A DNA stretch of 64,000 nucleotides from a virus, in the IMG/VR virus record IMGVR_UViG_3300007513_000004, positions 62,001 through 126,000 of that record, one strand, 5' to 3'. Shown here piece by piece: positions 1-64,000 of this stretch. Position 1 is the stretch's first letter, and every line of letters starts with the position of its first letter. Under the pieces are notes generated by a model. The model saw nothing but the letters and a program-made list of their open reading frames with translations, had not been told where the DNA came from and made no database searches. The position numbers were made by a program, and so were the translations under genes.

Positions 1-2332
1 CCATCCGTCGAACCTGATCACATTCGCCAGAATAAAGCCTTTCCAAATCCTCTTCATCCAATAAGAAATTAAAAAACGGAATACTTTTTACTTCTTTTAA
101 ATATTCTTCTTTATTATTTTTTGAAATTCTATTTAATTCATTTCTTTTGCCTTCATAAAATTTTAACACTTTATTCATCACAATCTTAACGCCATTAATT
201 GATCTGTTCCATACCTTTTGCTTTTCTCCCTTTTTTACATAAGAGCTTACATGCTGGGGATCTTCTTCGGCAATATCCATTCTTCTCCATCCATAAAATT
301 TTGACATAAGCATACTTGTTTCTGTTTCAGAATACAAAAGCAAAGCATTTCCAAGCTTGGAGTTTACACTTAACATAAGCTTGAAAAAGTTAAAAGCAAA
401 ATCTTCCACGCCTCTTTCTGTATCAAAGATATCCGAATTTCTTTTGTGAAGAGAACGCAAATAAAGATTGCCATCGGAACATAGTCCGTAAATATTATTC
501 TTGGAAAAAATCTCTTTCATCTTATCCAACTTCAGTTTGGCTCTTTCTTCGGAAGATGCAGACACTCTTTCATTATACGGTCGAGACTCATCCAAAAGCT
601 TAATGGCCTCGACTCGATCTCTTTCCAGCTGCTCAATTTCCGACGCTCCATCGGTTACGATGGCCTCTATGGTATGCGCGCAAGGCTCTCCCATAATGGG
701 GGTCTCATGAGTTATCGGCTTTTTAATTATCCTATTGGACTTTAATACAACACTTCTTATGTATTTTCTTACATCGCCAATTGTTCGAAAGTATGTTTTT
801 TTGGCATATGTGCGAACCATTGGGTCGGTTATAAGGCTTGTGCTATGCTCTGGGTTTGCCGCTCTTCCAAACCTTGTATCTTTACCGATATCTAATTTAG
901 CAGCCTTACCATAATATCCTTGAAGCTTATGCCTTGTGAGCCATTTTTCGCCCATCTCCATCTCCAGGGCTTGTCCAGATACATTATGACTTGGCTGATT
1001 GGCATACATGTCTTCTTCGCTCATTCCTTTTCGGTATTGCTCACGAGCCCATGTATACTTCTCTCTATACTGCTCTTGCTCCCATTCGTTTCTTTTTTTT
1101 CTATATTCACAAGGCAAAAAGTTGGTGGCATTTTGTTTAAATGCAGGTATTGCAGCATAGCTGAGTGCTTCTAAGTCTTTTTGAACATCTTCCGAAAATC
1201 CATTTAATAGAATAATTTTTGTTAACTCTTGAACAAGAGGGCTGCGCACATGGTTCCATTGCCTTCCCGGCTTGCCCTGCACGTCCCACAGAGTCTTTAT
1301 TGATAATTCTTTATTGATAATTTTATAAACAAACTCTTCTAAAGACTCCTCTTCTATGTTGTCAACATATTTGTCGTTGATTCTTCTGATTACAGACATA
1401 AAATTCTCTTGCCTTCTCGCTCCGCTATCAGACCTTCTTTTGACTCTTCCGACCAAGTTTCCTCTGATCTTTCTTCGCAAGTATGAATCTTCTTCTGGTT
1501 CTAAATTCTCTGTATCAAAAGAGGTTAGGCCTGCGGCCACATCCTTCATTTCATCATCATATTCGCTTGCCAATGCTCTTTCTATATTTTCAGGATGGTT
1601 GCTGCCTGCTTGAGCACCGGGCCATTTTATCGGAATCCAAGGAGCTTGCTCCAAAGAGCACTGGCCACCGGATACGCCTCTGACAAATCTTGTTCCGACC
1701 AGATTATAAAGCATTATCGTTAGGTCTTGTTCTCTTTCGATTCTCAAGTTCCTTCTTACTCTGCCATCCTCTTTGTCCCAAGGTGGCGTATCTGGACTTC
1801 TGAGGTTTAGGTTTTCTAAATAAAAAATCTCTATAGGCCTATGAGCCCTCGTCCAAATGGCCCCACAGGATGTTGCGGAAATATCAAAGCCATCTTCGGC
1901 AGAATCGATATCTTCAATTATGTTTCTAAAAAGCTTTATCTCTCGCGCAACCACAGATCTCATTTCATTATAATCACGAGGACTTAACTTCTTTCTCATC
2001 AGCTTTAGCTCGGCAAGACGTTTTTCTATTTCTTCATTATAATAAAAAACAGCCCTGTGCTGAAGCCATCTGCGTCCTACATTGTTTGTCTCGCCAACAT
2101 ACCAATTATATTTTGGCTTTCCATTCTCATCCACAATCTGCACCGGAGGGCTTTGCGATTCATCCAGGTTTTCAAGCTTTAAGATATATACCCAATCACC
2201 ATTATCATCCCCCATCTTTATATCAAGCTCTTTGCCACCCGGAGTTGTGGTACGCATAGCCATAGCATCTTTTTCCAAACCGCCGTAGGCGGTGAGTAAT
2301 AGCTCTTGTATTTGGCTTGCTCTATTCATCAT
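1..2332 (-). CDS. Large protein with N-terminal GIY-YIG domain, truncated by window edge
   Basis: An open minus-strand frame runs from ATG at 2332 to the window edge without a stop, so about 777 N-terminal residues are visible and the C-terminus is missing. Residues about 48-90 match the GIY-YIG endonuclease fold: WVYILKLEN, then YVGETNNVGRRWLQH, where the second GIY-like half is YVG and the conserved Arg and His follow. The rest is charged, rich in Arg, Lys and Glu, and I do not recognise it. A second ATG lies directly after the first (2329). The start is 3 bp after the stop of the upstream gene (2336-2662), so the two are probably co-transcribed. GIY-YIG nucleases cut DNA as homing, repair or restriction enzymes. 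With such a large extension, a virion-delivered or DNA-processing nuclease is possible, but this is inference. Confidence 0.7.
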   Translation of the reverse strand, partial: MMNRASQIQELLLTAYGGLEKDAMAMRTTTPGGKELDIKMGDDNGDWVYILKLENLDESQSPPVQIVDENGKPKYNWYVGETNNVGRRWLQHRAVFYYNEEIEKRLAELKLMRKKLSPRDYNEMRSVVAREIKLFRNIIEDIDSAEDGFDISATSCGAIWTRAHRPIEIFYLENLNLRSPDTPPWDKEDGRVRRNLRIEREQDLTIMLYNLVGTRFVRGVSGGQCSLEQAPWIPIKWPGAQAGSNHPENIERALASEYDDEMKDVAAGLTSFDTENLEPEEDSYLRRKIRGNLVGRVKRRSDSGARRQENFMSVIRRINDKYVDNIEEESLEEFVYKIINKELSIKTLWDVQGKPGRQWNHVRSPLVQELTKIILLNGFSEDVQKDLEALSYAAIPAFKQNATNFLPCEYRKKRNEWEQEQYREKYTWAREQYRKGMSEEDMYANQPSHNVSGQALEMEMGEKWLTRHKLQGYYGKAAKLDIGKDTRFGRAANPEHSTSLITDPMVRTYAKKTYFRTIGDVRKYIRSVVLKSNRIIKKPITHETPIMGEPCAHTIEAIVTDGASEIEQLERDRVEAIKLLDESRPYNERVSASSEERAKLKLDKMKEIFSKNNIYGLCSDGNLYLRSLHKRNSDIFDTERGVEDFAFNFFKLMLSVNSKLGNALLLYSETETSMLMSKFYGWRRMDIAEEDPQHVSSYVKKGEKQKVWNRSINGVKIVMNKVLKFYEGKRNELNRISKNNKEEYLKEVKSIPFFNFLLDEEDLERLYSGECDQVRRM

Positions 2333-2335
2333 CGT

Positions 2336-2662
2336 TTAGTCTCCGAAGTTTTCGGGAACCTCCACAGGTATTGAAAAATTTTTCGCGTCAGAAACAGTTA
2401 TATGTTGCAAGGACAATGACCCTTTGGCCATTTGGTGCCAGACCCCCTGGCCGTGAAGGTAGACGAAAAGATAATAGAGATAATTGGGATCAAGAATAGA
2501 TCTACCAACATCATTCAGCCGGAAACCGATGTGACTGGACTTAAAGCTCTTGGTCGGCTCTCCGACCTTCTTGGCATCGCCCTTGCGGATGATCCAAAAA
2601 TTGGCATCTTCAAAGTTGGTCTGTATATCCAAAATGTCTTTTAATCTAATATAAGCAATCAT
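2336..2662 (-). CDS. HsdS-like target-recognition half-domain protein (108 aa)
   Basis: The C-terminal two thirds resemble one target recognition domain of a type I restriction specificity subunit. There is a YLYYLFVYLHG segment, then a Gly-Ser followed by LQHITVSDAKNFSIPV, the usual q.it..dlk.i.iPlP ending of an HsdS half. A complete HsdS has two such domains and is over 350 residues; this one has a single domain and no HsdM or HsdR neighbour. It could act as a DNA-binding module for the GIY-YIG protein 3 bp downstream, or as a decoy for host restriction. Both are guesses, and the family match is by eye only. Confidence 0.55.
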   Translation of the reverse strand: MIAYIRLKDILDIQTNFEDANFWIIRKGDAKKVGEPTKSFKSSHIGFRLNDVGRSILDPNYLYYLFVYLHGQGVWHQMAKGSLSLQHITVSDAKNFSIPVEVPENFGD

Positions 2663-2706
2663 ATTTTAACTCGCTGTAACTAAATATTTAATATTATTAA
2701 ATACCT

Positions 2707-3423
2707 TTAAAATTTATAACCAAATAAATCTATATCTTTTTTAAATAAGTTATAAACTATCTCTGCTGTTTTGTCTGTATATACTTCTCTGTAGTATTTG
2801 TGATTTGATTTGTTCAAATGCACAAGATTGTCTTTTAACCCAACCTTTGACGTTACGAAGGCCCAATCCTCTTCTATATTTTCAAACCTGCCGACGAAAT
2901 CTACCAATAGGTTTTTATCTTTATCATATATATATTCATACTGTTTATTCTTCACAAGGCATACGCACTCACCTCTCATGTGCGACCTGCAGCTTTGAAA
3001 GCTGCACCCTATTGGCTTTTCGCCAACTATATACTTTGTAAACTCTAGCCCTGGAGTCCAATATTCGCCACCCCTTGACTCTATAACTGCGCCTATTTCT
3101 TCTACCCATTCGTTAAAATCAAAACGCTTTAATGTTTTATATTTATTTAAAGTTTGCTTATAAACGATCCAAGATAAAAACCAATCCCAAGGGTTTCTAA
3201 TAAACGCGAACTTAAAAAAATCATCAAAAAGATCCGATTTAAGCCGGCCTTTTATTTCGGTAATCTTTTCATGAAGAGGCCCCGGCTTCGAGGATTTGCT
3301 CCTAAAGTTAACATCCCACTCTAAACCTCCTGCATCAATTATAGAGGTGTACATACTTAGGCTTGCTGTTTTGGGAATTCTAACAAATATTATTTTTTTA
3401 TTATAAAATATCGGCACAATCAA
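2707..3423 (-). CDS. Sulfotransferase-family protein
   Basis: The 238-residue protein has the two signatures of PAPS-dependent carbohydrate sulfotransferases. Near the N-terminus, FVRIPKTASLSM is the 5'-phosphosulfate loop (usual form h.piPKtgstS). At about residues 73-86, FAFIRNPWDWFLSW matches the 3'-phosphate loop (hhhhRdP..R..S). Length fits the family. It would transfer sulfate from PAPS to a sugar hydroxyl, in a phage possibly a host surface glycan or a virion glycan. The start lies 4 bp after the stop of the tagged zinc protein upstream. A central cluster of cysteines (CSFQSC, then CVC) is unusual and may bind metal or form disulfides. Substrate is unknown. Confidence 0.75.
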   Translation of the reverse strand: MIVPIFYNKKIIFVRIPKTASLSMYTSIIDAGGLEWDVNFRSKSSKPGPLHEKITEIKGRLKSDLFDDFFKFAFIRNPWDWFLSWIVYKQTLNKYKTLKRFDFNEWVEEIGAVIESRGGEYWTPGLEFTKYIVGEKPIGCSFQSCRSHMRGECVCLVKNKQYEYIYDKDKNLLVDFVGRFENIEEDWAFVTSKVGLKDNLVHLNKSNHKYYREVYTDKTAEIVYNLFKKDIDLFGYKF

Positions 3424-3427
3424 CCTT

Positions 3428-6109
3428 CTAACTTATTATGGATGCTATTTTATTTAATAGCCTTTTTCTTTCAAAATTTTCTGCCAATCTCCATAAATCT
3501 TCTCCCGACCCAACAGATTCGGCCGCTCCATCATAGTGTTCCATTCTTGGAAAAAGCTCCTCTTCTATTATATCGTTTCGCTCTTCCTCTTCTCTATCAG
3601 CATAAAACTCCTCCAGAGAAGCTCTATTCGCAACGCTCATCTCTCCCGGTATTGTACTGTATGCATCTTTGTTTCTATCGGGAATGCGCCCCCATTTTCT
3701 TTTTTGCACATCAAATGGTGTTAAAAAGATTGCTTCTCCTTGAGCTTTTGCAAATTCGGTTAGGGTTAGCAAAAACTGAACATGCCAAAACTTTATCTTT
3801 TTATCCCACCATTTGATAGCGTTATAAAGAGGTGGATTTGATTCCTTATAATGCTTTAAAGTTTCTTTTCCAAGATTATAAATATCTGCATCTCTCTGTA
3901 GATTGTTAATAACATAGCTTTCGCCATCAACCTTTGATATTCTGGCATAGGCGATAGCTCCAGAGTGATGCTGAGTTCCTCTAACAGATAATGTATCCCA
4001 AGCCTTTGGGCCCTCTCGGCCAAATAATATTTCTGACGATTTAATCATGGCGGCCGATGGCTCCATAACGATTGTAAAGCTTGGAATGTCATTATACCTT
4101 GATTTCGTCACGCTATAATCTACACCAATTGGAGTAAACCTTCTTATTGCTTCAAGCCTTTTGCTTTTGCCTCCTGATTCGGATTCTCTTTTGACAGTCA
4201 CCACATTCCCATCTGCATCCTTAGTTGTTAATGGATAGGTATCATAAAATGAATTTGTAGAACTTACCTGTGATTGCACACTTTCGAGAAAATTATTCAT
4301 TTCATTTTGATACTGATCAATGCTATACTCATGATCAGATGAAAATTGTTTTGCCATAAACTTTTGAGCATGCCAAGTTAAAAGTAATGCATCTTCATTT
4401 GACAAGCCTTGCGATTGAAGCTTTTTCACGACCCCCTCTAGTGCCGGCCCGTGCGTTGTCCACTCTGTATTCGCAAGATTTTTTAAATCATTTAATTTTA
4501 ACCTTCTAAAGACCGGAATGGCTCTGCTTAATAGCGATGCAGGAACCGGCAGCAAACCCACCTGGGTTTGTCCACCAGTTTCTCGTGGAGTATTTAAGCC
4601 AAGAACACCGCCTCGTAAAGCGTTTTCCAAATGCTCTGTAGCCGCCTCTTCATCCGCTCCCATAACTGATTCGTAGCAACCTTCACAATAAATATCGCCA
4701 TCCTCTGTTGCGTGAGTTTCATTGGCATGAACCAATTCTCCACATTCTTCGCATCCATAGTAACTTTCGACGCATCCTTCGCATATTGGATTCCCCGCTG
4801 TATTTAAATACTTTAAATCTTCTCTCAAGTATTCTTCCCAGCAGTCATCGCATTTATCTAGCAGATCTTCTGCACACTCTTCGCATACAGGATACTTCAC
4901 AAGCCTTTCGGCCTGAGCGAAGCCGGAATAGCCTCCTGATACTGGTGACTTAATTGTCGGAGCACGCCCTTCAGATTCTGGTGTTAATTGATCAATGTAT
5001 AAATTAAGTATATTTAAAATTACTTCATACCTATCTGCAGCACTTTGAAGCTGCATAACAAACTGGCTTCCATAAAGCATTTTTTGTTCTATTAAATGAT
5101 TAACATAATCATTTCCTGACATCTGTCTTGTGGTTATTGCAAATAAAAATATACCAAACATATTTCGCCTTCCAACCCCCTGCAGATCCTGCAGAGCTTG
5201 ATGCGTGCTTCTTAAGTGCAGGTCGCCAGATAGACGATCAGGGTTTGAAACATCTTTACCTTCAGATATATTTTTAATGATGTTTCTGATATAATTTGGA
5301 AGTACAGCTTTGTAGCTCCTGATCTGATCCCCGATCTGCTCAAGCTTCGCCCTTATATCATCTATATTTTCGCTTAAATAAGTTTTATATAAAGCTTCTA
5401 CCTTTTGTTTCGTTGCATCTTTTATATTCGTCCAATCATCACGACTTATTATTTTGACTTGATCTAAAGATACTTCTTCTCCGTTAATATATAGCATAAA
5501 CCCTTGGCTTATCACTCTCTCATAATTCCAAGAATGATATGGGCCAAGACCCATGATATCTTCCATTTTAATTTGAGAAATATCATCAATTTTAATCCTT
5601 GCTTTTACAGGAGTTGGAGGAGTCTCAGTGTCAACCAGCCCATCTTCAGCTCGATTTAATATCTTTATTCCCATTTCAAAATCTAAAACCTGTGGAGGCA
5701 TCCTGTTTAAGACTTGAATTAACTTTCGTATTTCTATTAAAAAATCTCCCAATAATTTTGGAATTTCTTTATCATGATTAGGCATCATCCGGTCTGGATT
5801 ATATTCTGTTTCCGGAAACTCTTCTTTATATATTGGGGCATCATCTAAATCACTGTCATCAAGAGACTCTTCTTGATAAAACCCATGAATATCATCTTCA
5901 TGAAAAGTTTCTCCGCAACCCGCACATCGATAGCTGTTTGGCTCTACCCTTCCTGCGTGAAAAACAATTTCTGAATCAGGGATAACAGAAGGGGGAAACA
6001 TTACTTGTTGTGTTTGAGCAATCTTTTCCAAATGACAAATATGCACACACTCATCCCGCATGCCTCTTTGCCCTATGATATTCAACAATTGCTCAAGCTT
6101 ATTTAACAT
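3428..6109 (-). CDS. Tagged giant protein with multiple CxxC zinc clusters (893 aa)
   Basis: Residues 2-32 form a divergent copy of the helical tag found throughout this window (LEQLLNIIGQRGMRDECVHI). A CxxC pair follows (CAGCGETFHEDD, about residue 60). Around residues 405-475 there is a dense treble-clef-like array: CEECAEDL, CDDCWEEY, CEGCVESYYGCEECGEL and CEGCYES, resembling LIM or B-box style zinc modules. The last 250 residues, with INNLQRDADIYNL and then NAIKWWDKKIKFW, resemble a domain in large phage proteins that carries an EiQSDw-like motif; this relation is tentative. The extreme C-terminus NFERKRLLNKIASIIS is echoed at the end of the 1450-aa protein at 36057-40409. Its 5' end overlaps the upstream DUF2061 gene by 11 bp. 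No catalytic function is assigned. Confidence 0.75.
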   Translation of the reverse strand: MLNKLEQLLNIIGQRGMRDECVHICHLEKIAQTQQVMFPPSVIPDSEIVFHAGRVEPNSYRCAGCGETFHEDDIHGFYQEESLDDSDLDDAPIYKEEFPETEYNPDRMMPNHDKEIPKLLGDFLIEIRKLIQVLNRMPPQVLDFEMGIKILNRAEDGLVDTETPPTPVKARIKIDDISQIKMEDIMGLGPYHSWNYERVISQGFMLYINGEEVSLDQVKIISRDDWTNIKDATKQKVEALYKTYLSENIDDIRAKLEQIGDQIRSYKAVLPNYIRNIIKNISEGKDVSNPDRLSGDLHLRSTHQALQDLQGVGRRNMFGIFLFAITTRQMSGNDYVNHLIEQKMLYGSQFVMQLQSAADRYEVILNILNLYIDQLTPESEGRAPTIKSPVSGGYSGFAQAERLVKYPVCEECAEDLLDKCDDCWEEYLREDLKYLNTAGNPICEGCVESYYGCEECGELVHANETHATEDGDIYCEGCYESVMGADEEAATEHLENALRGGVLGLNTPRETGGQTQVGLLPVPASLLSRAIPVFRRLKLNDLKNLANTEWTTHGPALEGVVKKLQSQGLSNEDALLLTWHAQKFMAKQFSSDHEYSIDQYQNEMNNFLESVQSQVSSTNSFYDTYPLTTKDADGNVVTVKRESESGGKSKRLEAIRRFTPIGVDYSVTKSRYNDIPSFTIVMEPSAAMIKSSEILFGREGPKAWDTLSVRGTQHHSGAIAYARISKVDGESYVINNLQRDADIYNLGKETLKHYKESNPPLYNAIKWWDKKIKFWHVQFLLTLTEFAKAQGEAIFLTPFDVQKRKWGRIPDRNKDAYSTIPGEMSVANRASLEEFYADREEEERNDIIEEELFPRMEHYDGAAESVGSGEDLWRLAENFERKRLLNKIASIIS

Positions 6110-6323
6110 TCTTTTTCCTAAAGTAACGGCTTATCTTACCAAACCATATTATATCGAATAAATAGTATAAAACTGTTGACAGAACATTGGCCACAATCGT
6201 CATCTTTAAAGCTATATCTAAGTTTCCTGTATAATAATAACATACGGTCAAACTCATTGGTATGGCTACCAAAAATCGCCAAACCAAAGACTTGACGATG
6301 GCTTCAAAGTTTGTTAACTGCAT
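6099..6323 (-). CDS. DUF2061-like small membrane protein
   Basis: This 74-residue protein has two hydrophobic helices and the family-like order LVWRFLVAIPMSL, then LSTVLYYLFDIIWF. DUF2061 proteins have K.hsyR.......yyltG...A........k...YY.HEr.W, and this one is a close fit in length and layout. It is an inner-membrane protein of unknown role. It lies 10 bp after dnaJ and overlaps the following gene by 11 bp, so it is part of one minus-strand operon. Confidence 0.65.
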   Translation of the reverse strand: MQLTNFEAIVKSLVWRFLVAIPMSLTVCYYYTGNLDIALKMTIVANVLSTVLYYLFDIIWFGKISRYFRKKNVK

Positions 6324-6333
6324 TATTTATAAC

Positions 6334-7386
6334 CTAATCTTGGTTAAACTTTTTTATCAACTCTTTCTGATCATCTGTCAATTCTTTTGGCAACTTTACA
6401 TTAACTATTATGTAATGATCTCCAAGATTTTTGCCACGAACATCTGTAGCCCCTTCTCCTTTTATTCTCAACTTGGTTCCTGGCTGGATACACTCTGGTA
6501 TATTAACAACATACTCCTTTCTAACTAGCCCAACTTTTTTAGAACAACCCAACAGAGCCTCTGGCATGGTTATGTCCAATTCTGAATAAATATTATTGCC
6601 GTCTCTAATGAAATCATCAGAAGGCTCAACCAGAATCCTTACTAGGGTCGTGACATTATTTTTCTTACCTCTTACCCTGAGGGTATTTTCATTAAAGATT
6701 CCTGCCGGAATTTTAAGGTCAATAGAGTGTTTTGAGCTTATCTTTCCAGACCCTTTGCATGTTTTGCATGAATTTCGCGATGCCCAGCCGCGCCCACTAC
6801 ACTTAGAGCATGTTAGCTGAATAGTTACATATCCATGCGTAGAATTAACTTTTCCAGAACCACCGCAGTCGGAGCAGCTTACATGTCCAGAGGAGGGCTC
6901 TCCGCCTGTGCCTTCGCAATCATTACAGTTGTTTTTATAATCAAAAGCTATATGCTTGCTAACTCCTTTTATAGATTCTTCAAAAGTTATTCTTGCAGTA
7001 ATTTGAACCTCTGGTGCTGACCTTTGAGGCTGTCCCCTAGGCTTGTTATACGAGCCTTCATGAAACCCTCTGAATCTTGATGAGTTACCAAACCCAAAGC
7101 CTCTCAATATATCCTCAAATGCACCAAACCCTGATCTCGGACCTTGACGGCTTTCAAAGGCCGGGCCTGGGTCGCAGGTTCCAAACCTATCATACATTTG
7201 TTTCTTCTCAACATCCGACAGCACGTTATAGGCTTCAGATACCTCTTTGAACTTTGTTTCGGCATTGGGATCTTCTTGATTTCTATCAGGATGGTGCTCA
7301 AGAGCCAGCTTTCGAAAGGCTTTCTTAATCTCTGTTTCGCTTGCACCCCTAGAAACACCAAGAATTTCATAATAATCTTTGTTCAT
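6334..7386 (-). CDS. dnaJ: DnaJ/Hsp40 co-chaperone
   Basis: A full type A Hsp40 of 350 residues. The J domain covers residues 1-70 with HPD at 32-34, and a Gly/Phe-rich linker follows. Four CxxCxGxG-type zinc repeats occur at about 153-220 ([32 protein letters not shown]). The C-terminal substrate-binding domains end with the usual Gly-rich strand ([20 protein letters not shown]). It stimulates a DnaK ATPase, most likely the host's because no dnaK is seen here, and it may help virion protein folding. It is divergent from the plus-strand gene starting at 7424, with 37 bp between start codons. At 350 aa it is slightly shorter than bacterial DnaJ (about 375) at the C-terminus, but all zinc motifs are intact. 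Confidence 0.95.
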
Positions 7387-7423
7387 CTAAATTCTCCAAC
7401 GGTTTGATAATAGCAAAAATCCT

Positions 7424-7768
7424 ATGAATAAAATCGTACTATATAACAAGATTATTCCCATGATTATATTAAACATATTACTTACCGCATTTGTATTATT
7501 CGCACTTTTTGTTTCTGCATTACTGGTAAAGCAATGGAGAACAAGAAATAAATATACAAAACTCCTAGATAAATACAGGAAAGAATATTCTGTATATTCC
7601 GATCCAGAACCTGATAACGTTTATATGTTAGAAGACTACAGGAGTCTGAAGAAGAGACGAGAATCAGATGATCTTATAAAATATTCATTAACACATGATT
7701 TAATGTGGTCAGAAGAGCTTCAAGAGTATATTAAAATATCAGAAAATATTCCTATAGAAGATGAGTAA
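7424..7768 (+). CDS. Small single-pass membrane protein (114 aa)
   Basis: A hydrophobic helix of about 25 residues near the N-terminus is followed by a charged cytoplasmic tail rich in Tyr, Glu and Lys. I do not recognise the family. ATG 7424 is used here, but an internal ATG at 7460 (MIILNILLTAF) is an equally good start and would leave the helix at the very N-terminus; neither has a clear Shine-Dalgarno. It heads a plus-strand run through 10602 and is divergent from dnaJ. Confidence 0.6.
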   Translation: MNKIVLYNKIIPMIILNILLTAFVLFALFVSALLVKQWRTRNKYTKLLDKYRKEYSVYSDPEPDNVYMLEDYRSLKKRRESDDLIKYSLTHDLMWSEELQEYIKISENIPIEDE

Positions 7769-7810
7769 ATAACATATTATTATTTACTTTATATACACAG
7801 GGATGGATTA

Positions 7811-8191
7811 ATGAGCAGAAAGGTAGCTTGGATAAGCGACATAAAGACTGAAGAAAAACCATGGGGCAATGAGCGCTCGTGGTCTGGCGCTGGCTATATG
7901 CATGGAAAGATTATAAAGATTAACAAAGGTCATAGAACATCTCTAAAGAGATACAGAGTAAAAAGTGAGGCCTTCTATCTTCTCTCTGGCAAAATCGCTG
8001 TTATATATGGGGATGAAAAAACAACAGATATAAATTATATGCACCAAGGAATTCTTGAACCAGACCAGATATTATCTGTTCCATCCATGTGTCCATATAG
8101 ACTTGAAGCTTTGGAGGATTCTGTAATAATTGAAACATCAGATTATAGAGATTCATCTTATGAGGTCTTAGAAGATGACTACGATAGATAA
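7811..8191 (+). CDS. Cupin-fold protein, mannose-6-phosphate isomerase type II-like
   Basis: The 126-residue protein follows the small cupin pattern of type II phosphomannose isomerase C-terminal domains. It opens with KPWGNERSW, continues with KIIKINKGHRTSLKRYRVKSEAFYLLSG-type strands, then has a Gly/Asp turn and a VPSMCPYRLEA strand. Classic members carry H.....HR.E....GA; here the first His of the metal site sits in GHRTS, while the E in SEAFYLLSG is kept. It may bind a sugar phosphate or nucleotide sugar, or be a non-enzymatic cupin. Its last 17 bp overlap the start of the next gene. Confidence 0.7.
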   Translation: MSRKVAWISDIKTEEKPWGNERSWSGAGYMHGKIIKINKGHRTSLKRYRVKSEAFYLLSGKIAVIYGDEKTTDINYMHQGILEPDQILSVPSMCPYRLEALEDSVIIETSDYRDSSYEVLEDDYDR

Positions 8192-9278
8192 AATAAACAA
8201 ACTTTCAAGATGGCTATGTAAAAACGGATTAGAAAAAGATGCTATAAGTTTAAATAATCTTGTAAAAATAAGCAACTTAGGATCTTTTCATCCGGAACAT
8301 ATGCGCCACGCTTTCAATACTGTACAAAGAATGAATACGCCTAACCATAGTAATTTAGCTGACTCTTTTTACAAAATTATAAGATACTCTGATTTTTCTG
8401 AAAACGAATGGAAGCTGACAAGAGCAATTCAAGGATCAGAAGAATATAAAGAATGGAGTGAAAAAGTAGACCCTGGCGGCCTTGGTGATTTTAATTTAGA
8501 AAATAAAAAATACTGGAAAAAAATGCAAAATACTCCTGGCGTTTCAACTGTTGATATAAATCCAAGTGAACATATTGAAGTTACATTTGAATATCCCAAG
8601 GATGAAGCCGGAAGACATCCTGCTAGACGGCAGTTAAATGGGATTAAATTAAAACAAGATTTGTATTTCTCTTTCGAACTAACAGATGAGGCGAAAAAAG
8701 ATCACTCTATTGCCTTAGAGGGTGTTAAAAACTATCTAAGGTGGATTTTAGAAGTAGTTAAATATTCTGGAGAAACAAACAGAGTTTTGAAAGAAAGTAA
8801 CTCACCAACTTACATTAGAGCCTTAAAGTTTAATCCGGGAATAAATCTCAATTATCTTGCAGGTTCACTCTTTGATGAAAAAGACACTCTTAAGATTTAT
8901 TTTGCAAATGCTCATCCAAAGTTTCTTAGGCAATTTTATAATAATGTTATTTCTTTAAAAAATAATTTTTCTGGATTTACTACAAATGAGAATAGAGCCA
9001 GATTAGCTCGGGGCTTTGATTTAAGCAAGGTTCCAAACATTGGGAGTATGTCTTTTGGTCAAATTGTTGCACACAGAATGGCCTTTCATGCTTTGAATAG
9101 TTTTGAATATGTAAAAAGTATAGAAGATAACGAAGAAGGTAGAGCGCAATTTGTTGAATTTTTGGGGAATATCATGGATGTCTCTCAGCGAGAATTAATT
9201 ACTCATATGGATAATTACATAACGAAGAAAGATTCATCCGGTATCGAAAGAGTTTTGCAGGAATCAAAAATTATATAA
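8175..9278 (+). CDS. Tagged ORFan (367 aa)
   Basis: Residues 4-33 are a clear helical tag: INKLSRWLCKNGLEKDAISL followed by NNLVKIS. The rest is a mixed alpha/beta sequence that I do not recognise, with no obvious catalytic motif, signal peptide or membrane segment. The start codon lies inside the 3' end of the cupin gene (17-bp overlap), so translation is probably coupled. Function unknown; the tag links it to the other tagged proteins in the window. Confidence 0.75.
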   Translation: MTTIDKINKLSRWLCKNGLEKDAISLNNLVKISNLGSFHPEHMRHAFNTVQRMNTPNHSNLADSFYKIIRYSDFSENEWKLTRAIQGSEEYKEWSEKVDPGGLGDFNLENKKYWKKMQNTPGVSTVDINPSEHIEVTFEYPKDEAGRHPARRQLNGIKLKQDLYFSFELTDEAKKDHSIALEGVKNYLRWILEVVKYSGETNRVLKESNSPTYIRALKFNPGINLNYLAGSLFDEKDTLKIYFANAHPKFLRQFYNNVISLKNNFSGFTTNENRARLARGFDLSKVPNIGSMSFGQIVAHRMAFHALNSFEYVKSIEDNEEGRAQFVEFLGNIMDVSQRELITHMDNYITKKDSSGIERVLQESKII

Positions 9279-9323
9279 CTAAATTTTGTAGAATAAATAT
9301 ATACTAATTTTAATGTAAAAAAC

Positions 9324-9503
9324 ATGGAAGCATCAGATATCATATTATTATTCATCGGATCGGTAATAGCTATGCTTGGCATTATAACCGCCAGAGCAGC
9401 GGCCGAAAAGCGATTAGAATTTATTCGTATTCAAGTTAATGATCAAATACATCGTGATGAACTTCGCAAAAAGCATCTTGACTCATTATATGGCAGGGAT
9501 TAA
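9324..9503 (+). CDS. Mini membrane protein (59 aa)
   Basis: An ATG at 9324 opens a 59-codon frame ending in TAA at 9501-9503. The product has one N-terminal transmembrane helix (ILLFIGSVIAMLGIITARAA) and a basic amphipathic tail ending HLDSLYGRD. It fills the gap between two genes, and its stop is 1 bp before the ATG at 9505. The layout (short helix plus charged coil) is typical of phage inner-membrane mini-proteins. Function unknown. Confidence 0.55.
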   Translation: MEASDIILLFIGSVIAMLGIITARAAAEKRLEFIRIQVNDQIHRDELRKKHLDSLYGRD

Positions 9504-9504
9504 A

Positions 9505-10035
9505 ATGATTAAAACAGCAGGTAGTATGTTTGACAAAAAGTCTCCCGAAGACAGAGACGCTATGGAGGCTCTTCTTGAGCAGCTAGATAGAGAAGAGACC
9601 GAAGAGGATTTGACTCACCTTCAAGATACCATTAACAAAATTGAAGAGTCATTAAAAATAATTCGTGAAAGAAATTTCTCTGAAATGTCTGACGAAGAAT
9701 TGCAAGAAGTTGCAGAAGTTGTTGCCAACTTAGACAAGTTCAAGAACGAAATGAATATACTAACTGACCAATACCTGGGGCAAGGAGCCTTAGCGGAAAT
9801 AGACTTGCCGGATGATGTATATCAAGACATCAAGCAAGAATTCGGCCAACCTTCAGAGTATCTTGGATGGGGCGCACGAAAGCCCGGAGATCCAGAGTTT
9901 GGAATGTTTCCTCCAACAATTCCATTAGCCGAAGCATCTTTTATTAATGAATTAGCCAAGATTGCAAATGAATTAGACAATCGTGGTCTTGCGAAAGAAG
10001 CTGATGAGCTTGATAAAATTATATTAAATAAATAA
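9505..10035 (+). CDS. Coiled-coil protein with C-terminal tag (176 aa)
   Basis: I chose ATG 9505 (MIKTAGSMFDKK), preceded by a CAGGG-type site, over an in-frame upstream start at 9439 that would overlap the 59-aa gene. The protein is acidic and helical, with a probable coiled coil at residues 20-85. The last 30 residues are one of the best tag copies: LAKIANELDNRGLAKEADEL, then DKIILNK. This shows that the tag can sit at the C-terminus. Function unknown; it might be a scaffold or cargo protein. Confidence 0.75.
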   Translation: MIKTAGSMFDKKSPEDRDAMEALLEQLDREETEEDLTHLQDTINKIEESLKIIRERNFSEMSDEELQEVAEVVANLDKFKNEMNILTDQYLGQGALAEIDLPDDVYQDIKQEFGQPSEYLGWGARKPGDPEFGMFPPTIPLAEASFINELAKIANELDNRGLAKEADELDKIILNK

Positions 10036-10044
10036 TAATTATCA

Positions 10045-10602
10045 ATGGATAGATTCAATGATGATATTCATCCCATCGATGATTTATATTTCAATATAAA
10101 CAAACTCAAAAAAGACTTAAAAACAATTTATACAGCTGTTCAATACAAGGAAGGCGCTGTATATGGCATAAGCCTAACCAGGCCAGCAGATGGCTCAGAG
10201 GATGATGCTAGAGGCATATTTTGGACAAAGCCTAATGCCTCCGGCGCTGAAGAGCAACGAGAAAAGTATGTTGACGAATCAAGTTATACAAAGTTCTTAG
10301 AAGAAGCAAAAAATACTTATTACTTTGAAGTATATCAAACACTCTGTGAGCATTATAAAATTGGTCGAGTTAGAATTTTAAAACTAAAGCCTAGGACTTC
10401 ATTGAGTTGGCACAGAGATCCAGAGCCAAGAATTCACATCCCCATATTAACAAATCCCGGAGCACTAACTGTCGTTGAAAATTTTGCAACGAACATGCCT
10501 GCTGACGGATCAATCTATTTTATGAATACAATAAAATATCATACGGCAATCAATGGCGGCGAAGAAGATCGCATTCATTTGGTTGCAACTATACTAAGCT
10601 GA
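10045..10602 (+). CDS. 2OG-Fe(II) dioxygenase, aspartyl/asparaginyl beta-hydroxylase-like
   Basis: The double-stranded beta-helix metal motif is visible: SWHRDPEPRIHIPI gives H123 and D125, and KYHTAINGG gives the distal H166. The 2-oxoglutarate-binding Arg is probably R176 in DRIHLVA. This arrangement (HRD, then R-x-H-x-P, then N.....H...N.....R.H) fits the Asp/Arg hydroxylase family. It would hydroxylate a protein side chain or another small target using Fe(II), 2OG and oxygen. The 185-aa length is normal. It is convergent with iscU, and the 3' ends overlap by 28 bp. Target unknown. Confidence 0.75.
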   Translation: MDRFNDDIHPIDDLYFNINKLKKDLKTIYTAVQYKEGAVYGISLTRPADGSEDDARGIFWTKPNASGAEEQREKYVDESSYTKFLEEAKNTYYFEVYQTLCEHYKIGRVRILKLKPRTSLSWHRDPEPRIHIPILTNPGALTVVENFATNMPADGSIYFMNTIKYHTAINGGEEDRIHLVATILS

Positions 10603-10979
10603 ACATTTTTATCTTCCCAATCTTTAACCGCAGCTTTGATCGCATCTTCGGCAAGTACAGAACAATGTATCTTGACCGGCGGCAGGCAAAGCTCTTGAGC
10701 AATTACTGAATTCTTAATATCCTTTGCCTCATCTTTGCTCAATCCTTTTACCAACTCTGTTATAAAAGATGAAGATGCAATGGCCGAACCGCAACCAAAA
10801 GTTTTAAACTTGGCATCCTCGATAACACCATTGCTGTTGATCTTTAGCTGAAGCTTCATCACGTCACCACAGGCAGGCGCGCCGACGACTCCTGTTCCGA
10901 CTCCCTCTTCGTCTTTATCAAACGAACCTACATTCTTGGGATTTTCAAAATGATCTATAACCTTATCCGAATAAGACAT
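10575..10979 (-). CDS. iscU: IscU/NifU-type iron-sulfur cluster scaffold
   Basis: The 134-residue protein aligns over the full IscU fold. The three cluster ligands are present in their usual contexts: C37 in GAPACGDVM (with the conserved Asp two residues later), C62 in TFGCGSAI and C106 in KIHCSVLA. The LPPVKIHC co-chaperone recognition loop is nearly canonical (LPPVK). It would assemble [2Fe-2S] clusters from sulfide supplied by a host cysteine desulfurase. It is the second gene after the 115-aa membrane protein, with 1 bp between them. IscU is uncommon in phages; together with Nfu (50882-51139) it suggests manipulation of Fe-S supply. Confidence 0.92.
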   Translation of the reverse strand: MSYSDKVIDHFENPKNVGSFDKDEEGVGTGVVGAPACGDVMKLQLKINSNGVIEDAKFKTFGCGSAIASSSFITELVKGLSKDEAKDIKNSVIAQELCLPPVKIHCSVLAEDAIKAAVKDWEDKNVQLSIVATK

Positions 10980-10980
10980 G

Positions 10981-11328
10981 TCACTCCCTCCATAATGCTT
11001 GTATTAAAATAATAGCAATAGATAGCAATAAACATACTGCCGTCTTTGTAGTTATACCCTCTCCCTTTAACAAATATGATATTGCTCCAAAGATTATTGT
11101 TGATACGCCAAAACCCAACATCCTTGCGGACCATAATGAACCTGTAGCCTCTACGGCATAGCGCCAGCCAAAATAGAAAGCCATGGATGTTGGTATGGAG
11201 TACATAAATATAGTCAAGAAAGGATGATCATACCACCACTTCCATAAGAATTGAGAATTAGCTTGAAACCAAGCCAGTGTATTTCCTAAGATAAAAAGTA
11301 TAACTGCAATTATAATGGGCTTATTCAC
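10981..11328 (-). CDS. Four-helix membrane protein (115 aa)
   Basis: Four hydrophobic segments are visible (residues about 4-22, 36-55, 68-86, 95-112), separated by short polar loops that include KWWYDHPF and KGEGITTKT. The layout resembles small membrane proteins recurring in large marine phages, but I cannot name a family. An Asn-Lys N-terminus and a basic C-terminus suggest both ends are cytoplasmic. It is followed by iscU after 1 bp, and it faces the tiny plus-strand ORFs across a 90-bp divergent region. Confidence 0.65.
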   Translation of the reverse strand: MNKPIIIAVILFILGNTLAWFQANSQFLWKWWYDHPFLTIFMYSIPTSMAFYFGWRYAVEATGSLWSARMLGFGVSTIIFGAISYLLKGEGITTKTAVCLLLSIAIILIQALWRE

Positions 11329-11418
11329 AAGCTTCTCTTCTTAATGATCAACTATTATTATTTATAGTTAAAACGTGATAAATATAATGTACTTTATCAA
11401 CGTACAATAGGTTATGTT
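11329..11418. promoter_or_regulatory. Divergent intergenic region with candidate promoter elements
   Basis: This 90-bp AT-rich gap separates the minus-strand membrane gene from the tiny plus-strand ORFs. On plus there is a perfect TATAAT at 11383-11388, flanked by an imperfect inverted repeat (GATAAA at 11378, TTTATC at 11393). On minus there is a TATAAATA octamer (11359-11366), 31 bp before the start at 11328, identical to the T4-type late promoter core. Such octamers also occur by chance in this AT-rich sequence, so only the position is suggestive. Confidence 0.3.
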
Positions 11419-11493
11419 ATGAAAAAAATTATCTCTTTATTAATATCTGAAATCGATGACGTTAAAGATGATGAAATAGGCTTTGAAAGATAA
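11419..11493 (+). CDS. Tiny ORF (24 aa)
   Basis: ATG 11419 opens a 24-codon frame (MKKIISLLISE, then an acidic end). Its stop overlaps the start of the next tiny ORF in the form TAATG. The TATAAT at 11383-11388 would place a transcript start shortly upstream. It could be a real leader or mini-protein translationally coupled to the orphan tag; it could also be chance. No family is recognised. Confidence 0.35.
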   Translation: MKKIISLLISEIDDVKDDEIGFER

Positions 11494-11564
11494 TGGACAA
11501 GCTAAGAAAGTTATCTGTATGGTTAAATACTAATGGTTTTAAAAAAGAATCATTAGTTATATAA
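11493..11564 (+). CDS. Orphan tag peptide (23 aa)
   Basis: The whole ORF encodes MDKLRKLSVWLNTNGFKKES followed by LVI. This is the N-terminal half of the helical tag seen in 13 other proteins here, and closest to the copy that starts the 367-aa protein at 8175. It overlaps the preceding ORF as TAATG. It is either a remnant of a tagged gene whose body was deleted, or a free-standing peptide that could compete for the tag's partner. Confidence 0.45.
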   Translation: MDKLRKLSVWLNTNGFKKESLVI

Positions 11565-11565
11565 A

Positions 11566-11727
11566 ATGATCACTCCGCGAATAAAAACCTATAAGAGTCA
11601 TCAGTTTGGATTGGGTGTAACTTTACATGCGGGATCAAATATGTTTAGAAATAAAGTTGTAAACTTCACCATATATTTTTTATGGTGGGAGTTTTCCGCA
11701 AGCCTTGAGCTCTCTAAACGTTTCTAG
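11566..11727 (+). CDS. Small phage ORFan (53 aa)
   Basis: ATG 11566 opens a 53-codon frame, 1 bp after the orphan tag stop. The product has FGLGVTL, then an alternating hydrophobic-aromatic run (FTIYFLWWEFSASLEL), similar in feel to small beta-sheet proteins in large phages. The same DNA contains two hairpins (11661-11694 and 11709-11732), so part of its order may reflect RNA structure rather than coding. Its TAG stop overlaps the stop of the convergent lipoprotein gene. Confidence 0.45.
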   Translation: MITPRIKTYKSHQFGLGVTLHAGSNMFRNKVVNFTIYFLWWEFSASLELSKRF

Positions 11728-11732
11728 AGAGC
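11709..11732. terminator. Hairpin over two convergent stop codons
   Basis: An 8-bp perfect stem (GCTCTCTA at 11709-11716 with TAGAGAGC at 11725-11732) closes an 8-nt loop. It contains the plus-strand TAG of the 53-aa ORF and the minus-strand TAG of the lipoprotein gene. No long T-tract follows on either strand, so it may act as an RNA 3'-end stabiliser or a weak bidirectional terminator. Confidence 0.5.
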
Positions 11733-12476
11733 GTCTTCAACCCAGCCTAATATAACGTCTTCGTTCCAACCATTGAGACCGTTGGTCAATACCATGCCTC
11801 TATCAATAACAACAAGTGTTGGCCAAGCAGATATGGGATATCCTGTCATTCCGGTTAAGTCAACAAAGTCTGCTCTATTTCCAGCAAGAACTGGCGAATC
11901 CACTATTCCATATGTAGTCGCCCAATCTTGTATATCCGTTTCGTCAGGGTCATTGCCTTGAGCATCTTCAATCAAAACAGTCACCCATAAAAATCCTTGT
12001 GGGCCATAAGTGTCTTGATGGGTCTGAACATCACCAGCTATGTTTTTGCATACACCGCACCATATGGTTGAGAAGTCTAATACCATTACTGTGTCATAAT
12101 TATCATAGAGAGTAAACGTATCACCATACTGATCTGTAAGAGAGAAGTCGCAAGGGTGGCTGCCTGGCCACTGATCGCAGTCTGTCCACGTTACAGGGGT
12201 TGGGCTACCTCCGTGAATAGAAGACCCTGGATCGTCTCCTGTGCCCGTATCTACGGCGGAATCGTCATCATCTCCCGAGGTGTCCACAGCAGAGTCGTCA
12301 TCATCTCCCGAGTCATCATCTCCCGAGGTGTCCACAGCAGAATCATCGTCGTCAACCACAGTTACCGTATCTTCCGGAACATCAGCAACATCGTCAAGGT
12401 TTTTATCATTTGAGCTTGAAGTGCATCCGGCAAGCATTGCAAACAATATTATAATTATATTTTTTGTATTAATCAT
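11724..12476 (-). CDS. Thioredoxin-fold (TlpA-like) lipoprotein with Asp-rich linker
   Basis: A type II signal peptide ends in LAGC (C18). Residues about 40-80 form an acidic repeat linker with units of DDDDSAVDTSG. The C-terminal domain is TlpA/peroxiredoxin-like: HPCDFSLTDQYGDTFTLYD, then MVLDFSTIWCGVCKNIAGDV with the redox pair C140-C143, and the cis-Pro region SAWPTLVVID. It would be anchored in the membrane and act as a periplasmic or surface thiol oxidoreductase. It is clearly paralogous to the lipoprotein at 22276-22872. Asp-rich linkers of this type are familiar from Myxococcota lipoproteins, so host-derived acquisition is likely. Confidence 0.85.
   Translation of the reverse strand: MINTKNIIIILFAMLAGCTSSSNDKNLDDVADVPEDTVTVVDDDDSAVDTSGDDDSGDDDDSAVDTSGDDDDSAVDTGTGDDPGSSIHGGSPTPVTWTDCDQWPGSHPCDFSLTDQYGDTFTLYDNYDTVMVLDFSTIWCGVCKNIAGDVQTHQDTYGPQGFLWVTVLIEDAQGNDPDETDIQDWATTYGIVDSPVLAGNRADFVDLTGMTGYPISAWPTLVVIDRGMVLTNGLNGWNEDVILGWVEDAL
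12241..12352. repeat. In-gene short repeats encoding the DDDDSAVDTSG linker
   Basis: Near-identical blocks (TCGTCATCATCTCCCGAG with GTGTCCACAGCAGA) recur three times within the lipoprotein gene. They encode the acidic linker and could expand or contract by slippage. Confidence 0.75.
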
Positions 12477-12591
12477 TTTATTTAATCCTTCTATTTTAAT
12501 AATACTAAGTGTAAGTATAATTAAAAGTGATTTATAATAAATATATAAAATTATTGACTATTAATGTTAAAGGAATATATAGAGCAATAAA
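12477..12591. promoter_or_regulatory. Divergent intergenic region
   Basis: This 115-bp AT-rich gap lies between the minus-strand lipoprotein gene and the plus-strand gene at 12592. On plus, TTGACT (12554-12559) with a 16-bp spacer and TATATA (12576-12581) resembles a sigma70 promoter, but it lies so close to ATG 12592 that the transcript would be almost leaderless. Confidence 0.3.
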
Positions 12592-13014
12592 ATGTCAAAA
12601 GAAAAACTTACACCCAAAGATGTTCACAAGGCTGCGGATAAAGCAGATATAGTATGGGACGATGATGATAATTTTATGGAAGCATCGCACAAGCTGACCG
12701 AGAAGAAGCATCTCGACGATATGTCGGAAAGTGAATTATCTACAATGATTTGTAAAATAGAAAATGATCCAAAGTATTTCAAAAGACAAGCTCACTTTGC
12801 TCCTGGCAAATTTAATCTAAAAAGTAAAAATGAAAAGGGCGAGCCAGAATTTGATTTCTTTAGAAGAAATCATGATTACGAAGGTGACTACTTGGAAAAA
12901 GTAGAACGTCGCTTAAAGCGTTTGTCTAAAACTTTGAAAAAAAGAAAACATAAGCAAGAGGCGAAAGATCTAGGCTCTATGATCAAAACCTTAAAGCCAA
13001 AGAATAAAAAATGA
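12592..13014 (+). CDS. Basic, Lys-rich ORFan (140 aa)
   Basis: The protein is highly charged: the N-terminal third is acidic, and the C-terminal third is a Lys/Arg-rich helix (RRLKRLSKTLKKRKHKQEAK). There is no signal peptide or membrane segment, and I do not recognise the family. The basic tail suggests nucleic-acid binding. A GAG site lies 7 nt before the ATG. Confidence 0.65.
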   Translation: MSKEKLTPKDVHKAADKADIVWDDDDNFMEASHKLTEKKHLDDMSESELSTMICKIENDPKYFKRQAHFAPGKFNLKSKNEKGEPEFDFFRRNHDYEGDYLEKVERRLKRLSKTLKKRKHKQEAKDLGSMIKTLKPKNKK

Positions 13015-13060
13015 TATTTATGCCTACTAATAAAATAAATCAATATGATAACGAGATAGT

Positions 13061-13222
13061 ATGATGAGCACACCAAAGGACTTAATGAAATCTACATTTG
13101 CAAAATGGAAAGATTTGGCAATGCTAAATGGAGACCTAGAAGACTATGTTTTATTTACTATTGCCAAACTATGTTCATTCGCACTAGGACTAGGCGCTGG
13201 ATATTGGATATGGGGAGTGTAA
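13061..13222 (+). CDS. Mini membrane protein (53 aa)
   Basis: ATG 13061 (or 13064) opens a frame that ends in TAA at 13220-13222. A polar N-terminal half is followed by a C-terminal hydrophobic helix (FTIAKLCSFALGLGAGYWIW). It sits 1 bp before the GTG of the next gene, which supports it being translated. Function unknown. Confidence 0.5.
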   Translation: MMSTPKDLMKSTFAKWKDLAMLNGDLEDYVLFTIAKLCSFALGLGAGYWIWGV

Positions 13223-13223
13223 A

Positions 13224-13640
13224 GTGAATAGACTACAAAAAATTTCCAAACTACAGAAGCTTGCAATGCACGACGATCCGGACAAGCAGGTTCAACAAAA
13301 CATATTTGATGCATTAGTTGCAAGCGGACTGCCTGAAGAAATGGCCGCAACGGTTGTTTCAAATATTGGCCGCATGGACATGAGGGATCTATGGAAGAAG
13401 CTCAAGCCAGAACGGGAAGAGCAGGAAGAGCATCGCGATCCGTATGGCTGGAAGCATTCTTGTGGAGAATCTTTTCACCAACTTGATAGCCCTGGAGATC
13501 CCTGCCCAAGCTGCGGAGTAAGCGGCGGCGAAGACGACGAAGGCAGTGGCTGGACCTGGTTTGATGAAGACGATGAAACATGGGAAAAGCGATCAAGAAT
13601 TAATAAGGTAAATCAATTATTAAAAACCGCTAGAAAATGA
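13224..13640 (+). CDS. Zinc-ribbon-like acidic protein (138 aa)
   Basis: The start is GTG at 13224, 1 bp after the previous stop. The centre carries a possible zinc site: KHSCGESFHQLD followed by CPSCGVSGGEDDEG, giving three Cys and nearby His. The N-terminus is basic and helical (NRLQKISKLQKLA) and the C-terminus ends INKVNQLLKTARK. I cannot name a family. The stop overlaps the cytochrome start as ATGA. Confidence 0.6.
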   Translation: MNRLQKISKLQKLAMHDDPDKQVQQNIFDALVASGLPEEMAATVVSNIGRMDMRDLWKKLKPEREEQEEHRDPYGWKHSCGESFHQLDSPGDPCPSCGVSGGEDDEGSGWTWFDEDDETWEKRSRINKVNQLLKTARK

Positions 13641-13942
13641 TAAATCTTTTTGCCATATCTGCGGTCTTCTTCTCAACACCCTCTTTCGCCTCTGATATGA
13701 CAGGCAAACAAATCTATAAAACATATTGCGCAGGATGTCATGGCGACGAAGGTCAAGGCAGCGGAATGTGTCCAAGCTTTGTTGAAGACAAAACAAGACT
13801 GGCAAAGTCTGATGAAGAATTATTATTATCTATAAAGAATGGCAAGGGGATGATGCCAGCATATAGTTGGTTATTTGAAGACGAAGATATCTTAAAGGTA
13901 GTTAAATATTTACGCGATACCTTTGAGGAAGAAGCTAAATAG
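13637..13942 (+). CDS. Small c-type cytochrome with signal peptide
   Basis: The first 18 or so residues form a signal peptide ending SFASD. The mature part of about 83 residues is a class I monohaem cytochrome c: CAGCH at 31-35 is the haem attachment site and the Met in GMMPAY (72 or 73) is the distal ligand, with the C-terminal helix DEDILKVVKYLRDTF. It would be exported, matured by the host Ccm system and carry electrons in the periplasm. It overlaps the upstream gene by 4 bp (ATGA), so it belongs to the same transcript. Its 3' end overlaps the convergent giant gene by 8 bp at a palindrome. A cytochrome c is very unusual in a phage. Confidence 0.9.
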   Translation: MINLFAISAVFFSTPSFASDMTGKQIYKTYCAGCHGDEGQGSGMCPSFVEDKTRLAKSDEELLLSIKNGKGMMPAYSWLFEDEDILKVVKYLRDTFEEEAK

Positions 13943-16900
13943 CAAATTTGCTAAGCATCCAAAGCTTTCTAGCCCTAGCTCTCTTTTCCTCTTCTGAATC
14001 ATCCAAAGGCTCTGACCTCCACACCGTATCTTCCCGGGACTCCTCAGAGACTCCCAGCTTCTCTTCTTGCGGCTCTTGCTCTAGAACCCTTTGGACATCA
14101 GGCTCTTCCATATCAAGTTCTGGTTCATTTAAATCTTCGTAATATTCGCTCATATAATCTTTAGATAACTGCTGCTCTACCTCTTCTTCATCATAAGGAA
14201 CGGGTTTCCAAGGGCCATCATAGCTTGTGCGTTCCCATTGATCTCTTAGGCTAAATCCTTTTTTAAAAAATTCATCATATCCAAGCCCTGTTCGCTTGGG
14301 CCAAATGTTTTTCATTTGTTCAATATAATTTTCGACATCTGCTTCTTGAATCGCAGCCTCTTCGCCCATCTCATTAAATGTCGAAATAGACCAGTACATA
14401 AATCCATAAATAAACTCTGCAAAAACTTCCTCTTTAGCTTTCGGATTTTCTCCACCTAATTTTGTCAACTCCTCTTTTAAGAATTCTATAAACTCTTCGT
14501 CTTTAAAGACGAGGCTTTCCGGATAGTCAGGATCATTGTAATAATATTTAGCCAAAAGCTTATCAACATCGGCTCTGGGGCCGAAGATATTCCATAATGA
14601 CATTTTCTTTTCTTCAAGTTCTTTTTCGTATATCTCTTTAATTGCTGGAAACAAAGACTTGCTAACCTCTTCAATTGCACGAGATAACTTTTCGCTATAA
14701 GAAGAGTTAGGCTTATGCCATCCAAAGTTAATATACATTCTCAAAACCCCTATATGTTTAAGGACCTGATCATTGTAGTTATCTGGATTAAGATTATTTT
14801 CAATCGTATTTTTAATATATTCCTTTAATTTAACTGCCAATGTATAATTAACCTTCCCAAATAGACGAATAAACTTTGGAAGATCCTCTAGCTCGGAATG
14901 CAAATCATGCTTTCTTATCAAATGAAGCATTCTAACTGAGTGCTTAAGGTCCCATATCATATTCCCCAAAACATGCATTTGCAAGTGCCGGGTCGGATGT
15001 CGTTCTTCGTTTAATTTTTGCAAAGAACTAAAAAGAGATCGCCATCTATCTTGAAGAGTATTTTTAATTATAAATTTATATAACTCTGGAAAGTTTTTTC
15101 TTGATGTTGCTTTTCTCAAGAAAGCACTAGTAGCATAATCATCTTTTAAGTCTTCTTTTTTAGCTACATCAACAATAGCCTCTCTCATATCATGGGTCAA
15201 TTCATCAGGAACTAGGCCCTCTGTTTCTTTTATTAATCTGGGGAAAAAGCTAAATATAGACCAAGAGTTAATATTGCCACGAACATCTGGAAGAGTCATT
15301 GTTCCATGGCCATATCTTTCTGGATTTTCCTTTTTTCTAGAAACTTGAGAATTTCGTTCAACATCACGGCGACCAGCATAAGTTCTAAAAAGATCCGTAG
15401 ATTTAATAGCTCTTATTGTAGTTTCTAAAAATAATGGATTTTTATAAAAAAGCCTATTTCTCAAGTAATTAGAACCATAACGAGAACCATAACGCGAAGA
15501 TAATGTATCGTTTAAATATAAATTTGCTATCCTCTTTTTTGTTTCATCAGATACCCCCTTCAGCCTTACGATCCTATTCCATTCAGGAACTACTTGCATA
15601 TGCTTTGTTCCATCAAAATTATCAACTATATTTTTTGCAACAGAATCTGTTAAGTGCTTATATTCCTTTGTCATATGCAAACCAAGACGAAAAAATGAAC
15701 CTGGATCCGTCCTCACCCCTTGTTCGGGCTCAGCCCCGCTGGAAGGATCGACGTTAAATTCATCCGCACTCGCCGGAAGCTCATCTGACCCACCTCCCCG
15801 AGATCCAGCCTCAAGATCATCCTCAGGCTGGTCGTCGTCCTCCCTCTTTAATGAGTCGGGCTCTTCTAATTCTTTTTCTATATTGCTAACAGCTTCATCA
15901 ACTATTCTTTTAAATATTCCACCCCTTCTATACAGCCTGCTGTCTACAGCTCCTTTTACAATTTCAGGGAAAGAATAAGGCGATCCAGAATGTGCGTCCA
16001 ATCCTCCAAAGTTTTCAGCAATACTTTCTGCTAAATCTGGATATTTTTTCAAAATATAAGAATTCTTAAACAAAGACATGATCATCCAATCATTCCCGCC
16101 AGACTCGTTACTGTTCCACCCCAAGCTCCTATCGTCTAACAAAATCTTTTCTGACATTCCTACAATTTTATGTACAGCGGTTTCTTCTCTTTTTTTGATC
16201 ATATCCATTATATTGTCATCAAAGACTTTCCCTCTCCAATTATGTTTTGGATTTAGATAATCAATTATCTTATTTGGACGCATCTCTGTAAGGTTGTCAA
16301 CAGCCTCTTCATGGGCTTCTGAGAAGGCTGTGCTAGAATAAGTCTTTGGAAGATTGTTGAGCAAGTATAATTCAGGATAATCTCTTGCAATATCATCAAG
16401 ATGTTTGGCAAACTCATTTGAGTATACATGATGAACTCGCTCCTTTAAGAGTACGCTTAACAAATAGCGATCATTATTGTGCTCTTTCCCTCTGTATTCA
16501 GAAAATATAAATTTCAAAGTATTTATCAGCTCTGGCTTAAACTCCTCCCTATAACCTCTAAACCATCCTTTTCTTATAAAATCAGCACGACTTTTATTCC
16601 AAACCTCCTTGGCTTCTTTCCAGGAGGTTGGTGGCATCCTGTTATAATCTGTTTGACCCAAGTGCGAAAAGCTATAGCCGCCTTCCTTTAGCCATTCTTT
16701 TATCATTTTTGAATTTGGAATAGAAACGGAAGAGGCGTGATTGCCCGGGCCCTTTATCTCCTTTACAGCATTTCTCTCTATCCTTATACAAGCACCCGCC
16801 TTTCCATTTGGAGATCTTATAGAATAAATCTCACCCTGTTCATCATTTGAATATAAACCCTGCCGAAGACAAAGGCCTAGCTTTTGTCCAAGCTTTTTTC

Positions 16901-17492
16901 TTGCAACTGGATCTACAGACGCAATAGGTTCATAAACAATTTTGCTGCCATTGCTAAAAGAGTATATCACCTTTTTCTCTGCCTCTGAGGCTGCAACAAC
17001 AGGGCCGGCAGGAGCATCGTGCCACTCTTTAGACGCCATCAAAGCATATTCCAAATCGAGATCTGCCAAAACTATAGCCTCACCCTCTGGCCACCCAGAG
17101 CCCAAGAGCCAATCCTTTATCATGGCTATGTCATTTACATCTGGGTATTGCCTATCACTGGCTTTATTAAGCTCTGTCGCTAACCATTTAATAAACTCTT
17201 TTCTATTTGCTGGAATTAAATCTTCATCTATATTATTTCGAACAAACTCTATTGCTTTTGAAGAAAAGTAAGGACCATTCGCAGCCAATTGATTAAGCAT
17301 TCTATAATACTCTCTAGGCTCTTCTCCTTCTTTCTTTGGAAACTCTTTCCTCAAAGCACCTAGGTTGATTCCAGATAAATATTTAGCATCTCTTTCTGCT
17401 GCAGTCTTTATTAAATCTTCTAAATATAAAAACTCAGTATCATGAGATTCTTTTTGCAAGTAACTTGCTAATTTTAACAAACAGTCTTTCAT
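13935..17492 (-). CDS. Tagged giant protein with PcfJ-like domain and helical repeats (1185 aa)
   Basis: Residues 4-31 are a tag copy (LLKLASYLQKESHDTEFLYL). Residues about 170-275 resemble the PcfJ-like domain of plasmid and phage proteins: GLCLRQGLYSNDEQGEIYSI, RSPNGKAGACIRIE and KEIKGPGNHAS. The remaining roughly 800 residues contain degenerate helical repeats marked by YPELY, YPDLAESIAENF, FPEIVKGAVDS and FPELYKFIIKN, like those of the 1450-aa protein at 36057-40409. The last 100 residues are very acidic. It ends at the palindrome shared with the cytochrome gene. Function unknown; size and tag suggest a structural or virion-associated role. Confidence 0.75.
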   Translation of the reverse strand: MKDCLLKLASYLQKESHDTEFLYLEDLIKTAAERDAKYLSGINLGALRKEFPKKEGEEPREYYRMLNQLAANGPYFSSKAIEFVRNNIDEDLIPANRKEFIKWLATELNKASDRQYPDVNDIAMIKDWLLGSGWPEGEAIVLADLDLEYALMASKEWHDAPAGPVVAASEAEKKVIYSFSNGSKIVYEPIASVDPVARKKLGQKLGLCLRQGLYSNDEQGEIYSIRSPNGKAGACIRIERNAVKEIKGPGNHASSVSIPNSKMIKEWLKEGGYSFSHLGQTDYNRMPPTSWKEAKEVWNKSRADFIRKGWFRGYREEFKPELINTLKFIFSEYRGKEHNNDRYLLSVLLKERVHHVYSNEFAKHLDDIARDYPELYLLNNLPKTYSSTAFSEAHEEAVDNLTEMRPNKIIDYLNPKHNWRGKVFDDNIMDMIKKREETAVHKIVGMSEKILLDDRSLGWNSNESGGNDWMIMSLFKNSYILKKYPDLAESIAENFGGLDAHSGSPYSFPEIVKGAVDSRLYRRGGIFKRIVDEAVSNIEKELEEPDSLKREDDDQPEDDLEAGSRGGGSDELPASADEFNVDPSSGAEPEQGVRTDPGSFFRLGLHMTKEYKHLTDSVAKNIVDNFDGTKHMQVVPEWNRIVRLKGVSDETKKRIANLYLNDTLSSRYGSRYGSNYLRNRLFYKNPLFLETTIRAIKSTDLFRTYAGRRDVERNSQVSRKKENPERYGHGTMTLPDVRGNINSWSIFSFFPRLIKETEGLVPDELTHDMREAIVDVAKKEDLKDDYATSAFLRKATSRKNFPELYKFIIKNTLQDRWRSLFSSLQKLNEERHPTRHLQMHVLGNMIWDLKHSVRMLHLIRKHDLHSELEDLPKFIRLFGKVNYTLAVKLKEYIKNTIENNLNPDNYNDQVLKHIGVLRMYINFGWHKPNSSYSEKLSRAIEEVSKSLFPAIKEIYEKELEEKKMSLWNIFGPRADVDKLLAKYYYNDPDYPESLVFKDEEFIEFLKEELTKLGGENPKAKEEVFAEFIYGFMYWSISTFNEMGEEAAIQEADVENYIEQMKNIWPKRTGLGYDEFFKKGFSLRDQWERTSYDGPWKPVPYDEEEVEQQLSKDYMSEYYEDLNEPELDMEEPDVQRVLEQEPQEEKLGVSEESREDTVWRSEPLDDSEEEKRARARKLWMLSKFAI
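13940..13953. terminator. 14-bp palindrome at convergent gene ends
   Basis: TAGCAAATTTGCTA is a perfect palindrome starting on the cytochrome stop codon and lying within the last codons of the convergent giant gene. It could form a cruciform, an RNA hairpin, or be a protein site. Confidence 0.35.
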
Positions 17493-17500
17493 CTAAACCT

Positions 17501-18514
17501 CTAGATATAATCTTGCAAATCTTCATAGCCTTGACCATAGCGTTTTTCCTCAAGCCTTTCTAGATCACCAGAGGTTCCTACTGGCTCTTCTTTTTCATAA
17601 GAGGAGGTATCGCCGTATAAGGGCACCTCTTCTGGAACGGAAAAGCTTTCGTCTTCAAAAAGCTGTCTTTGATCATCTGGAATAGAGTCTAAAAACTCTT
17701 CCCACTCTTCATAGATAGTGCTCATTGAACCACTTAAGTTTGGAAGGTCTGTTTTTATTTTATTTAATAAATCTTCAAACTCCAAATCTTCTAATGACTC
17801 AAGATTTGGTTCCCGGTACTCAACCCATTCAGAAAACTTTTTAGCGATTTCATCCCTTACCTCTAATACCTCACCTCTTCCTGGACGCTCTGTTTGACGA
17901 TTTAAATCTTCATTTTGATAATCCTGCAAAGAAATAAGATTATTATCAAAATCATGATGGCCTTCGGGAGTTAATCCCGATGCTGCCCACAAAACCTCTG
18001 AAGCTTCATCCATATTTAAGTCCTCCAAAGAAGCTAATCCGTCATCCATTAATTGCGCAAATTGCTTTTCTAGATCGGAAAAACCAAGCTCAAAGATAGA
18101 CTCTCTAAAGTCTGTATCGTAATTCCAATCAACAAAGTTTTCAGAATATTCTTCGGCAAGAGTGTTTAAAGCCTCTCTTTTTAGCTTTTCTTTTAATTCA
18201 TTTCCATCATCTAAGATTGAAATATTTGCTAGCTTTAGAACTTCATAGCTTTCTTTTCTAAAATTATTCTTTTTAAGAAAAGAACTAAGCTTTGTCAACC
18301 TAGCCTTTGGGCAGGAAGCTTCATTAACTCTTACTTCAAGATTGGGAGCCTCTTCATCTTTTAAGTCAAACTTGTCGGTTATATCCCTTGCCTCATCTTC
18401 TACAAAGTCTTCTAAAAAATCCTCTGCAAAATCCTCTGCAAAATCCTCCAAGTTATCTTCTAGTGCATTAATTTTTTCTAATTTATCATACATTTTGCAC
18501 TCATATTGCACCAT
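17501..18514 (-). CDS. Very acidic protein with internal tag (337 aa)
   Basis: The N-terminal 60 residues are an acidic run with short repeats (EDFAEDFAEDFLEDFVED). A tag copy follows at residues 72-99 (LTKLSSFLKKNNFRKESYEV). The rest is Glu/Asp/Leu-rich and probably mostly helical. No catalytic motif is seen. The start overlaps the previous stop (TAATG); an alternative ATG at 18493 would remove seven residues. It is the third in a run of acidic tagged genes (19725 to 17501), which suggests a scaffold-like set. Confidence 0.7.
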   Translation of the reverse strand: MVQYECKMYDKLEKINALEDNLEDFAEDFAEDFLEDFVEDEARDITDKFDLKDEEAPNLEVRVNEASCPKARLTKLSSFLKKNNFRKESYEVLKLANISILDDGNELKEKLKREALNTLAEEYSENFVDWNYDTDFRESIFELGFSDLEKQFAQLMDDGLASLEDLNMDEASEVLWAASGLTPEGHHDFDNNLISLQDYQNEDLNRQTERPGRGEVLEVRDEIAKKFSEWVEYREPNLESLEDLEFEDLLNKIKTDLPNLSGSMSTIYEEWEEFLDSIPDDQRQLFEDESFSVPEEVPLYGDTSSYEKEEPVGTSGDLERLEEKRYGQGYEDLQDYI

Positions 18515-19167
18515 TAATCGTCTAAAAGATCTTCAAATCGATTTACATATTTGTAAGAAGCATTTACGGTTAATTCTCCAGAAGTATTTCCTATATTTTC
18601 CAATGTTTGCGTTACGTTTACTCCGCCTCGGCCACTATATCGTCCGCCAACATCCTCTGGGTCTTCTGGATCCTCAGGGTCTAGAGGTTCGGGATCAGGG
18701 CATGGTGGGCAAGGGCCAGAATGATCTAGGTTGTTCACAAGAGCCTTTAGGCTGTCTAGCCCTTGATGCATAGAGAGAAGATTTGATGTAACTTTTTCAT
18801 GAATTTCTTCATCTTCAATTACCGGCTGCGGACCTGCCATGCCAACAAGGGGCGGCTCAGCAGCGGCACCCGGCCGATGCAGTGCCTGAAAAACCACCTC
18901 TCCCAAATCATCTATATCTTGTATGGCTGCCAATATAGCTGCAATATCACTAGTTGTTTCTGAAGATGTTCCACCTTTATCCGTTAAATCATCTGGCTCC
19001 GTACCTGAGTCTGGCTCCGTACCTGAGTCTGGCTCATCTGGAAATATTTTAGTCTCCTCACCTTCTGCTGTTTTGCTTATAATCATATCCACAGTATTTG
19101 CCTCTGCAGTCATGCCTGCTCTGTCAAGTTTATCTGCCAACCATATTAATTCTATTTTTGCATTCAT
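18514..19167 (-). CDS. Tagged acidic protein with Pro/Glu-rich linker (217 aa)
   Basis: The N-terminal tag at residues 3-33 is a good copy (IELIWLADKLDRAGMTAEAN). A low-complexity linker with the repeat DSGTEPDSGTEP follows, then a helical segment, then PCPPCPDPEPLDPEDPEDPEDV, where a CPPC pair sits in an acidic Pro run. The C-terminus, beginning GGRYSGRGGVNVTQTLENIG, looks beta-rich. No function is recognised. Confidence 0.7.
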   Translation of the reverse strand: MNAKIELIWLADKLDRAGMTAEANTVDMIISKTAEGEETKIFPDEPDSGTEPDSGTEPDDLTDKGGTSSETTSDIAAILAAIQDIDDLGEVVFQALHRPGAAAEPPLVGMAGPQPVIEDEEIHEKVTSNLLSMHQGLDSLKALVNNLDHSGPCPPCPDPEPLDPEDPEDPEDVGGRYSGRGGVNVTQTLENIGNTSGELTVNASYKYVNRFEDLLDD

Positions 19168-19188
19168 AATATTAATCCCTATATTGTT

Positions 19189-19725
19189 TTAATCTTTTTT
19201 ATTATCAACATGATCAGAGATAGCCTCTACATGCATGCCTAAAAATCCAAAATCATCTGAAAGATCAGAATCTAATTTTTGCGAAAGAACCCCAGCCTTA
19301 TATGCTATATTATGCGAAAGCTCAAGAGCTTTTTTCAACTCATCTTGTGTTGCAGATTTTTCTTTAAGAATTTCCTTTTCCAAACCAAGTAGTTCATCAG
19401 TTTCCCCAAGAGCCTCCAAGGCTATATCTATAGAGTCCTCATCTACTCCGTCATTCTTTACTTCTTCTCTAAGCATTTTAAAAGCCTTAACCGCTCCAGG
19501 ACATATGTCAAAATGCTCCGTACTTTCTCCATTAAACTCTACTTGCTCGTCTTCTTCTGGAGCATCTTCTTCTGGAGCATCTTCCTCTGGAGCGTCCCCA
19601 CTTACGCCTTCCAGGCCATTAACCAACTTTGTTAATGTAGCCATAATATCATCAACCTTTCCAGCTTCTTTGATCAAGCCTCTTTGGTCTAATTCATTTG
19701 CTAAATTTATAAGTTTTTCTAACAT
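19189..19725 (-). CDS. Tagged acidic helical protein (178 aa)
   Basis: The tag at residues 2-32 is near the consensus (LEKLINLANELDQRGLIKEA). A repeat linker (three units of APEED) follows, then a helical domain of about 110 residues with many Glu and Asp. No family is recognised. It starts the run of three acidic tagged genes. Confidence 0.7.
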   Translation of the reverse strand: MLEKLINLANELDQRGLIKEAGKVDDIMATLTKLVNGLEGVSGDAPEEDAPEEDAPEEDEQVEFNGESTEHFDICPGAVKAFKMLREEVKNDGVDEDSIDIALEALGETDELLGLEKEILKEKSATQDELKKALELSHNIAYKAGVLSQKLDSDLSDDFGFLGMHVEAISDHVDNKKD

Positions 19726-19764
19726 AATTAAAGTCTCTATTTTCTATAAAAATTATTAGTATTT

Positions 19765-20553
19765 TTAGTCTAATGCTATTACAGAATTTCTTGCTGCTTC
19801 CCAATCTATTTTAGACGAAGGTAAAACCCAAACCATATCCTCCATTAATACCGGACCTTCTCTAAAACTACCAACACTTATGGCGAATAATATACCTGTC
19901 AAGTTTCCATGTTTATCAAACACGCAAGATCCAGATGATCCCATCCATGCTGCTGCATGCATTATAAGGTTATCTCCTTCGGTTCCGGCCATATATCCTC
20001 GGATTGTTGTCAAGCTATGTTGAGCTGGATATCCAGAAAATACCAATTCAGATCCAACTCTATCTTCTATATCATATCTCGGAAGTTTAAGCTTTAAAGG
20101 TTTAATTTTTTTAAACTCTGGAATCAATATTATTGCAAAATCCCTCTGTGAATCCTTATGCACCAAGACCCCAAGCCTGGCATTATTCCATTGATCAGTA
20201 ACCAGATAAATACCACTATCATCAGTTAGATGTGCTGCAGTAAAAACCACATGATGCCCTTCAAACAAGAAGTATGCTCCAGACCCATGACCCCCGCTTT
20301 GTGTTGAAACTTTCACAGAAGCATTCCTGGTTGCGACTTCTATTCTTGACATAGATGCCAATTCTATTTCAAAATCTTTTTTTACATTTTCACTTAGGCT
20401 TGGGCTTGTACTTGCGCTTGTGTCTTCGCCCGTGGTCGCAACAGGCTCTTCGCTTGATCCAGCTTCTTGTGCAATACCATTTGTTTGGTTTGCAGGAATT
20501 AGCAAAAGGGCCAATATTAACGGAAAAAGAAATAGGTATGCTTTGTGCTTCAT
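19765..20553 (-). CDS. Secreted trypsin-like serine protease
   Basis: A signal peptide (residues 1 to about 29, ending NGIAQEAG) is followed by a Ser/Thr/Glu-rich linker. The protease domain starts at about 85. The triad is visible: H108 in VVFTAAHLTD, D138 in SQRDFAIILI and S207 in MGSSGSCVFD. The Leu-rich ELVFSGYPA strand also fits the S1/HtrA-like fold. A strong AGGAGG site lies 8 nt before the ATG. It would work in the periplasm or outside. It is one of two trypsin-like proteases here (the other is at 62369) and heads a block of envelope proteins. Confidence 0.85.
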   Translation of the reverse strand: MKHKAYLFLFPLILALLLIPANQTNGIAQEAGSSEEPVATTGEDTSASTSPSLSENVKKDFEIELASMSRIEVATRNASVKVSTQSGGHGSGAYFLFEGHHVVFTAAHLTDDSGIYLVTDQWNNARLGVLVHKDSQRDFAIILIPEFKKIKPLKLKLPRYDIEDRVGSELVFSGYPAQHSLTTIRGYMAGTEGDNLIMHAAAWMGSSGSCVFDKHGNLTGILFAISVGSFREGPVLMEDMVWVLPSSKIDWEAARNSVIALD

Positions 20554-20591
20554 TCGGCTTTCCTCCTGTTTATAGGAAAATTATTAGCCGA

Positions 20592-21092
20592 TTATAGATT
20601 TAGCAACAAAAAGCACACAATAGAGTTGTTTATAACGTGAGCTAATATAGATGGAAATATTGAATCTGACCGAAGTCTAAGCCATCCAATGTATATTCCT
20701 ATTGGAAAAACACCAACAATATGTTCTGGATCTACATGGGCAAATGCAAACAAAATGCTTGTTAAAAAGAAAGCATAAGTTTCATCGGAAAATTTCTTTA
20801 AAAGCTTCCAAAAAATTCCTCTGAAAAAAAGCTCTTCTAAAATTGGAGTTATAATGCATACTGATAATAATATTAAATAGAAGTCATAAGTCTGAGGGCC
20901 CATGATCACCTCATACCAAGGCTGCAGTCCGTCTGGGACTTCCTTTACAGACTCATCAATCAAGGGGCTTCTGAACCACATTGGAACCATTGCCATCAAT
21001 ATTGTTCCGAAGATAGCCCACAAATAATCGCTAACCTCACCGGCCCTTAAAGCAAATGTATCTTTTAGGTATTTTTTTACAGCCTTAATCAT
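20592..21092 (-). CDS. CPBP-family intramembrane glutamic protease
   Basis: The 166-residue membrane protein has the three CPBP (CAAX protease and bacteriocin-processing) motifs: EELFFRG with E86 and E87, the His in FAFAHVDPEH (H119), and HVINN with H152. Four to five hydrophobic helices are visible. The family cleaves near membranes and often confers bacteriocin immunity or processes membrane proteins. In a phage it could modify the host membrane, or mature the lipoproteins and mini membrane proteins encoded nearby. Confidence 0.85.
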   Translation of the reverse strand: MIKAVKKYLKDTFALRAGEVSDYLWAIFGTILMAMVPMWFRSPLIDESVKEVPDGLQPWYEVIMGPQTYDFYLILLSVCIITPILEELFFRGIFWKLLKKFSDETYAFFLTSILFAFAHVDPEHIVGVFPIGIYIGWLRLRSDSIFPSILAHVINNSIVCFLLLNL

Positions 21093-21126
21093 AGCTATAA
21101 AAATTATACCAAATATTTATATTATT

Positions 21127-21453
21127 TTAAAATACTTTTAGAATCCACAAAATAGCGCCCATCATAAATTGAGCAGCTATAAATACGCCAATAGCTTTTG
21201 TCTTAAAAGAATTAAGATCATCCACCTTTGCAATAAGCTCTTTTAATTGAGTTGGAGAAGACACGTCGTCCATCTTTTCTTTCCAGGCTCTTAATTCGTC
21301 AATGCGATCTTCTTTTACTTTTATCTCAATTATCTCTTGCTTTAATTCTTGTATTTGTGTGTTTAGATTGTCAAGGCTATCAGCAAGCGACTCAAGTTCT
21401 TTGAGCACAAGCTTAGAATATTCATTCCAACCATTTTGATGATTATCCGCCAT
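21127..21453 (-). CDS. Coiled-coil protein with C-terminal membrane anchor
   Basis: I prefer ATG 21453 (MADNHQNG) to an in-frame TTG at 21462. Residues about 12-75 form a heptad-rich coiled coil (LESLADSLDNLNTQIQELKQ), and the C-terminus is a hydrophobic helix (GVFIAAQFMMGAILWILKVF). The layout recalls tail-anchored phage membrane proteins such as spanin- or holin-associated factors, without a specific match. It overlaps the upstream coiled-coil gene by 11 bp. Confidence 0.6.
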   Translation of the reverse strand: MADNHQNGWNEYSKLVLKELESLADSLDNLNTQIQELKQEIIEIKVKEDRIDELRAWKEKMDDVSSPTQLKELIAKVDDLNSFKTKAIGVFIAAQFMMGAILWILKVF

Positions 21454-21718
21454 CTTCAACAACCTTCTTGCATCCTCTTTCCGAAACTAAGCTGGATATT
21501 CCATTCAATCTTTCAATAACTGTATTGATATTATTTTGATTTTCCCTATTTTCTACTGAGATTTCGCCAAGGGCATCTTTCGCCTCCTGAATATTTAACA
21601 ATATATCCCACAGCGTTGAGGCGTTAATTTTTAATTGTTCGTCGCGATCTTCTAAATCATCGCATAAAGCTTTAAGCTTATTTAAATTTTCTCTACAGGC
21701 TTTCATTACGTTCTCCAA
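21443..21718 (-). CDS. Coiled-coil protein (91 aa)
   Basis: The protein is helical throughout, with Leu/Ile heptads and no membrane segment. Its 3' end overlaps the tail-anchored coiled-coil gene by 11 bp, so the two may form a hetero-oligomer. No family recognised. Confidence 0.55.
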   Translation of the reverse strand: MENVMKACRENLNKLKALCDDLEDRDEQLKINASTLWDILLNIQEAKDALGEISVENRENQNNINTVIERLNGISSLVSERGCKKVVEDGG

Positions 21719-21813
21719 ATAATAATTATAAATAAATTAACTTTTAAGAACTTAACAAATACTAACACTTTATGTCTAAATAATTAGCATGTAATAAAAA
21801 TATGTGATATTTA

Positions 21814-22275
21814 TTATACAGAAATATATCCAAAGCCTTTAACTACACAAAGCCTGTCATCATATGAGCATTTTGGTATTTCTAATTCTAAATATAAATT
21901 TTCCCAAACTACATTCAGACAGGTCTCTGTTTCCCACCCCCACTCTAGGTCATCCTCCTCTGCATTTGAGCAAAGTAATTCGTTCTCAGTTGCACGAGCG
22001 GCCATGGCATCTTTGATGAGATGACCTGTGTTTAATTCTAAATTTGCTCCACATAGAAATAATGTTGTGTCATAATATGGATCATCTTGAAAATAATAAA
22101 GCTTTATATGTCCCGTTAATGGGTCTGTTGCGACATCCTCTTCGCACAAGGTAATTGTCTCGCCCCATCTAGCGCATGAAAGTTCAAAGTCACCCTCTTT
22201 TTCTTTAAAAAGTTCTGAGCAACCAGTTGTTAAAATTAATAATAAACTTAAAAAAATTCCTTTTGCATTTAACAA
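21814..22275 (-). CDS. Small Cys-rich lipoprotein (153 aa)
   Basis: A type II signal peptide with TTGC (C19) is followed by an acidic domain with eight or so cysteines in pairs (LSCARWG, TLCEED, FLCGAN, LLCSNAEE, TCLNVV, KCSYDDRLC), probably held by disulfides outside the cytoplasm. It directly abuts the TlpA-like lipoprotein gene upstream, a candidate oxidant for it. No family recognised. Confidence 0.65.
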   Translation of the reverse strand: MLNAKGIFLSLLLILTTGCSELFKEKEGDFELSCARWGETITLCEEDVATDPLTGHIKLYYFQDDPYYDTTLFLCGANLELNTGHLIKDAMAARATENELLCSNAEEDDLEWGWETETCLNVVWENLYLELEIPKCSYDDRLCVVKGFGYISV

Positions 22276-22872
22276 TTATTCTCCCATGGTGTCTTGAATC
22301 AACATATCAATATAAGAAGAGCTATATCCCCGCATACTTGTATTTAAAACCATTTCATCTGTAATGAAATAAAAGGTCGGCCAACTTGTGATGTTCCATC
22401 CGGATGTTGAACTGTAATCAATTATCGAACGATCACCCGCAAGAACCGGCTCTGAAATACCATAATCATCTGCCCAACCTTTACAGTCATCAACCGTAGG
22501 GGCAGTACCTTGGGGTGTTTCAATTAAGACCGTTAGATATGAAAGATTTTCATACGCATCTGCAACAGCTTGAACCTCAGAAGCCGCACTATTGCAAGGG
22601 CCGCACCACATTACGCTAAAATCCAAAACTATAGTATCTCCATAAAAATCATACAAAGATACGTCATTACCATTTTGATCTGTTAAAGTGAAATTGCATG
22701 GATGATCTCCCATGTTTTGCGAACAAGTCTCCCATGTCGCAAAAGAATATTCTTCACTACCATTTTCACCGTTATTTGCTGTATCATTTTCGCTTTCAAT
22801 ATTTTGCGTGCAAGCAGAACATGCCGTAAGCATTACTGAAATAAAAAATAAACATATTTTTTTACCAAACAT
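22276..22872 (-). CDS. Thioredoxin-fold (TlpA-like) lipoprotein
   Basis: A lipobox LTAC (C18) is followed by a short linker and a TlpA/peroxiredoxin-like domain. It has HPCNFTLTDQNGNDVSLYD, then VLDFSVMWCGPCNSAASEV with C90 and C93 (WCGPC, the classical thioredoxin active site), and TSWPTFYFI with the cis-Pro. It is a clear paralogue of the lipoprotein at 11724-12476 but lacks the Asp-rich linker. It would reduce or oxidise disulfides outside the cytoplasm, perhaps in the Cys-rich lipoprotein whose gene follows it immediately. An AGGGAG site precedes the ATG. Confidence 0.85.
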   Translation of the reverse strand: MFGKKICLFFISVMLTACSACTQNIESENDTANNGENGSEEYSFATWETCSQNMGDHPCNFTLTDQNGNDVSLYDFYGDTIVLDFSVMWCGPCNSAASEVQAVADAYENLSYLTVLIETPQGTAPTVDDCKGWADDYGISEPVLAGDRSIIDYSSTSGWNITSWPTFYFITDEMVLNTSMRGYSSSYIDMLIQDTMGE

Positions 22873-22897
22873 TTTAACTCCCTATGTTTGTTGCTGT

Positions 22898-24517
22898 TTA
22901 TTGAGATCCATCTTCATTTGGTTCTTCACTACAGTCTGCCCAAACTGCATATGAAATATCTATCAAACTTCCATCTGCTGGCGCTATAGTGAATGTTACA
23001 GAGTTTGAAGAGCTACTGTATGTCCAATCTGTACTGATAGAACTGTCAACCAACACTTCTATGGTATCTTCTATTGGATCGCCAGAAAGAGGAAAATCCA
23101 TTAATGCCATCGACTCTCTAGCAAGAGTGTCCATCTGGGTTCCCCAATCAGATGCGCAAATAGACATAAAGGTTCCGCCTAGATCATTTACCACATCATA
23201 GTATCCGTCTCCAAATTGTGCTCCACCATTTGTTGAGCACCCGCTCGGATAATCTCCAGCGACAGCATGAGCTGCAACCATTGAGCTTGAAGATTTAAGA
23301 CTTGCAAGATGACTGCTTACTTCGGACGGAGTTACATAGGCGCTAGACCCATCTGGCTCGTCAGACACATATATAACAGCCAGCTTTGCATCTGATCTTA
23401 AAAACGCACTTCCAATACCGGCATCTGCTCCGGGTTGGGTTGCAAGGTATGAATAATAAAGGCCCTTCTCCATCGCACTACCTGTAGTTCCAATGCTATC
23501 AACAATATCTCCAACCTCTGTAATCGGATCTGGAGAGGATGCAGTTACAATGGTTCCGTTTACAAAGTTTTCATCATCTGTTGTGATAAATGCAATTTGA
23601 TAGTCAACACCAGCAGAGGAAAATACTGCTATAAATGAGTCAAAATTATTTTTAAAATTAAGCTGATTGGACCACATAGATCCTGAATTATCTATAACAA
23701 ATAGAATATCAGTGATTGCCATACCATCTTGTTCGAAGTTATCAATAACATAACTTTCATAGTCGCCTAGCCCATCTTGGTCTGAGGTTACAATCGGATT
23801 CAAGGGATCACTAGACGTAACCTCTATATAGGCTGAGTCATCATATATGTCTAGGGGCGTATATGAAACGTCCAAACTAATTGTTTCTCCCGGAGTCATC
23901 GTCCAAGGCAGGGGTCCATATTCTATTTCATATTCTCCAAGATCAAAGTCAACAGGAAGGGTTGCAAAATATTCTACGTCACTAATCTCCAATGAAACAT
24001 TTCCAACATTTCCTATAACGACCTCAAGTGTATCATCACACCCTAAATATACAGATCCAAAGTCATAATACTCTGGACTTATCTCTATGACCGGAGCATC
24101 GCCCGAGCCTCCGATTGGAACCCATGTATCTGGTTCGTCTTCATCATTAGATAATATGCTGACAATATCACTATTTGTTTCGTATGTATCCGGATTATAT
24201 GTAACGGCAAGATCTGTTGACTCCCAAGGCTCTAACGACGAAACCGATAGAGCACTTAGAGCAAAGGTCGAATCTCCATTCACAAGAGATACTCCATCCA
24301 AAGTTAAGGTGTCACTACCAATGTTTGATATGCTTATAATGATCTGATCACCATAGCCATTGGCGTCTATTGCTCCAAACGCATGCTCCACTGGAGTTAC
24401 ATCTATCTCCGGAGCTAACACTGGCGGTTCGGTTTCTTCTGGTATCACTGATAACTTATAATCGCTACACCCAGTAAAAAATATTAAACACAAACTCGCT
24501 ATAACTAACCTAAACAT
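22898..24517 (-). CDS. Lipoprotein with ASH-like repeats and a von Willebrand A domain
   Basis: The lipobox is FTGC (C17). Residues about 36-135 and 142-240 are two beta-sandwich repeats of the ASPM-SPD2-Hydin (choice-of-anchor D) type: IDVTPVEHAFGAIDANG and ISPEYYDFGSVYLGC, each followed by SNIG or GNVG turns. The vWA domain starts at about 265 with the MIDAS sequence DNSGSM (D276, S278, S280), and a later GST..EKG loop follows. Such lipoproteins are surface or periplasmic adhesion-like proteins in Myxococcota and relatives. It neighbours a second vWA lipoprotein, 8 bp away. This is an envelope protein of probable host ancestry. Confidence 0.85.
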   Translation of the reverse strand: MFRLVIASLCLIFFTGCSDYKLSVIPEETEPPVLAPEIDVTPVEHAFGAIDANGYGDQIIISISNIGSDTLTLDGVSLVNGDSTFALSALSVSSLEPWESTDLAVTYNPDTYETNSDIVSILSNDEDEPDTWVPIGGSGDAPVIEISPEYYDFGSVYLGCDDTLEVVIGNVGNVSLEISDVEYFATLPVDFDLGEYEIEYGPLPWTMTPGETISLDVSYTPLDIYDDSAYIEVTSSDPLNPIVTSDQDGLGDYESYVIDNFEQDGMAITDILFVIDNSGSMWSNQLNFKNNFDSFIAVFSSAGVDYQIAFITTDDENFVNGTIVTASSPDPITEVGDIVDSIGTTGSAMEKGLYYSYLATQPGADAGIGSAFLRSDAKLAVIYVSDEPDGSSAYVTPSEVSSHLASLKSSSSMVAAHAVAGDYPSGCSTNGGAQFGDGYYDVVNDLGGTFMSICASDWGTQMDTLARESMALMDFPLSGDPIEDTIEVLVDSSISTDWTYSSSSNSVTFTIAPADGSLIDISYAVWADCSEEPNEDGSQ

Positions 24518-24525
24518 TTTTTCTC

Positions 24526-25398
24526 CTAAGCATACACTTGATATCCAACCTCCACCAGAGTTCCATAATCTGGCAGAAAGTCAAGCTTAACCGTGTTTGT
24601 CTCCTCAATATATTTCCAACCACTTGTAACTTGACCATCTATATAAACTATTAATGAATCTAAAATGGGCGTTTCTTCACTAAGGATTATATAATCTCTT
24701 ATCTCTGTTAAGTATGAAGATTCTGAAAGCCACATAGACCAATCTTCTTCGCAAATATCTATAGAATTTTTTCCATAAAGAGATGAAAGCTCTTCATATT
24801 TATATCCCACATCATATACGTATCCGCAGCTGCTGTCTTCAACCTGAATAATTGTAACAACATCGTGCCTAACTTCATAAAACTCCTGTTGGAGCCATTC
24901 TTGAAAAACCGCAGCTGTGATGCCGCTTTGTTCATCTTCGTCGGAAATCAAAAATAAAAGAAAATCTGCTTCAGGGCGAGAAAACTCCATACCCTCTTCT
25001 GATGTCATAAACGAATATGTTGCAGCAAAACCCTCTTCATACCCGGCGGATGAAAGCAGGTATGGGGCCATCAACATGTCTATTGTTGTTGAGGACGAAT
25101 CATACGGACCAACATAACTTAGGTTGGTCGGATCCATTGTTATATATCCAAACTGATAATCTAAAGTGAGGCCTTCAATATCAGAGCGCAAAAGCTCCAT
25201 TCCGCCAGCTACTGCATCAAAGTTGTCATTCATTGAGCCGGAGGTGTCCAGCGATATTAAAACGTCTAGCTCCTCTACTGGATCTGCCTGTATGAATGAA
25301 TCTACAATTACACGAGTTTCTCTTTGTTCTACAATTGAAATGTCACTTTGACATCCCCCGACCAGCAACGCAAATAATGCTATGTAGAAAAACTTCAC
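24526..25398 (-). CDS. Lipoprotein with von Willebrand A domain
   Basis: The lipobox is VGGC (C16). The vWA domain begins directly with LDVLISLDTSGSMND (D51, S53, S55 of the MIDAS), and an Asp-rich strand follows (LLFLISDEDEQSG). The C-terminal 80 residues form a small beta domain ending VEVGYQVYA that parallels the end of its neighbour (DISYAVWAD), so the two are related by duplication with the ASH repeats lost or gained. It is exported and lipid-anchored; its partner is unknown. Confidence 0.85.
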   Translation of the reverse strand: MKFFYIALFALLVGGCQSDISIVEQRETRVIVDSFIQADPVEELDVLISLDTSGSMNDNFDAVAGGMELLRSDIEGLTLDYQFGYITMDPTNLSYVGPYDSSSTTIDMLMAPYLLSSAGYEEGFAATYSFMTSEEGMEFSRPEADFLLFLISDEDEQSGITAAVFQEWLQQEFYEVRHDVVTIIQVEDSSCGYVYDVGYKYEELSSLYGKNSIDICEEDWSMWLSESSYLTEIRDYIILSEETPILDSLIVYIDGQVTSGWKYIEETNTVKLDFLPDYGTLVEVGYQVYA

Positions 25399-25553
25399 TT
25401 AAACCCACCAATAAACTTAATAGTACCTATATAAGCATTGAATATTAATTGTTTTTTACATGTGGTTTAAGTATAACATTGGTTTTGATATGTCGTGTCT
25501 GAGAACAGCATTTGGGCATTATATATTATCTCTTTGATAATCAATAACAAATA
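25399..25553. other. Largest intergenic gap (155 bp)
   Basis: This AT-rich gap lies between two minus-strand genes. It holds a small perfect stem (ATTATC at 25525-25530 with GATAAT at 25536-25541), a weak candidate terminator for the repeat-protein gene. On minus it also holds CTTATATAGG (about 25427-25436), which recurs on plus before the gene at 62369. No ORF or RNA gene is seen. Confidence 0.4.
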
Positions 25554-25934
25554 TTATTTATTCTTTTTTCGTCTTTTTCTGCGTTTTCTTCTTCTATATT
25601 GAACAACGTCTATACCCTTTGCCATTATATCATCAAAAAGATGTCCTTGAAAATCTGTATCATATACCAGAAGTCCTTGTTTGTGAATTCTGCTTATTCC
25701 CTCATCTTGTACTAGTATTGTCAATATCTCCGCAATAGATGCAGAGCTTTGAACCTCAGCAGATTCGGCAAGAACCGTGAGAATCTCTGCAACGGATGCA
25801 GAGCTTTGAACCTCAGCAGATTCGGCAAGAACCGTGAGAATCTCTGCAACGGATGCAGAGCTTTGAACCTCAGTAGCTTGAGATACTACTGTTAATACTT
25901 CTGCAATAGCAGAAGAACTGTATATCTGCCCCAA
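25554..25934 (-). CDS. Repeat protein with poly-basic tail (126 aa)
   Basis: Most of the protein is four units of a 19-residue amphipathic repeat (SSASVAEILTVLAESAEVQ), two of them identical at DNA level. The tail is RRRKRRKRRKKNK. The repeat pattern recalls fibrous or membrane-active elements; the tail could bind nucleic acid or lipid. It lies 15 bp after the LamG-like virion gene. No known family. Confidence 0.6.
   Translation of the reverse strand: MGQIYSSSAIAEVLTVVSQATEVQSSASVAEILTVLAESAEVQSSASVAEILTVLAESAEVQSSASIAEILTILVQDEGISRIHKQGLLVYDTDFQGHLFDDIMAKGIDVVQYRRRKRRKRRKKNK
25690..25880. repeat. 57-bp tandem repeat
   Basis: Two identical 57-bp units occupy 25741-25797 and 25798-25854. They are flanked by diverged copies on both sides (from about 25690 and from 25855). 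They encode the 19-aa repeat of the protein above. Identity of the central pair implies recent expansion. Confidence 0.85.
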
Positions 25935-25949
25935 CTTGACCTCCCATTA

Positions 25950-27500
25950 TCAGCCACCACCACCGGCGGTATCAACCTTGAGGCCTATCCTCATAGAGTC
26001 AATTACAAAAGACCTGTCTGCCGGGTTGCCATTGGGAATAAGGGGACCGGGATTGCCGTCGCCATTGCCATCTGGATTTTGATCAAAAACAGCAGATACT
26101 ATTTGAAAATCGGTACCAGCCAGACCCTTAGACATCGATGCGTCACCGGTCGCGGCAGCCCCATTGGTCGGCGGAGCCTTAAATGTTAGTTGTACCGTTT
26201 CATTACTTGCTTCCGTAAACTTACATACATTTATAACACGTATAGCTCTAATCTCACCAATCTTACTATCCCAAGCAGCATCAACCATATCTCTATCCCA
26301 CGTGTCTACAGTGTATTTAGAATTTTCTCCAATGTCATTAGTTTTCAAGTAAGTATCTCCCGCATAAGAAATTGGATTTTCTGGAAGATTAGGATCGGTA
26401 GGAGTAAAGTTGTCATCTCCCTGGATAGCCAGATGGGACGTGGCATTGCCGAGGGCGGCGCTTCCATCTGATGCTTTCCAATTTCCCCACTCATTAGTAT
26501 CGTCATTCCCACCTTCGCCTCCAGATTCATTCACCGGATACACACCCTGTATTACTTGATTCAAAGTTGTGGTCTGAGCTATGGTTCCCTGCAGATCCGA
26601 AAAGTCAGGGCTCTGACCTGGTTGCCAATGATCATAAACTACAACATTATCGAAGAGGGTGCGAATAGCGCTACCTTCATTTGCATCAGTATTTGATGTC
26701 AAAAAAGAATAATACTCAATAGCCTGAGCGGCCGGGGCTTCCTCCGTGGACGGAAACTGAATTTCTGCGTTTATAGTAACAACGTCCACCCCGTCTACAT
26801 TGATTACCAACAACCCATCGCTATCCTGAGGATTCTCTCCGGCTGCGCCGCCAACGACTACGGTAATTGCAATTTGATGCCATGAAGGGGTTCCTGCGGC
26901 ACTGACATTGAAACAAGACTGCGTTGTTTGGCCGAGGATGCTTCCATTGTCATGAGTTTTTACATAGAGTCCGGCCTTGCTGGGGTTATTGCCTGCGTCG
27001 TTTTTAAAGCTTAATCTAAAAAGCGGCGAGCCGTCCTCTATCTTATTTCCACCAGCATCTGAGAACAATCTTCCTAAATCACCGTCCCAAAATCGGCACA
27101 ATTGATCCTTGCCCTCCTCAAAGGCCTCTGGCGCTCTGTAGAAAAATCGAAAGCCCATTCTTTTGAGGCCCTTGCCGCCGGTGCCATGTATATTGCTTGC
27201 CCCACCATCAAGAAGATTCGGGGGTGATAAAAATTCTATGTGTGAATCCTGAGGCGCAGTCAAGGCCAAGGCGCACTTTCCACCACCTGGCGGAATAGCT
27301 CCGTTAATCATGCCTGCTTCAGTATCATTTGTACTGATATTGCTTAACAGGTTAACGTTTTGAGACCCTGGATCTTGAGTGGTTGTATATGCAACATACG
27401 CTCTATCATTACCGCCACCATATGCAGCACCGTTAATAGTGTGTATTCCGTCACCAAGAGACGCGTTTACTTCATATCCATCCATATGACTTATGCCCAT
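25950..27500 (-). CDS. Virion protein with LamG/ConA-like domain (516 aa)
   Basis: Residues about 90-290 read as a concanavalin-like jelly roll: alternating strands RMGFRFFYRAP, LFRLSFKNDAG, AGLYVKTHDNGSIL, WHQIAITVVVGG, LLVINVDGVDVVTIN and RTLFDNVVVYDHW. The second half is also beta-rich. There is no signal peptide, and the N-terminus is Gly-rich. This is typical of phage surface or tail-associated carbohydrate-binding structural proteins. A good AAGGAG site lies before the ATG. Its neighbours are a fibre-like repeat protein and a tail lysozyme. Confidence 0.7.
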   Translation of the reverse strand: MGISHMDGYEVNASLGDGIHTINGAAYGGGNDRAYVAYTTTQDPGSQNVNLLSNISTNDTEAGMINGAIPPGGGKCALALTAPQDSHIEFLSPPNLLDGGASNIHGTGGKGLKRMGFRFFYRAPEAFEEGKDQLCRFWDGDLGRLFSDAGGNKIEDGSPLFRLSFKNDAGNNPSKAGLYVKTHDNGSILGQTTQSCFNVSAAGTPSWHQIAITVVVGGAAGENPQDSDGLLVINVDGVDVVTINAEIQFPSTEEAPAAQAIEYYSFLTSNTDANEGSAIRTLFDNVVVYDHWQPGQSPDFSDLQGTIAQTTTLNQVIQGVYPVNESGGEGGNDDTNEWGNWKASDGSAALGNATSHLAIQGDDNFTPTDPNLPENPISYAGDTYLKTNDIGENSKYTVDTWDRDMVDAAWDSKIGEIRAIRVINVCKFTEASNETVQLTFKAPPTNGAAATGDASMSKGLAGTDFQIVSAVFDQNPDGNGDGNPGPLIPNGNPADRSFVIDSMRIGLKVDTAGGGG

Positions 27501-27589
27501 TTTTATATCTCCTTAAAAATTTTTTATTATATATAAACTTACTGGACTAAACTTTCTGTAAAATCAATATTAATTAATAGAACCAAAGT

Positions 27590-30154
27590 CTATTGATGCA
27601 ACTCATACAGCCCAACGTCAATTATCACCGGCTCTCGCGAACCCGGCCTTTGCATTAAATTATTTGCATGCACATCCGACCAGTTAATTCCATTATCTTT
27701 TAATGTTTGAAGAAGAGCAAATAAACTTTCTGTTTCTGGCATATACTTTTCTGAAAACAAGAATCCTTCAGGAGATTCTGTGTAAATAGTTTGCTCTCTC
27801 TCCTTCTCTAATGCCTCTAATCTTCTGCGATTTCTACCTGCGCTATACCCCTGAGGATTATCTTCTAACATACCCTGTAATGCTCCAATAGATTGGTCTA
27901 CGCCTTCTGTTGAATAATATTTTGGAATAGGTCTTTCCGAAGCTTGGAAATATGAATTTATATTATTTTGAATTTCATCTGCAATTTGAGAAATGAAATC
28001 ATTTTCACCAAGCATAAATAAATTAGAAATATTTAGTAATTTATTATTTACAAAAGCAGATACCCCATCTGTTTGCACATCCCTAACAAGGATTGCCCTC
28101 TCCAGCTCTCTCTTTATACCCTCCTGCTCTGTAACAAAAGATCTATATATATCTTCTTCTTCCTCATTCTTTGATGTATTCCTTAAGGTTTCGGTGGCTG
28201 AATTGAAAGAGCGAGAGATTGCATCATGAATAAACTCTTCATTTTTAAACAAATCTCCTGATTCCCTATTTCTCTTTGTCCGCAAGACAGAATCCATATG
28301 ACCTCCGAAAGGTTCCAGGACTTCCATTATAATTATAGTGTCAAACATATCTTCAACTATTTTATAAATTTTTGGCAAATGCTTTCTTTGTTCTTCCGGA
28401 ACTTCAATTTCTGAAATCTTCTTCCAAATATCCGGCTCCATATTGCTGCTTGTAACCACCTTCGCTATTGCTCTATTGCCGTCATGCAGAACCTCATAGA
28501 TATTACCTTCTGCTGTTCTGGCCCCTTCGCCTCGTCGCTCTGCTTCTGTCCCTGCTATATACTTTATTATTTCCACTCCATTTCTTTTTAACACCTCTTC
28601 GCTTGGAAATCTGCGTCTCTCTACCCTGGTTTGCACCGGGATTGTAGCGTCTGGATCAACGGGGGTGGTTATCCCTGGCCCTATAGACATGGTTGAACCT
28701 GCCTGATCATCCGAATTAGTTGTCGCTAATTTTAAAATCTCTTCTAAAAAAGAAGCTTCTTGTGTAAAACCATTTTTCTTTAAATATTCATTTAAATTAT
28801 AAAATTTATTATCGATACTTGCAAAAGCGCTTGTCTGCTGAGGCATATCCACTCCCGGCGTCTGACCAGCATAAGGTATTCCGTCTTGCAAAAACCTATC
28901 AGCCTCTCTGTTTCTTCTCTTTGTAAGGCCGCGCATTTTTCTTCTTTTACCATCTGATCCGGTTGAAGTTTGAGGGCCATTTCGAATAGCCTTTTCTGCC
29001 CCCATATAATCACCCTCATTAAGGGGTCCTAATATATTATATTTTTTTGGACCACCCCTTCCGGTATTAAATGCAAAAGATGACATTGCATCAAACATAC
29101 TTTGGGTTATCGGAACTTTTATCTGACCTTTCCATGGAGACTCATGTTTTTTTACATCCTCTTTATAAAGACTCCAGGCCTGATCTCTTGTCATCTCCCC
29201 TCGCCCTTTTAGATACTTTGAAAACCTAGGCTTCTCTCTGGTTCTTACCAAATGTCCAATTCCAATTGTTGCTCGACCTTTAGCTTCCCCATATGAAGAA
29301 ATCGGCTCTCCCGTTGCATCATCATAAACATTTCCACGATAACTTTCTTTATCTGCCATCTCTTTCATTAAAGCCTCTGATGTTTCCATGCTACTTGCAG
29401 ACCCTATATTTGTAGCCCTTGATGCCTGAGCGGTGCCCGCCGGGGCAGGCAGAGGAGGCATGGCATCAGAGGGCAGAGGAGGCATGGCATCAGAGGGCAG
29501 AGGAGGCATAGCTCCAGAGCCTTGGCCCGGCGGGGTCGCTGCCCCTTGGCCTGCAGGCACCGCAGCAATGCTTTCCAGCATTATTAAAGTATTTTTATCA
29601 ACTATGCCAGTTGGCTCTATTTGATTGTTTGTCTGAAACTGAATAACAGCATTTTTTGTTTCTTCTCCATAATTTCCATTTACGTATCTTCCTGCTGAAA
29701 TATACCCATGTTTTACCAAAAGACTTTGAATCTTTGAGACAGGAGTGTTTCCAGCAACATCTTTGCTTCCAACCTGAAGTGTGCTAGAACCAGATCTGAT
29801 GGACGCCAGTTGATCCACCGGCGGAGGAAGATCTGGAGAAGAGACAGCTTGCGGTTCTGCCGACAAAGGCTCTGAGCGAGCCACCTCTTCGGCTCTCTGC
29901 AAGGCCTCCGCCTCTCCGCCTGCAGCAGCCGCAGCTTCTTCTGCAGCTTTTTGATCTTGCAAAGTCTTTTTAACCCACTCTAAATCGAACCCAAAAAACT
30001 CTGCATATGCCTCAGGGTCCGTTTCTGGATCAGGAATATCCGTAGATCCGCCACCGGTGCCAGAAATATTCCTAATAGCCCGCATCATCTCAGCTTCTTT
30101 TTCAAAACCCTTTTCTGTAAGAAACTTTTTTAATGTAAAAAGCCGATCATGCAC
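27590..30154 (-). CDS. Tagged peptidoglycan-binding, GH24 lysozyme and kinase-like fusion (854 aa)
   Basis: Domains in order: helical tag at residues 4-29; Ala/Glu linker; PG_binding_1 domain at about 130-197 (IQSLLVKHGYISAG and a TKNAVIQFQ helix); repeat linker of SDAMPPLP units; T4-type lysozyme (GH24) at about 262-425 with E270, D279 (nine apart, as in T4 lysozyme) and TIGIGH at 296-301; a second tag at 451-477; then a kinase-like domain. In the last, K565 (AIAKVV), a hinge-like IIMEVLEP, WSDVHANNLM (D827, N831/N832) and IIDVGL (D846) match the APH/ABC1-type kinase core. It probably cuts the host wall on entry or exit; the kinase-like half may modify protein or small molecules. I know no described fusion of this form. 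Confidence 0.85.
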   Translation of the reverse strand: MHDRLFTLKKFLTEKGFEKEAEMMRAIRNISGTGGGSTDIPDPETDPEAYAEFFGFDLEWVKKTLQDQKAAEEAAAAAGGEAEALQRAEEVARSEPLSAEPQAVSSPDLPPPVDQLASIRSGSSTLQVGSKDVAGNTPVSKIQSLLVKHGYISAGRYVNGNYGEETKNAVIQFQTNNQIEPTGIVDKNTLIMLESIAAVPAGQGAATPPGQGSGAMPPLPSDAMPPLPSDAMPPLPAPAGTAQASRATNIGSASSMETSEALMKEMADKESYRGNVYDDATGEPISSYGEAKGRATIGIGHLVRTREKPRFSKYLKGRGEMTRDQAWSLYKEDVKKHESPWKGQIKVPITQSMFDAMSSFAFNTGRGGPKKYNILGPLNEGDYMGAEKAIRNGPQTSTGSDGKRRKMRGLTKRRNREADRFLQDGIPYAGQTPGVDMPQQTSAFASIDNKFYNLNEYLKKNGFTQEASFLEEILKLATTNSDDQAGSTMSIGPGITTPVDPDATIPVQTRVERRRFPSEEVLKRNGVEIIKYIAGTEAERRGEGARTAEGNIYEVLHDGNRAIAKVVTSSNMEPDIWKKISEIEVPEEQRKHLPKIYKIVEDMFDTIIIMEVLEPFGGHMDSVLRTKRNRESGDLFKNEEFIHDAISRSFNSATETLRNTSKNEEEEDIYRSFVTEQEGIKRELERAILVRDVQTDGVSAFVNNKLLNISNLFMLGENDFISQIADEIQNNINSYFQASERPIPKYYSTEGVDQSIGALQGMLEDNPQGYSAGRNRRRLEALEKEREQTIYTESPEGFLFSEKYMPETESLFALLQTLKDNGINWSDVHANNLMQRPGSREPVIIDVGLYELHQ
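29454..29509. repeat. 24-bp tandem repeat encoding SDAMPPLP
   Basis: Two identical 24-bp units (29454-29477 and 29478-29501) and part of a third lie within the lysozyme fusion gene. They encode the Pro-rich linker between peptidoglycan-binding and lysozyme domains. Confidence 0.75.
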
Positions 30155-30170
30155 CTGTCAGCCCTCGCTA

Positions 30171-32627
30171 TTATTGATTTGAATCTTCTGGGTCGGGGTC
30201 AACGTCTGCATATGCCCCCTCCTCCTTGGATAAGAATTTAGTCATGTTTTGCTTTTCATCATATTCTGATGTCACAACGACCGTAGTAAGAGCAGTATCG
30301 GGCAAGGCAGCATCTGCGTCTTCCGCAGATGCGTAGACTACCAACCTGCAAGCCAAAAGCCTACCTGTCTCATCATATATGGAATCTGTGATTCTATGGT
30401 TATACTGAGCAAGTCCTGCTATAATCCTGTTGAACATACCGAATGTATGCTTGGTTTCGTGATCCGCAACTTCCTCTTCCCAAACTTCATGAGCAATCTC
30501 ATGCATTGTGCTATCAGTCTCTGCCTTGACGATTAAGACATCACTTGCTTCAAGGCCGGGAGAGGGAACAGAGCTCTCATCTTCATTTACTAATTTTATT
30601 TCAAAATATTGAGTGCCAGAGCCTTCTTCTTCGCCAACAGATACAATTCTTCCCAAATAACTCTGTGTATCTTGATCAAAAGACATTGTTCCAAAATCAA
30701 ACCCCTTTATAACAACAATTGACCTATCTACATAAGATATCATCTCAGCCTCTGTCAAAGGATGCGCCAATAGCCGGTTTGAATAAAATTTCTGACCATT
30801 GGGATCTGCATTATTGCATGTATGCACAGGGGTTCCCACCGGAGTCCCGCCTCCTGTCCAATGATTCATGTTTTCACTTAGATACCGAATAATCATGGCT
30901 TCAGCCATTGTGTTGGTATTTGGCGGAGCGGCTGTGCCGGTGTGTGGGTTGTAAATTGTATTAAATATATCGGCATTCCAAACTGCATCACTAATCTCTT
31001 GAGCGGCAGTGGCCGATATTTCTTCATATGTTACAGAATCAACCTGTATTGCATCTTCATCAATTGCATTGTTTGCAATTATCTGCGTTCTAATATTTGG
31101 CCTCCGAACAACAGAGTTACCATCTGGTAGGTAATCTTGGGTCCAAGTTACAAGAATATCATCAGGACTTGTTGGGCTTCCGCCTGTAACGCTGGTGCCC
31201 GCGCCCTCCCAGGTCTTGACCGAAATACGGGGAAATCTATTGGTTGTTCCGACCGAAACAGCTGCATCACTCACTCCCGCCCAGCCCTTGACTGTTATAG
31301 CGGGAAGCAATACGGTATTAACACTGTGGTCATATTCAGAACCGCCGGGAGCAGAAAAGACATATGCATCGGCACTCGTTGGGGTGGTAGCATTATTGGT
31401 TGTATTCCAAGCCTTAACGCTAATCTCAGGAACAGCAGATGTGTTGCCCACTGTGAACGAGGCATCACTATCTCCTCCCCAACCGCCAACACTAATCATA
31501 GGAAGAGAGTCGCCGCTTACTGCGTCCCCTCCAGCGCTGGTCTGAACATATGCATCTGCATGTGAAGCGTTTCCATCGCTGGTATTCCACGCTCTAACGC
31601 TAATTTCTGGAGCTTTGGAGGTATCGCCTATCGAAAATGCCGCATCGCCATCGCCTCCCCAGCCCTCAACCGTTACTGCCGGAAGACCAACACTGAGATT
31701 GGCTCCAGAGGTTCTAACCGTTACTGATCCTGTGTTATCATTCCAAGCTTCAACATTAATACTTGGCAGGCCTGAGCTTGAGCCAAGGGCTGTCTCGGCA
31801 TCAGTTGCTGAACTTCCATCTCTCCAGCCTCCAACACTAATCACGGGAAAGCTTGTGCTTGAACCAACAGAAAGAGATGGATTAAGTCCGCCCCAGTCTA
31901 CGACATTTGCACTAATCGTCCCCCCGCTTGCCGCATCAACATTCGGAAAGTGTGTTGTACTATCTGCCGAAAGTATAACACCAGTTGTATTTCCCGGATC
32001 AGCGTATGGTCCAAGATTATTCCAATCTACTACGTTTGCATCAACAGTTATTGAAGATACAACATCCACATCGGGAATTCCACCTGATCCAGAAACTCCG
32101 GATCCATCCCACTCTACAACATTAACATTTGGAACGCCATTAGTAGTTGTCGCAGTAACGTTATTGCCCTCCCATTGTACAACATTTGCATCTATAGCTC
32201 CAGAGAACGATGTAGATGAGACCATGACATCGCTTACAACAACATGGATGTATTCCAAGAAACCAGAGGTTGACTCTTCCATTCTTATTACATATCCCTC
32301 ATCTGCAGAATCGGGAGATGTGGTTGCAACACTGTTTGACCAAAATATACCCACCCCTGAGACCGAGGCGTTAAAATCATAAACGCCAGGTAACCCATCA
32401 GCCTGAAGCTCTCCCATGTCGCCCTCACAATCAGAGGGGCTAGAGACGTAATCCGCATTCGTAACCCACACATTAGAAGGGGCACCACCAGAGGTGAACT
32501 GCCAATACTCATCATTGTTAATACTATAAATACGAATCTTTGGAGCCAAACCAGACGTTGGAGTTCCACCGATAATCACTTCCATAGTAAAGTGTAGTGA
32601 TTCAGAATCTCTTATTTCATGTCTCAT
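30171..32627 (-). CDS. Fibre-like virion protein with VNVV-W repeats (818 aa)
   Basis: Residues about 140-480 contain at least a dozen imperfect repeats ending in INVEAW, ISVGGW or ISVKAW, joined by Ser/Thr/Asp-rich loops (units like PNVNVVEWDGSGVSG). Such repeats occur in tail-fibre and spike proteins of marine tailed phages and probably form a beta-stranded trimeric shaft. The C-terminal 250 residues have a different, mixed fold with VHTCNNADPNGQKFY. The first 140 residues look like an attachment domain. There is no signal peptide. It lies 16 bp before the lysozyme-kinase gene. Confidence 0.7.
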   Translation of the reverse strand: MRHEIRDSESLHFTMEVIIGGTPTSGLAPKIRIYSINNDEYWQFTSGGAPSNVWVTNADYVSSPSDCEGDMGELQADGLPGVYDFNASVSGVGIFWSNSVATTSPDSADEGYVIRMEESTSGFLEYIHVVVSDVMVSSTSFSGAIDANVVQWEGNNVTATTTNGVPNVNVVEWDGSGVSGSGGIPDVDVVSSITVDANVVDWNNLGPYADPGNTTGVILSADSTTHFPNVDAASGGTISANVVDWGGLNPSLSVGSSTSFPVISVGGWRDGSSATDAETALGSSSGLPSINVEAWNDNTGSVTVRTSGANLSVGLPAVTVEGWGGDGDAAFSIGDTSKAPEISVRAWNTSDGNASHADAYVQTSAGGDAVSGDSLPMISVGGWGGDSDASFTVGNTSAVPEISVKAWNTTNNATTPTSADAYVFSAPGGSEYDHSVNTVLLPAITVKGWAGVSDAAVSVGTTNRFPRISVKTWEGAGTSVTGGSPTSPDDILVTWTQDYLPDGNSVVRRPNIRTQIIANNAIDEDAIQVDSVTYEEISATAAQEISDAVWNADIFNTIYNPHTGTAAPPNTNTMAEAMIIRYLSENMNHWTGGGTPVGTPVHTCNNADPNGQKFYSNRLLAHPLTEAEMISYVDRSIVVIKGFDFGTMSFDQDTQSYLGRIVSVGEEEGSGTQYFEIKLVNEDESSVPSPGLEASDVLIVKAETDSTMHEIAHEVWEEEVADHETKHTFGMFNRIIAGLAQYNHRITDSIYDETGRLLACRLVVYASAEDADAALPDTALTTVVVTSEYDEKQNMTKFLSKEEGAYADVDPDPEDSNQ

Positions 32628-32753
32628 ATTTATCTAACCTATTCGTTGTCCAAAACACAGGATACATTTTACTTATATTATTAATAAAAATAGCAAATGT
32701 ATATCATCATACATACTAATATGAATTAGTATGTTGTACTTGGAGGAAGAAAT
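32628..32753. promoter_or_regulatory. Divergent regulatory region with a perfect inverted repeat
   Basis: This 126-bp gap separates two divergent virion genes. It contains a perfect inverted repeat with 10-bp arms (ACATACTAAT at 32711-32720 and its complement at 32725-32734) around a 4-nt spacer. The repeat lies just upstream of the GGAGG ribosome site (from 32742) of the gene at 32754. It could be an operator or a 5'-UTR hairpin that stabilises or gates translation. A TATAAGTA on minus (about 32673) may serve the other gene. Confidence 0.5.
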
Positions 32754-33206
32754 ATGGCATTAGCAATAAACAGAACCCTTAGGGATGACAGCTCCCGAGC
32801 TGTATTCGAAATAGTCAGTGCCGATGGCACGGCTGTTGATGCAACCATCATTACTGCATCGACATTAACCGGTGCAAATGTTAGCGGACAGACGAACCAC
32901 ATGCTAAGGGTGACAAAGGTAATTGCCCTAGTGTGCGATAATTCAGGCGCAGGTGGAAACGTTACCCTGGAATGGGACGATGGAGTAACTGAGACAGCCT
33001 TTTTAACATTGCCTGTTGGGCATACCGTAACAACCCTTTCATGCACCCCTCCGGCTGCCTCGACCACGACGAGCGGATACTATGTTACGTCAACAGATAT
33101 AAACGCAGTAAGTAGCGACACCAATATAAGCTTTACACTTCGGATATATGTTGAAAAAGTTAGAGGCTTTGATAACAGCCTTATAAATATACTACAGGAT
33201 GATTAA
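32754..33206 (+). CDS. Small virion-type beta protein (150 aa)
   Basis: The protein is Thr/Ser/Val-rich and predicted all-beta, without signal peptide: MALAINRTLRDDSSRAVFEI, then alternating strands. This is typical of small decoration or tail structural proteins of large phages. It has a strong site (GGAGG about 8 nt before the ATG) and a hairpin in its leader, as expected for a highly made structural protein. Specific family unknown. It overlaps the next gene by 8 bp. Confidence 0.6.
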   Translation: MALAINRTLRDDSSRAVFEIVSADGTAVDATIITASTLTGANVSGQTNHMLRVTKVIALVCDNSGAGGNVTLEWDDGVTETAFLTLPVGHTVTTLSCTPPAASTTTSGYYVTSTDINAVSSDTNISFTLRIYVEKVRGFDNSLINILQDD

Positions 33207-33555
33207 ACGAATTTTAAATAAAATAGGAATACTATCCGCTTTAAGCATCATGTTAACCGGATGCTCTACGAAGATCCTTCCTAGGCATATAACTTTCGAA
33301 CCAACAAACAGCGCTTGCCTTGATGCTTTGACCGCAAACTTCGCTTATGCTAAGTGCAAAGAAATAGAGGAAGAAGGAAGCTGGGGAGAACAGCTTAGAG
33401 TATACTGCTCCGAACCAAAGAGGCAGACCGAATGGGCCATGAGAGATTATTATATAATCACGACTCTATGGGGAGGATATGCTCCTGTAAACGCGGTACC
33501 ATTGTGTGCAGATGAAGGTTTAATCCTTCTTTATACAGAAGGTGTAACTTACTAA
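33199..33555 (+). CDS. Small lipoprotein (118 aa)
   Basis: The signal peptide ends in a lipobox LTGC. The mature part has several cysteines (SACLDALT, AKCKEIEE, VYCSEPK, PLCADEG), so it probably folds with disulfides outside the cytoplasm. An AGGAT site overlaps the 3' end of the previous gene. Lipoproteins made by phages sometimes block receptors (superinfection exclusion, as in Llp of T5); that role here is inference. Confidence 0.65.
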   Translation: MIKRILNKIGILSALSIMLTGCSTKILPRHITFEPTNSACLDALTANFAYAKCKEIEEEGSWGEQLRVYCSEPKRQTEWAMRDYYIITTLWGGYAPVNAVPLCADEGLILLYTEGVTY

Positions 33556-33595
33556 ACTTCAGTTTTAATTCTCTATTAATTATATATATAAAAAT

Positions 33596-33817
33596 ATGAA
33601 TAATGAATTAATTAAACTAGCAAATCATTTAGACAAAAAGGGCTTTCACAAAGAAGCTGATTTCTTAGATTCAATTATAAAAACCGCTTTAAATACCTCG
33701 TATCCAGAAGGCGGAGGAACCCGGTCTAATATACGCAAACTATGGGAACGAGTAAATGCTATCGAAAAACAGCTTGCTCTTTTAGATGAATCAACCCATA
33801 CACATCCGGATCCATAA
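33596..33817 (+). CDS. Minimal tag protein (73 aa)
   Basis: Residues 3-31 are a near-consensus tag (LIKLANHLDKKGFHKEADFL followed by DSIIKTA). What remains is a linker and a short coiled-coil helix (IRKLWERVNAIEKQLALLDE) with a His-rich end. It has almost nothing besides the tag, so it could be an adaptor or a competitor for the tag's partner. It is followed by a strong terminator. Confidence 0.7.
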   Translation: MNNELIKLANHLDKKGFHKEADFLDSIIKTALNTSYPEGGGTRSNIRKLWERVNAIEKQLALLDESTHTHPDP

Positions 33818-33819
33818 CC

Positions 33820-33878
33820 AAACAAAAACTTTAAGATAAGGACAAAGCAACTACCAAGTTGCCCCGGTTTTTGTTTTT
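33820..33878. terminator. Bidirectional rho-independent terminator
   Basis: A hairpin of 6 bp with a 4-nt loop (GCAACT at 33847-33852, AGTTGC at 33857-33862) is followed on plus by a T-rich run (33868-33878). An outer 10-bp inverted repeat (33820-33829 with 33867-33876) supplies the mirror T-run for minus transcripts. It sits between the convergent genes ending at 33817 and 33894. Confidence 0.65.
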
Positions 33879-33893
33879 AAAAATATCAAACCT

Positions 33894-34172
33894 TTATCGC
33901 CAATGCCCAGGAGTCCAAGCTCCATGATGATTATAATGTCCAGGCACCCAAGCGCTATGAGAATGAGGACGCCTTGGGGCCGGACGCACAACCCAATGAC
34001 CCTTTGTCCAATGCCTGTGGGGCCCTCTGTGGACCCAACGACCGCTAACCCAAACCTTTACGGTTATAGGGTGAGAGCGAACAACAGGGGCCGTTTCAAC
34101 ATGCTTTACAGCATGTGCTGAAGCACATCCTGAGAAAAAGAATGATGCTATAATTAATAAAAACTTATTCAT
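33894..34172 (-). CDS. His/Trp-rich WxxGxW-repeat lipoprotein (92 aa)
   Basis: The signal peptide ends in SGC. The mature part has four W/YxxGxW-type repeats: WVSGRW, WTKGHW, WVPGHY and WTPGHW, with many His and Arg between them. The YXWGXW/BcpO family has the same layout; its members are small exported proteins of unknown role. The high His content suggests metal binding. Origin from a host envelope gene is likely. Confidence 0.75.
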   Translation of the reverse strand: MNKFLLIIASFFFSGCASAHAVKHVETAPVVRSHPITVKVWVSGRWVHRGPHRHWTKGHWVVRPAPRRPHSHSAWVPGHYNHHGAWTPGHWR

Positions 34173-34225
34173 GACTAACTCCTTGTGGCGACTAGACGAA
34201 CAAGAAGTGTATAATATTCAAAAGT

Positions 34226-34669
34226 TTATTTTAAAATTCCCGATAAATTCAATGCCAGCAAATAATCATATGCTGTATTGGATTTTGATCCATAATAACT
34301 TGTTTGATCGCCAGAGACTGCATAAACTTTATTCTCAATTTCTAAATAAGCAAACTCTTTACTATTTACGGGAGAGCCGCTTCTCTTCTCTGTGTTTAAT
34401 CTTGGCAAAAGTATAAAATTTACAGCTTCTTCTAAGAATAGATGTATAGCGCTCTTTATTTTTAATCTATTTTCCCCAATATGAAACAAGTCATCCTCAG
34501 AGAGATCTTCAACCTGTATATCTGAAACATCTAGATCAATTAATTCATTAATTAATAAGGCATCTTCGGCAGATATATCTCTTATAGAATTTTTTATACT
34601 TTTTATAGAATCTAAATTTATAACTTTTGGTACTTCAACAACTATAAATTTGAACTCACTTGAAGACAT
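34226..34669 (-). CDS. ORFan (147 aa)
   Basis: A mixed alpha/beta soluble protein with no signal peptide. The N-terminus is MSSSEFKFIVVEVPKVINL and the middle is acidic and helical (LIDLDVSDIQVEDLSEDDLF). No family recognised. It lies 8 bp after the tagged 445-aa gene. Confidence 0.6.
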   Translation of the reverse strand: MSSSEFKFIVVEVPKVINLDSIKSIKNSIRDISAEDALLINELIDLDVSDIQVEDLSEDDLFHIGENRLKIKSAIHLFLEEAVNFILLPRLNTEKRSGSPVNSKEFAYLEIENKVYAVSGDQTSYYGSKSNTAYDYLLALNLSGILK

Positions 34670-34677
34670 AAATTTTT

Positions 34678-36015
34678 CTAACTAATCTGATACCCAGCAT
34701 TCTTCAGCGCCGAGTTATGGCACATAATTCCAGGCGTTGATCCAGACAGCTCTGTCCAATCCTCTATTTCTCCACTTTCATCTGCTCCAAAAATATATGT
34801 TTCCGGACCAGACATCGGCACCTCATTGGCTGACACTACAACGTGTGTGTGACCATCCAATGGTTCGCTTAACTCATAAAGGGCAGCATCTCCTCTGAAA
34901 TTATCCAAGGTTTTTATACGCTTTGCCGTTTTGCTTTTTGACAATTGCTCTGCATCCAAAAGATTCTGCCCCCGACCATGATAGGGTTTTTCGGTCATAG
35001 TGTTTAAAGAAACACCCCTATCTGCCCAAGGCTTATCCCAAGGCTTATCGTCAGAACTTATTTGGCTTACCATTTGACTTACCATTTCATCCATTCTTCC
35101 CTCTGGATGCGATCCGGGACGAGCTTGAACATCAGACGTTGGGTCAAGATCATCTTTTAGCTGCTGTACTTCATCGCCTATTCTTTCGTCAACCTCTGCA
35201 GCAATCTCCTCAGGATCTTTGGAGCTTCCGGAGTCAGCAGCGCCTTCTCCGAGGCCATACCAATCCCAATTAGCCTCACCCTCTTCGTCGTCATCCCACG
35301 AGGGTGCATCTACTTCTTTTGTTCTTTTCGCAACCAATGTAGCCTCAAGAACTGCCGAGCCTTCCCAGACACAGCCGGAGGCCACATCCCAACCATAATA
35401 CCACATACTACTGTGCCTAAAGCTATACTGATAAGGGCAGATCTCAATGCCAGAATATTTCATAGCAACTTTTGCCCAATCAATAGTCTTCCCCCAAGAA
35501 CTATCTGGAACCGAATACTCTCTCTCAAAGGCGACAAACTCTTGCTCATTCGTTATCATAAGCATTCTGCTTTCATCAACCTTGAAAGAATAAACATAAC
35601 CACCAATCCATTGTGGCATCTCATAAGTCAGCCAGCTAATCCACTCATTTCCGCATGCATACCAAATGCCCGAAGGTTTTGGTCCCTTTTGTTGCGCAGG
35701 AAAGTTTGGAATTCTAGTCAACTCTTCTGCCGCCATAGTTATTCTGTTATTTTGATTATCCCCTATTAACTCTGTAAGCTGTGTATAATTTGCCTCTTTA
35801 TCCTTTTTTTCAGGAATATTTACCTTCAGATCTTGAGTCTCTTCTTTCAGCTTCGCTAGTTCTTCCGGAATCCTTCTTGCCATTCCTAATTTATCAAAGT
35901 GGTATGCCAACTTATCGCAGACATCAGCCTCTCTAATCATTCCTTTTTGATCAAACTTATTAGACAGATCTATCAACTCATTGATATTTAATTTTGAAAT
36001 GGCAGCTTTATCCAT
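34678..36015 (-). CDS. Tagged protein with WYY/WDVASGC domain (445 aa)
   Basis: A tag copy occupies residues 11-40 (INELIDLSNKFDQKGMIREA), and a partial second copy follows (YHFDKLGMARRI). Residues about 112-235 form a conserved-looking Trp-rich domain: GIWYACGNEWISWLTYEMPQ, DWAKVAMKYSGIEICPYQYS and WYYGWDVASGCVWEG. I have a weak impression of an ADP-ribosyltransferase- or RES-like phage family for this type of motif, but cannot confirm it. The C-terminal 150 residues hold an acidic linker and a small mixed domain. AAGGAG precedes the ATG. Confidence 0.65.
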   Translation of the reverse strand: MDKAAISKLNINELIDLSNKFDQKGMIREADVCDKLAYHFDKLGMARRIPEELAKLKEETQDLKVNIPEKKDKEANYTQLTELIGDNQNNRITMAAEELTRIPNFPAQQKGPKPSGIWYACGNEWISWLTYEMPQWIGGYVYSFKVDESRMLMITNEQEFVAFEREYSVPDSSWGKTIDWAKVAMKYSGIEICPYQYSFRHSSMWYYGWDVASGCVWEGSAVLEATLVAKRTKEVDAPSWDDDEEGEANWDWYGLGEGAADSGSSKDPEEIAAEVDERIGDEVQQLKDDLDPTSDVQARPGSHPEGRMDEMVSQMVSQISSDDKPWDKPWADRGVSLNTMTEKPYHGRGQNLLDAEQLSKSKTAKRIKTLDNFRGDAALYELSEPLDGHTHVVVSANEVPMSGPETYIFGADESGEIEDWTELSGSTPGIMCHNSALKNAGYQIS

Positions 36016-36056
36016 AAGATACTCCTTGGTATAAGTAAATAAATAATTAGTAACTA

Positions 36057-39000
36057 TTATTCTCTAATAAAATTTATGATTCTTAAGAAAGAAAGCTTTC
36101 TTAATTCTCTTTTTCTGTCAAAATTATGTGAAGACGTTTTTACAATCATTTCGTTCATAAGCAGCAACAACCTGCTGGCTCGGGAAAGCTTTCCAAGCTC
36201 TCGCATTATTGGTCCAAATGTTGAATTAAATCTTTTCTTTGGAACTATTTTGGTTTTGATCTCTGAGTTCAAATACCTCATAATACTAACCGGATCATAA
36301 AAATCCGGAACATCAATACCCGAAAGCTCTGCTTGAACTACCCCAGATAGCTCCTTAAGTTTTTCAATCTTTTCAGGTGTCGGATTCCATGTGGAATCTT
36401 TTTTGACGGGCGCTATATTAGTCTTGTTTTGTGCCGGAGTTAAACTAAAGTCATATTGATCATTTTGGCCCGAAAGTTTTTGCGCCGCTGATCGCAAAAC
36501 CGCAATAGATTCATCATTTGCAGGAACCTCATATACAGTCTCCAAATGTTTTTCGTCATACCCCGCAGTGCCTATTTTATTGGAAACATAAAGATCTTTA
36601 TCAATGCTTCTCGATGTAGCTACCAACTCCGGTATATTCTTATATAGTTTTGTGGCTTTTTCTACATTTTGTATACTAGCATAAAATGGAGCATTCTTTA
36701 ATATATAAATATATTTATGGTCTAATTTTTTTGCAACCTCAATTGTATTAATAATAACAAGATATGGATAAACTTTTGATATTATATCAAAATGCTTTCT
36801 TGCATCCTTAGCCTGTGGGGAAGCCTCCAAAGGAAAATGCTCTTCGGGATCAAAATCATTAATTACATGTTCTTTGAAAAATACATTTATAATTGTTTTC
36901 TCCAATTCTTCCCCGCCAGTTCTAAAATGCTCATCGCCATGTACTTCCCGATAATTAGATATATGATCGTTCCACTGTTCAGAAAAGTTAGATTTTTCCA
37001 ACCAAGCCTTTGCTGCATCTACGTCTAAATGCTGCAAAATCATATTATTTAACTGGGTATACTCTTTGCCTGTAACCCCACCATCGTCATCTCGTAGGTT
37101 TCCAAGAAATATTCTATCATAGACTACTGGATAATCGCTTTGGTATTGTTCAATGACCAGCGTTTCTTCCGGAAAGTCCTCCGGACCCTCTTCGCCTTCT
37201 TTCGTTTTCTTTTGCAAATTTATTATTGGTCTAAAAATATCTGCCAGTATCTTGACTAGCCACTCAGGCTGATTTGCTACCTTCCATGCCTTTATAACAT
37301 CAAAATTCTTTAAAACTATATAAATCAAACCTCCAATTTTATAGTCTGGTACGCCAATCTCTCTGTCTATCATTTTAACAATATAGCTTATATCGTTATC
37401 TGCAAGCCCCGCCTCCACAGGCTCATACCCCATTGGGTTTTCCATGCTTCCAACTATTGGAGCTTGTAATAGTCTATGAAAAGTATCTGTTGCAGCTTCA
37501 TCTGCCAAGTAATCTTTTACGCCCTTTTCTTTTAAGATATTTAAAATTTCTTCATTTTTATCGTCCTTTGATAGCTGCCAAAAATATTGCTTTAAATCCT
37601 CAACAGCCTCTAAGATTTTTAAATTGCTAGAATGATCAGTGGTGGAGATATCTCCCTCGTGTTTACTTATAGACCCATGCACTGTAGCCAATGCCCAAGC
37701 AGACGTAAACCCACTTGCTCCAACATTTGTATGTTGAACTCCATCTCCGGCATGAATTAACTTTTTATTTATATTATAAAGAAGATCGGTTGGATTTGTA
37801 TTATTTTGAGATATAGTAAATCTTTCATGACCCTCCCACTCATCTGGTCGCTGATCATCTTGATACATAGACCTATTTATTTTTATATGATTTGGCAAAT
37901 CGCCTCTTACCAAAGAGCTGGCTGCTCCATTAAAATGGTTTAAGGCTTCTTCTTTATTTTCTATTTGTCTTAATGAAGATATATTTTTGTATTTTATATC
38001 TGGATATAATTTAGATACTTCGTATTTATCAAAATTTGCAGAATCTATGAGTGCAAAATTTTCTGCAACTTTTTTAATAAATTCTGGAAATTTATCCTTT
38101 AAAGAATAATCATTAGAATCCTTCATATATTTAAAAAGTTTTGCCGCGCTCAATGGGGGGCTCCCGGCAGATGTTTCCAAATAATTTGAATCTATTCCTG
38201 CATTTTTTCCATATATAAATCTTTTTAATAAATATTCTTCATCTTCTAGAGATAATTCTACATTATAATTCTTTATAACATTATAAAAGCTATATATCTT
38301 TCCGCTCTTAAGAAGCGCCTCTAGAGCCGTCTCTATAAACTCTGGATATAAATTTGCTATCAATAGATTTTTATCATGCTCGTGCTCTTTCTCCTCTATC
38401 TTAGCCTTAAGCTCTTCGTCCTGAAGGCCTTCGCTAAACTGTTCATTAATCATTATGTGATAATAAGAATTACTCTCTCCACTTAATTGTCTTGTAAAAA
38501 AGAATAACGGATCTTTTTCGGCCAAGCTATAAGCAAATGATGATATTATTTCATCAACTTTGTTTTCATCACCATCATCAGATGCGCCCCTCAATATACT
38601 GGGTAAGTTATTTCTGAAAAAACTATCCGGCTTATCGGCCTTTTCCAAATCTACCCTTTTTTGTTTATTTAAAAATGCCAATAAAGCTTTGGGATATTTT
38701 GCAGCAATTCCTTCTTCTGTAGATCTGCCAAGGTCTTCAAGGAAGGCCATGATGGCCATTGCGCTTTTTTCGCCCTCTGAATCTAAATCATCAAGATGCC
38801 ATTTAAAATAATCAAACAGTCTTTCTGCCCTCTTCATACGTATAACAACGCCCGACTCAAGATGCGAACTGGCTTGGGACTTGTACTTAGATAACGCAAC
38901 CTCTATAAACTCTGGGAATTTCGTATGAAAGTCTTTTGTGAAATATTCCAAAGGTTTAAATTCAATATATTTTAACAGATTATTTCTTGCAACTTCTGGA

Positions 39001-40409
39001 AAGTGATCATGCAACCTAGAGCTAGATTCAAAAAATTGTTTAATATTATTTCTTGCATAAAATTCTGCCAGCTGCTTTACCATAGGATGATCTATATATT
39101 CTTCAAATCTTCCCGTTACGTCGATGCCATAGGCGGCTCTTATTCCAAATAATTTTTCTACAATATCCTTAAAGCGCCCAGACTTATCGGGATCTGGATC
39201 ATAATCTGGATCTGCAAAAGCAGCTCTAAGGCTGCCAGCCTCTTCAAGCAGCTTGTTCATAGCATAATCTCTTATTGATTTACCGCTTACTTCTTGCTGA
39301 ATCCCAACTGCCTCCATGGCGTCAGACCATACATCCGATGTTAAAAAGTATTCAGAACCAGAACCATGCGCTCCAGCTTCAGAAGGATCTTTGTTCATCT
39401 GACTGTCTATGGCGTTCGCTATGTTCTCTCTATGGTTTATGCTTTCATTATAAAATACTTCTGGCCTATCTTTACCTTTAAAGTACATTGCATGAAAATA
39501 TGAAGCAGGATCTTCTTTGGCTAAGGCGCTAATGGCTATATTAAAAGCTTCAGCATCATACGCGACAGTTCTTGATTCTACGAATCTCTTTGGATCTTTT
39601 TTTGCCCACCCCCTAAGCGCATTTATCGTCTCTTCCGGATATGCTTCTATATATTTTCCAGCCCCTCCCCCTCCTGAGCCAACCCAATCAATAGAAGATT
39701 GCATGAATGGCCTTGCTGCCTCCGGATTGCTCCTCCATCCATCATGCTCCATGAGTATATTGTAAGCTGTGGATCCATATTTCGGCTCTTTACCTTCCAG
39801 TCCATCAATTATATCTCCAATTATGGCTCGCTCTTCCTCCGGAAAGCTAATTTCATTTACCATTTCCGATTCAGCATCTGTCTTTCCTTTGCTTCTTTTT
39901 TTGAGATAAAAATAATTGGACGGCGTTGCTTTTAACAAAGAAAGCATAAGCGGCTCAAGGGCTTCAGGGTTTGTTTTGTGAAAATTATGTCCAAAATAAT
40001 TAAACGTATCGCCGGAATTAATTAAAATATTTACTATATCCTGTGCAACCTCTGGAACCTTTTCATTAATTTTATATTTAAGGATCGTATACAAAGCAGA
40101 GCCGTTGGGACTCTCTTCTCGTAATTTCAAAAGCCTTTTGGCTGCGGCCAGACCAAGATCCGGATATAGCTGATAAGCAGGAGTTCCACCAGACATAGGG
40201 TTTGTAAAAAATGTCCCCAATGTATAAACGCTTCCTGGATCATAGCCTCCTATGTCTATAGGAGAATTTGGATCAAGCTTTGCTTCGGCCCACTCACGAG
40301 TCCAATCCTCGGCAAACTTTCTTAATATATTAAGGCCCGATACATCGATATTACTTTTAAAAAGAATATCGAGCATTTTCTTTGATCTATTGTTAATAGA
40401 GTGAGACAT
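36057..40409 (-). CDS. Giant helical-repeat protein (1450 aa)
   Basis: This is the largest ORF in the window. It consists of degenerate helical repeats marked by YPDLGLAAAKRL, VPEVAQDIV, FPEFIEVALSKY, YPEFIETALEAL, FPEFIKKVAENF and YPDIKY, spaced about 40-60 residues, suggesting a HEAT/ARM-like solenoid. A divergent region lies at about 860-960 (HERFTISQNNTNPTDLLYNI, then GASGFTSAWALATVHG). A C-terminal run NFDRKRELRKLSFLRIINFI mirrors the end of the 893-aa protein. It shares the repeat style with the 1185-aa protein at 13935. No enzymatic motif is seen; it may be a structural, scaffold or virion-internal protein. Confidence 0.7.
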   Translation of the reverse strand: MSHSINNRSKKMLDILFKSNIDVSGLNILRKFAEDWTREWAEAKLDPNSPIDIGGYDPGSVYTLGTFFTNPMSGGTPAYQLYPDLGLAAAKRLLKLREESPNGSALYTILKYKINEKVPEVAQDIVNILINSGDTFNYFGHNFHKTNPEALEPLMLSLLKATPSNYFYLKKRSKGKTDAESEMVNEISFPEEERAIIGDIIDGLEGKEPKYGSTAYNILMEHDGWRSNPEAARPFMQSSIDWVGSGGGGAGKYIEAYPEETINALRGWAKKDPKRFVESRTVAYDAEAFNIAISALAKEDPASYFHAMYFKGKDRPEVFYNESINHRENIANAIDSQMNKDPSEAGAHGSGSEYFLTSDVWSDAMEAVGIQQEVSGKSIRDYAMNKLLEEAGSLRAAFADPDYDPDPDKSGRFKDIVEKLFGIRAAYGIDVTGRFEEYIDHPMVKQLAEFYARNNIKQFFESSSRLHDHFPEVARNNLLKYIEFKPLEYFTKDFHTKFPEFIEVALSKYKSQASSHLESGVVIRMKRAERLFDYFKWHLDDLDSEGEKSAMAIMAFLEDLGRSTEEGIAAKYPKALLAFLNKQKRVDLEKADKPDSFFRNNLPSILRGASDDGDENKVDEIISSFAYSLAEKDPLFFFTRQLSGESNSYYHIMINEQFSEGLQDEELKAKIEEKEHEHDKNLLIANLYPEFIETALEALLKSGKIYSFYNVIKNYNVELSLEDEEYLLKRFIYGKNAGIDSNYLETSAGSPPLSAAKLFKYMKDSNDYSLKDKFPEFIKKVAENFALIDSANFDKYEVSKLYPDIKYKNISSLRQIENKEEALNHFNGAASSLVRGDLPNHIKINRSMYQDDQRPDEWEGHERFTISQNNTNPTDLLYNINKKLIHAGDGVQHTNVGASGFTSAWALATVHGSISKHEGDISTTDHSSNLKILEAVEDLKQYFWQLSKDDKNEEILNILKEKGVKDYLADEAATDTFHRLLQAPIVGSMENPMGYEPVEAGLADNDISYIVKMIDREIGVPDYKIGGLIYIVLKNFDVIKAWKVANQPEWLVKILADIFRPIINLQKKTKEGEEGPEDFPEETLVIEQYQSDYPVVYDRIFLGNLRDDDGGVTGKEYTQLNNMILQHLDVDAAKAWLEKSNFSEQWNDHISNYREVHGDEHFRTGGEELEKTIINVFFKEHVINDFDPEEHFPLEASPQAKDARKHFDIISKVYPYLVIINTIEVAKKLDHKYIYILKNAPFYASIQNVEKATKLYKNIPELVATSRSIDKDLYVSNKIGTAGYDEKHLETVYEVPANDESIAVLRSAAQKLSGQNDQYDFSLTPAQNKTNIAPVKKDSTWNPTPEKIEKLKELSGVVQAELSGIDVPDFYDPVSIMRYLNSEIKTKIVPKKRFNSTFGPIMRELGKLSRASRLLLLMNEMIVKTSSHNFDRKRELRKLSFLRIINFIRE

Positions 40410-40505
40410 TAAACAAACCTATTTACCTTCTAACTACGTTTGAAAATTAGTAAGGTTACTTAAATAGGGATTATACTTTTTAAAAGTACAAATAAAGTTA
40501 TAATG

Positions 40506-41147
40506 TTATAAGGTAACGCCTCTATACAAACTAAACTCTACAATAGGCTGACAACTAAGGGTAGCAGCTCCGCTATTACTGGCCGTCACGTCTACGCTGA
40601 TAATAAAGGCTATCCATTCAGCCATTGTAGTAGGCACTCTAAGGCTTATCTGCCTCTCAACTGGAGCTTGAGTAGCACCGCTTGAGGGTACAGGATCGAA
40701 TGCGCCTATCTGTATGTCTTTAATTAAAACAGAATATTTAGCAACATCAACAGATCCTACAAATGGTGTTACCACCTCCTCTAAGAAAAGCGGAGACCAA
40801 TGCTTTGATTCCGGATTTGCAAAAGTAGGCGGAAGCTCTACGAAATCAACCATATTAGAATATATAACTTTAATCTCTAAATCCTGAGCAAGCACAATCG
40901 GGCTTGAAGCAAAGTAACCGCCCCAAGCAGATGCATCTCCAAAATTATCTAAACAAGTTATGTTCAAAACTACTTCATCAAACTCGCTTACATTAATGGG
41001 TGCTGTTGTAGAATAATCACCAACCCCCCATCCTGCTGCTGCGTTTCCGGGAGAGCCTATTGTCATTGATCCATGAGTATTGTCAAACTTTTGTACAGGC
41101 ACTTTTATACCAGCAGCGCTACCTCTGCTGCTTGGAATTCGACTCAT
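40506..41147 (-). CDS. Beta-rich virion protein (213 aa)
   Basis: All-beta sequence rich in Gly, Ser, Val and Ala with no signal peptide, resembling virion or tail structural proteins. Its start overlaps the end of the next virion gene by 4 bp (41144-41147), so the pair is translationally coupled. Specific role unknown. Confidence 0.6.
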   Translation of the reverse strand: MSRIPSSRGSAAGIKVPVQKFDNTHGSMTIGSPGNAAAGWGVGDYSTTAPINVSEFDEVVLNITCLDNFGDASAWGGYFASSPIVLAQDLEIKVIYSNMVDFVELPPTFANPESKHWSPLFLEEVVTPFVGSVDVAKYSVLIKDIQIGAFDPVPSSGATQAPVERQISLRVPTTMAEWIAFIISVDVTASNSGAATLSCQPIVEFSLYRGVTL

Positions 41148-41887
41148 CTAAACCTCCTTGCGGTTATCCTTATTCTCAAAATCGACCTTCCACCAGTGGC
41201 GGGTCCGCCAATAGCTGGATGCCAAAGTTTCCAAACAATGCCCATCCCAAGATCTCCGGTATTATGAGGGTCTGAACCGCGAACATACGGAATTGGCGTA
41301 GAAAAATTTTCTTGAAAGAATGGAGTACGAGTCCCGGCGACCGCCACACCTGCTGCGCCCGGGGTGACAGATTCTGAAAATCCAGGATATAATGTATCCG
41401 ATTCATAAAAAAGATCTGTAGGCATTGGGCCATGGAAAGGGTCTGGATAATCTAAAACTTCTTCGGGCGACAACGGGGGAGAGGCCTCTCCTATAACATT
41501 AAAATTAAATTTCCCAATAAATATTTTCATATGCTTAAAAGAACTTTCTGTAACACTTCCAGACAAAATTCCTCCCGAAGGAGGGTTCGTATGTATGTCT
41601 CCAAGCCAAGCCATTATAGACAATAACTCGCCTTCATTTCCAAGATTTTCCAAATCAAAGTTTAAAGGCCTAGCGGGTCCACCCGAGCCTACGGCAGGAA
41701 ATGAATAATCCAGGTCTCTAAGCCATCCCTGGTTTGGATACGGAGCAAGGTCATGCAACGCTCCCCACCCTGAGATTGGGCCTACAGAGCTATTATAATC
41801 GGTAAGCTTATGTCCTGCACCACCAGGTGAATAATTCGTGTCTATAAAAAACTCTTGCATAACTATTGGCGGAAAATTAAGGTTCAT
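41144..41887 (-). CDS. Beta-rich virion protein (247 aa)
   Basis: Gly/Pro-rich protein with many aromatic residues and no signal peptide (MNLNFPPIVMQEFFIDTNYS). The C-terminus ends in beta strands (RSILRIRITARRF). It is translationally coupled to the 213-aa virion gene. Likely a structural component such as a tail or neck protein; unproven. Confidence 0.6.
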   Translation of the reverse strand: MNLNFPPIVMQEFFIDTNYSPGGAGHKLTDYNSSVGPISGWGALHDLAPYPNQGWLRDLDYSFPAVGSGGPARPLNFDLENLGNEGELLSIMAWLGDIHTNPPSGGILSGSVTESSFKHMKIFIGKFNFNVIGEASPPLSPEEVLDYPDPFHGPMPTDLFYESDTLYPGFSESVTPGAAGVAVAGTRTPFFQENFSTPIPYVRGSDPHNTGDLGMGIVWKLWHPAIGGPATGGRSILRIRITARRFR

Positions 41888-41952
41888 TGTATCTCCAAGC
41901 TAACAATATTCATAATATTATTAGAAATTACTTCGTTCATCTAAATGTATGA

Positions 41953-42558
41953 TTATAACCATATGACATCTTTAAAATTCCACATAGGTTTAAAAAAATT
42001 TTCAATTTTCTTTTTATCATCATCTGTAATAACCCCATCGGGTGCTAGAACTATCTTATCATTACCCTTTGGAGCAGGCTTGCCCTCCGGTCGAGAAGGT
42101 GACTTCGTTTTTTCTCGCCACTCTTCATCACTATCATTAACAGGAACATACCCAACGGCAATAAGGTTATGGCCCTGCGGAATATGCTTCACATCTTCTT
42201 CTTCGTCTTCTGGATCCACAGTAGTTTTGGCGCTTGGTACGATTATAACATCCCAGCCCATATCGTCAGCAGGATTATTTACCTCTGTAAACTCTCCATA
42301 GTGAAAAGGCATCTTCTTGCGAAGTTTTTGTCCAAACCTTTTTTTGCTGCCCTTTGGATTGTCTAGAAATATAAATTTACCCGGATTTTCATCCAGGTAT
42401 TCCAAAACACTATCAATGCCCTCTACGTCTATCTCCTCGGTAGGATAATCTATTCCGGGCATAGAGCATATTTTTATAATGCGTTTTATTTTAAGTGCAT
42501 CATTAGAAAGGCCAAGTTTCTTAAGCTGTTTAACAAGAAGCTTTAACCTTGAAATCAC
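41953..42558 (-). CDS. Tagged basic/acidic ORFan (201 aa)
   Basis: Residues 3-30 are a tag copy (SRLKLLVKQLKKLGLSNDAL followed by KIKRIIKI). The following 150 residues contain a PGKFIFLDNPKGSKKRFGQK stretch and a strand VIIVPSAKTT before the acidic turn DPEDEEEDV. No known domain is recognised. Its start overlaps the end of the M15 peptidase gene by 4 bp. Confidence 0.7.
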   Translation of the reverse strand: MISRLKLLVKQLKKLGLSNDALKIKRIIKICSMPGIDYPTEEIDVEGIDSVLEYLDENPGKFIFLDNPKGSKKRFGQKLRKKMPFHYGEFTEVNNPADDMGWDVIIVPSAKTTVDPEDEEEDVKHIPQGHNLIAVGYVPVNDSDEEWREKTKSPSRPEGKPAPKGNDKIVLAPDGVITDDDKKKIENFFKPMWNFKDVIWL

Positions 42559-44012
42559 TTTCTAAATCTCCGCATCTTGCCGCTTGGAATGCCGCCGGGC
42601 GTTAATGATTTTACTGTAACATGAAAATGATCTGTCTCTCTAAGAATATCAACTGTAGCCATCTTTTGAGCTTCAAACAAAACCTCTTTGATATTACTCC
42701 CAAGCCTAATATCAAGAGACTTGCCTCCCCTATGACCAGTTTTGGGCCAAGATTCTGCAATTACTTTTTCTGCAGCTTTTCTTTTACCCTCTGCCTCTGC
42801 AGACCCCGAAAAAATAGATACAATCTCACTAATTCTTGGAAACTTTCTATATAGACTTGAAAGATACTTGTTAGCCCTGTTGCTGCCTACCCCTCTTCTT
42901 TTGTAATTGTTATACATAATCCTTGCTTGATCATAAGGGCCTCTATAAGCGCTTGTTATTTTAACCTTTGCATTCATTTGACTGGCAGCATTATTAATTA
43001 TCTTCAGAAGCTCATGCAACATAGGAGAGCCTCCATCAACATCTACCCGGCTGCTTGTAAACTGTACATGAGTTAAGCTATCAGATAATTCGGATGAACA
43101 ATTTGGAGAACAACTTCTTTGCCACTCTCGACCCCCAAGCCTCTCCTGCCTCTGCATCCTTCGATGTTCTCGCCTAGATTCTACAGGAAATGGTTTGGGA
43201 TTTGAAATAAGAGTAGATAGCGTTGCCTTATCAACAATGCCGGTTGTTGGCAATTTATTTTCCTGCTGAAACCTAACAACCGCATCTGCCGTTATATCTC
43301 CAAACTTTCCATCAACACCGTAGCTTCCCAGGTTATATCCTAACCCTTCGAGTCTTTGTTGAATATAAGCTACTTGATCACGATTTTCATGATCCTTTGT
43401 TATATTAAGGTTTGGATCGATATCCATGGTTTCTTTTACTACAGTAGGATCTTTTCTCTCAAAAACCTCTGAAGACTTTAAATATTCACTGTTGTATTTT
43501 GATGATTTTTCAACTAAATCTTGAATAAAAAATTTAAAATACGCTGGATCTTCCTCTTTGTTGTTAATAACTGTTTCTATTTCTAATTTTATTGCATTTG
43601 AACTAAAGTTTTTATCTTGCAATTTATCACTAGATAATATTCTTAAAATTTCATAAGAAGTTTCTGGTCCTACTTTGGATCGAAACTCTCTAATAGATAC
43701 TGTCAAATCAGATGCTGCAACATTAAGATTTGCAACTTTATAAAGACCGCCAATACTATCGGCTCTATCCTTCGAGCCCAAAGAACCTATATTTGTGTCG
43801 GCATTCATACTATAGCCCATTTCTATAAGTTTTTTTTCAACGATAGGCGAAGGCGTGGCAGCTAGAACCCACCTTCTTCTTTCTTCATCCGAACGTAATT
43901 CGTCCAAAGAGGTCAAACCCATGTCTGCCATCATAGTTTCCAAATACTTTCTTCTTTCAGATTTTCTTGGATTTCCGAAGTCTTTTATTATTTTGAATTT
44001 TCTTTTGGGCAT
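42555..44012 (-). CDS. PG-binding and M15-type (VanY-like) peptidase (485 aa)
   Basis: PG_binding_1 domain at about 213-270 (YIQQRLEGLGYNLGSYGVDG and DAVVRFQQENKLPTTGIVD). M15-like peptidase at about 305-470: ITSAYRG, zinc ligands in GHRGGKSLD (H427, D434) and ETDHFHV (E459, H462, H464). It would cleave the D-Ala or cross-link peptide of peptidoglycan, as an endolysin or virion-borne wall hydrolase. The first 26 codons overlap the upstream gene by 56 bp; starting at M27 (43934, preceded by a GGAA site) would avoid this. It is the second wall hydrolase in the window, of a different class from the GH24 fusion. Confidence 0.8.
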   Translation of the reverse strand: MPKRKFKIIKDFGNPRKSERRKYLETMMADMGLTSLDELRSDEERRRWVLAATPSPIVEKKLIEMGYSMNADTNIGSLGSKDRADSIGGLYKVANLNVAASDLTVSIREFRSKVGPETSYEILRILSSDKLQDKNFSSNAIKLEIETVINNKEEDPAYFKFFIQDLVEKSSKYNSEYLKSSEVFERKDPTVVKETMDIDPNLNITKDHENRDQVAYIQQRLEGLGYNLGSYGVDGKFGDITADAVVRFQQENKLPTTGIVDKATLSTLISNPKPFPVESRREHRRMQRQERLGGREWQRSCSPNCSSELSDSLTHVQFTSSRVDVDGGSPMLHELLKIINNAASQMNAKVKITSAYRGPYDQARIMYNNYKRRGVGSNRANKYLSSLYRKFPRISEIVSIFSGSAEAEGKRKAAEKVIAESWPKTGHRGGKSLDIRLGSNIKEVLFEAQKMATVDILRETDHFHVTVKSLTPGGIPSGKMRRFRK

Positions 44013-44289
44013 CTCTATCTTTCTTCTCGATTTTTCTTAACCAGTCAATTATATTTCTAAATATCTTATTACATAAATTATCATTATTATCATTTAAATT
44101 AGCTGTTCTTCTATATCTTTTAAACTCATCTAATATATGTCTAATTTCGTTTCTGAGCCTCAAAACCTCTTTGCCTCTTCTTCTCGGATCTTCTATATCA
44201 AATGCGGCTCTCCATCTCTTGTCCAATGCAAACAAGGCCAGCTGCAAATCTCTTTCTGTTTTGATTTTTGATAATTCTATTTTTTTCAT
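43957..44289 (-). CDS. Highly basic helical protein (110 aa)
   Basis: Arg/Lys-rich helical protein (LDKRWRAAFDIEDPRRRGKE, then KIQNNKRLRKSKKI). The basic charge suggests nucleic-acid binding. Its 3' end overlaps the M15 peptidase gene by up to 56 bp if that gene begins at 44012. It is divergent from the YkuK-like gene. No family recognised. Confidence 0.55.
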   Translation of the reverse strand: MKKIELSKIKTERDLQLALFALDKRWRAAFDIEDPRRRGKEVLRLRNEIRHILDEFKRYRRTANLNDNNDNLCNKIFRNIIDWLRKIEKKDRDAQKKIQNNKRLRKSKKI

Positions 44290-44399
44290 TACAGACTCGC
44301 TTATTGTTTATGCTGAACATTTAAAAACTATAGATCCTCACCAATTATTAATATAATATTACCTGATGTAGCCAGTATAATCTTTCTAAAGAGGGTCGC
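44290..44399. promoter_or_regulatory. Divergent region with candidate promoter
   Basis: On plus, TATAAT at 44376-44381 lies 18 bp before ATG 44400, with GAGGG at 44391-44395 as ribosome site. This would give a leader of about 12 nt. No clear -35 element is seen. Nothing convincing is seen on minus. Confidence 0.35.
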
Positions 44400-44876
44400 A
44401 TGTTAAAAGAAAATGTTATACGAAATTTTGACAACGGAACAATCGAATACGATGATCTTGTTAAACGAATAGAAAAATTAACCTTAGAAGGTTATGATGT
44501 ATTTATAGGAACCGATTCTCAAGTTATAAAAACAAAGCTATCTATTGTAACGTGCGTATGTCTTTATAAAAACGGAACAGGTAAATCTCAAATATTTTAT
44601 GTAAAGAACAGATTGCCTGCAAAGAATTATCCCACACTAAGATCCAGAATGCTCTTTGAAGCTTATAAGAGCCTGGAGGCAGCCCTTGACGTTGATCCCT
44701 ATGCTGCGGGTCGGCTAACCGTCCATCTCGATATAGGATCAGATTTTAAGAAATGCAAGACTGCCAAGTTCAAAAAAGAACTGCAAATACTTGTGCGATC
44801 TCAAGGGTTTGGCTGTGAAGTTAAGCCAAACAGTTGGGCCAGCAGCGCCGTAGCTGATAGGTTTACGAAAACCTAA
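44400..44876 (+). CDS. YkuK-like (DUF458) RNase H-fold protein
   Basis: The 158-residue protein follows the YkuK/DUF458 pattern. It has an RNase H-like start with IGTDSQ (D39), a central YVKN and TLRSRM, LTVHLDIGSDFKK (D111), and the end VKPNSWASSAVADRFTK (D153). The acidic residues are where an RNase H-like metal site would be. The family role is unknown and is sometimes linked to RNA metabolism. Its 3' end overlaps the S74 fibre gene by 4 bp at an 8-bp palindrome. Confidence 0.75.
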   Translation: MLKENVIRNFDNGTIEYDDLVKRIEKLTLEGYDVFIGTDSQVIKTKLSIVTCVCLYKNGTGKSQIFYVKNRLPAKNYPTLRSRMLFEAYKSLEAALDVDPYAAGRLTVHLDIGSDFKKCKTAKFKKELQILVRSQGFGCEVKPNSWASSAVADRFTKT

Positions 44877-47161
44877 TTAGATTTAAGAGCTGCGACTTCT
44901 GCCTGAAGCTCTTCGATCATAACTTGCTGCTCTTGAATTGCAGAGACAAGAAATGGAAGAATTCCGTTAAAGTCTAAACTCAACGGCTTACCATCAAACT
45001 CTGGATCTAAATCTTTCGGATCCAAAACAAGATCTGGAACAAGCTCTGCAATCTCTTGCGCTATAAATCCATACTTGCTCTTATTAAGAGCAACGTCATT
45101 TATGCCTGGCTTTAGTCTGTTGGCTAAAAATTCTTCATTCCAATTATAAGAGACTGCTCGCATTCCGAGAACTTTTTCTAAACCATTATCTATGGTAGAT
45201 ATATTTGTTTTCATATTTCTATCTGAAAGATAACTAATAGAGGAAATAATGCCTACGCCTATCGATATTGCACCGTTTGATGCTATAGTAAAGTCTCCGA
45301 TATCTCCGGATATAGCCCCAGAAGTTGCAACATTCATATACCCCATTGCCACCGACCCATTAGCAGCTACGGATATCTGACCTATATCTACCGCAGAAGT
45401 TATATCTCCACTGCCATTCATTGTAAAGCCATTGTCAAAAACAACTCCGCCACCGACCTGGGTCACAACGGAGGATGCAAACTGAGCATAATCACCTATA
45501 TGATCTACGCCTCCAGAGCTATACATATCCATGCCATTAAATTTGAGTTCTTCTGTAGCATGAGACAAATTATAAGTTGATGTATTAAATCTTAAATTGC
45601 CCATATACTCTGTGCTTCCAGAGCTATACATGTCCATGCCATTCATCTTGATATTTGCTGAAACATGAGACAAGTCATAAGTTGATGTATCAAATCTTAA
45701 ACTGCCCATATAATCTGTATTTCCAGATCTATACACATCCAAGCCATTAACGGTAAAGTCTCCAGAGTCTAAGTACATATCCAATGTTGATGTATTAAAT
45801 CTTAAGTTTCCAAACTCAAAAATACCTGCATCCATCCGGAAGGGCAAAGTGTTAATACTTATCATATCCGGAATGCCAAGATCTTTAATTCCATCGTCCC
45901 AATTTAGAAAAGATACATCAATCAAACCAATATCATATGCATTGGTTGATATATTGGAAGCCATGTCGGTAATGCTTTCGCCATCGAACATAAGACCCCC
46001 TAAGTCGCTTGTAAGATCCCTTGTTACAGTATTAAACTTTAAGTCTCCAATCATAAAGTCATTACCATCCAGCCCCCAGGCTTGGCCATTGATTGTTCCA
46101 AGACCGGTTGAGAAGGTTAAGGCTCCATCAAGCACGCTCAGCATATCAGCATCTTTTAGAGTTATATTGCCCATCGACTGGTGGCCACCATAAGCTCTCA
46201 ACTCAATGCCCCCTGTTCTAAAGAACTGCGACTCATCAATTGGATTCATGCCCAAGTTATCTTGATCAACTCGAAGAATCATTCCAATATCATTGGCTAT
46301 ATCTCCAAATCTAAGAGTATAGGGATTATCCTCTGGCGGGCCTTCCCAGGGGCCTGGCATCCCCGGCCAATCTATAACAAACATATCCGTTAAATCTATA
46401 TGAAGATATTCATCCCATGCTATATAGTTTTCTGGATTGAATTGAAACTTTGGAAACAAAGTAGATTCATCAAATTGAATCCCGCCTTGAAAATCATTAG
46501 CACCATCATAAACGCCAAAGGAAGGGCCGTCAACCTTGATGGTATAGCCTCCAGGGGTGTCGGCAATTAACGATCCGGTAACTTCGCCCGTAAGGTCTCC
46601 CGTCACATTGGCATACAGCCTTCCATTTCCACTGTTAAGAGATATGTTTCCAGTGCTTGCATCACAAGTAATTTTAGAAGATGTTTTTGGTCCCAAGCCC
46701 GAGTGGGAAGCTGCTGTCCAAATGCCCAGATAAGAGCTAGAGTTTGTTGTCGTGGAAACTGATATGGTATCAGGAATGATATTTGCGCTACCGTCAAAAG
46801 ATACTCCTCCAATGGTTCTTGCAGTTTCTAAAATAGTTGCTGCGGCAGCAATAGTTGCTGTAGCAGCGTTGCCCGTGCAGGAGCTTGATGATCCAGTCAC
46901 ATTGCCTGTCACATCCCCTGTTACATCCCCTGTAAACCCACCAGTTGCGGATACGGCCCCAGAAGCAGTCAGGCTTGCTGCAGAAATAGCGCTCGAAGAA
47001 GCTGTTATGCTTCCGCTGCTCACAATCAAACCGCCGCTGCTTATTGTTAGGCCAGACGCCAACTCCAAAGCTCCGCCAAACTCTATATCGTTGGCATCAA
47101 GAGTTATACTCCCATCTGTTACTTTTATAGTGTGACTGCCCGAATATCTATCCGTTGACAT
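44873..47161 (-). CDS. Tail fibre with C-terminal S74 intramolecular chaperone (762 aa)
   Basis: The N-terminal third has Ala/Ser/Thr/Val repeats with GAVSATGGFTGDVTGDVTGN and related units. The middle has tandem repeats of ERLYMGNLRF-like strands (MYSSGSTEYMGNLRFNTSTY). The C-terminal 110 residues are a Peptidase_S74 domain: LSDRNMKTNI (with the usual Ser, Lys and Asn), GLEKVLGMRAVSYNW, and YGFIAQEIAELVPDLV, ending in a coiled coil. Such domains fold and cleave themselves off fibres and endosialidases. This is a receptor-binding fibre. A 4-bp overlap joins it to the YkuK-like gene. Confidence 0.85.
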   Translation of the reverse strand: MSTDRYSGSHTIKVTDGSITLDANDIEFGGALELASGLTISSGGLIVSSGSITASSSAISAASLTASGAVSATGGFTGDVTGDVTGNVTGSSSSCTGNAATATIAAAATILETARTIGGVSFDGSANIIPDTISVSTTTNSSSYLGIWTAASHSGLGPKTSSKITCDASTGNISLNSGNGRLYANVTGDLTGEVTGSLIADTPGGYTIKVDGPSFGVYDGANDFQGGIQFDESTLFPKFQFNPENYIAWDEYLHIDLTDMFVIDWPGMPGPWEGPPEDNPYTLRFGDIANDIGMILRVDQDNLGMNPIDESQFFRTGGIELRAYGGHQSMGNITLKDADMLSVLDGALTFSTGLGTINGQAWGLDGNDFMIGDLKFNTVTRDLTSDLGGLMFDGESITDMASNISTNAYDIGLIDVSFLNWDDGIKDLGIPDMISINTLPFRMDAGIFEFGNLRFNTSTLDMYLDSGDFTVNGLDVYRSGNTDYMGSLRFDTSTYDLSHVSANIKMNGMDMYSSGSTEYMGNLRFNTSTYNLSHATEELKFNGMDMYSSGGVDHIGDYAQFASSVVTQVGGGVVFDNGFTMNGSGDITSAVDIGQISVAANGSVAMGYMNVATSGAISGDIGDFTIASNGAISIGVGIISSISYLSDRNMKTNISTIDNGLEKVLGMRAVSYNWNEEFLANRLKPGINDVALNKSKYGFIAQEIAELVPDLVLDPKDLDPEFDGKPLSLDFNGILPFLVSAIQEQQVMIEELQAEVAALKSN

Positions 47162-47189
47162 TACATCTCCTTATACAAGATATTACCTT

Positions 47190-47726
47190 TTAATAGTAGA
47201 CTTGATTCATCTGCTCTATTCGCCTTTTAATACGTCTTTTGAGCTTTTTAATTTTACGAGTATACATATCTCTTTTAAGCTTGCTAACCTTATCCAGCAA
47301 GGTTACTCCATCCAAATGATCTAATTCATGCTGAACAACAACAGCTTCGGCCCCAAAGAGTTCCTCTTCCTTTTCTTCGCCAAGCGGAGTTACATACTGA
47401 ACCTTTATTGACTCGCTTCTTTCGACATCAAGTATAAATCCCGGCAGGGATAGGCACCCCTCCTGAAAGGTTATGGTTTCTTCCGATTTGCTAACAACTT
47501 TTGGATTTACCATCATCAACGGATTCGATCCAGCATCTGCAACAAGAAGTCTTCTTGAGTCTCCAACCTGAATGCCGGCAAGCCCAACCCCATTTAGCTC
47601 ATACATCTTACTCAACATACCCTTCATGTGGGCCTCTAACTCTTCTCCCAAATCATCCTCATGAACATCATCGCTCACATCTCTAAGGCTAGAACTGGGT
47701 GCAAAAACAATATTTACTTCACTCAT
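47190..47726 (-). CDS. def: Peptide deformylase
   Basis: The three deformylase motifs are present: GVGLAGIQVG (motif I, G.GLAA.Q), EGCLSLPG (motif II, with the metal Cys) and VVQHELDHLDG (motif III, HExxH). Fe/Zn binding by Cys and two His is therefore expected. I chose ATG 47726 over the earlier in-frame ATG because AAAGGAG sits 8 nt before it. The 178-aa length is normal. It removes formyl from nascent proteins and is known in cyanophages, where it acts on host photosystem proteins. Its start overlaps the 3' end of the DUF6356 gene by 8 bp. Confidence 0.93.
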   Translation of the reverse strand: MSEVNIVFAPSSSLRDVSDDVHEDDLGEELEAHMKGMLSKMYELNGVGLAGIQVGDSRRLLVADAGSNPLMMVNPKVVSKSEETITFQEGCLSLPGFILDVERSESIKVQYVTPLGEEKEEELFGAEAVVVQHELDHLDGVTLLDKVSKLKRDMYTRKIKKLKRRIKRRIEQMNQVYY

Positions 47727-47964
47727 AATAATTTCTCCTTTCATCATTTGTATCAATAATCCATCCAGCTATTGAAGAAGCAGTATCTACAAATAGGAAT
47801 GGAAATATAGCGTGTATAAGACATACTACTCCAGCGAACAAAAGAGATATGCTAAAAAATATTGCAACAACACAATGTTTTATATATGACTCTCCAACGC
47901 TATTAGGGTGTTCTGTAAATAATCTTTTAAAAGATTTAAAAACATCTTTTAAAAATTCTTTCAT
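47719..47964 (-). CDS. DUF6356-like small membrane protein
   Basis: The 81-residue protein (ATG 47964; GAGG 7 nt before it) has the family mark LFTEHPNSVGESYIKH near the N-terminus, and two hydrophobic helices around LIHAIFPFLFVDTAS. DUF6356 proteins share FTEHPnsvgEtY and HA..PFlF. They are small membrane proteins of unknown role, common in Alphaproteobacteria and found in some phages. It sits directly before the deformylase gene, overlapping it by 8 bp. Confidence 0.75.
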   Translation of the reverse strand: MKEFLKDVFKSFKRLFTEHPNSVGESYIKHCVVAIFFSISLLFAGVVCLIHAIFPFLFVDTASSIAGWIIDTNDERRNYYE

Positions 47965-47966
47965 TA

Positions 47967-48497
47967 TCAATCCTCATATATAGATCCTTCGAAATCGTAT
48001 CTGGCCTCTTTCCCATTAAAGAACCCTATTCTCGCATCCAACTCTACTCCGTCAACTTCGTTGATTCCCACGCCAAGTAATTCATTCGAATAAACAGGGC
48101 TGGTTTCCTCTGTGGTTGACACTGTTATATGAGGAATGCTGTTTGAAGAGGCTACCCCAGCAACCATAACGGCCTGGCCTCGATCATCTTCATTGTATCC
48201 AATAATTTTTAACTTAACAATCTTTCCATCTATTGGCAAAGCTAGAACCTCTTCTTCCGATGGTTTAAACTTTATAGTCATATGGTGCATAAAATGCTTA
48301 GAATGAAGCTCCTTCTGAACTACGGTTCCCCACCAATTTTCCAACATTTCTTTACCAGATGGTGTTAAAAATGCCGCAGTATATAAGGCTTTCTTTTTCT
48401 TTTTTGCATATTTTATAATTTCTTCTACAGACTTTAAATATGCAGAGCCACCTTCTTTTTCTATTTTATCTTTTAATTCCTCTAATGCTTTAATCAT
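47967..48497 (-). CDS. 2H phosphoesterase-superfamily protein
   Basis: The 176-residue protein has the two HxT motifs that define the 2H fold: HHMTIKF (H72, T74) and PHITVST (H123, T125), with beta strands before each. 2H enzymes open 2',3'-cyclic phosphates or ligate RNA ends; this type resembles the cyclic phosphodiesterase domain of fungal tRNA ligase more than LigT. Its start overlaps the CCA/HAD fusion gene by 4 bp (48494-48497), suggesting that the two proteins act together on RNA ends. Confidence 0.8.
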   Translation of the reverse strand: MIKALEELKDKIEKEGGSAYLKSVEEIIKYAKKKKKALYTAAFLTPSGKEMLENWWGTVVQKELHSKHFMHHMTIKFKPSEEEVLALPIDGKIVKLKIIGYNEDDRGQAVMVAGVASSNSIPHITVSTTEETSPVYSNELLGVGINEVDGVELDARIGFFNGKEARYDFEGSIYED

Positions 48498-50848
48498 ATT
48501 ATCTCCATATTATCTAAATAATCTGCCTCTTCAATAAGGCCTCTCTCATCTAACTCGTTTGCTACTGTAATTAATTTTTTTAATATACTCACTTTATCAT
48601 TCGACGCCTTTACTCGAAGCGATTCTTTGGGTTTAGCGCTAATGCTTACTCTATAAATAGTTACTTTTGAATGAAGATCTGGACCATAAACGTTTTCTAG
48701 TATATTATTTACATCATTTATATATTTCAAATTATCGTCATAAAATTTTATTGAACTTACAGAATCTTGCTGTGCAATTTGTCCAATTATATGCGCCTTA
48801 TATTTTCCACTAGAAATATTGGTTGGCTTTGTAAATATAGATATAGGAAGCTTAAGGCCAACGCTTGTGAGTCGATCCATTATACCCTCTGCCATACCTT
48901 CTCTTGTTTCTCTTGCTGTCAATATAACGGCGTTATCACTATGAGTCTTGTATGTGTTTAAAATCTCTTCATTCGGTATGGTCCCCAATGTTTTAGGGCT
49001 TTGATAAAACACAGCGTCTCCAGCTACAACCGCTTGCTCGGGAACATACTTGCCCCTTAAATCAAATGCTTTCAAATTTTTTGATGAAAAATATTTTTTC
49101 AACATCGGAATTCCTATTGGGCTTCCGCTTTCGTCGGAAAGAACAAACACTACCTGCCTATCCTTTCCAAGCATAGGTAAATCCACAATCCTCTTTATAA
49201 GCCTAAGGTTTCCCACCTCTTGCCTATATGAGTCTGCCAACCCTTGTATTTCTTTTCCCTTTTTATCTTTTTTGATTAATTCTACATGATTTTCATTAGC
49301 TCTTTGCACAAAAGAAATAGCCTTATGAAACATATTTGGAAGGTCCATGTCTACAGAGGTTGCATCACCCTCCTCGTTGGTCTCCACTATAGTGTGCCAC
49401 TCAGGAGTCCAGAACAGTGTGTCATCCATATCAAAAATATACACTTCTCCACTAAGCGGTGGAATAGGTATATTTAGTGGATTTTCTATTTTATCACCAT
49501 TCAAAGAATGCGCTTTTTTTATATGATTATTTAAAAAATTAGTCTCAGAAAATTTTCCAAGTTTGCTTAATTCTAAAGAAAGCTTAATCAATTTTTCTGT
49601 TATATCAGAACTGGCCTCAGATATTCCTTCAGTATTCTCTGGATTTTTTTCAAAATAAGCATCAACCTCAGCGCTCCTAATGGCTTCGCCCATCTCTGGC
49701 CCAGGCTTCATACCTCCCGCTATAAGATCTCGCGCAGATACAACCGGTGGGGCAGATGCAAAGTTTATAAACTTATTAAAGTCCTGCCCTATAGCCCCTC
49801 CAAAGTCCATTATTGCCTCGTTGCTCATAATTGTCTTTGAAGCTTTTTTCATTCGTATCAACTCTCTCTTTAGTCCGATTAAACTTTCGGCATTTAATTT
49901 AGTTAAATTTAAGAGAAATTTTACAGAATCTTTTATATCATTTCCATATTTCTTTTGAAACAAAACATTAGCTACATCGCTACTATTGTTTTCTTGAAGA
50001 ATCGTAGCAAGTTGAACAGCAACATTTCTGCTTGAAGATATTGCTTTAGAAACTTTTAATCCTGGCAATATTTGTGGAAACAAATCAAAATCTTTTAACA
50101 TATTAATATAATGAGATGGAGACTTTGATGTTTTAATTCCTTTTTTTACTTCATCCTGAATTCTTTCATCAGAAACCGCTGCTTCACTATTCTCTGTAAG
50201 TGAATTATTACTTCTAATTGCATTAGCAGTTTCTTCATCAACCTCTCCGCCCATTCTTCCTGCAAATCTAAAGGCTCTAAGGATTCTTAAACGATCTTCT
50301 CCGAATCTTTCATCAGGATCTCCAACGGTTCTTATAACCTCATTCTTAATGTCGTCTATTCCACCAACATAGTCAACGACCTCTCCCGCAACTCCATCCT
50401 CCCTCTCTTTGCGTGTTGGAATTCTATAAAACAAAGCATTTATGGTGAGATCTCGACGCATTGCGTCATCTTTTATTGATAACGGATTCTCTTTTGTGGA
50501 AAGGGTGGCCTCACCACCCATCCTGGTTCCGCGCTCTACTCGATATGGAGCAAATTCATACTCGTTTCCATCATAAGCTATCATCCTTGCTACTGCGAAT
50601 GACTTTTCGCCCTGAACCCCTATGCGCTTAACGTACGGGCTTAAAATTCTAATGACATCTTCCGGAGTTGCGTTTGTTGCTATATCATAATCCTTTGGAG
50701 ACTTTCCAAGAATGGTGTCCCTTACTGCTCCTCCAGCAATGTACATTTCAAATCCAGCAGAAGCCATTACATCCCTTAGTTGATAAAGGCTTTCAGGAAT
50801 TTCCATAGGAATTTCCATTATAATTGGATTATCAAAAGCTTCAGACAT
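48494..50848 (-). CDS. Poly(A)-polymerase/CCA-like nucleotidyltransferase and HAD fusion, two tags (784 aa)
   Basis: Residues about 20-230 form a class II CCA/poly(A)-polymerase head: GGAVRDTILG (39-48), DYDIAT with D53 and D55, RRDLTINAL and EDRLRILRAFRFAGRMG. The helical body runs to about 400. A tag copy lies at 417-446. A HAD phosphatase domain follows at about 467-720: FDMDDTLF (D473, D475), VILTAR (T644) and KFYDDN (D704, D705). The C-terminal tag at 754-783 (LKKLITVANELDERGLIEEA) is close to consensus. It probably edits RNA 3' ends and removes phosphates, with the overlapping 2H enzyme. The fusion with tags at two positions is unusual. Confidence 0.85.
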   Translation of the reverse strand: MSEAFDNPIIMEIPMEIPESLYQLRDVMASAGFEMYIAGGAVRDTILGKSPKDYDIATNATPEDVIRILSPYVKRIGVQGEKSFAVARMIAYDGNEYEFAPYRVERGTRMGGEATLSTKENPLSIKDDAMRRDLTINALFYRIPTRKEREDGVAGEVVDYVGGIDDIKNEVIRTVGDPDERFGEDRLRILRAFRFAGRMGGEVDEETANAIRSNNSLTENSEAAVSDERIQDEVKKGIKTSKSPSHYINMLKDFDLFPQILPGLKVSKAISSSRNVAVQLATILQENNSSDVANVLFQKKYGNDIKDSVKFLLNLTKLNAESLIGLKRELIRMKKASKTIMSNEAIMDFGGAIGQDFNKFINFASAPPVVSARDLIAGGMKPGPEMGEAIRSAEVDAYFEKNPENTEGISEASSDITEKLIKLSLELSKLGKFSETNFLNNHIKKAHSLNGDKIENPLNIPIPPLSGEVYIFDMDDTLFWTPEWHTIVETNEEGDATSVDMDLPNMFHKAISFVQRANENHVELIKKDKKGKEIQGLADSYRQEVGNLRLIKRIVDLPMLGKDRQVVFVLSDESGSPIGIPMLKKYFSSKNLKAFDLRGKYVPEQAVVAGDAVFYQSPKTLGTIPNEEILNTYKTHSDNAVILTARETREGMAEGIMDRLTSVGLKLPISIFTKPTNISSGKYKAHIIGQIAQQDSVSSIKFYDDNLKYINDVNNILENVYGPDLHSKVTIYRVSISAKPKESLRVKASNDKVSILKKLITVANELDERGLIEEADYLDNMEII

Positions 50849-50881
50849 TACTCTTCCTTTGCCTTAGCTTTTTTTAATATA

Positions 50882-51139
50882 CTATAAAGCTGCTGAGCTT
50901 TTAACCAGGAGTGTGGGTGCATGTAATTCCTCTCTTAATAAAAATTCTATTGAACTAAGAGTATATCCAAGAGAGCTTGGGCATCCATGACACCCTCCCA
51001 TAAAATCAAGCGTAATCTCCCAACTATCTCCGCATGGATCTATGCTGTTTAACTCAACATATCCGCCATGCGAGGCTAAGCCTGGGTTTATTTGCTCATC
51101 TATTATCTTTATAACATCATCTTTTATCTTGCAAGACAT
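50882..51139 (-). CDS. NifU C-terminal-like (Nfu) iron-sulfur carrier
   Basis: The 85-residue protein is the whole Nfu domain: INPGLASHGGYVEL, then MGGCHGCPSS with C50 and C53 binding a [4Fe-4S] cluster in a dimer, and the helix GYTLSSIEFLLREEL. It would pass clusters to target enzymes. It forms a functional pair with iscU at 10575-10979, although the two genes are 40 kb apart. Topoisomerase I (51187) is downstream. Confidence 0.9.
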   Translation of the reverse strand: MSCKIKDDVIKIIDEQINPGLASHGGYVELNSIDPCGDSWEITLDFMGGCHGCPSSLGYTLSSIEFLLREELHAPTLLVKSSAAL

Positions 51140-51186
51140 AATATACCTTTAAGTTCGTAAATTATAAAATAATTAATAGAGGAAAA

Positions 51187-53262
51187 CTATACAGTTTTCA
51201 TTATATTTCTACACTTTGGAAAGCCGGAGCACCCATAAAACTTCCCATACTTTCCCGTTCTTTCTACCATCTCACTCTTCTTACACTTCGGACAAGTTAC
51301 ACCCGTCTTTTTTACCTTCGGCTTTTTCTTTACGACAACTTCTTCATTTTCGCCTATTGCTGCTGTAAACTTACATGCAGGATATGACTTGCACCCGTAA
51401 AAATCACCGTTTCTTCCGGCTCTCCTTATTAAAATATTTGAACAGTCTGGACACTTATGTCCGGTTTCTATCGCTTCTTTCGCCTTATCTTCTCCGCTTA
51501 TTGAAAGTGTTCCGTCACAATTCGGCCAGTCTAAACATCCCAAGAACGGACCATGTTTCGATATCTTTTTAACCATTTTAGAAGAGCACTTTGGACACTC
51601 AACATCTACAACAAAAGCGTCTGGAAGACTCGATGTTGTCGCACTATTGATTTGAGAATCTAGATCTTCATTAAATAACTTAAGAGTATCTATATAATCA
51701 AGCTGACCATCTGCTATCTTGTCTAAGTTTTGCTCCATTCTAGAAGTAAACTTTGTATCAACAATGGATGGAAAATTTGCAGATAAATAATCAGAAACCA
51801 TTATTCCGATCTCAGTGGCCGCTAATGATTTCTTCTGTCTTTCTACATACTTCCTCTTTAATAACGTATCTATAATTGAAGCATACGTACTTGGCCTTCC
51901 AACGCCTTCTTTTTCTAACATCTTAACAATTGATGCATCAGAAAATCTGGGCGGAGGCTTTGTAAAGTGTTGTGAAGGAATAACTTCATCCCATGGTAAT
52001 TTTTGACCAACCGAAAGAACAGGAAGTATGACATCACTCTTGGTCTCTCCATAAACCTTTAAGAAGCCGTCGAAAATTAATGTACTTCCATTCTTTTTAA
52101 AGTTGTATGCATCCTTTTTCCCAGGATACTTCAATTTCACAGCGACTTGTTCAAATTGTGCATCTGTCATTTGAGATGCTGTAAACCTATCGTCAATTAA
52201 CTTTAAAAGCTTTTTCTCATCCGAATTCAAAGCAGATACCGGCGAGTCATAAGTAGGCCTGATAGCTTCGTGCGCATCTTGCGATGAAGACTTTGGTCCA
52301 TAATTTATAGTATTTGCAGATAAATACTTTTTACCATGATCATTCTTTATCTTTACTCTAAGGTCTTTTATTTTTTGCGGATCAGACCTAGTGCTATCAG
52401 TTCTGTGATATGTAATCAATCCGTTACCAAACAAACTTTGTGCAATACTCATAGTCTTTTTTGCACCCCAGCCGAAGCTGTTGCTCGCAGCCTGTTGAAG
52501 TGTAGAGGTTATAAAGGGAGGGGCAGGTTTTCTGCTCCTCTTTTTGTTTGTATGCTCTGTAACAACAAGGTCTAACTTATCACCATTCATAGCAGAAACA
52601 ATCTTATCTGCTTCAGCTTTATTCTTTATCTTAAAATCTTTGCCGTTAACTCCCCAGAAATCTACATTAAATCCAGAATTTGTTTCAACAATTATTTCCC
52701 AATATTCCTCTGGAGTAAAGGCTCTTATCTCCTTTTCTCTATCGGAGATAACCTTAAGAGCCACAGACTGCACTCTGCCAGCGCTGGTGCCTCTAAGGCC
52801 CTTGTTCCACATAACAGGGCTAACCTTAAAGCCAACAAGCCTGTCGGTTATCCTGCGAGCCTGCTGTGCATTATATAGATTGTCATCCAGTATTTCTGGA
52901 TTCTTAATAGCTTTCTTTACAGCTTCTTTGGTTATTGCGTTAAACCTTGTACGATGAACCTTAACTCCTCGTTTTGGCAACAAGGTTGCCAAGTGAAAAG
53001 CGATTGCTTCACCCTCCCTATCCGGGTCTGTTGCTATATAGATAACTTCGTGATTTTTTGCTTCACGTTTTATTTCTTTCGCAATATCTTTTTTATCTGT
53101 ATTTACTTTGTATGTTGCTTCAAACGTTTCTATGTCTATACCCATCTGCTTTTTGGACAGATCCATAATGTGACCAACGGAGGCCATAATGGTATAGCTA
53201 TTTCCAAGAATTTTTCTTAGTTTAGAAATCTTATTTGGAGACTCTATAAGTACGAGTGGCAT
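51187..53262 (-). CDS. topA: DNA topoisomerase I (type IA)
   Basis: A 691-residue type IA enzyme with the start at ATG 53262 (AGGAG 6 nt before it; a TTG two codons earlier is less likely). The TOPRIM domain begins LVLIESPNKISKLR and continues to ATDPDREGEAIAFH. The active-site Tyr (Y285) is in GLITYHRTDSTR. GRVQSVALKVI follows the usual pattern. Three C-terminal four-Cys zinc ribbons (CPKCSSKM with CLDWPNCD, CPDCSNIL with CKSYPACK, CPKCKKSE with CSGFPKCR) complete the cellular layout. It relaxes negative supercoils, and is likely replicative in this phage. Confidence 0.95.
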   Translation of the reverse strand: MPLVLIESPNKISKLRKILGNSYTIMASVGHIMDLSKKQMGIDIETFEATYKVNTDKKDIAKEIKREAKNHEVIYIATDPDREGEAIAFHLATLLPKRGVKVHRTRFNAITKEAVKKAIKNPEILDDNLYNAQQARRITDRLVGFKVSPVMWNKGLRGTSAGRVQSVALKVISDREKEIRAFTPEEYWEIIVETNSGFNVDFWGVNGKDFKIKNKAEADKIVSAMNGDKLDLVVTEHTNKKRSRKPAPPFITSTLQQAASNSFGWGAKKTMSIAQSLFGNGLITYHRTDSTRSDPQKIKDLRVKIKNDHGKKYLSANTINYGPKSSSQDAHEAIRPTYDSPVSALNSDEKKLLKLIDDRFTASQMTDAQFEQVAVKLKYPGKKDAYNFKKNGSTLIFDGFLKVYGETKSDVILPVLSVGQKLPWDEVIPSQHFTKPPPRFSDASIVKMLEKEGVGRPSTYASIIDTLLKRKYVERQKKSLAATEIGIMVSDYLSANFPSIVDTKFTSRMEQNLDKIADGQLDYIDTLKLFNEDLDSQINSATTSSLPDAFVVDVECPKCSSKMVKKISKHGPFLGCLDWPNCDGTLSISGEDKAKEAIETGHKCPDCSNILIRRAGRNGDFYGCKSYPACKFTAAIGENEEVVVKKKPKVKKTGVTCPKCKKSEMVERTGKYGKFYGCSGFPKCRNIMKTV

Positions 53263-53287
53263 GATCAACTCCTTTTGCCATAAAATA

Positions 53288-53350
53288 ATACCAACGAGAT
53301 TAATACTTGTCTATAAAAATTTACAAGTTTTTATTAAATCTCGTTGGTAT
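53288..53350. terminator. Long imperfect hairpin upstream of topA
   Basis: A 14-bp perfect inverted repeat (53288-53301 with 53337-53350; arm ATACCAACGAGATT) encloses a nested 6-bp stem (ACTTGT at 53305-53310, ACAAGT at 53323-53328). It lies between the 64-aa gene and topA, both minus. It could end the upstream transcript, attenuate topA, or be an operator or replication site. Confidence 0.5.
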
Positions 53351-53377
53351 ATATTTGTATAAGTATATGATTCTAGC

Positions 53378-53572
53378 TTAAAAAGCCTCCTGTAGAATCG
53401 TGGCTAATTGTTCTCTATCCTGTCTCTCAAGAAACGGCATTGCTTCTTTCATAGGCATAAGGAATCTATTTTTATTAAAATATTTTATTAAAATATACTC
53501 CAGGAACATAATGGATTTAGTATCTCGTTGGACATTAAGACGACTTAGTGCGTCTATGAAGGTTTTTTCCAT
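53378..53572 (-). CDS. Small ORFan (64 aa)
   Basis: A helical protein (MEKTFIDALSRLNVQRDTKS, then FLERQDREQLATILQEAF). No signal peptide and no known family. It lies between dut and topA, with a hairpin downstream. The GGAGGGTGGC before its ATG gives a strong ribosome site. Confidence 0.55.
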   Translation of the reverse strand: MEKTFIDALSRLNVQRDTKSIMFLEYILIKYFNKNRFLMPMKEAMPFLERQDREQLATILQEAF

Positions 53573-53630
53573 GCCACCCTCCTTTGGAAAAGATCAGAAA
53601 GCTTGATGCTTTCAATATATAATCTTTTTA

Positions 53631-54155
53631 TTAGCCTAAAGATAAATCTGTGCTGCCAAAGCCTCCATTGCTTCTGATTGTTTCTTCCAACTCTTGCACT
53701 GCAAAGCTGCAGTTGTTTCTTTTTCTAAGAATAGCCTGAAAAAGCTTTGGCTTATTTCTTAAAATCAAGTCAGCCAAGGCTGGCATGGTCTGCGGCCTTA
53801 GTCCAAATATCTTTACAATGCCATTGGGGAATGTAATCCTTGAAGGGTCGCCGCCCATATCTTGATGGTGTACTCTTACCGGTACAAGAATTTCTCCCGT
53901 ATAAGATTCATCTATAACACCAACCGAGTTTGCCATAGACAACGGAAGCTTTGATATGCTGCTTCTTGGTACCACTTCAAAATAATAACCATTTGAAGGT
54001 TGCATGGAGATGCCCGTATTAAATAAAATAACGTCTCCAACAATCTTTTCTACACCAATAAACGTCAGATCATATCCCGTATCTGTATTGTGCGCCCTTG
54101 ATGGGACTTGTGCTTTTTCATCTAACAACTCTACCTTAACTTTAACATTAGCCAT
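53631..54155 (-). CDS. dut: dUTPase
   Basis: The trimeric dUTPase motifs appear in order: DTGYDLT, PRSSISKLPLS (motif 2), GVIDESYTGEI (motif 3, with the catalytic Asp) and the C-terminal Gly-rich RSNGGFGSTD (motif 5). At 174 aa it is slightly longer than bacterial Dut, with an insert near RVHHQDMGGDPSR. It turns dUTP into dUMP, protecting phage DNA from uracil. A strong AGGAGG site precedes the ATG. It is divergent from the 73-aa gene at 54267. Confidence 0.9.
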   Translation of the reverse strand: MANVKVKVELLDEKAQVPSRAHNTDTGYDLTFIGVEKIVGDVILFNTGISMQPSNGYYFEVVPRSSISKLPLSMANSVGVIDESYTGEILVPVRVHHQDMGGDPSRITFPNGIVKIFGLRPQTMPALADLILRNKPKLFQAILRKRNNCSFAVQELEETIRSNGGFGSTDLSLG

Positions 54156-54204
54156 GCAATCCTCCTAAGCTTTAAAAATAATACTGCGTAGCTCGAAATA
54201 GAAC

Positions 54205-54240
54205 AGTAAAATATTTAATGTCTATGAATAGAATTTTACT
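54205..54240. promoter_or_regulatory. Small inverted repeat in divergent gap
   Basis: An 8-bp inverted repeat (AGTAAAAT at 54205-54212, ATTTTACT at 54233-54240) lies between the divergent genes dut and 54267. It might be an operator. Evidence is only the symmetry. Confidence 0.3.
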
Positions 54241-54266
54241 CAGTAGATCTTAAAGGTTAATCGTCA

Positions 54267-54488
54267 ATGAGCAATAGACAAGATAAATACTTTTTGGAAA
54301 TCAATATAGAATGCGTATTAGAAATTGATGGAAAGAAAAAAGAAGCTACAATAGATAGGATTAATAAACTAATCTATAAGATACTAAAAGGTGAAGATGC
54401 AGTACATCTTAATACAAGTATGAATTTAATTGCAGAAAAAAATCTAATGTACTCATTGGCAAATATAGATTTTGGTGAAGAAAATTAA
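54267..54488 (+). CDS. Small ORFan (73 aa)
   Basis: A soluble Lys/Ile/Glu-rich protein (KYFLEINIECVLEIDGKKKE). It resembles small phage regulatory ORFans, but no family is recognised. Its 3' end overlaps the convergent metallopeptidase gene by 4 bp. Confidence 0.6.
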   Translation: MSNRQDKYFLEINIECVLEIDGKKKEATIDRINKLIYKILKGEDAVHLNTSMNLIAEKNLMYSLANIDFGEEN

Positions 54489-54895
54489 AACTTTGGATCC
54501 AAACACCATTGCATATAAAGCTTGAGAGCCCTTGCAACATCTCTATTCCATTTGTCTTTATCGACTGGAATCCCCAGCCTATTAGCTAAAGACAGGCCTC
54601 TCTTCCAAGCCTCAACTTCTTCAATTACAGTAAATACTCTATACATATTGCTTTTTTCATTATAATTATCTGTAACCTCTTTAACATTTGTAACCTTATC
54701 ACTTCCATATATAAGAATATGACCACACTCATGAAGTAACGTATAAAGCTGCGTCTCTAATGATCGAGTTGTATTTATAGATATAATTTTAGACTCTTGA
54801 TCTACGGAATCATCTCCATCGCGAGAGAAATCAACGCAGTAACCTTTGGTATAGGCCCAATACTCTAAAGCACCAATGGCATCTTTATGAGGCAT
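54485..54895 (-). CDS. Putative zinc metallopeptidase (HExxH-type, ImmA-like)
   Basis: LYTLLHECGHILIYGSDK contains HECGH, the HExxH zinc motif. A downstream EEVEAWKRGLSLANRLG supplies the distal Glu. This order (HEcGH, then E..A......lA..l) fits IrrE/ImmA-like (COG2856) small proteases. It could cleave a repressor or be a truncated neutral protease domain. Length 136 aa. Its 3' end overlaps the 73-aa gene by 4 bp. Confidence 0.65.
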   Translation of the reverse strand: MPHKDAIGALEYWAYTKGYCVDFSRDGDDSVDQESKIISINTTRSLETQLYTLLHECGHILIYGSDKVTNVKEVTDNYNEKSNMYRVFTVIEEVEAWKRGLSLANRLGIPVDKDKWNRDVARALKLYMQWCLDPKF

Positions 54896-54928
54896 GCCTA
54901 TATAATACTAAAATTAATTTATTAATCT

Positions 54929-57900
54929 TTACCCACTGCCTATAGACGTTGCTTTGAATTTTACATTCCAATCCATAACCTCGTTGAGGCCCTTTATTCG
55001 GATTATTGGCTGATTTCCCGATGAATAAATTGTATGATCTAATGCCTCATCAGTTTCGAATGGCGTTCCAATATCTTCATTCAAATCAATTGAAATGGAT
55101 ACTCCACCACCGCCATTGTCTTCAGCATATAATACCGCTCTCTTTTTATAGCAGGCTCTATTTGTGCTATTTTCGCTTTTTGCTATAATATCTGTTTCTA
55201 TATATAAAACTTCATTTATTAACATTCGAGTTCCAAAGGGAAATACATCAGAATGATCAGTTGTCTGTAAGCTAAGCTCTTGTTCGATTGTATAATTTAT
55301 AGGCGTATTTCCTGCTCCCCAGTTTACTGCGGCAACGCCCAGTGTTCCATGATGCCTATTCCCCCTAAATTCTACGTCTCTAAACTTGGCCGTCTTGGCT
55401 CCGCGAACACTCAGGGCTAAAACGTACTCCCCTTCAACATCAGGCGTAAAAGTGGGCGACTCGACAGCCGGATCGCTCAAGGAGGCCGAAGAGCCTTCCG
55501 GCGAAGTTAGCGTCCAACTATACACCAAGCTTCCTCCGCCTAGATCTGAGGACCCTGATCCGTCTAGCGAAACTAAGGCCCCTATGGCGACAGCTTGATT
55601 AGCCCCCGCATTAGCTACCGCCGTAACCCCCGGTACTCCACTTCCCGTATCCGTACTAAGAGAAGGAACAGGCCCTCCTCCGGCAATGGTTGCAGCTATA
55701 TAAACATAATCTACAGCCTGAGGAGCAAGCGAATTTACACCAAAATAAAATATATAATCAGAAGTTCCATAAATGTGATTATCAATAACAGACAAGTTTA
55801 CAACGTCTCTTGGCCCAATGTTCGACCCCATATAACAATTATGAAACTTATTGCCTCTAATGGTTACAAATTTAGCGTCCACCGGCTCTTGAGGGTTAGC
55901 AAGAGCGGGCCCCGTTGTAAGGCTGAGCCCCCCGCCGCCGCTTCCTCCGAAGTCAAAAAAGTCATTACCTACCAAATCAATAAACTCTCCTGACAAAGAA
56001 AACTTTGCTCCGAACGCACCATCCCTGCCAGTTCCTCGTACTATGTTATTAGAAAATTTAACCCTAGACTGATTATGCCCCCCGGTGTGAAGATACAGCC
56101 CTATCCACGGGTCATTTACAACATTGTTTGCAACCAAACAATCGTCGCACAAAACTCTTAAAGCCGACATCTTCCCCGAGTCTTCAATGTTATTATTCAG
56201 AACCTGGGTTGAATACCCATCTACACTCACTGGAATACCCGAATTCGCCAGCATATCTGCTACAAAATCTGTGTGCAAGTCTCTAGGAACACCCTTTATG
56301 GTTATGCCTGTTGTGGTAGCCTCTGAAACTATATTCTCTATTATATTTCCAGATATAATAGCCATCCTACACTTGGTGTATATTCCATGACACTCTGTCG
56401 CCACGCTAAGGCCATCAATATTCTTTATTATATTATTTTTAATATGTGCTTGTTGGCCATAGACCAGTATTCCTATATCGCTGGTGTGTCCAAGCGCGGC
56501 GCTTACGCCATCAATAATATTATCTTGAATATACATATTCTTCCACAAGTCCTGAGAGGACCTATTATTTGTTCCAAGACGAATAGAGACACCTTTGTTA
56601 TTCTTTATAATATTTCGCTCTATCCTAACCCTTTCAAATGGTCGCTCGATATATACTGGATTTATATAATTGCATGTATTATTTATAAAGTCCAGCATTA
56701 GGTCAGAATCACTGCTGGTGTCACTCAATAAATTTCTTACTACAGTTTTGGCAAGCGTGTCGTCCCCAACAAATTTGCAATTTGTTATTTCAACAGAATG
56801 CAAGGCTCTTATGAAATGCTCAGACACTGAAATCGTTGCACCATTTCCGTTTAATCTCAATGATTGCACTGTAGAGTACTCACTCCATCCGGCAAGATTG
56901 TAAGTTTTTCCCGCCACTAGTTCTATTTTATCTCCCGAATTAAATGCCGCAATAAATGCAGCTTTATCATCGCCGCCGCCGATTTCTCCATAATTTTCCA
57001 CTGGAATTCCGAAAGACAGTTCACTGCCGACCGAAATGTCTTCTTCGTAGTCTTCTGTATCCTGTCTAAAAATATCATTTATTTGAGCCCCCCCCTGGCC
57101 CGCCAGGGTTTGCATGTATGCCTTCCAGTGTTTCAGCTTCATGTCACTCAAAGCGCCTTTTCCGGAATGAGCGAGGGCATTACCAGAATTTCCTCCAGCG
57201 GCAATGACTGCAGCCGGGACTGAATTCGTCTTTCTCTTTCTGAACTTCATTTTGCCAGATGTGTCAATTGTAATCTTGTGATTGTCACCTACCCAAAGAG
57301 ATGAGTCTGACACATATAGATCTCTGACTTTATATTCTGCAGAACCTATATCATAAGAGTCATTTGATTGCGGAAGAATATGACCCCCCTGAGTGACTTT
57401 CCAGCGATCAGAACCTTCAGTCTTCATGATGATTTCGCCATCTGATCCAGTATCTACAACCTCAACACTTGTGTTTAACTGTGTAATCGCTGTTCCACCA
57501 CCTCCTGAGGGTCCAACCAAAGATGTTGGACTTCCCCAGCCTGAGACAGTCTTTGGGCCGTATATTTCATTTGTATCTGTTTTTATATAAAAATCACCTT
57601 CACTGCCAGGATCTGTAGAGGTTGGATCATCAGTTCCGTTCAAAATAGTCGCACCGTCTGCACCTGCAGCACCTGCAGGGCCAGTAGAGCCTGAGTCTCC
57701 TATTAGTGACGTTGCACTGCCCCAAGCTCCCGAATCGCGAGGTCCATATATATCACTCGTATCTGTCCTTATCCAAAAATCACCATCACTACCATCGGGA
57801 GAGCCAGAGCCTTCATCAAACGGAGCGCGATCTCCATTCCAAATTGTCTTTCCATCTATTCCACTCGGTCCTGAAGCACCATCGGAGCCATTGGCCCCGG

Positions 57901-58327
57901 CATCGCCAGTAGGGCCAGCCGGACCTCTTACGTCTCCTGCATTGATATCAGGCTCTCCACCGCTTCTGGTGAGAATTAAGTTATCACCAGAAATGTTAGC
58001 TCCGGTTATAGAGATTCCGTCTGCACCAGAACCACCGCCGCTTGCGGCTGTTGGAGAAGATCCATCATAAGTTAAGTTTAAACTTTGATTCACATCAAAC
58101 ACCATATCGCCTGTATTCAGGGTTGTAAACTCCCACGCAAGTGTGGTATCGTTGTATGTTGCAACCTTTCCGTCTTGACCAGCCCAAACGTCTGAGCCTG
58201 TTCCTACGATGTGGCGATCTCCATCGGATGGAGATAGGGTGGTTGGGTCGTCATGTGTGCTTGCTACCGGTGGATGTATCTTGCCCGGACCCCAAGGCAC
58301 TAGTTGGTCTGTTTTTGTATATGACAT
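54929..58327 (-). CDS. Tail fibre: DUF2793-like head, collagen-like stretches, beta-helix, PKD-like domain (1132 aa)
   Basis: Residues about 20-80 resemble a DUF2793 head (SPSDGDRHIVGTGSDVWAGQ). Collagen-like Gly-X-Y runs appear at about 132-155 (GPAGPTGDAGANGSDGASGP) and again at about 210 and 270, between two near-copies of an NGD/GDFWIRTDTSDIYGP motif. A right-handed beta-helix follows at about 470-870, with ladders of Asn-rich strands (NNIIKNIDG, NNIVRGTG). Then a PKD/Ig-like domain occurs at about 925-1000 (ANAGANQAVAIGALVSLDGS, then GEYVLALSV). The C-terminus is a beta cap. This is a receptor-binding fibre, possibly with glycan-lyase-like activity; no catalytic residues are identified. 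Confidence 0.85.
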   Translation of the reverse strand: MSYTKTDQLVPWGPGKIHPPVASTHDDPTTLSPSDGDRHIVGTGSDVWAGQDGKVATYNDTTLAWEFTTLNTGDMVFDVNQSLNLTYDGSSPTAASGGGSGADGISITGANISGDNLILTRSGGEPDINAGDVRGPAGPTGDAGANGSDGASGPSGIDGKTIWNGDRAPFDEGSGSPDGSDGDFWIRTDTSDIYGPRDSGAWGSATSLIGDSGSTGPAGAAGADGATILNGTDDPTSTDPGSEGDFYIKTDTNEIYGPKTVSGWGSPTSLVGPSGGGGTAITQLNTSVEVVDTGSDGEIIMKTEGSDRWKVTQGGHILPQSNDSYDIGSAEYKVRDLYVSDSSLWVGDNHKITIDTSGKMKFRKRKTNSVPAAVIAAGGNSGNALAHSGKGALSDMKLKHWKAYMQTLAGQGGAQINDIFRQDTEDYEEDISVGSELSFGIPVENYGEIGGGDDKAAFIAAFNSGDKIELVAGKTYNLAGWSEYSTVQSLRLNGNGATISVSEHFIRALHSVEITNCKFVGDDTLAKTVVRNLLSDTSSDSDLMLDFINNTCNYINPVYIERPFERVRIERNIIKNNKGVSIRLGTNNRSSQDLWKNMYIQDNIIDGVSAALGHTSDIGILVYGQQAHIKNNIIKNIDGLSVATECHGIYTKCRMAIISGNIIENIVSEATTTGITIKGVPRDLHTDFVADMLANSGIPVSVDGYSTQVLNNNIEDSGKMSALRVLCDDCLVANNVVNDPWIGLYLHTGGHNQSRVKFSNNIVRGTGRDGAFGAKFSLSGEFIDLVGNDFFDFGGSGGGGLSLTTGPALANPQEPVDAKFVTIRGNKFHNCYMGSNIGPRDVVNLSVIDNHIYGTSDYIFYFGVNSLAPQAVDYVYIAATIAGGGPVPSLSTDTGSGVPGVTAVANAGANQAVAIGALVSLDGSGSSDLGGGSLVYSWTLTSPEGSSASLSDPAVESPTFTPDVEGEYVLALSVRGAKTAKFRDVEFRGNRHHGTLGVAAVNWGAGNTPINYTIEQELSLQTTDHSDVFPFGTRMLINEVLYIETDIIAKSENSTNRACYKKRAVLYAEDNGGGGVSISIDLNEDIGTPFETDEALDHTIYSSGNQPIIRIKGLNEVMDWNVKFKATSIGSG

Positions 58328-58346
58328 ATCTGTTATTCCTTATTTG

Positions 58347-61300
58347 TTAAATTATATACCAGTTTGCACCATCAGACTGAACTGTAACTGCTACCCATAA
58401 GGACGATATCGTCTTGGTTGCTACTCCATCAATGTTTCCTGCGGCAGAAGCTACTATTATATCATTAGCTCCTGCAATCTTTTTAATATTATACAGCCTT
58501 CCTTCGCAAAGTGCAGCATCTGGCAATGTGAACGTTATATCACCCCCAGTGTCGTTTTCGCCCAACACTGTATAATCACTCTCATCAAGATTTGTGTTTG
58601 CATCAGTAACTGTACGAATAGGAAGATTTAACGCACCCTCTGCAGTAACCTCACCATCTACATGCAGCTTGGTTGCCGGGTTCGTCGTTCCGATGCCGAC
58701 GTTTCCCTCTACATAAAGACCACTTGTAGGAGGGGTGTTGCTGTGAACATTGTGACCTATTGAGACTCCACCGGCATCCATATCAACGGCCATTTTGACG
58801 TAGCCAGTTCGACCGCCGCGTGCAAATAGGACCTCGCCGCCAGTATTGGCAAAGAGCACCATGTCGGTACCGTCTTTTTGCGCCATACCCACATCAGATG
58901 CACCCAAATGGATCTTATCTTCATTCTGGGTAGTCGAGAAGTCTAATGGTGCGCCTGGACTCGTTGTTCCGATGCCGACGTTTCCACCGCTATCAATAGT
59001 TACTTGGTCGTCAGTGCCATCGGTGCCGAAATGTAGATTATCTGTAGCGTGATTATATGAGATAGCCCCAGCATGTGCGGATCCTCCGCTGGTACCATCT
59101 GCGAAGTAAATAGAGCCCCAATCTGATGAGGTTCCCGCAATGGTTATGCCGCCATTGCCAGCCTCGTAGATAACAAGGTTATCGGCACTATCATTGTAAT
59201 CTCCCGGAGAATCTGTTCCGATGCCGACGTTTCCAGCAGAATCGATACGCATGTGCTCCGTTGATTCTCCTGTTCCGTTTGCTCTGGTAAGGAAAACTAA
59301 GTCAGCATCATAGTTTGTGGCTGTTCCGTTTGATTTGGCGGCTCGGATGGTTGCAAACTCTGTTAAAGAACCCGCGACATCGTAAATGCCTCGGAAAGTA
59401 ATGCCTCCACCCACGCCCGCAGCTTGGGAGGTGGTATCTGATGCAACTATAGTATACATTCCGAAACCACTAGGGTTATGGACATCAAAAGTATAGGCGG
59501 GGCTTGTTGTTCCAACTCCAACACGATGGGTGGTGGAATCAACAAATAAAGTGTCTGTATCAACCGTTAGGTTTCCACCAGAATCTATTGTGGTAACTCC
59601 AGACAATGCTCCGCCAGACAGAATGGCCGTACCGTCCGTAAGCGTACCGCCGGTTATTGTGCCGGCCGATGCTGTTATGTCTGCCACGCCAGTTAAGCTG
59701 CCACCAGAAAGGGTGGCCGTACCGTCTGTAAGTGAGGTGCCGGTTATTGTGCCGCTAGAACTAAGGTTTCCAGTAACGGACAGTCCTGGATTAATATACC
59801 AAAGATTTTCCACCATCCCCCAAGAGAGGGTCTTATTTGTATCTCCGAGAAGAGTTATTCCTCCGCCATTTGCACTAGAATCATTTGGGGAATCTACTGC
59901 GTTTAATGTAATATTCGGATCATCAACAGTCATCTCTTCAGTATTAAGAGTGGTTGTTGTTCCACTTACTGTTAGATCATTTACTGTTAGATCACCCGTT
60001 ATGTTGACATTACCATCTTTATCAATTATCATCCTTGGAGAAAGAGGCGTTGCATCCGCCGGGTCTCTTGTCCAAAACCGTAATTGACTCTCTCCCGATG
60101 GGTCAGTCCAATCGGTTGTAATAGCACCTGCCAAAAGAGGAGTATTCGGCGCGTTTGTTTGTAGCTCAAATTCGACACCTGCACCAAAACCAGCTACTGG
60201 CGTAGCGGAACAGGCGTTAGAAATGCGTTGTCCGTAAGTAATGTTGTCAGAAATAGCGCTTGTGGTACTAACCAATAGTGTTTCGGTCCTGGTTTGTCCA
60301 ACGACATGAAGAGCGGACCCCGGAACGCTTGTCGCAATTCCAACCCGTCCAGCGGAATCTACAGACCAACCCTGATTAGTGCCATTAGTTTTCGAATACA
60401 GCCTTTCAGTATCATGATCATACTTTACAGCGCCCTCACCGGGGATGCCGCTAGCGGATGCAAAATGCAAGGCATTAACATGCGCCCCATCTGTCGCCTG
60501 TATCTTAATGCCTGTATCGTTGACAGAAGGAGAAACTACAAGCTCTTGATCTGGGTCGACCGTACCAATGCCAACAAACCCAGCTTGACTGACTGTCATT
60601 ACCGGGCTTGCAGAAGAGTTTCTAAGCCTAAAGCTTTCAGCATCAGCGCTACCATCTGCGCCCTTACTTCCGATAGCCCACTTTAAAGTGCCACCTTCTT
60701 CAAATCTTATATTTGTATTATTGGCTGCAGTTGATTCTAGGCCTATGTTGCAAGAATTATTAACATCAATATTCTTTACAAAAAGCACCTTGCCACCAGG
60801 CAGGGAGGGTGAGGCTGTTTCAACATATAATGGATGATCTGTTAAGCTAGAACCTATAGATGCAGTCGTTGAAACAAACAAATTACTATTAACAGTTGCG
60901 GAACCAGCCGTTAAAGCATTGGTAATAGCTGCAGTATCCGCCGTTAAACCTGCCGCAATAGCTGCAGAATCCGCCGTTAAACCTGCCGCAATAGCTGCAG
61001 AATCCGCCGATAAGGTGGAGGAAATTACTGCCGAGAGAGCGGCAAAGTCGAGGACGGTTGTGGCGCCGGCCGATAAGGCTCCGGCAATAGCTGCCGAGCC
61101 TGCTGTTAAAATACCAACATCTGCGGTACCTGCAATATTTGCATTATCGTTCAGCCACAAATCATGCCATCGCTGGCCATCAATTCCTAAGTTTAAAGTT
61201 GCTGACTCAGGTAGAAGATCAGAGTTAATATTCGCAGAGAAAGTAACTGTATCATTGCCCATGATCCCATCGGGCTCATTCCCCAATACAATATTTCCGC

Positions 61301-61430
61301 CTATGGTTATATTGCCAGTTACATCAAGATCTGCGTCTATACTAACATCTTCTGAAAAGTTGAAAGAACTGTTTATGGTTATTGGACCACCAGAGTGTGA
61401 TTCGATTGTATTAACTTTTAACGTACTCAT
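58347..61430 (-). CDS. Tail fibre (1027 aa) with tandem AAIAAGLTADS and VGIGTTSP repeats
   Basis: MSTLKVNTIESHSGGPITIN is the typical start of marine phage tail fibres. A short-period repeat GLTADSAAIAA lies at about residues 145-175. Many further units of DGNVGIGTTSPGA type with ERLYSKTNG-like strands follow, forming a fibre shaft. The C-terminus (GENDTGGDITFTLPDAALCE, then VAVTVQSDGANWYII) is a common fibre-tip ending. It lies 19 bp from the preceding fibre gene. It is probably a receptor-binding or shaft protein. Confidence 0.8.
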   Translation of the reverse strand: MSTLKVNTIESHSGGPITINSSFNFSEDVSIDADLDVTGNITIGGNIVLGNEPDGIMGNDTVTFSANINSDLLPESATLNLGIDGQRWHDLWLNDNANIAGTADVGILTAGSAAIAGALSAGATTVLDFAALSAVISSTLSADSAAIAAGLTADSAAIAAGLTADTAAITNALTAGSATVNSNLFVSTTASIGSSLTDHPLYVETASPSLPGGKVLFVKNIDVNNSCNIGLESTAANNTNIRFEEGGTLKWAIGSKGADGSADAESFRLRNSSASPVMTVSQAGFVGIGTVDPDQELVVSPSVNDTGIKIQATDGAHVNALHFASASGIPGEGAVKYDHDTERLYSKTNGTNQGWSVDSAGRVGIATSVPGSALHVVGQTRTETLLVSTTSAISDNITYGQRISNACSATPVAGFGAGVEFELQTNAPNTPLLAGAITTDWTDPSGESQLRFWTRDPADATPLSPRMIIDKDGNVNITGDLTVNDLTVSGTTTTLNTEEMTVDDPNITLNAVDSPNDSSANGGGITLLGDTNKTLSWGMVENLWYINPGLSVTGNLSSSGTITGTSLTDGTATLSGGSLTGVADITASAGTITGGTLTDGTAILSGGALSGVTTIDSGGNLTVDTDTLFVDSTTHRVGVGTTSPAYTFDVHNPSGFGMYTIVASDTTSQAAGVGGGITFRGIYDVAGSLTEFATIRAAKSNGTATNYDADLVFLTRANGTGESTEHMRIDSAGNVGIGTDSPGDYNDSADNLVIYEAGNGGITIAGTSSDWGSIYFADGTSGGSAHAGAISYNHATDNLHFGTDGTDDQVTIDSGGNVGIGTTSPGAPLDFSTTQNEDKIHLGASDVGMAQKDGTDMVLFANTGGEVLFARGGRTGYVKMAVDMDAGGVSIGHNVHSNTPPTSGLYVEGNVGIGTTNPATKLHVDGEVTAEGALNLPIRTVTDANTNLDESDYTVLGENDTGGDITFTLPDAALCEGRLYNIKKIAGANDIIVASAAGNIDGVATKTISSLWVAVTVQSDGANWYII
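60940..61005. repeat. 33-bp tandem repeat in tail-fibre gene
   Basis: Two identical 33-bp units (60940-60972 and 60973-61005), with diverged copies on both sides, encode the GLTADSAAIAA fibre repeat. Perfect identity suggests recent duplication and possible length variation. Confidence 0.8.
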
Positions 61431-61458
61431 CTAATAATTTCTCCTGAGTCAATCATTA

Positions 61459-62085
61459 CTATAATATTAGTAAATTAGCATCTTCCTGAATATCTAGCGT
61501 AACACCCTCTTGAATATCAATGTCTCCAATCAACATATGGTTCAAACCGGAATAGATATTTAAGTCCGCTGATAAGTTGGGAACATTGGAATATAAACGA
61601 GATTCTGTCATACCCACAACCTCAAGGTATCCAGATACTTGCAATGCCTTTGCCGCACTTGGGTCAAAAGTTTCTGCATTTGTTCTAGCCCCCGAATTAG
61701 TTCTAGATATCTCTAAAGCATTCGTGTCAACGAATGTGCCGGCTGAAACATCATTTACAATTCTTACCGCACCACTATCTGCGGTTATTTCCCTTCCAGA
61801 CCCTCTGACTCTAGGGTCTCGCTCTCTAATGCCAATCCCATCATAGGCTCTATCGAGATGAAAATTAAACCATGACTCTATATCATCAAGGCGCTCATTT
61901 ACATCTATAAATTCTTCATCAAAATCTGATATATGTGGAGCAATACCTAATGTATTCTCTATGTTTACCGCAGCAGATCGAAGCCTGTTAACGCTTTCTG
62001 CGTTAACGGCACTATATCGGTCAACAGCCAGTGGAATCTGGGCATAACCGTCAATTGCTTTGGGATAAACACTATAATCTGACAT
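61459..62085 (-). CDS. Virion protein, conserved in marine phages (208 aa)
   Basis: The motif VDRYSAVNAESVNRLRSAAV followed by NIENTLGIAP, with an acidic helix after it, is characteristic of a small structural protein family that I associate with uncultured marine phages (form VNaEsvNRyRsAilNIE..LGI). The C-terminus is beta-rich. It is probably a head-tail or fibre-attachment protein. It precedes the fibre gene by 28 bp. Confidence 0.65.
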   Translation of the reverse strand: MSDYSVYPKAIDGYAQIPLAVDRYSAVNAESVNRLRSAAVNIENTLGIAPHISDFDEEFIDVNERLDDIESWFNFHLDRAYDGIGIRERDPRVRGSGREITADSGAVRIVNDVSAGTFVDTNALEISRTNSGARTNAETFDPSAAKALQVSGYLEVVGMTESRLYSNVPNLSADLNIYSGLNHMLIGDIDIQEGVTLDIQEDANLLIL

Positions 62086-62101
62086 TTAATACCTTCTCAT
62101 T

Positions 62102-62263
62102 TTAACTAGTCTTTTTTACCACTTTCCCAGTTGACCTTCCAGGAACAGAAATCAGCTTAGAGATCCTTCTCTTCCTAATTACACTACCAGTTTTTTTAAT
62201 AGCAGATTTCTTAGCTTTTCTAGCCTTGCTTTTCGCTATTTTTCTGCCACAACCACATCCCAT
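62102..62263 (-). CDS. Basic Cys/Gly mini-protein (53 aa)
   Basis: ATG 62263 (with GGAG 6 nt before it) to TAA 62102. The product begins MGCGCGRKIAKSKARKAKKS and is Lys/Arg-rich throughout. It may bind nucleic acid or metal. Short proteins of this type (M.CGC plus basic tail) are frequent next to structural genes in large phages. Confidence 0.6.
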   Translation of the reverse strand: MGCGCGRKIAKSKARKAKKSAIKKTGSVIRKRRISKLISVPGRSTGKVVKKTS

Positions 62264-62368
62264 GAAACACTCCGACTACTTCATTAGAATAATTATTATT
62301 AGTATTACTTATCTAATGTTATTAATTTATATACTTATATAGGAAAGCCTCTTTCCCTTGGACTACAA
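62264..62368. promoter_or_regulatory. Divergent region upstream of protease gene
   Basis: This AT-rich 105-bp gap holds CTTATATAGG at about 62335-62344 on plus, the same 10-mer as in the minus-strand gap before the vWA lipoprotein (start 25398). It may be a shared promoter core. No -35 element is clear. Confidence 0.3.
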
Positions 62369-63166
62369 ATGAGGAAACTTATAAGCTACATTTTTTTACT
62401 TTCAGTATTGATTTCTTTGGTCTATATTACTAAAGAAGTTATAAGTTTTTCAAAAAATATCATATCTTTAAAAGAGTATCAAACAGACGCTATAATAAAA
62501 CAAGAAAAGATGCTACACCCAACCGTCAGGGTAATTAGCATGGAACGAACCTATGACAGCTCTGCCTCTGCAGACTCTGGCGATGTAGAGGTTGAGATTA
62601 TACTGGCTACAGCCACCGGGTTTAGCATTCAATATGATGCAATAAATGATGTTTCTTTTGTAGTCACAAATGATCACTTCTGTAACTCAATAATGCCAAG
62701 CTCATCTTTGGTAGTGGAAGACTATAATAAAAATTCATTAAATATTTCAGAAAATTATATAAGTTCAAAAATCTTATACACAGATGAAGGATTAGATCTT
62801 TGCCTACTAGCAGCATATGGGTTTATAAAGCCGGCAATTATTGCAGATGTTGATTACACTCCAGAATTATTTGAAAAAGTTTTTGTAATCGGAGGACCGA
62901 CCGGAAACTTTCCAATTATAATAGATACCTATATTTCTGGCTCAAGCGACAGAAGAAGCATAACGGTTGGAAACTTAGATGCTTCTGGAAATGATTTTTT
63001 GCTTATTTCAGAACAAATATTCCCAGGACATAGCGGAAGCCCTATCTTTAACCAAGATGGAGAGGTTATTGGAGTAATTTTTGCAGCATTAGAAACATAT
63101 GGTGGTTTAGCGATATCTCATAGAGATATATTCATGTTATTATTCTATTATCAAAATAGTCTCTAA
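62369..63166 (+). CDS. Membrane-anchored trypsin-like (HtrA-type) serine protease
   Basis: The N-terminal helix (LISYIFLLSVLISLVYI) is an uncleaved anchor or signal. The protease domain starts at about 72. The triad is H103 in FVVTNDHFC, D143 in GLDLCLLAA and S222 in PGHSGSPIFN, as in HtrA/DegS without a PDZ domain. It would act in the periplasm. It is the second trypsin-like protease in the window (the other is at 19765) and shares with it only the triad contexts. Its stop is directly adjacent to that of the Cys-rich gene on minus. Confidence 0.85.
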   Translation: MRKLISYIFLLSVLISLVYITKEVISFSKNIISLKEYQTDAIIKQEKMLHPTVRVISMERTYDSSASADSGDVEVEIILATATGFSIQYDAINDVSFVVTNDHFCNSIMPSSSLVVEDYNKNSLNISENYISSKILYTDEGLDLCLLAAYGFIKPAIIADVDYTPELFEKVFVIGGPTGNFPIIIDTYISGSSDRRSITVGNLDASGNDFLLISEQIFPGHSGSPIFNQDGEVIGVIFAALETYGGLAISHRDIFMLLFYYQNSL

Positions 63167-63733
63167 TTATTTCTTATTCTTGAATTTTTTACCCATCTTC
63201 TTTACACGGCTAGAAGCCCTTCTCGCATAAAGGGTGTAAAAAGCAAGATCTACCCTTTTTCCGTCTAAAACCATCTTAAGCGCTTCGTTGGCAAAATTTG
63301 CAGACTTAATAGCCTCGGCCCCAAGAGGGTCTCGTATACCATCACTGTTTTTCTTTGTATATGTTGAACTTATTTTTTCAACCTGATTTGCGGTAACTCC
63401 ACACAAAAGCATATTTGGCTTTAACTCATCAATAACTTTATCTAACTTCTTCTTTTCTTCCAAAACTTTAAAAAAGTTTTCATTCTTATTATTGGTACAT
63501 TCCAATGGGCAGGTAAAGCAGCTCTCCTCTAGTCCCATATTCCACAAATCACAAGTATAAAACTGCTTTACATCCTTTGCTTCATTTCTTATGTTTTCTT
63601 CGCAGCCATAAAACACCTGTCCATCCACAACCTTTGCTTTACCGTTGCAAAACTCGCTCTCCCTCATGGCCGTTGTCATCTTGCAATTTTTTGTGCAATC
63701 AACAATTTTTATTTCGGCTTTTTTATCAGACAT
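63167..63733 (-). CDS. Cys-rich protein (188 aa)
   Basis: The N-terminal half has ten or so Cys (VDCTKNCKMTT, FCNGKAK, YGCEEN, FYTCDLWN, SCFTCPLECTN), which probably bind zinc or an iron-sulfur cluster. The C-terminal half is a basic helix region. There is no signal peptide. I do not recognise the family. A Fe-S role would fit the IscU/Nfu genes but is only inference. Its 5' end overlaps the previous gene by 8 bp. Confidence 0.6.
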   Translation of the reverse strand: MSDKKAEIKIVDCTKNCKMTTAMRESEFCNGKAKVVDGQVFYGCEENIRNEAKDVKQFYTCDLWNMGLEESCFTCPLECTNNKNENFFKVLEEKKKLDKVIDELKPNMLLCGVTANQVEKISSTYTKKNSDGIRDPLGAEAIKSANFANEALKMVLDGKRVDLAFYTLYARRASSRVKKMGKKFKNKK

Positions 63734-63926
63734 TCTTTATCATTATTTTAGACATTAGAGAAATTAACTCTGATATAACCAAATCTACTTGATCTACATC
63801 AAATTCTAAAGTCGTTAAGAATATTTTACCATTTTGACCTTTAATCTTACTTGAAAAAATAACTTTTTCTTTATCTTCAGATATGTCTAGCAAAATATCA
63901 GTATTTTCATCTAATTTTATCTTCAA
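63726..63926 (-). CDS. Small protein with TTG start (66 aa)
   Basis: The frame begins with TTG at 63926, preceded by AAGG, and overlaps the upstream stop as TTGA, which favours TTG as a genuine coupled start. It has alternating strands (VIFSSKIKGQNGKIFLTTLE) and a C-terminal helix, with no signal peptide. No family recognised. Confidence 0.5.
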   Translation of the reverse strand: MKIKLDENTDILLDISEDKEKVIFSSKIKGQNGKIFLTTLEFDVDQVDLVISELISLMSKIMIKNV

Positions 63927-64000
63927 AGCCTTATTTCATTATTGATTTCAAATTGTTTATCAATATTGAAATCTATCTCTGGAGAATTTTCAGTTGACTT
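63923..64000 (-). CDS. C-terminal end of a gene cut by the window edge
   Basis: An open frame enters from the right edge and ends in TGA at 63923-63925 after 25 codons (EIDFNIDKQFEINNEIRL at the end). The overlap with the next TTG start supports it as a real gene. Nothing can be said of its function. Confidence 0.45.
   Translation of the reverse strand, partial: KSTENSPEIDFNIDKQFEINNEIRL

Follow-up and report, generated by a model that had tools for sequence, protein, structure and literature searches.

Known systems closest to the fusion

Polyvalent proteins frequently carry lysozyme domains, and their kinases lack the C-terminal subdomain while keeping the active site (Iyer et al. 2017, PMC5512222). 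Peptidoglycan-targeting domains in general are common in this class, for which co-injection has been predicted. A second point of comparison is provided by the internal proteins of phage T4, diverse defence proteins whose sole common part is the capsid-targeting sequence, or CTS (PMC3012670).

The DNA analysed here, referred to as the window, is a stretch of 64,000 nucleotides (G000:C1:62001-126000) from the 223-kb virus record G000. ORF reading of the window places an 854-aa protein with a GTG start, P0001, on the minus strand at 27590-30154. Its domain order is tag 1, PG_binding_1, GH24 lysozyme, tag 2 and a predicted kinase domain. We read P0001 as a bifunctional, tag-addressed effector that would be delivered by the virion, and give this reading a probability of about 0.5.

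As in polyvalent proteins, disparate enzymatic domains (lysozyme and kinase) share one chain, and as in Kinase-PolyVal (PF18762) the kinase is without a C-terminal subdomain but retains its active-site residues. The earlier note had called the joining of a wall hydrolase to a phosphotransferase-like half unexpected; the fusion itself stands, but it is less surprising than was claimed, since polyvalent proteins with lysozyme domains and C-lobe-less kinases have been described (PMC5512222). There are differences in detail. PF18762 gave no match in P0001 or in 18 records, and matched one distant member of the kinase family at 2.1e-4. Unlike Kinase-PolyVal, P0001 has no conserved Gln in its last N-lobe strand, where E611 stands instead (the IIIME611VL hinge), and its W825-S-D827 has no insert between the catalytic His and Asp. 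A long helical insert and address tags further distinguish it from the polyvalent kinase proteins. Pfam found none of the hub domains (MPTase, ArdC-N, MuF and others) and no portal domain in the P0001 chain; ArdC-N sits on a neighbouring tagged protein. A polyvalent-like working appears to be the best analogy for P0001, without membership of Kinase-PolyVal.

Gene neighbourhood and domain organisation

The gene and its immediate surroundings comprise the following features:

24526-25398, minus strand: vWA-like lipoprotein, with a homologue directly after the stand-alone kinase gene in a 316-kb relative
25950-27500, minus strand: downstream 516-aa gene, on the same strand as P0001
27590-30154, minus strand: P0001 fusion gene, GTG start, stop at 27590-27592, GAGG-like Shine-Dalgarno upstream of the GTG
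30171-32627, minus strand: upstream 818-aa gene with NVVEW/ITVGGWGG-type repeats, fibre-like by eye

The end of the fibre-like gene and the start of P0001 are separated by 17 nt on the same strand. Neither the 818-aa protein nor the 516-aa protein gave a family match. Further downstream, 25554-25934 (minus strand) is occupied by DNA repeats that are nearly identical, recur every 57 bases and code for ASVAEILTVLAESAEVQSS units. A run of secreted-protein- or lipoprotein-like genes extends over 19765-25398 (minus strand): two of vWA type (one with a Hydin-like part), one thioredoxin-like and one trypsin-like, in an order that is kept in the 316-kb relative.

Within P0001, the features are:

30065-30154, minus strand: tag 1, aa 1-30, MHDRLFTLKKFLTEKGFEKEAEMMRAIRNI, core from residue 4, the usual place in tagged proteins
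29579-29743, minus strand: PG_binding_1 domain, aa 138-192 (Pfam, 5.2e-13)
29441-29512, minus strand: Pro-rich linker, aa 215-238, three AMPPLPSD-type repeats
28892-29368, minus strand: GH24 phage lysozyme, aa 263-421, with E270, D279 and TIGIGH at 296-301
28730-28813, minus strand: tag 2, aa 448-475, at the lysozyme/kinase junction (tag matrix, type-2 HMM)
27593-28588, minus strand: predicted C-lobe-less kinase domain, aa 523-854 (G542/G544 loop, K565, E611, D827, N832, D846)
27755-28279, minus strand: long helical insert, aa ~626-800, from the hinge to the catalytic loop (AlphaFold2 secondary structure)

The residues named earlier (E270, D279, TIGIGH at 296, K565, D827, N831/N832 and D846) all lie at the positions given for them.

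The lysozyme half

Phage_lysozyme matches aa 286-417 at 1.9e-19 (Pfam; 70.7 bits versus a cut-off of 22.3), while GH24 endolysins in the PDB match the lysozyme half at 3.4e-13 and T4 gp5 does so more weakly (0.0015). The catalytic Glu and Asp, E270 and D279, are nine apart and precede TIGxGH; their counterparts in T4 lysozyme are E11 and D20. Both the Pfam match and these positions uphold the earlier description of a GH24 lysozyme with intact active-site residues. P0001 has the GH24 fold and E-9-D-TIGxGH pattern of GH24 endolysins and T4 gp5, and the PGB plus lysozyme architecture of GH24 phage endolysins. Unlike these, it bears a kinase and two tags.

A tail or baseplate lysin, whose lysozyme would drill through the wall while the kinase served as a structural or regulatory appendage or acted at the cell surface, has to be weighed here. 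Its gene lies in a tail-fibre gene cluster, directly behind the repetitive fibre-like gene, and the PDB matches include the tail lysozyme T4 gp5. We nevertheless consider it unlikely: no spike, OB fold or baseplate domain was found in P0001, the 316-kb relative encodes the kinase separately, and arrays of kinases of its family are found apart from hydrolases. ATP is lacking outside the cell, which also counts against such a role.

The kinase half

Direct searches with the second half returned little. Pfam assigned no family to the C-terminal 370 residues, a PDB search with the kinase half alone gave no significant match, and three phmmer matches, all of them kinases, were weak (E 0.2-1.9). A search of related records identified a 402-aa stand-alone homologue, P0004, in the 316-kb phage G002; an IMG/VR scan with the kinase pair returned the two copies already known and nothing else. 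The wider family was found by a degenerate DNA scan for W-x-D-x-H-x-x-N...D-x-G, which retrieved proteins whose glycine loops are of textbook form, such as LGSGAFGSVFSAIYKGQQVAAKI, from a 335-kb phage and from a tandem array on a 186-kb record. A scan with the W-S-D variant of the motif recovered P0001 alone, and no relatives turned up when GTDB was scanned with the kinase core.

A profile of ten phage kinases, from which P0001 and the G002 homologue were left out, matched the C-terminal half of P0001 at E=1.2e-16, the best among 2000 shuffles reaching 0.5. Because some profile members had been chosen by their catalytic-loop motif, the N-lobe was scored separately, and it alone matched at 2.5e-5 (best shuffle 0.19). 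The profile itself matches PDB protein kinases (SNF1, 7.7e-7); in Pfam, Pkinase was matched by five of its ten members (best 2.3e-8), APH by five of ten and Kinase-PolyVal once. G542, K565, E611, L613, P615, D827, N832, D846 and G848 are invariant in a 12-sequence alignment. The protein kinase-like residue set is complete, comprising the VAIK Lys (K565), the catalytic Asp (D827), the Mg-binding Asn (N832) and the DFG-type Asp (D846).

AlphaFold2, run on the 12-sequence alignment, produced a model with a pLDDT of 71 overall, in which the kinase N-lobe is confident (~90). The top 50 Foldseek matches in the PDB were all kinases or pseudokinases (50 of 50), and most of the named BFVD matches were viral kinases. 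An earlier model based on a two-sequence alignment (pLDDT 45.6, with meaningless Foldseek matches) was set aside, and a joint MAFFT alignment that took in the P0005, L014 and L053 kinases proved poor and went unused. The C-terminal half is therefore predicted, from resemblance in sequence and model that exceeds chance, to be a protein kinase-like domain. The structure prediction and fold search that the earlier note had proposed recovered a kinase N-lobe, and its kinase-like domain with K565, D827 and D846 is corroborated by the independent profile, the predicted fold and the 12-sequence invariance. It had also named N831/832, of which N832 holds and N831, which is not invariant and lies outside the motif, does not.

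The chain stops eight residues past D846, the Asp of DVG, with no C-lobe beyond the DFG position; the usual C-lobe tail is absent or replaced. The helical insert of ~175 residues is missing from the short paralogues in the 12-sequence alignment. The short phage kinases (the tandem array in L062; P0006-P0009) belong to the same family by profile and share with P0001 the GxG loop, the VAIK-type Lys, the E-x-L-x-P hinge, the early chain end, W-x-D-x-H-x-x-N-I-M and D-[VFL]-G. They are stand-alone proteins, whereas P0001 is fused to a lysozyme. The array in L062 (2333-9490; 186-kb record IMGVR_UViG_3300017963_007659) consists of approximately eight C-lobe-less kinases in tandem, and one of these chains runs on into seemingly ART-like repeats.

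The fusion and its relatives

The possibility that two ORFs had been joined by an assembly error, which the earlier note had raised, was checked. A second contig, IMGVR_UViG_3300007512_002757, carries the ORF and the DNA around it in identical form across 14,562 bp, and a chance assembly join is therefore unlikely, save if both contigs share reads. In-frame continuity and the modular relatives likewise argue against an artefact.

In G002, the P0001 kinase homologue is a gene of its own. Upstream of it, beyond one small opposite-strand ORF, lies the gene for a wall peptidase of 411 aa that looks M15-like on inspection and has a weak Pfam VanY match (0.013). The kinase gene is followed by genes for two vWA lipoproteins, one thioredoxin lipoprotein and one trypsin-like protein. 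The window and G002 have in common the order topoisomerase I, peptide deformylase, fibre, hydrolase and kinase, followed in both by the lipoprotein and trypsin-like genes just named. With a separate kinase gene in the same order, one gene away from a wall peptidase, a genuine gene fusion is the simplest account of P0001. G002 has another C-truncated kinase-like gene, which directly precedes a tagged SLT transglycosylase. Within the loci examined, the lysozyme-kinase fusion occurs in P0001 alone, and no account of such a fusion was found in the literature searched.

That wall hydrolase and kinase-like genes adjoin twice in G002 also suits an endolysin of late lysis, which would stay unpackaged and whose kinase half would modify wall precursors or a host regulator in the manner of APH or zeta-toxin. 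APH is matched by half of the kinase family members, and endolysins commonly pair PGB with lysozyme. However, the same phage has another candidate for this task:

42555-44012, minus strand: separate, untagged PG-binding protein, M15-like C-terminus by eye, alternative endolysin candidate

Furthermore, tags are also found on proteins unrelated to lysis and no kinase of the family is confined to lysis genes. A role in late lysis hence seems rather doubtful.

A tag family in related large phages

The earlier note had described two tags in P0001. In a position matrix built without P0001, its two best windows are indeed tags 1 and 2, at 17.0 and 13.0 bits; the third-best window scores -2.5 bits, and the best of 500 shuffles 12.3 bits. 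Neither was detected by a highly specific HMM built on the common tag type, and we therefore regard both as divergent members of the family. They are of a second, more divergent flavour that emerged from the position matrix; a type-2 HMM places both above 3000 shuffles (tag 2, E=0.017).

The tag is ~28 aa long, with the consensus ELIKLANxLDSKGLxKEADYLDxIIKK; A/S and an acidic linker frequently come next. A four-tag profile found it at 22 places in the G000 genome (E<5e-4), and a search of IMG/VR with ten aligned canonical tags yielded 36 loci. Tags occurred in all 26 related records tested, with up to 19 per record. A scan of GTDB genomes gave no match, tblastn with the consensus found nothing in the phages collection, and the tag sequences were found neither among the families nor in the literature searched. 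Two tagged ORFs lie close to P0001:

33596-33817, plus strand: 73-aa ORF with the canonical tag MNNELIKLANHLDKKGFHKEADFLDSIIKTA (tag match)
34678-36015, minus strand: tagged ArdC-N protein, 445 aa (Pfam ArdcN, 4.5e-5; tag, 44.6 bits; PHROG_8582 domain)

The latter is of polyvalent type and lies in the same cluster as P0001. Elsewhere in the window, at 48494-50848 (minus strand), a tRNA nucleotidyltransferase carries a tag at the very end of its chain (758-783) and perhaps a second, internal one at 419.

The tagged proteins are otherwise unrelated and include stand-alone kinases and wall hydrolases. Among them are LysM/Hydrolase_2 and PGB/SGNH enzymes, one ArdC-N protein and one CCA-adding enzyme; inspection adds an M15-like hydrolase as well as metalloproteases and kinases. 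The pairing of tag and kinase is also seen in G000 (P0005), in G004 (L014 7713-8711) and in the 335-kb phage (P0007, 18.1 bits), while tag and wall hydrolase recur together in M15-like, SLT, LysM/Hydrolase_2 and PGB/SGNH proteins. Related large phages hence also encode each enzymatic domain type of P0001 on its own, frequently with a tag.

The positions of 102 tags were N-terminal in 78 cases, internal in 16 and C-terminal in eight. As with the T4 CTS of the internal proteins and Alt, then, a short conserved sequence mostly stands at the N-terminus of otherwise unrelated proteins. Unlike the CTS, which is 10-20 aa long and is a cleaved N-terminal propeptide, the phage tag has ~28 aa and can also be internal or C-terminal. 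This freedom of position, extending to the CCA-adding enzyme, could equally suit a tag that docks proteins to an intracellular compartment or complex (a replication factory or phage nucleus) instead of the virion, with P0001 working in infected cells. We think this very improbable, as wall-degrading enzymes would be odd cargo and tagged genes cluster beside TerL and portal.

Proposed function of P0001

The reading that we favour is delivery by the virion. P0001 consists of a tag, peptidoglycan-binding and GH24 lysozyme unit fused to a unit of tag and C-lobe-less protein kinase, and both enzymatic domains have intact catalytic residues. The tags may be docking signals that load diverse cargo into the virion in the style of the T4 CTS. 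At infection, P0001 would exit with or ahead of the DNA, its lysozyme half would open the peptidoglycan locally, and its kinase half would reach the periplasm or cytoplasm for early phosphorylation of host targets; the halves might be parted by proteolysis before the kinase acts.

Consistent with delivery, tagged genes sit immediately upstream of the terminase and portal genes in G003, several further relatives have them close to TerL, and a tandem array of tagged genes occupies 53.2-61.7 kb of this phage; the separate untagged endolysin candidate also agrees with it. Against it stand the internal and C-terminal tags, including that on the CCA-adding enzyme, the divergence of P0001's own tags, the lack of a tag on P0004, and the absent or replaced C-lobe of the kinase. 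Terminase (phrog_675) and portal (phrog_16240), matched in seven of seven relatives searched alongside, had no match in the 223-kb G000, which also speaks against delivery; this record may be incomplete. The earlier note had offered either an injected multifunctional effector or a regulated tail lysin, and the former fits the evidence better, given the stand-alone kinases, the tandem arrays (one with an ART-like fusion) and the genome-wide occurrence of tags on diverse proteins.

More tentatively, and at somewhat less than even odds, the ~28-aa tag of this lineage of large environmental phages (ELIKLANxLDSKGLxKEADYLDxIIKKA and divergent variants), probably a helical hairpin, might be a general virion-loading address code for dozens of different proteins, and P0001 a polyprotein with two cargoes and two addresses. 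P0001 would then combine a wall-breaching enzyme and a host-modifying kinase in one deliverable protein, and the tag family would let the virion-travelling proteins of uncultured large phages be read from sequence. If the tag is a packaging signal, many injected effectors are predicted, among them kinases, metalloproteases, ArdC-type proteins and wall hydrolases.

Other tagged loci

Just beyond the window, L007 7050-15744 (G000 C1 53.0-61.7 kb) holds at least ten same-strand tandem genes that have only an N-terminal tag in common, including one for a 344-aa protein that is M15 peptidase-like by eye; the array resembles an internal-protein or effector island. A conserved family (STRYSPDRVGVQA...YDYNEGF), present in L013 3957-5081, L025 4173-5273, L010, L019, L021 and L022, carries one to three tags behind an N-terminal domain of ~150 aa and is encoded upstream of terminase and portal; conceivably, it organises tagged cargo as a protein of the head. 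Finally, an uncharacterised domain, YxxFWEPRSxGxxxKPYAFRYxxxxDxFEV, is found in L053 6015-7250, L053 14555-15793 and L013 17233-18333, where wall hydrolases and the product of a portal-proximal gene have it behind their tag.
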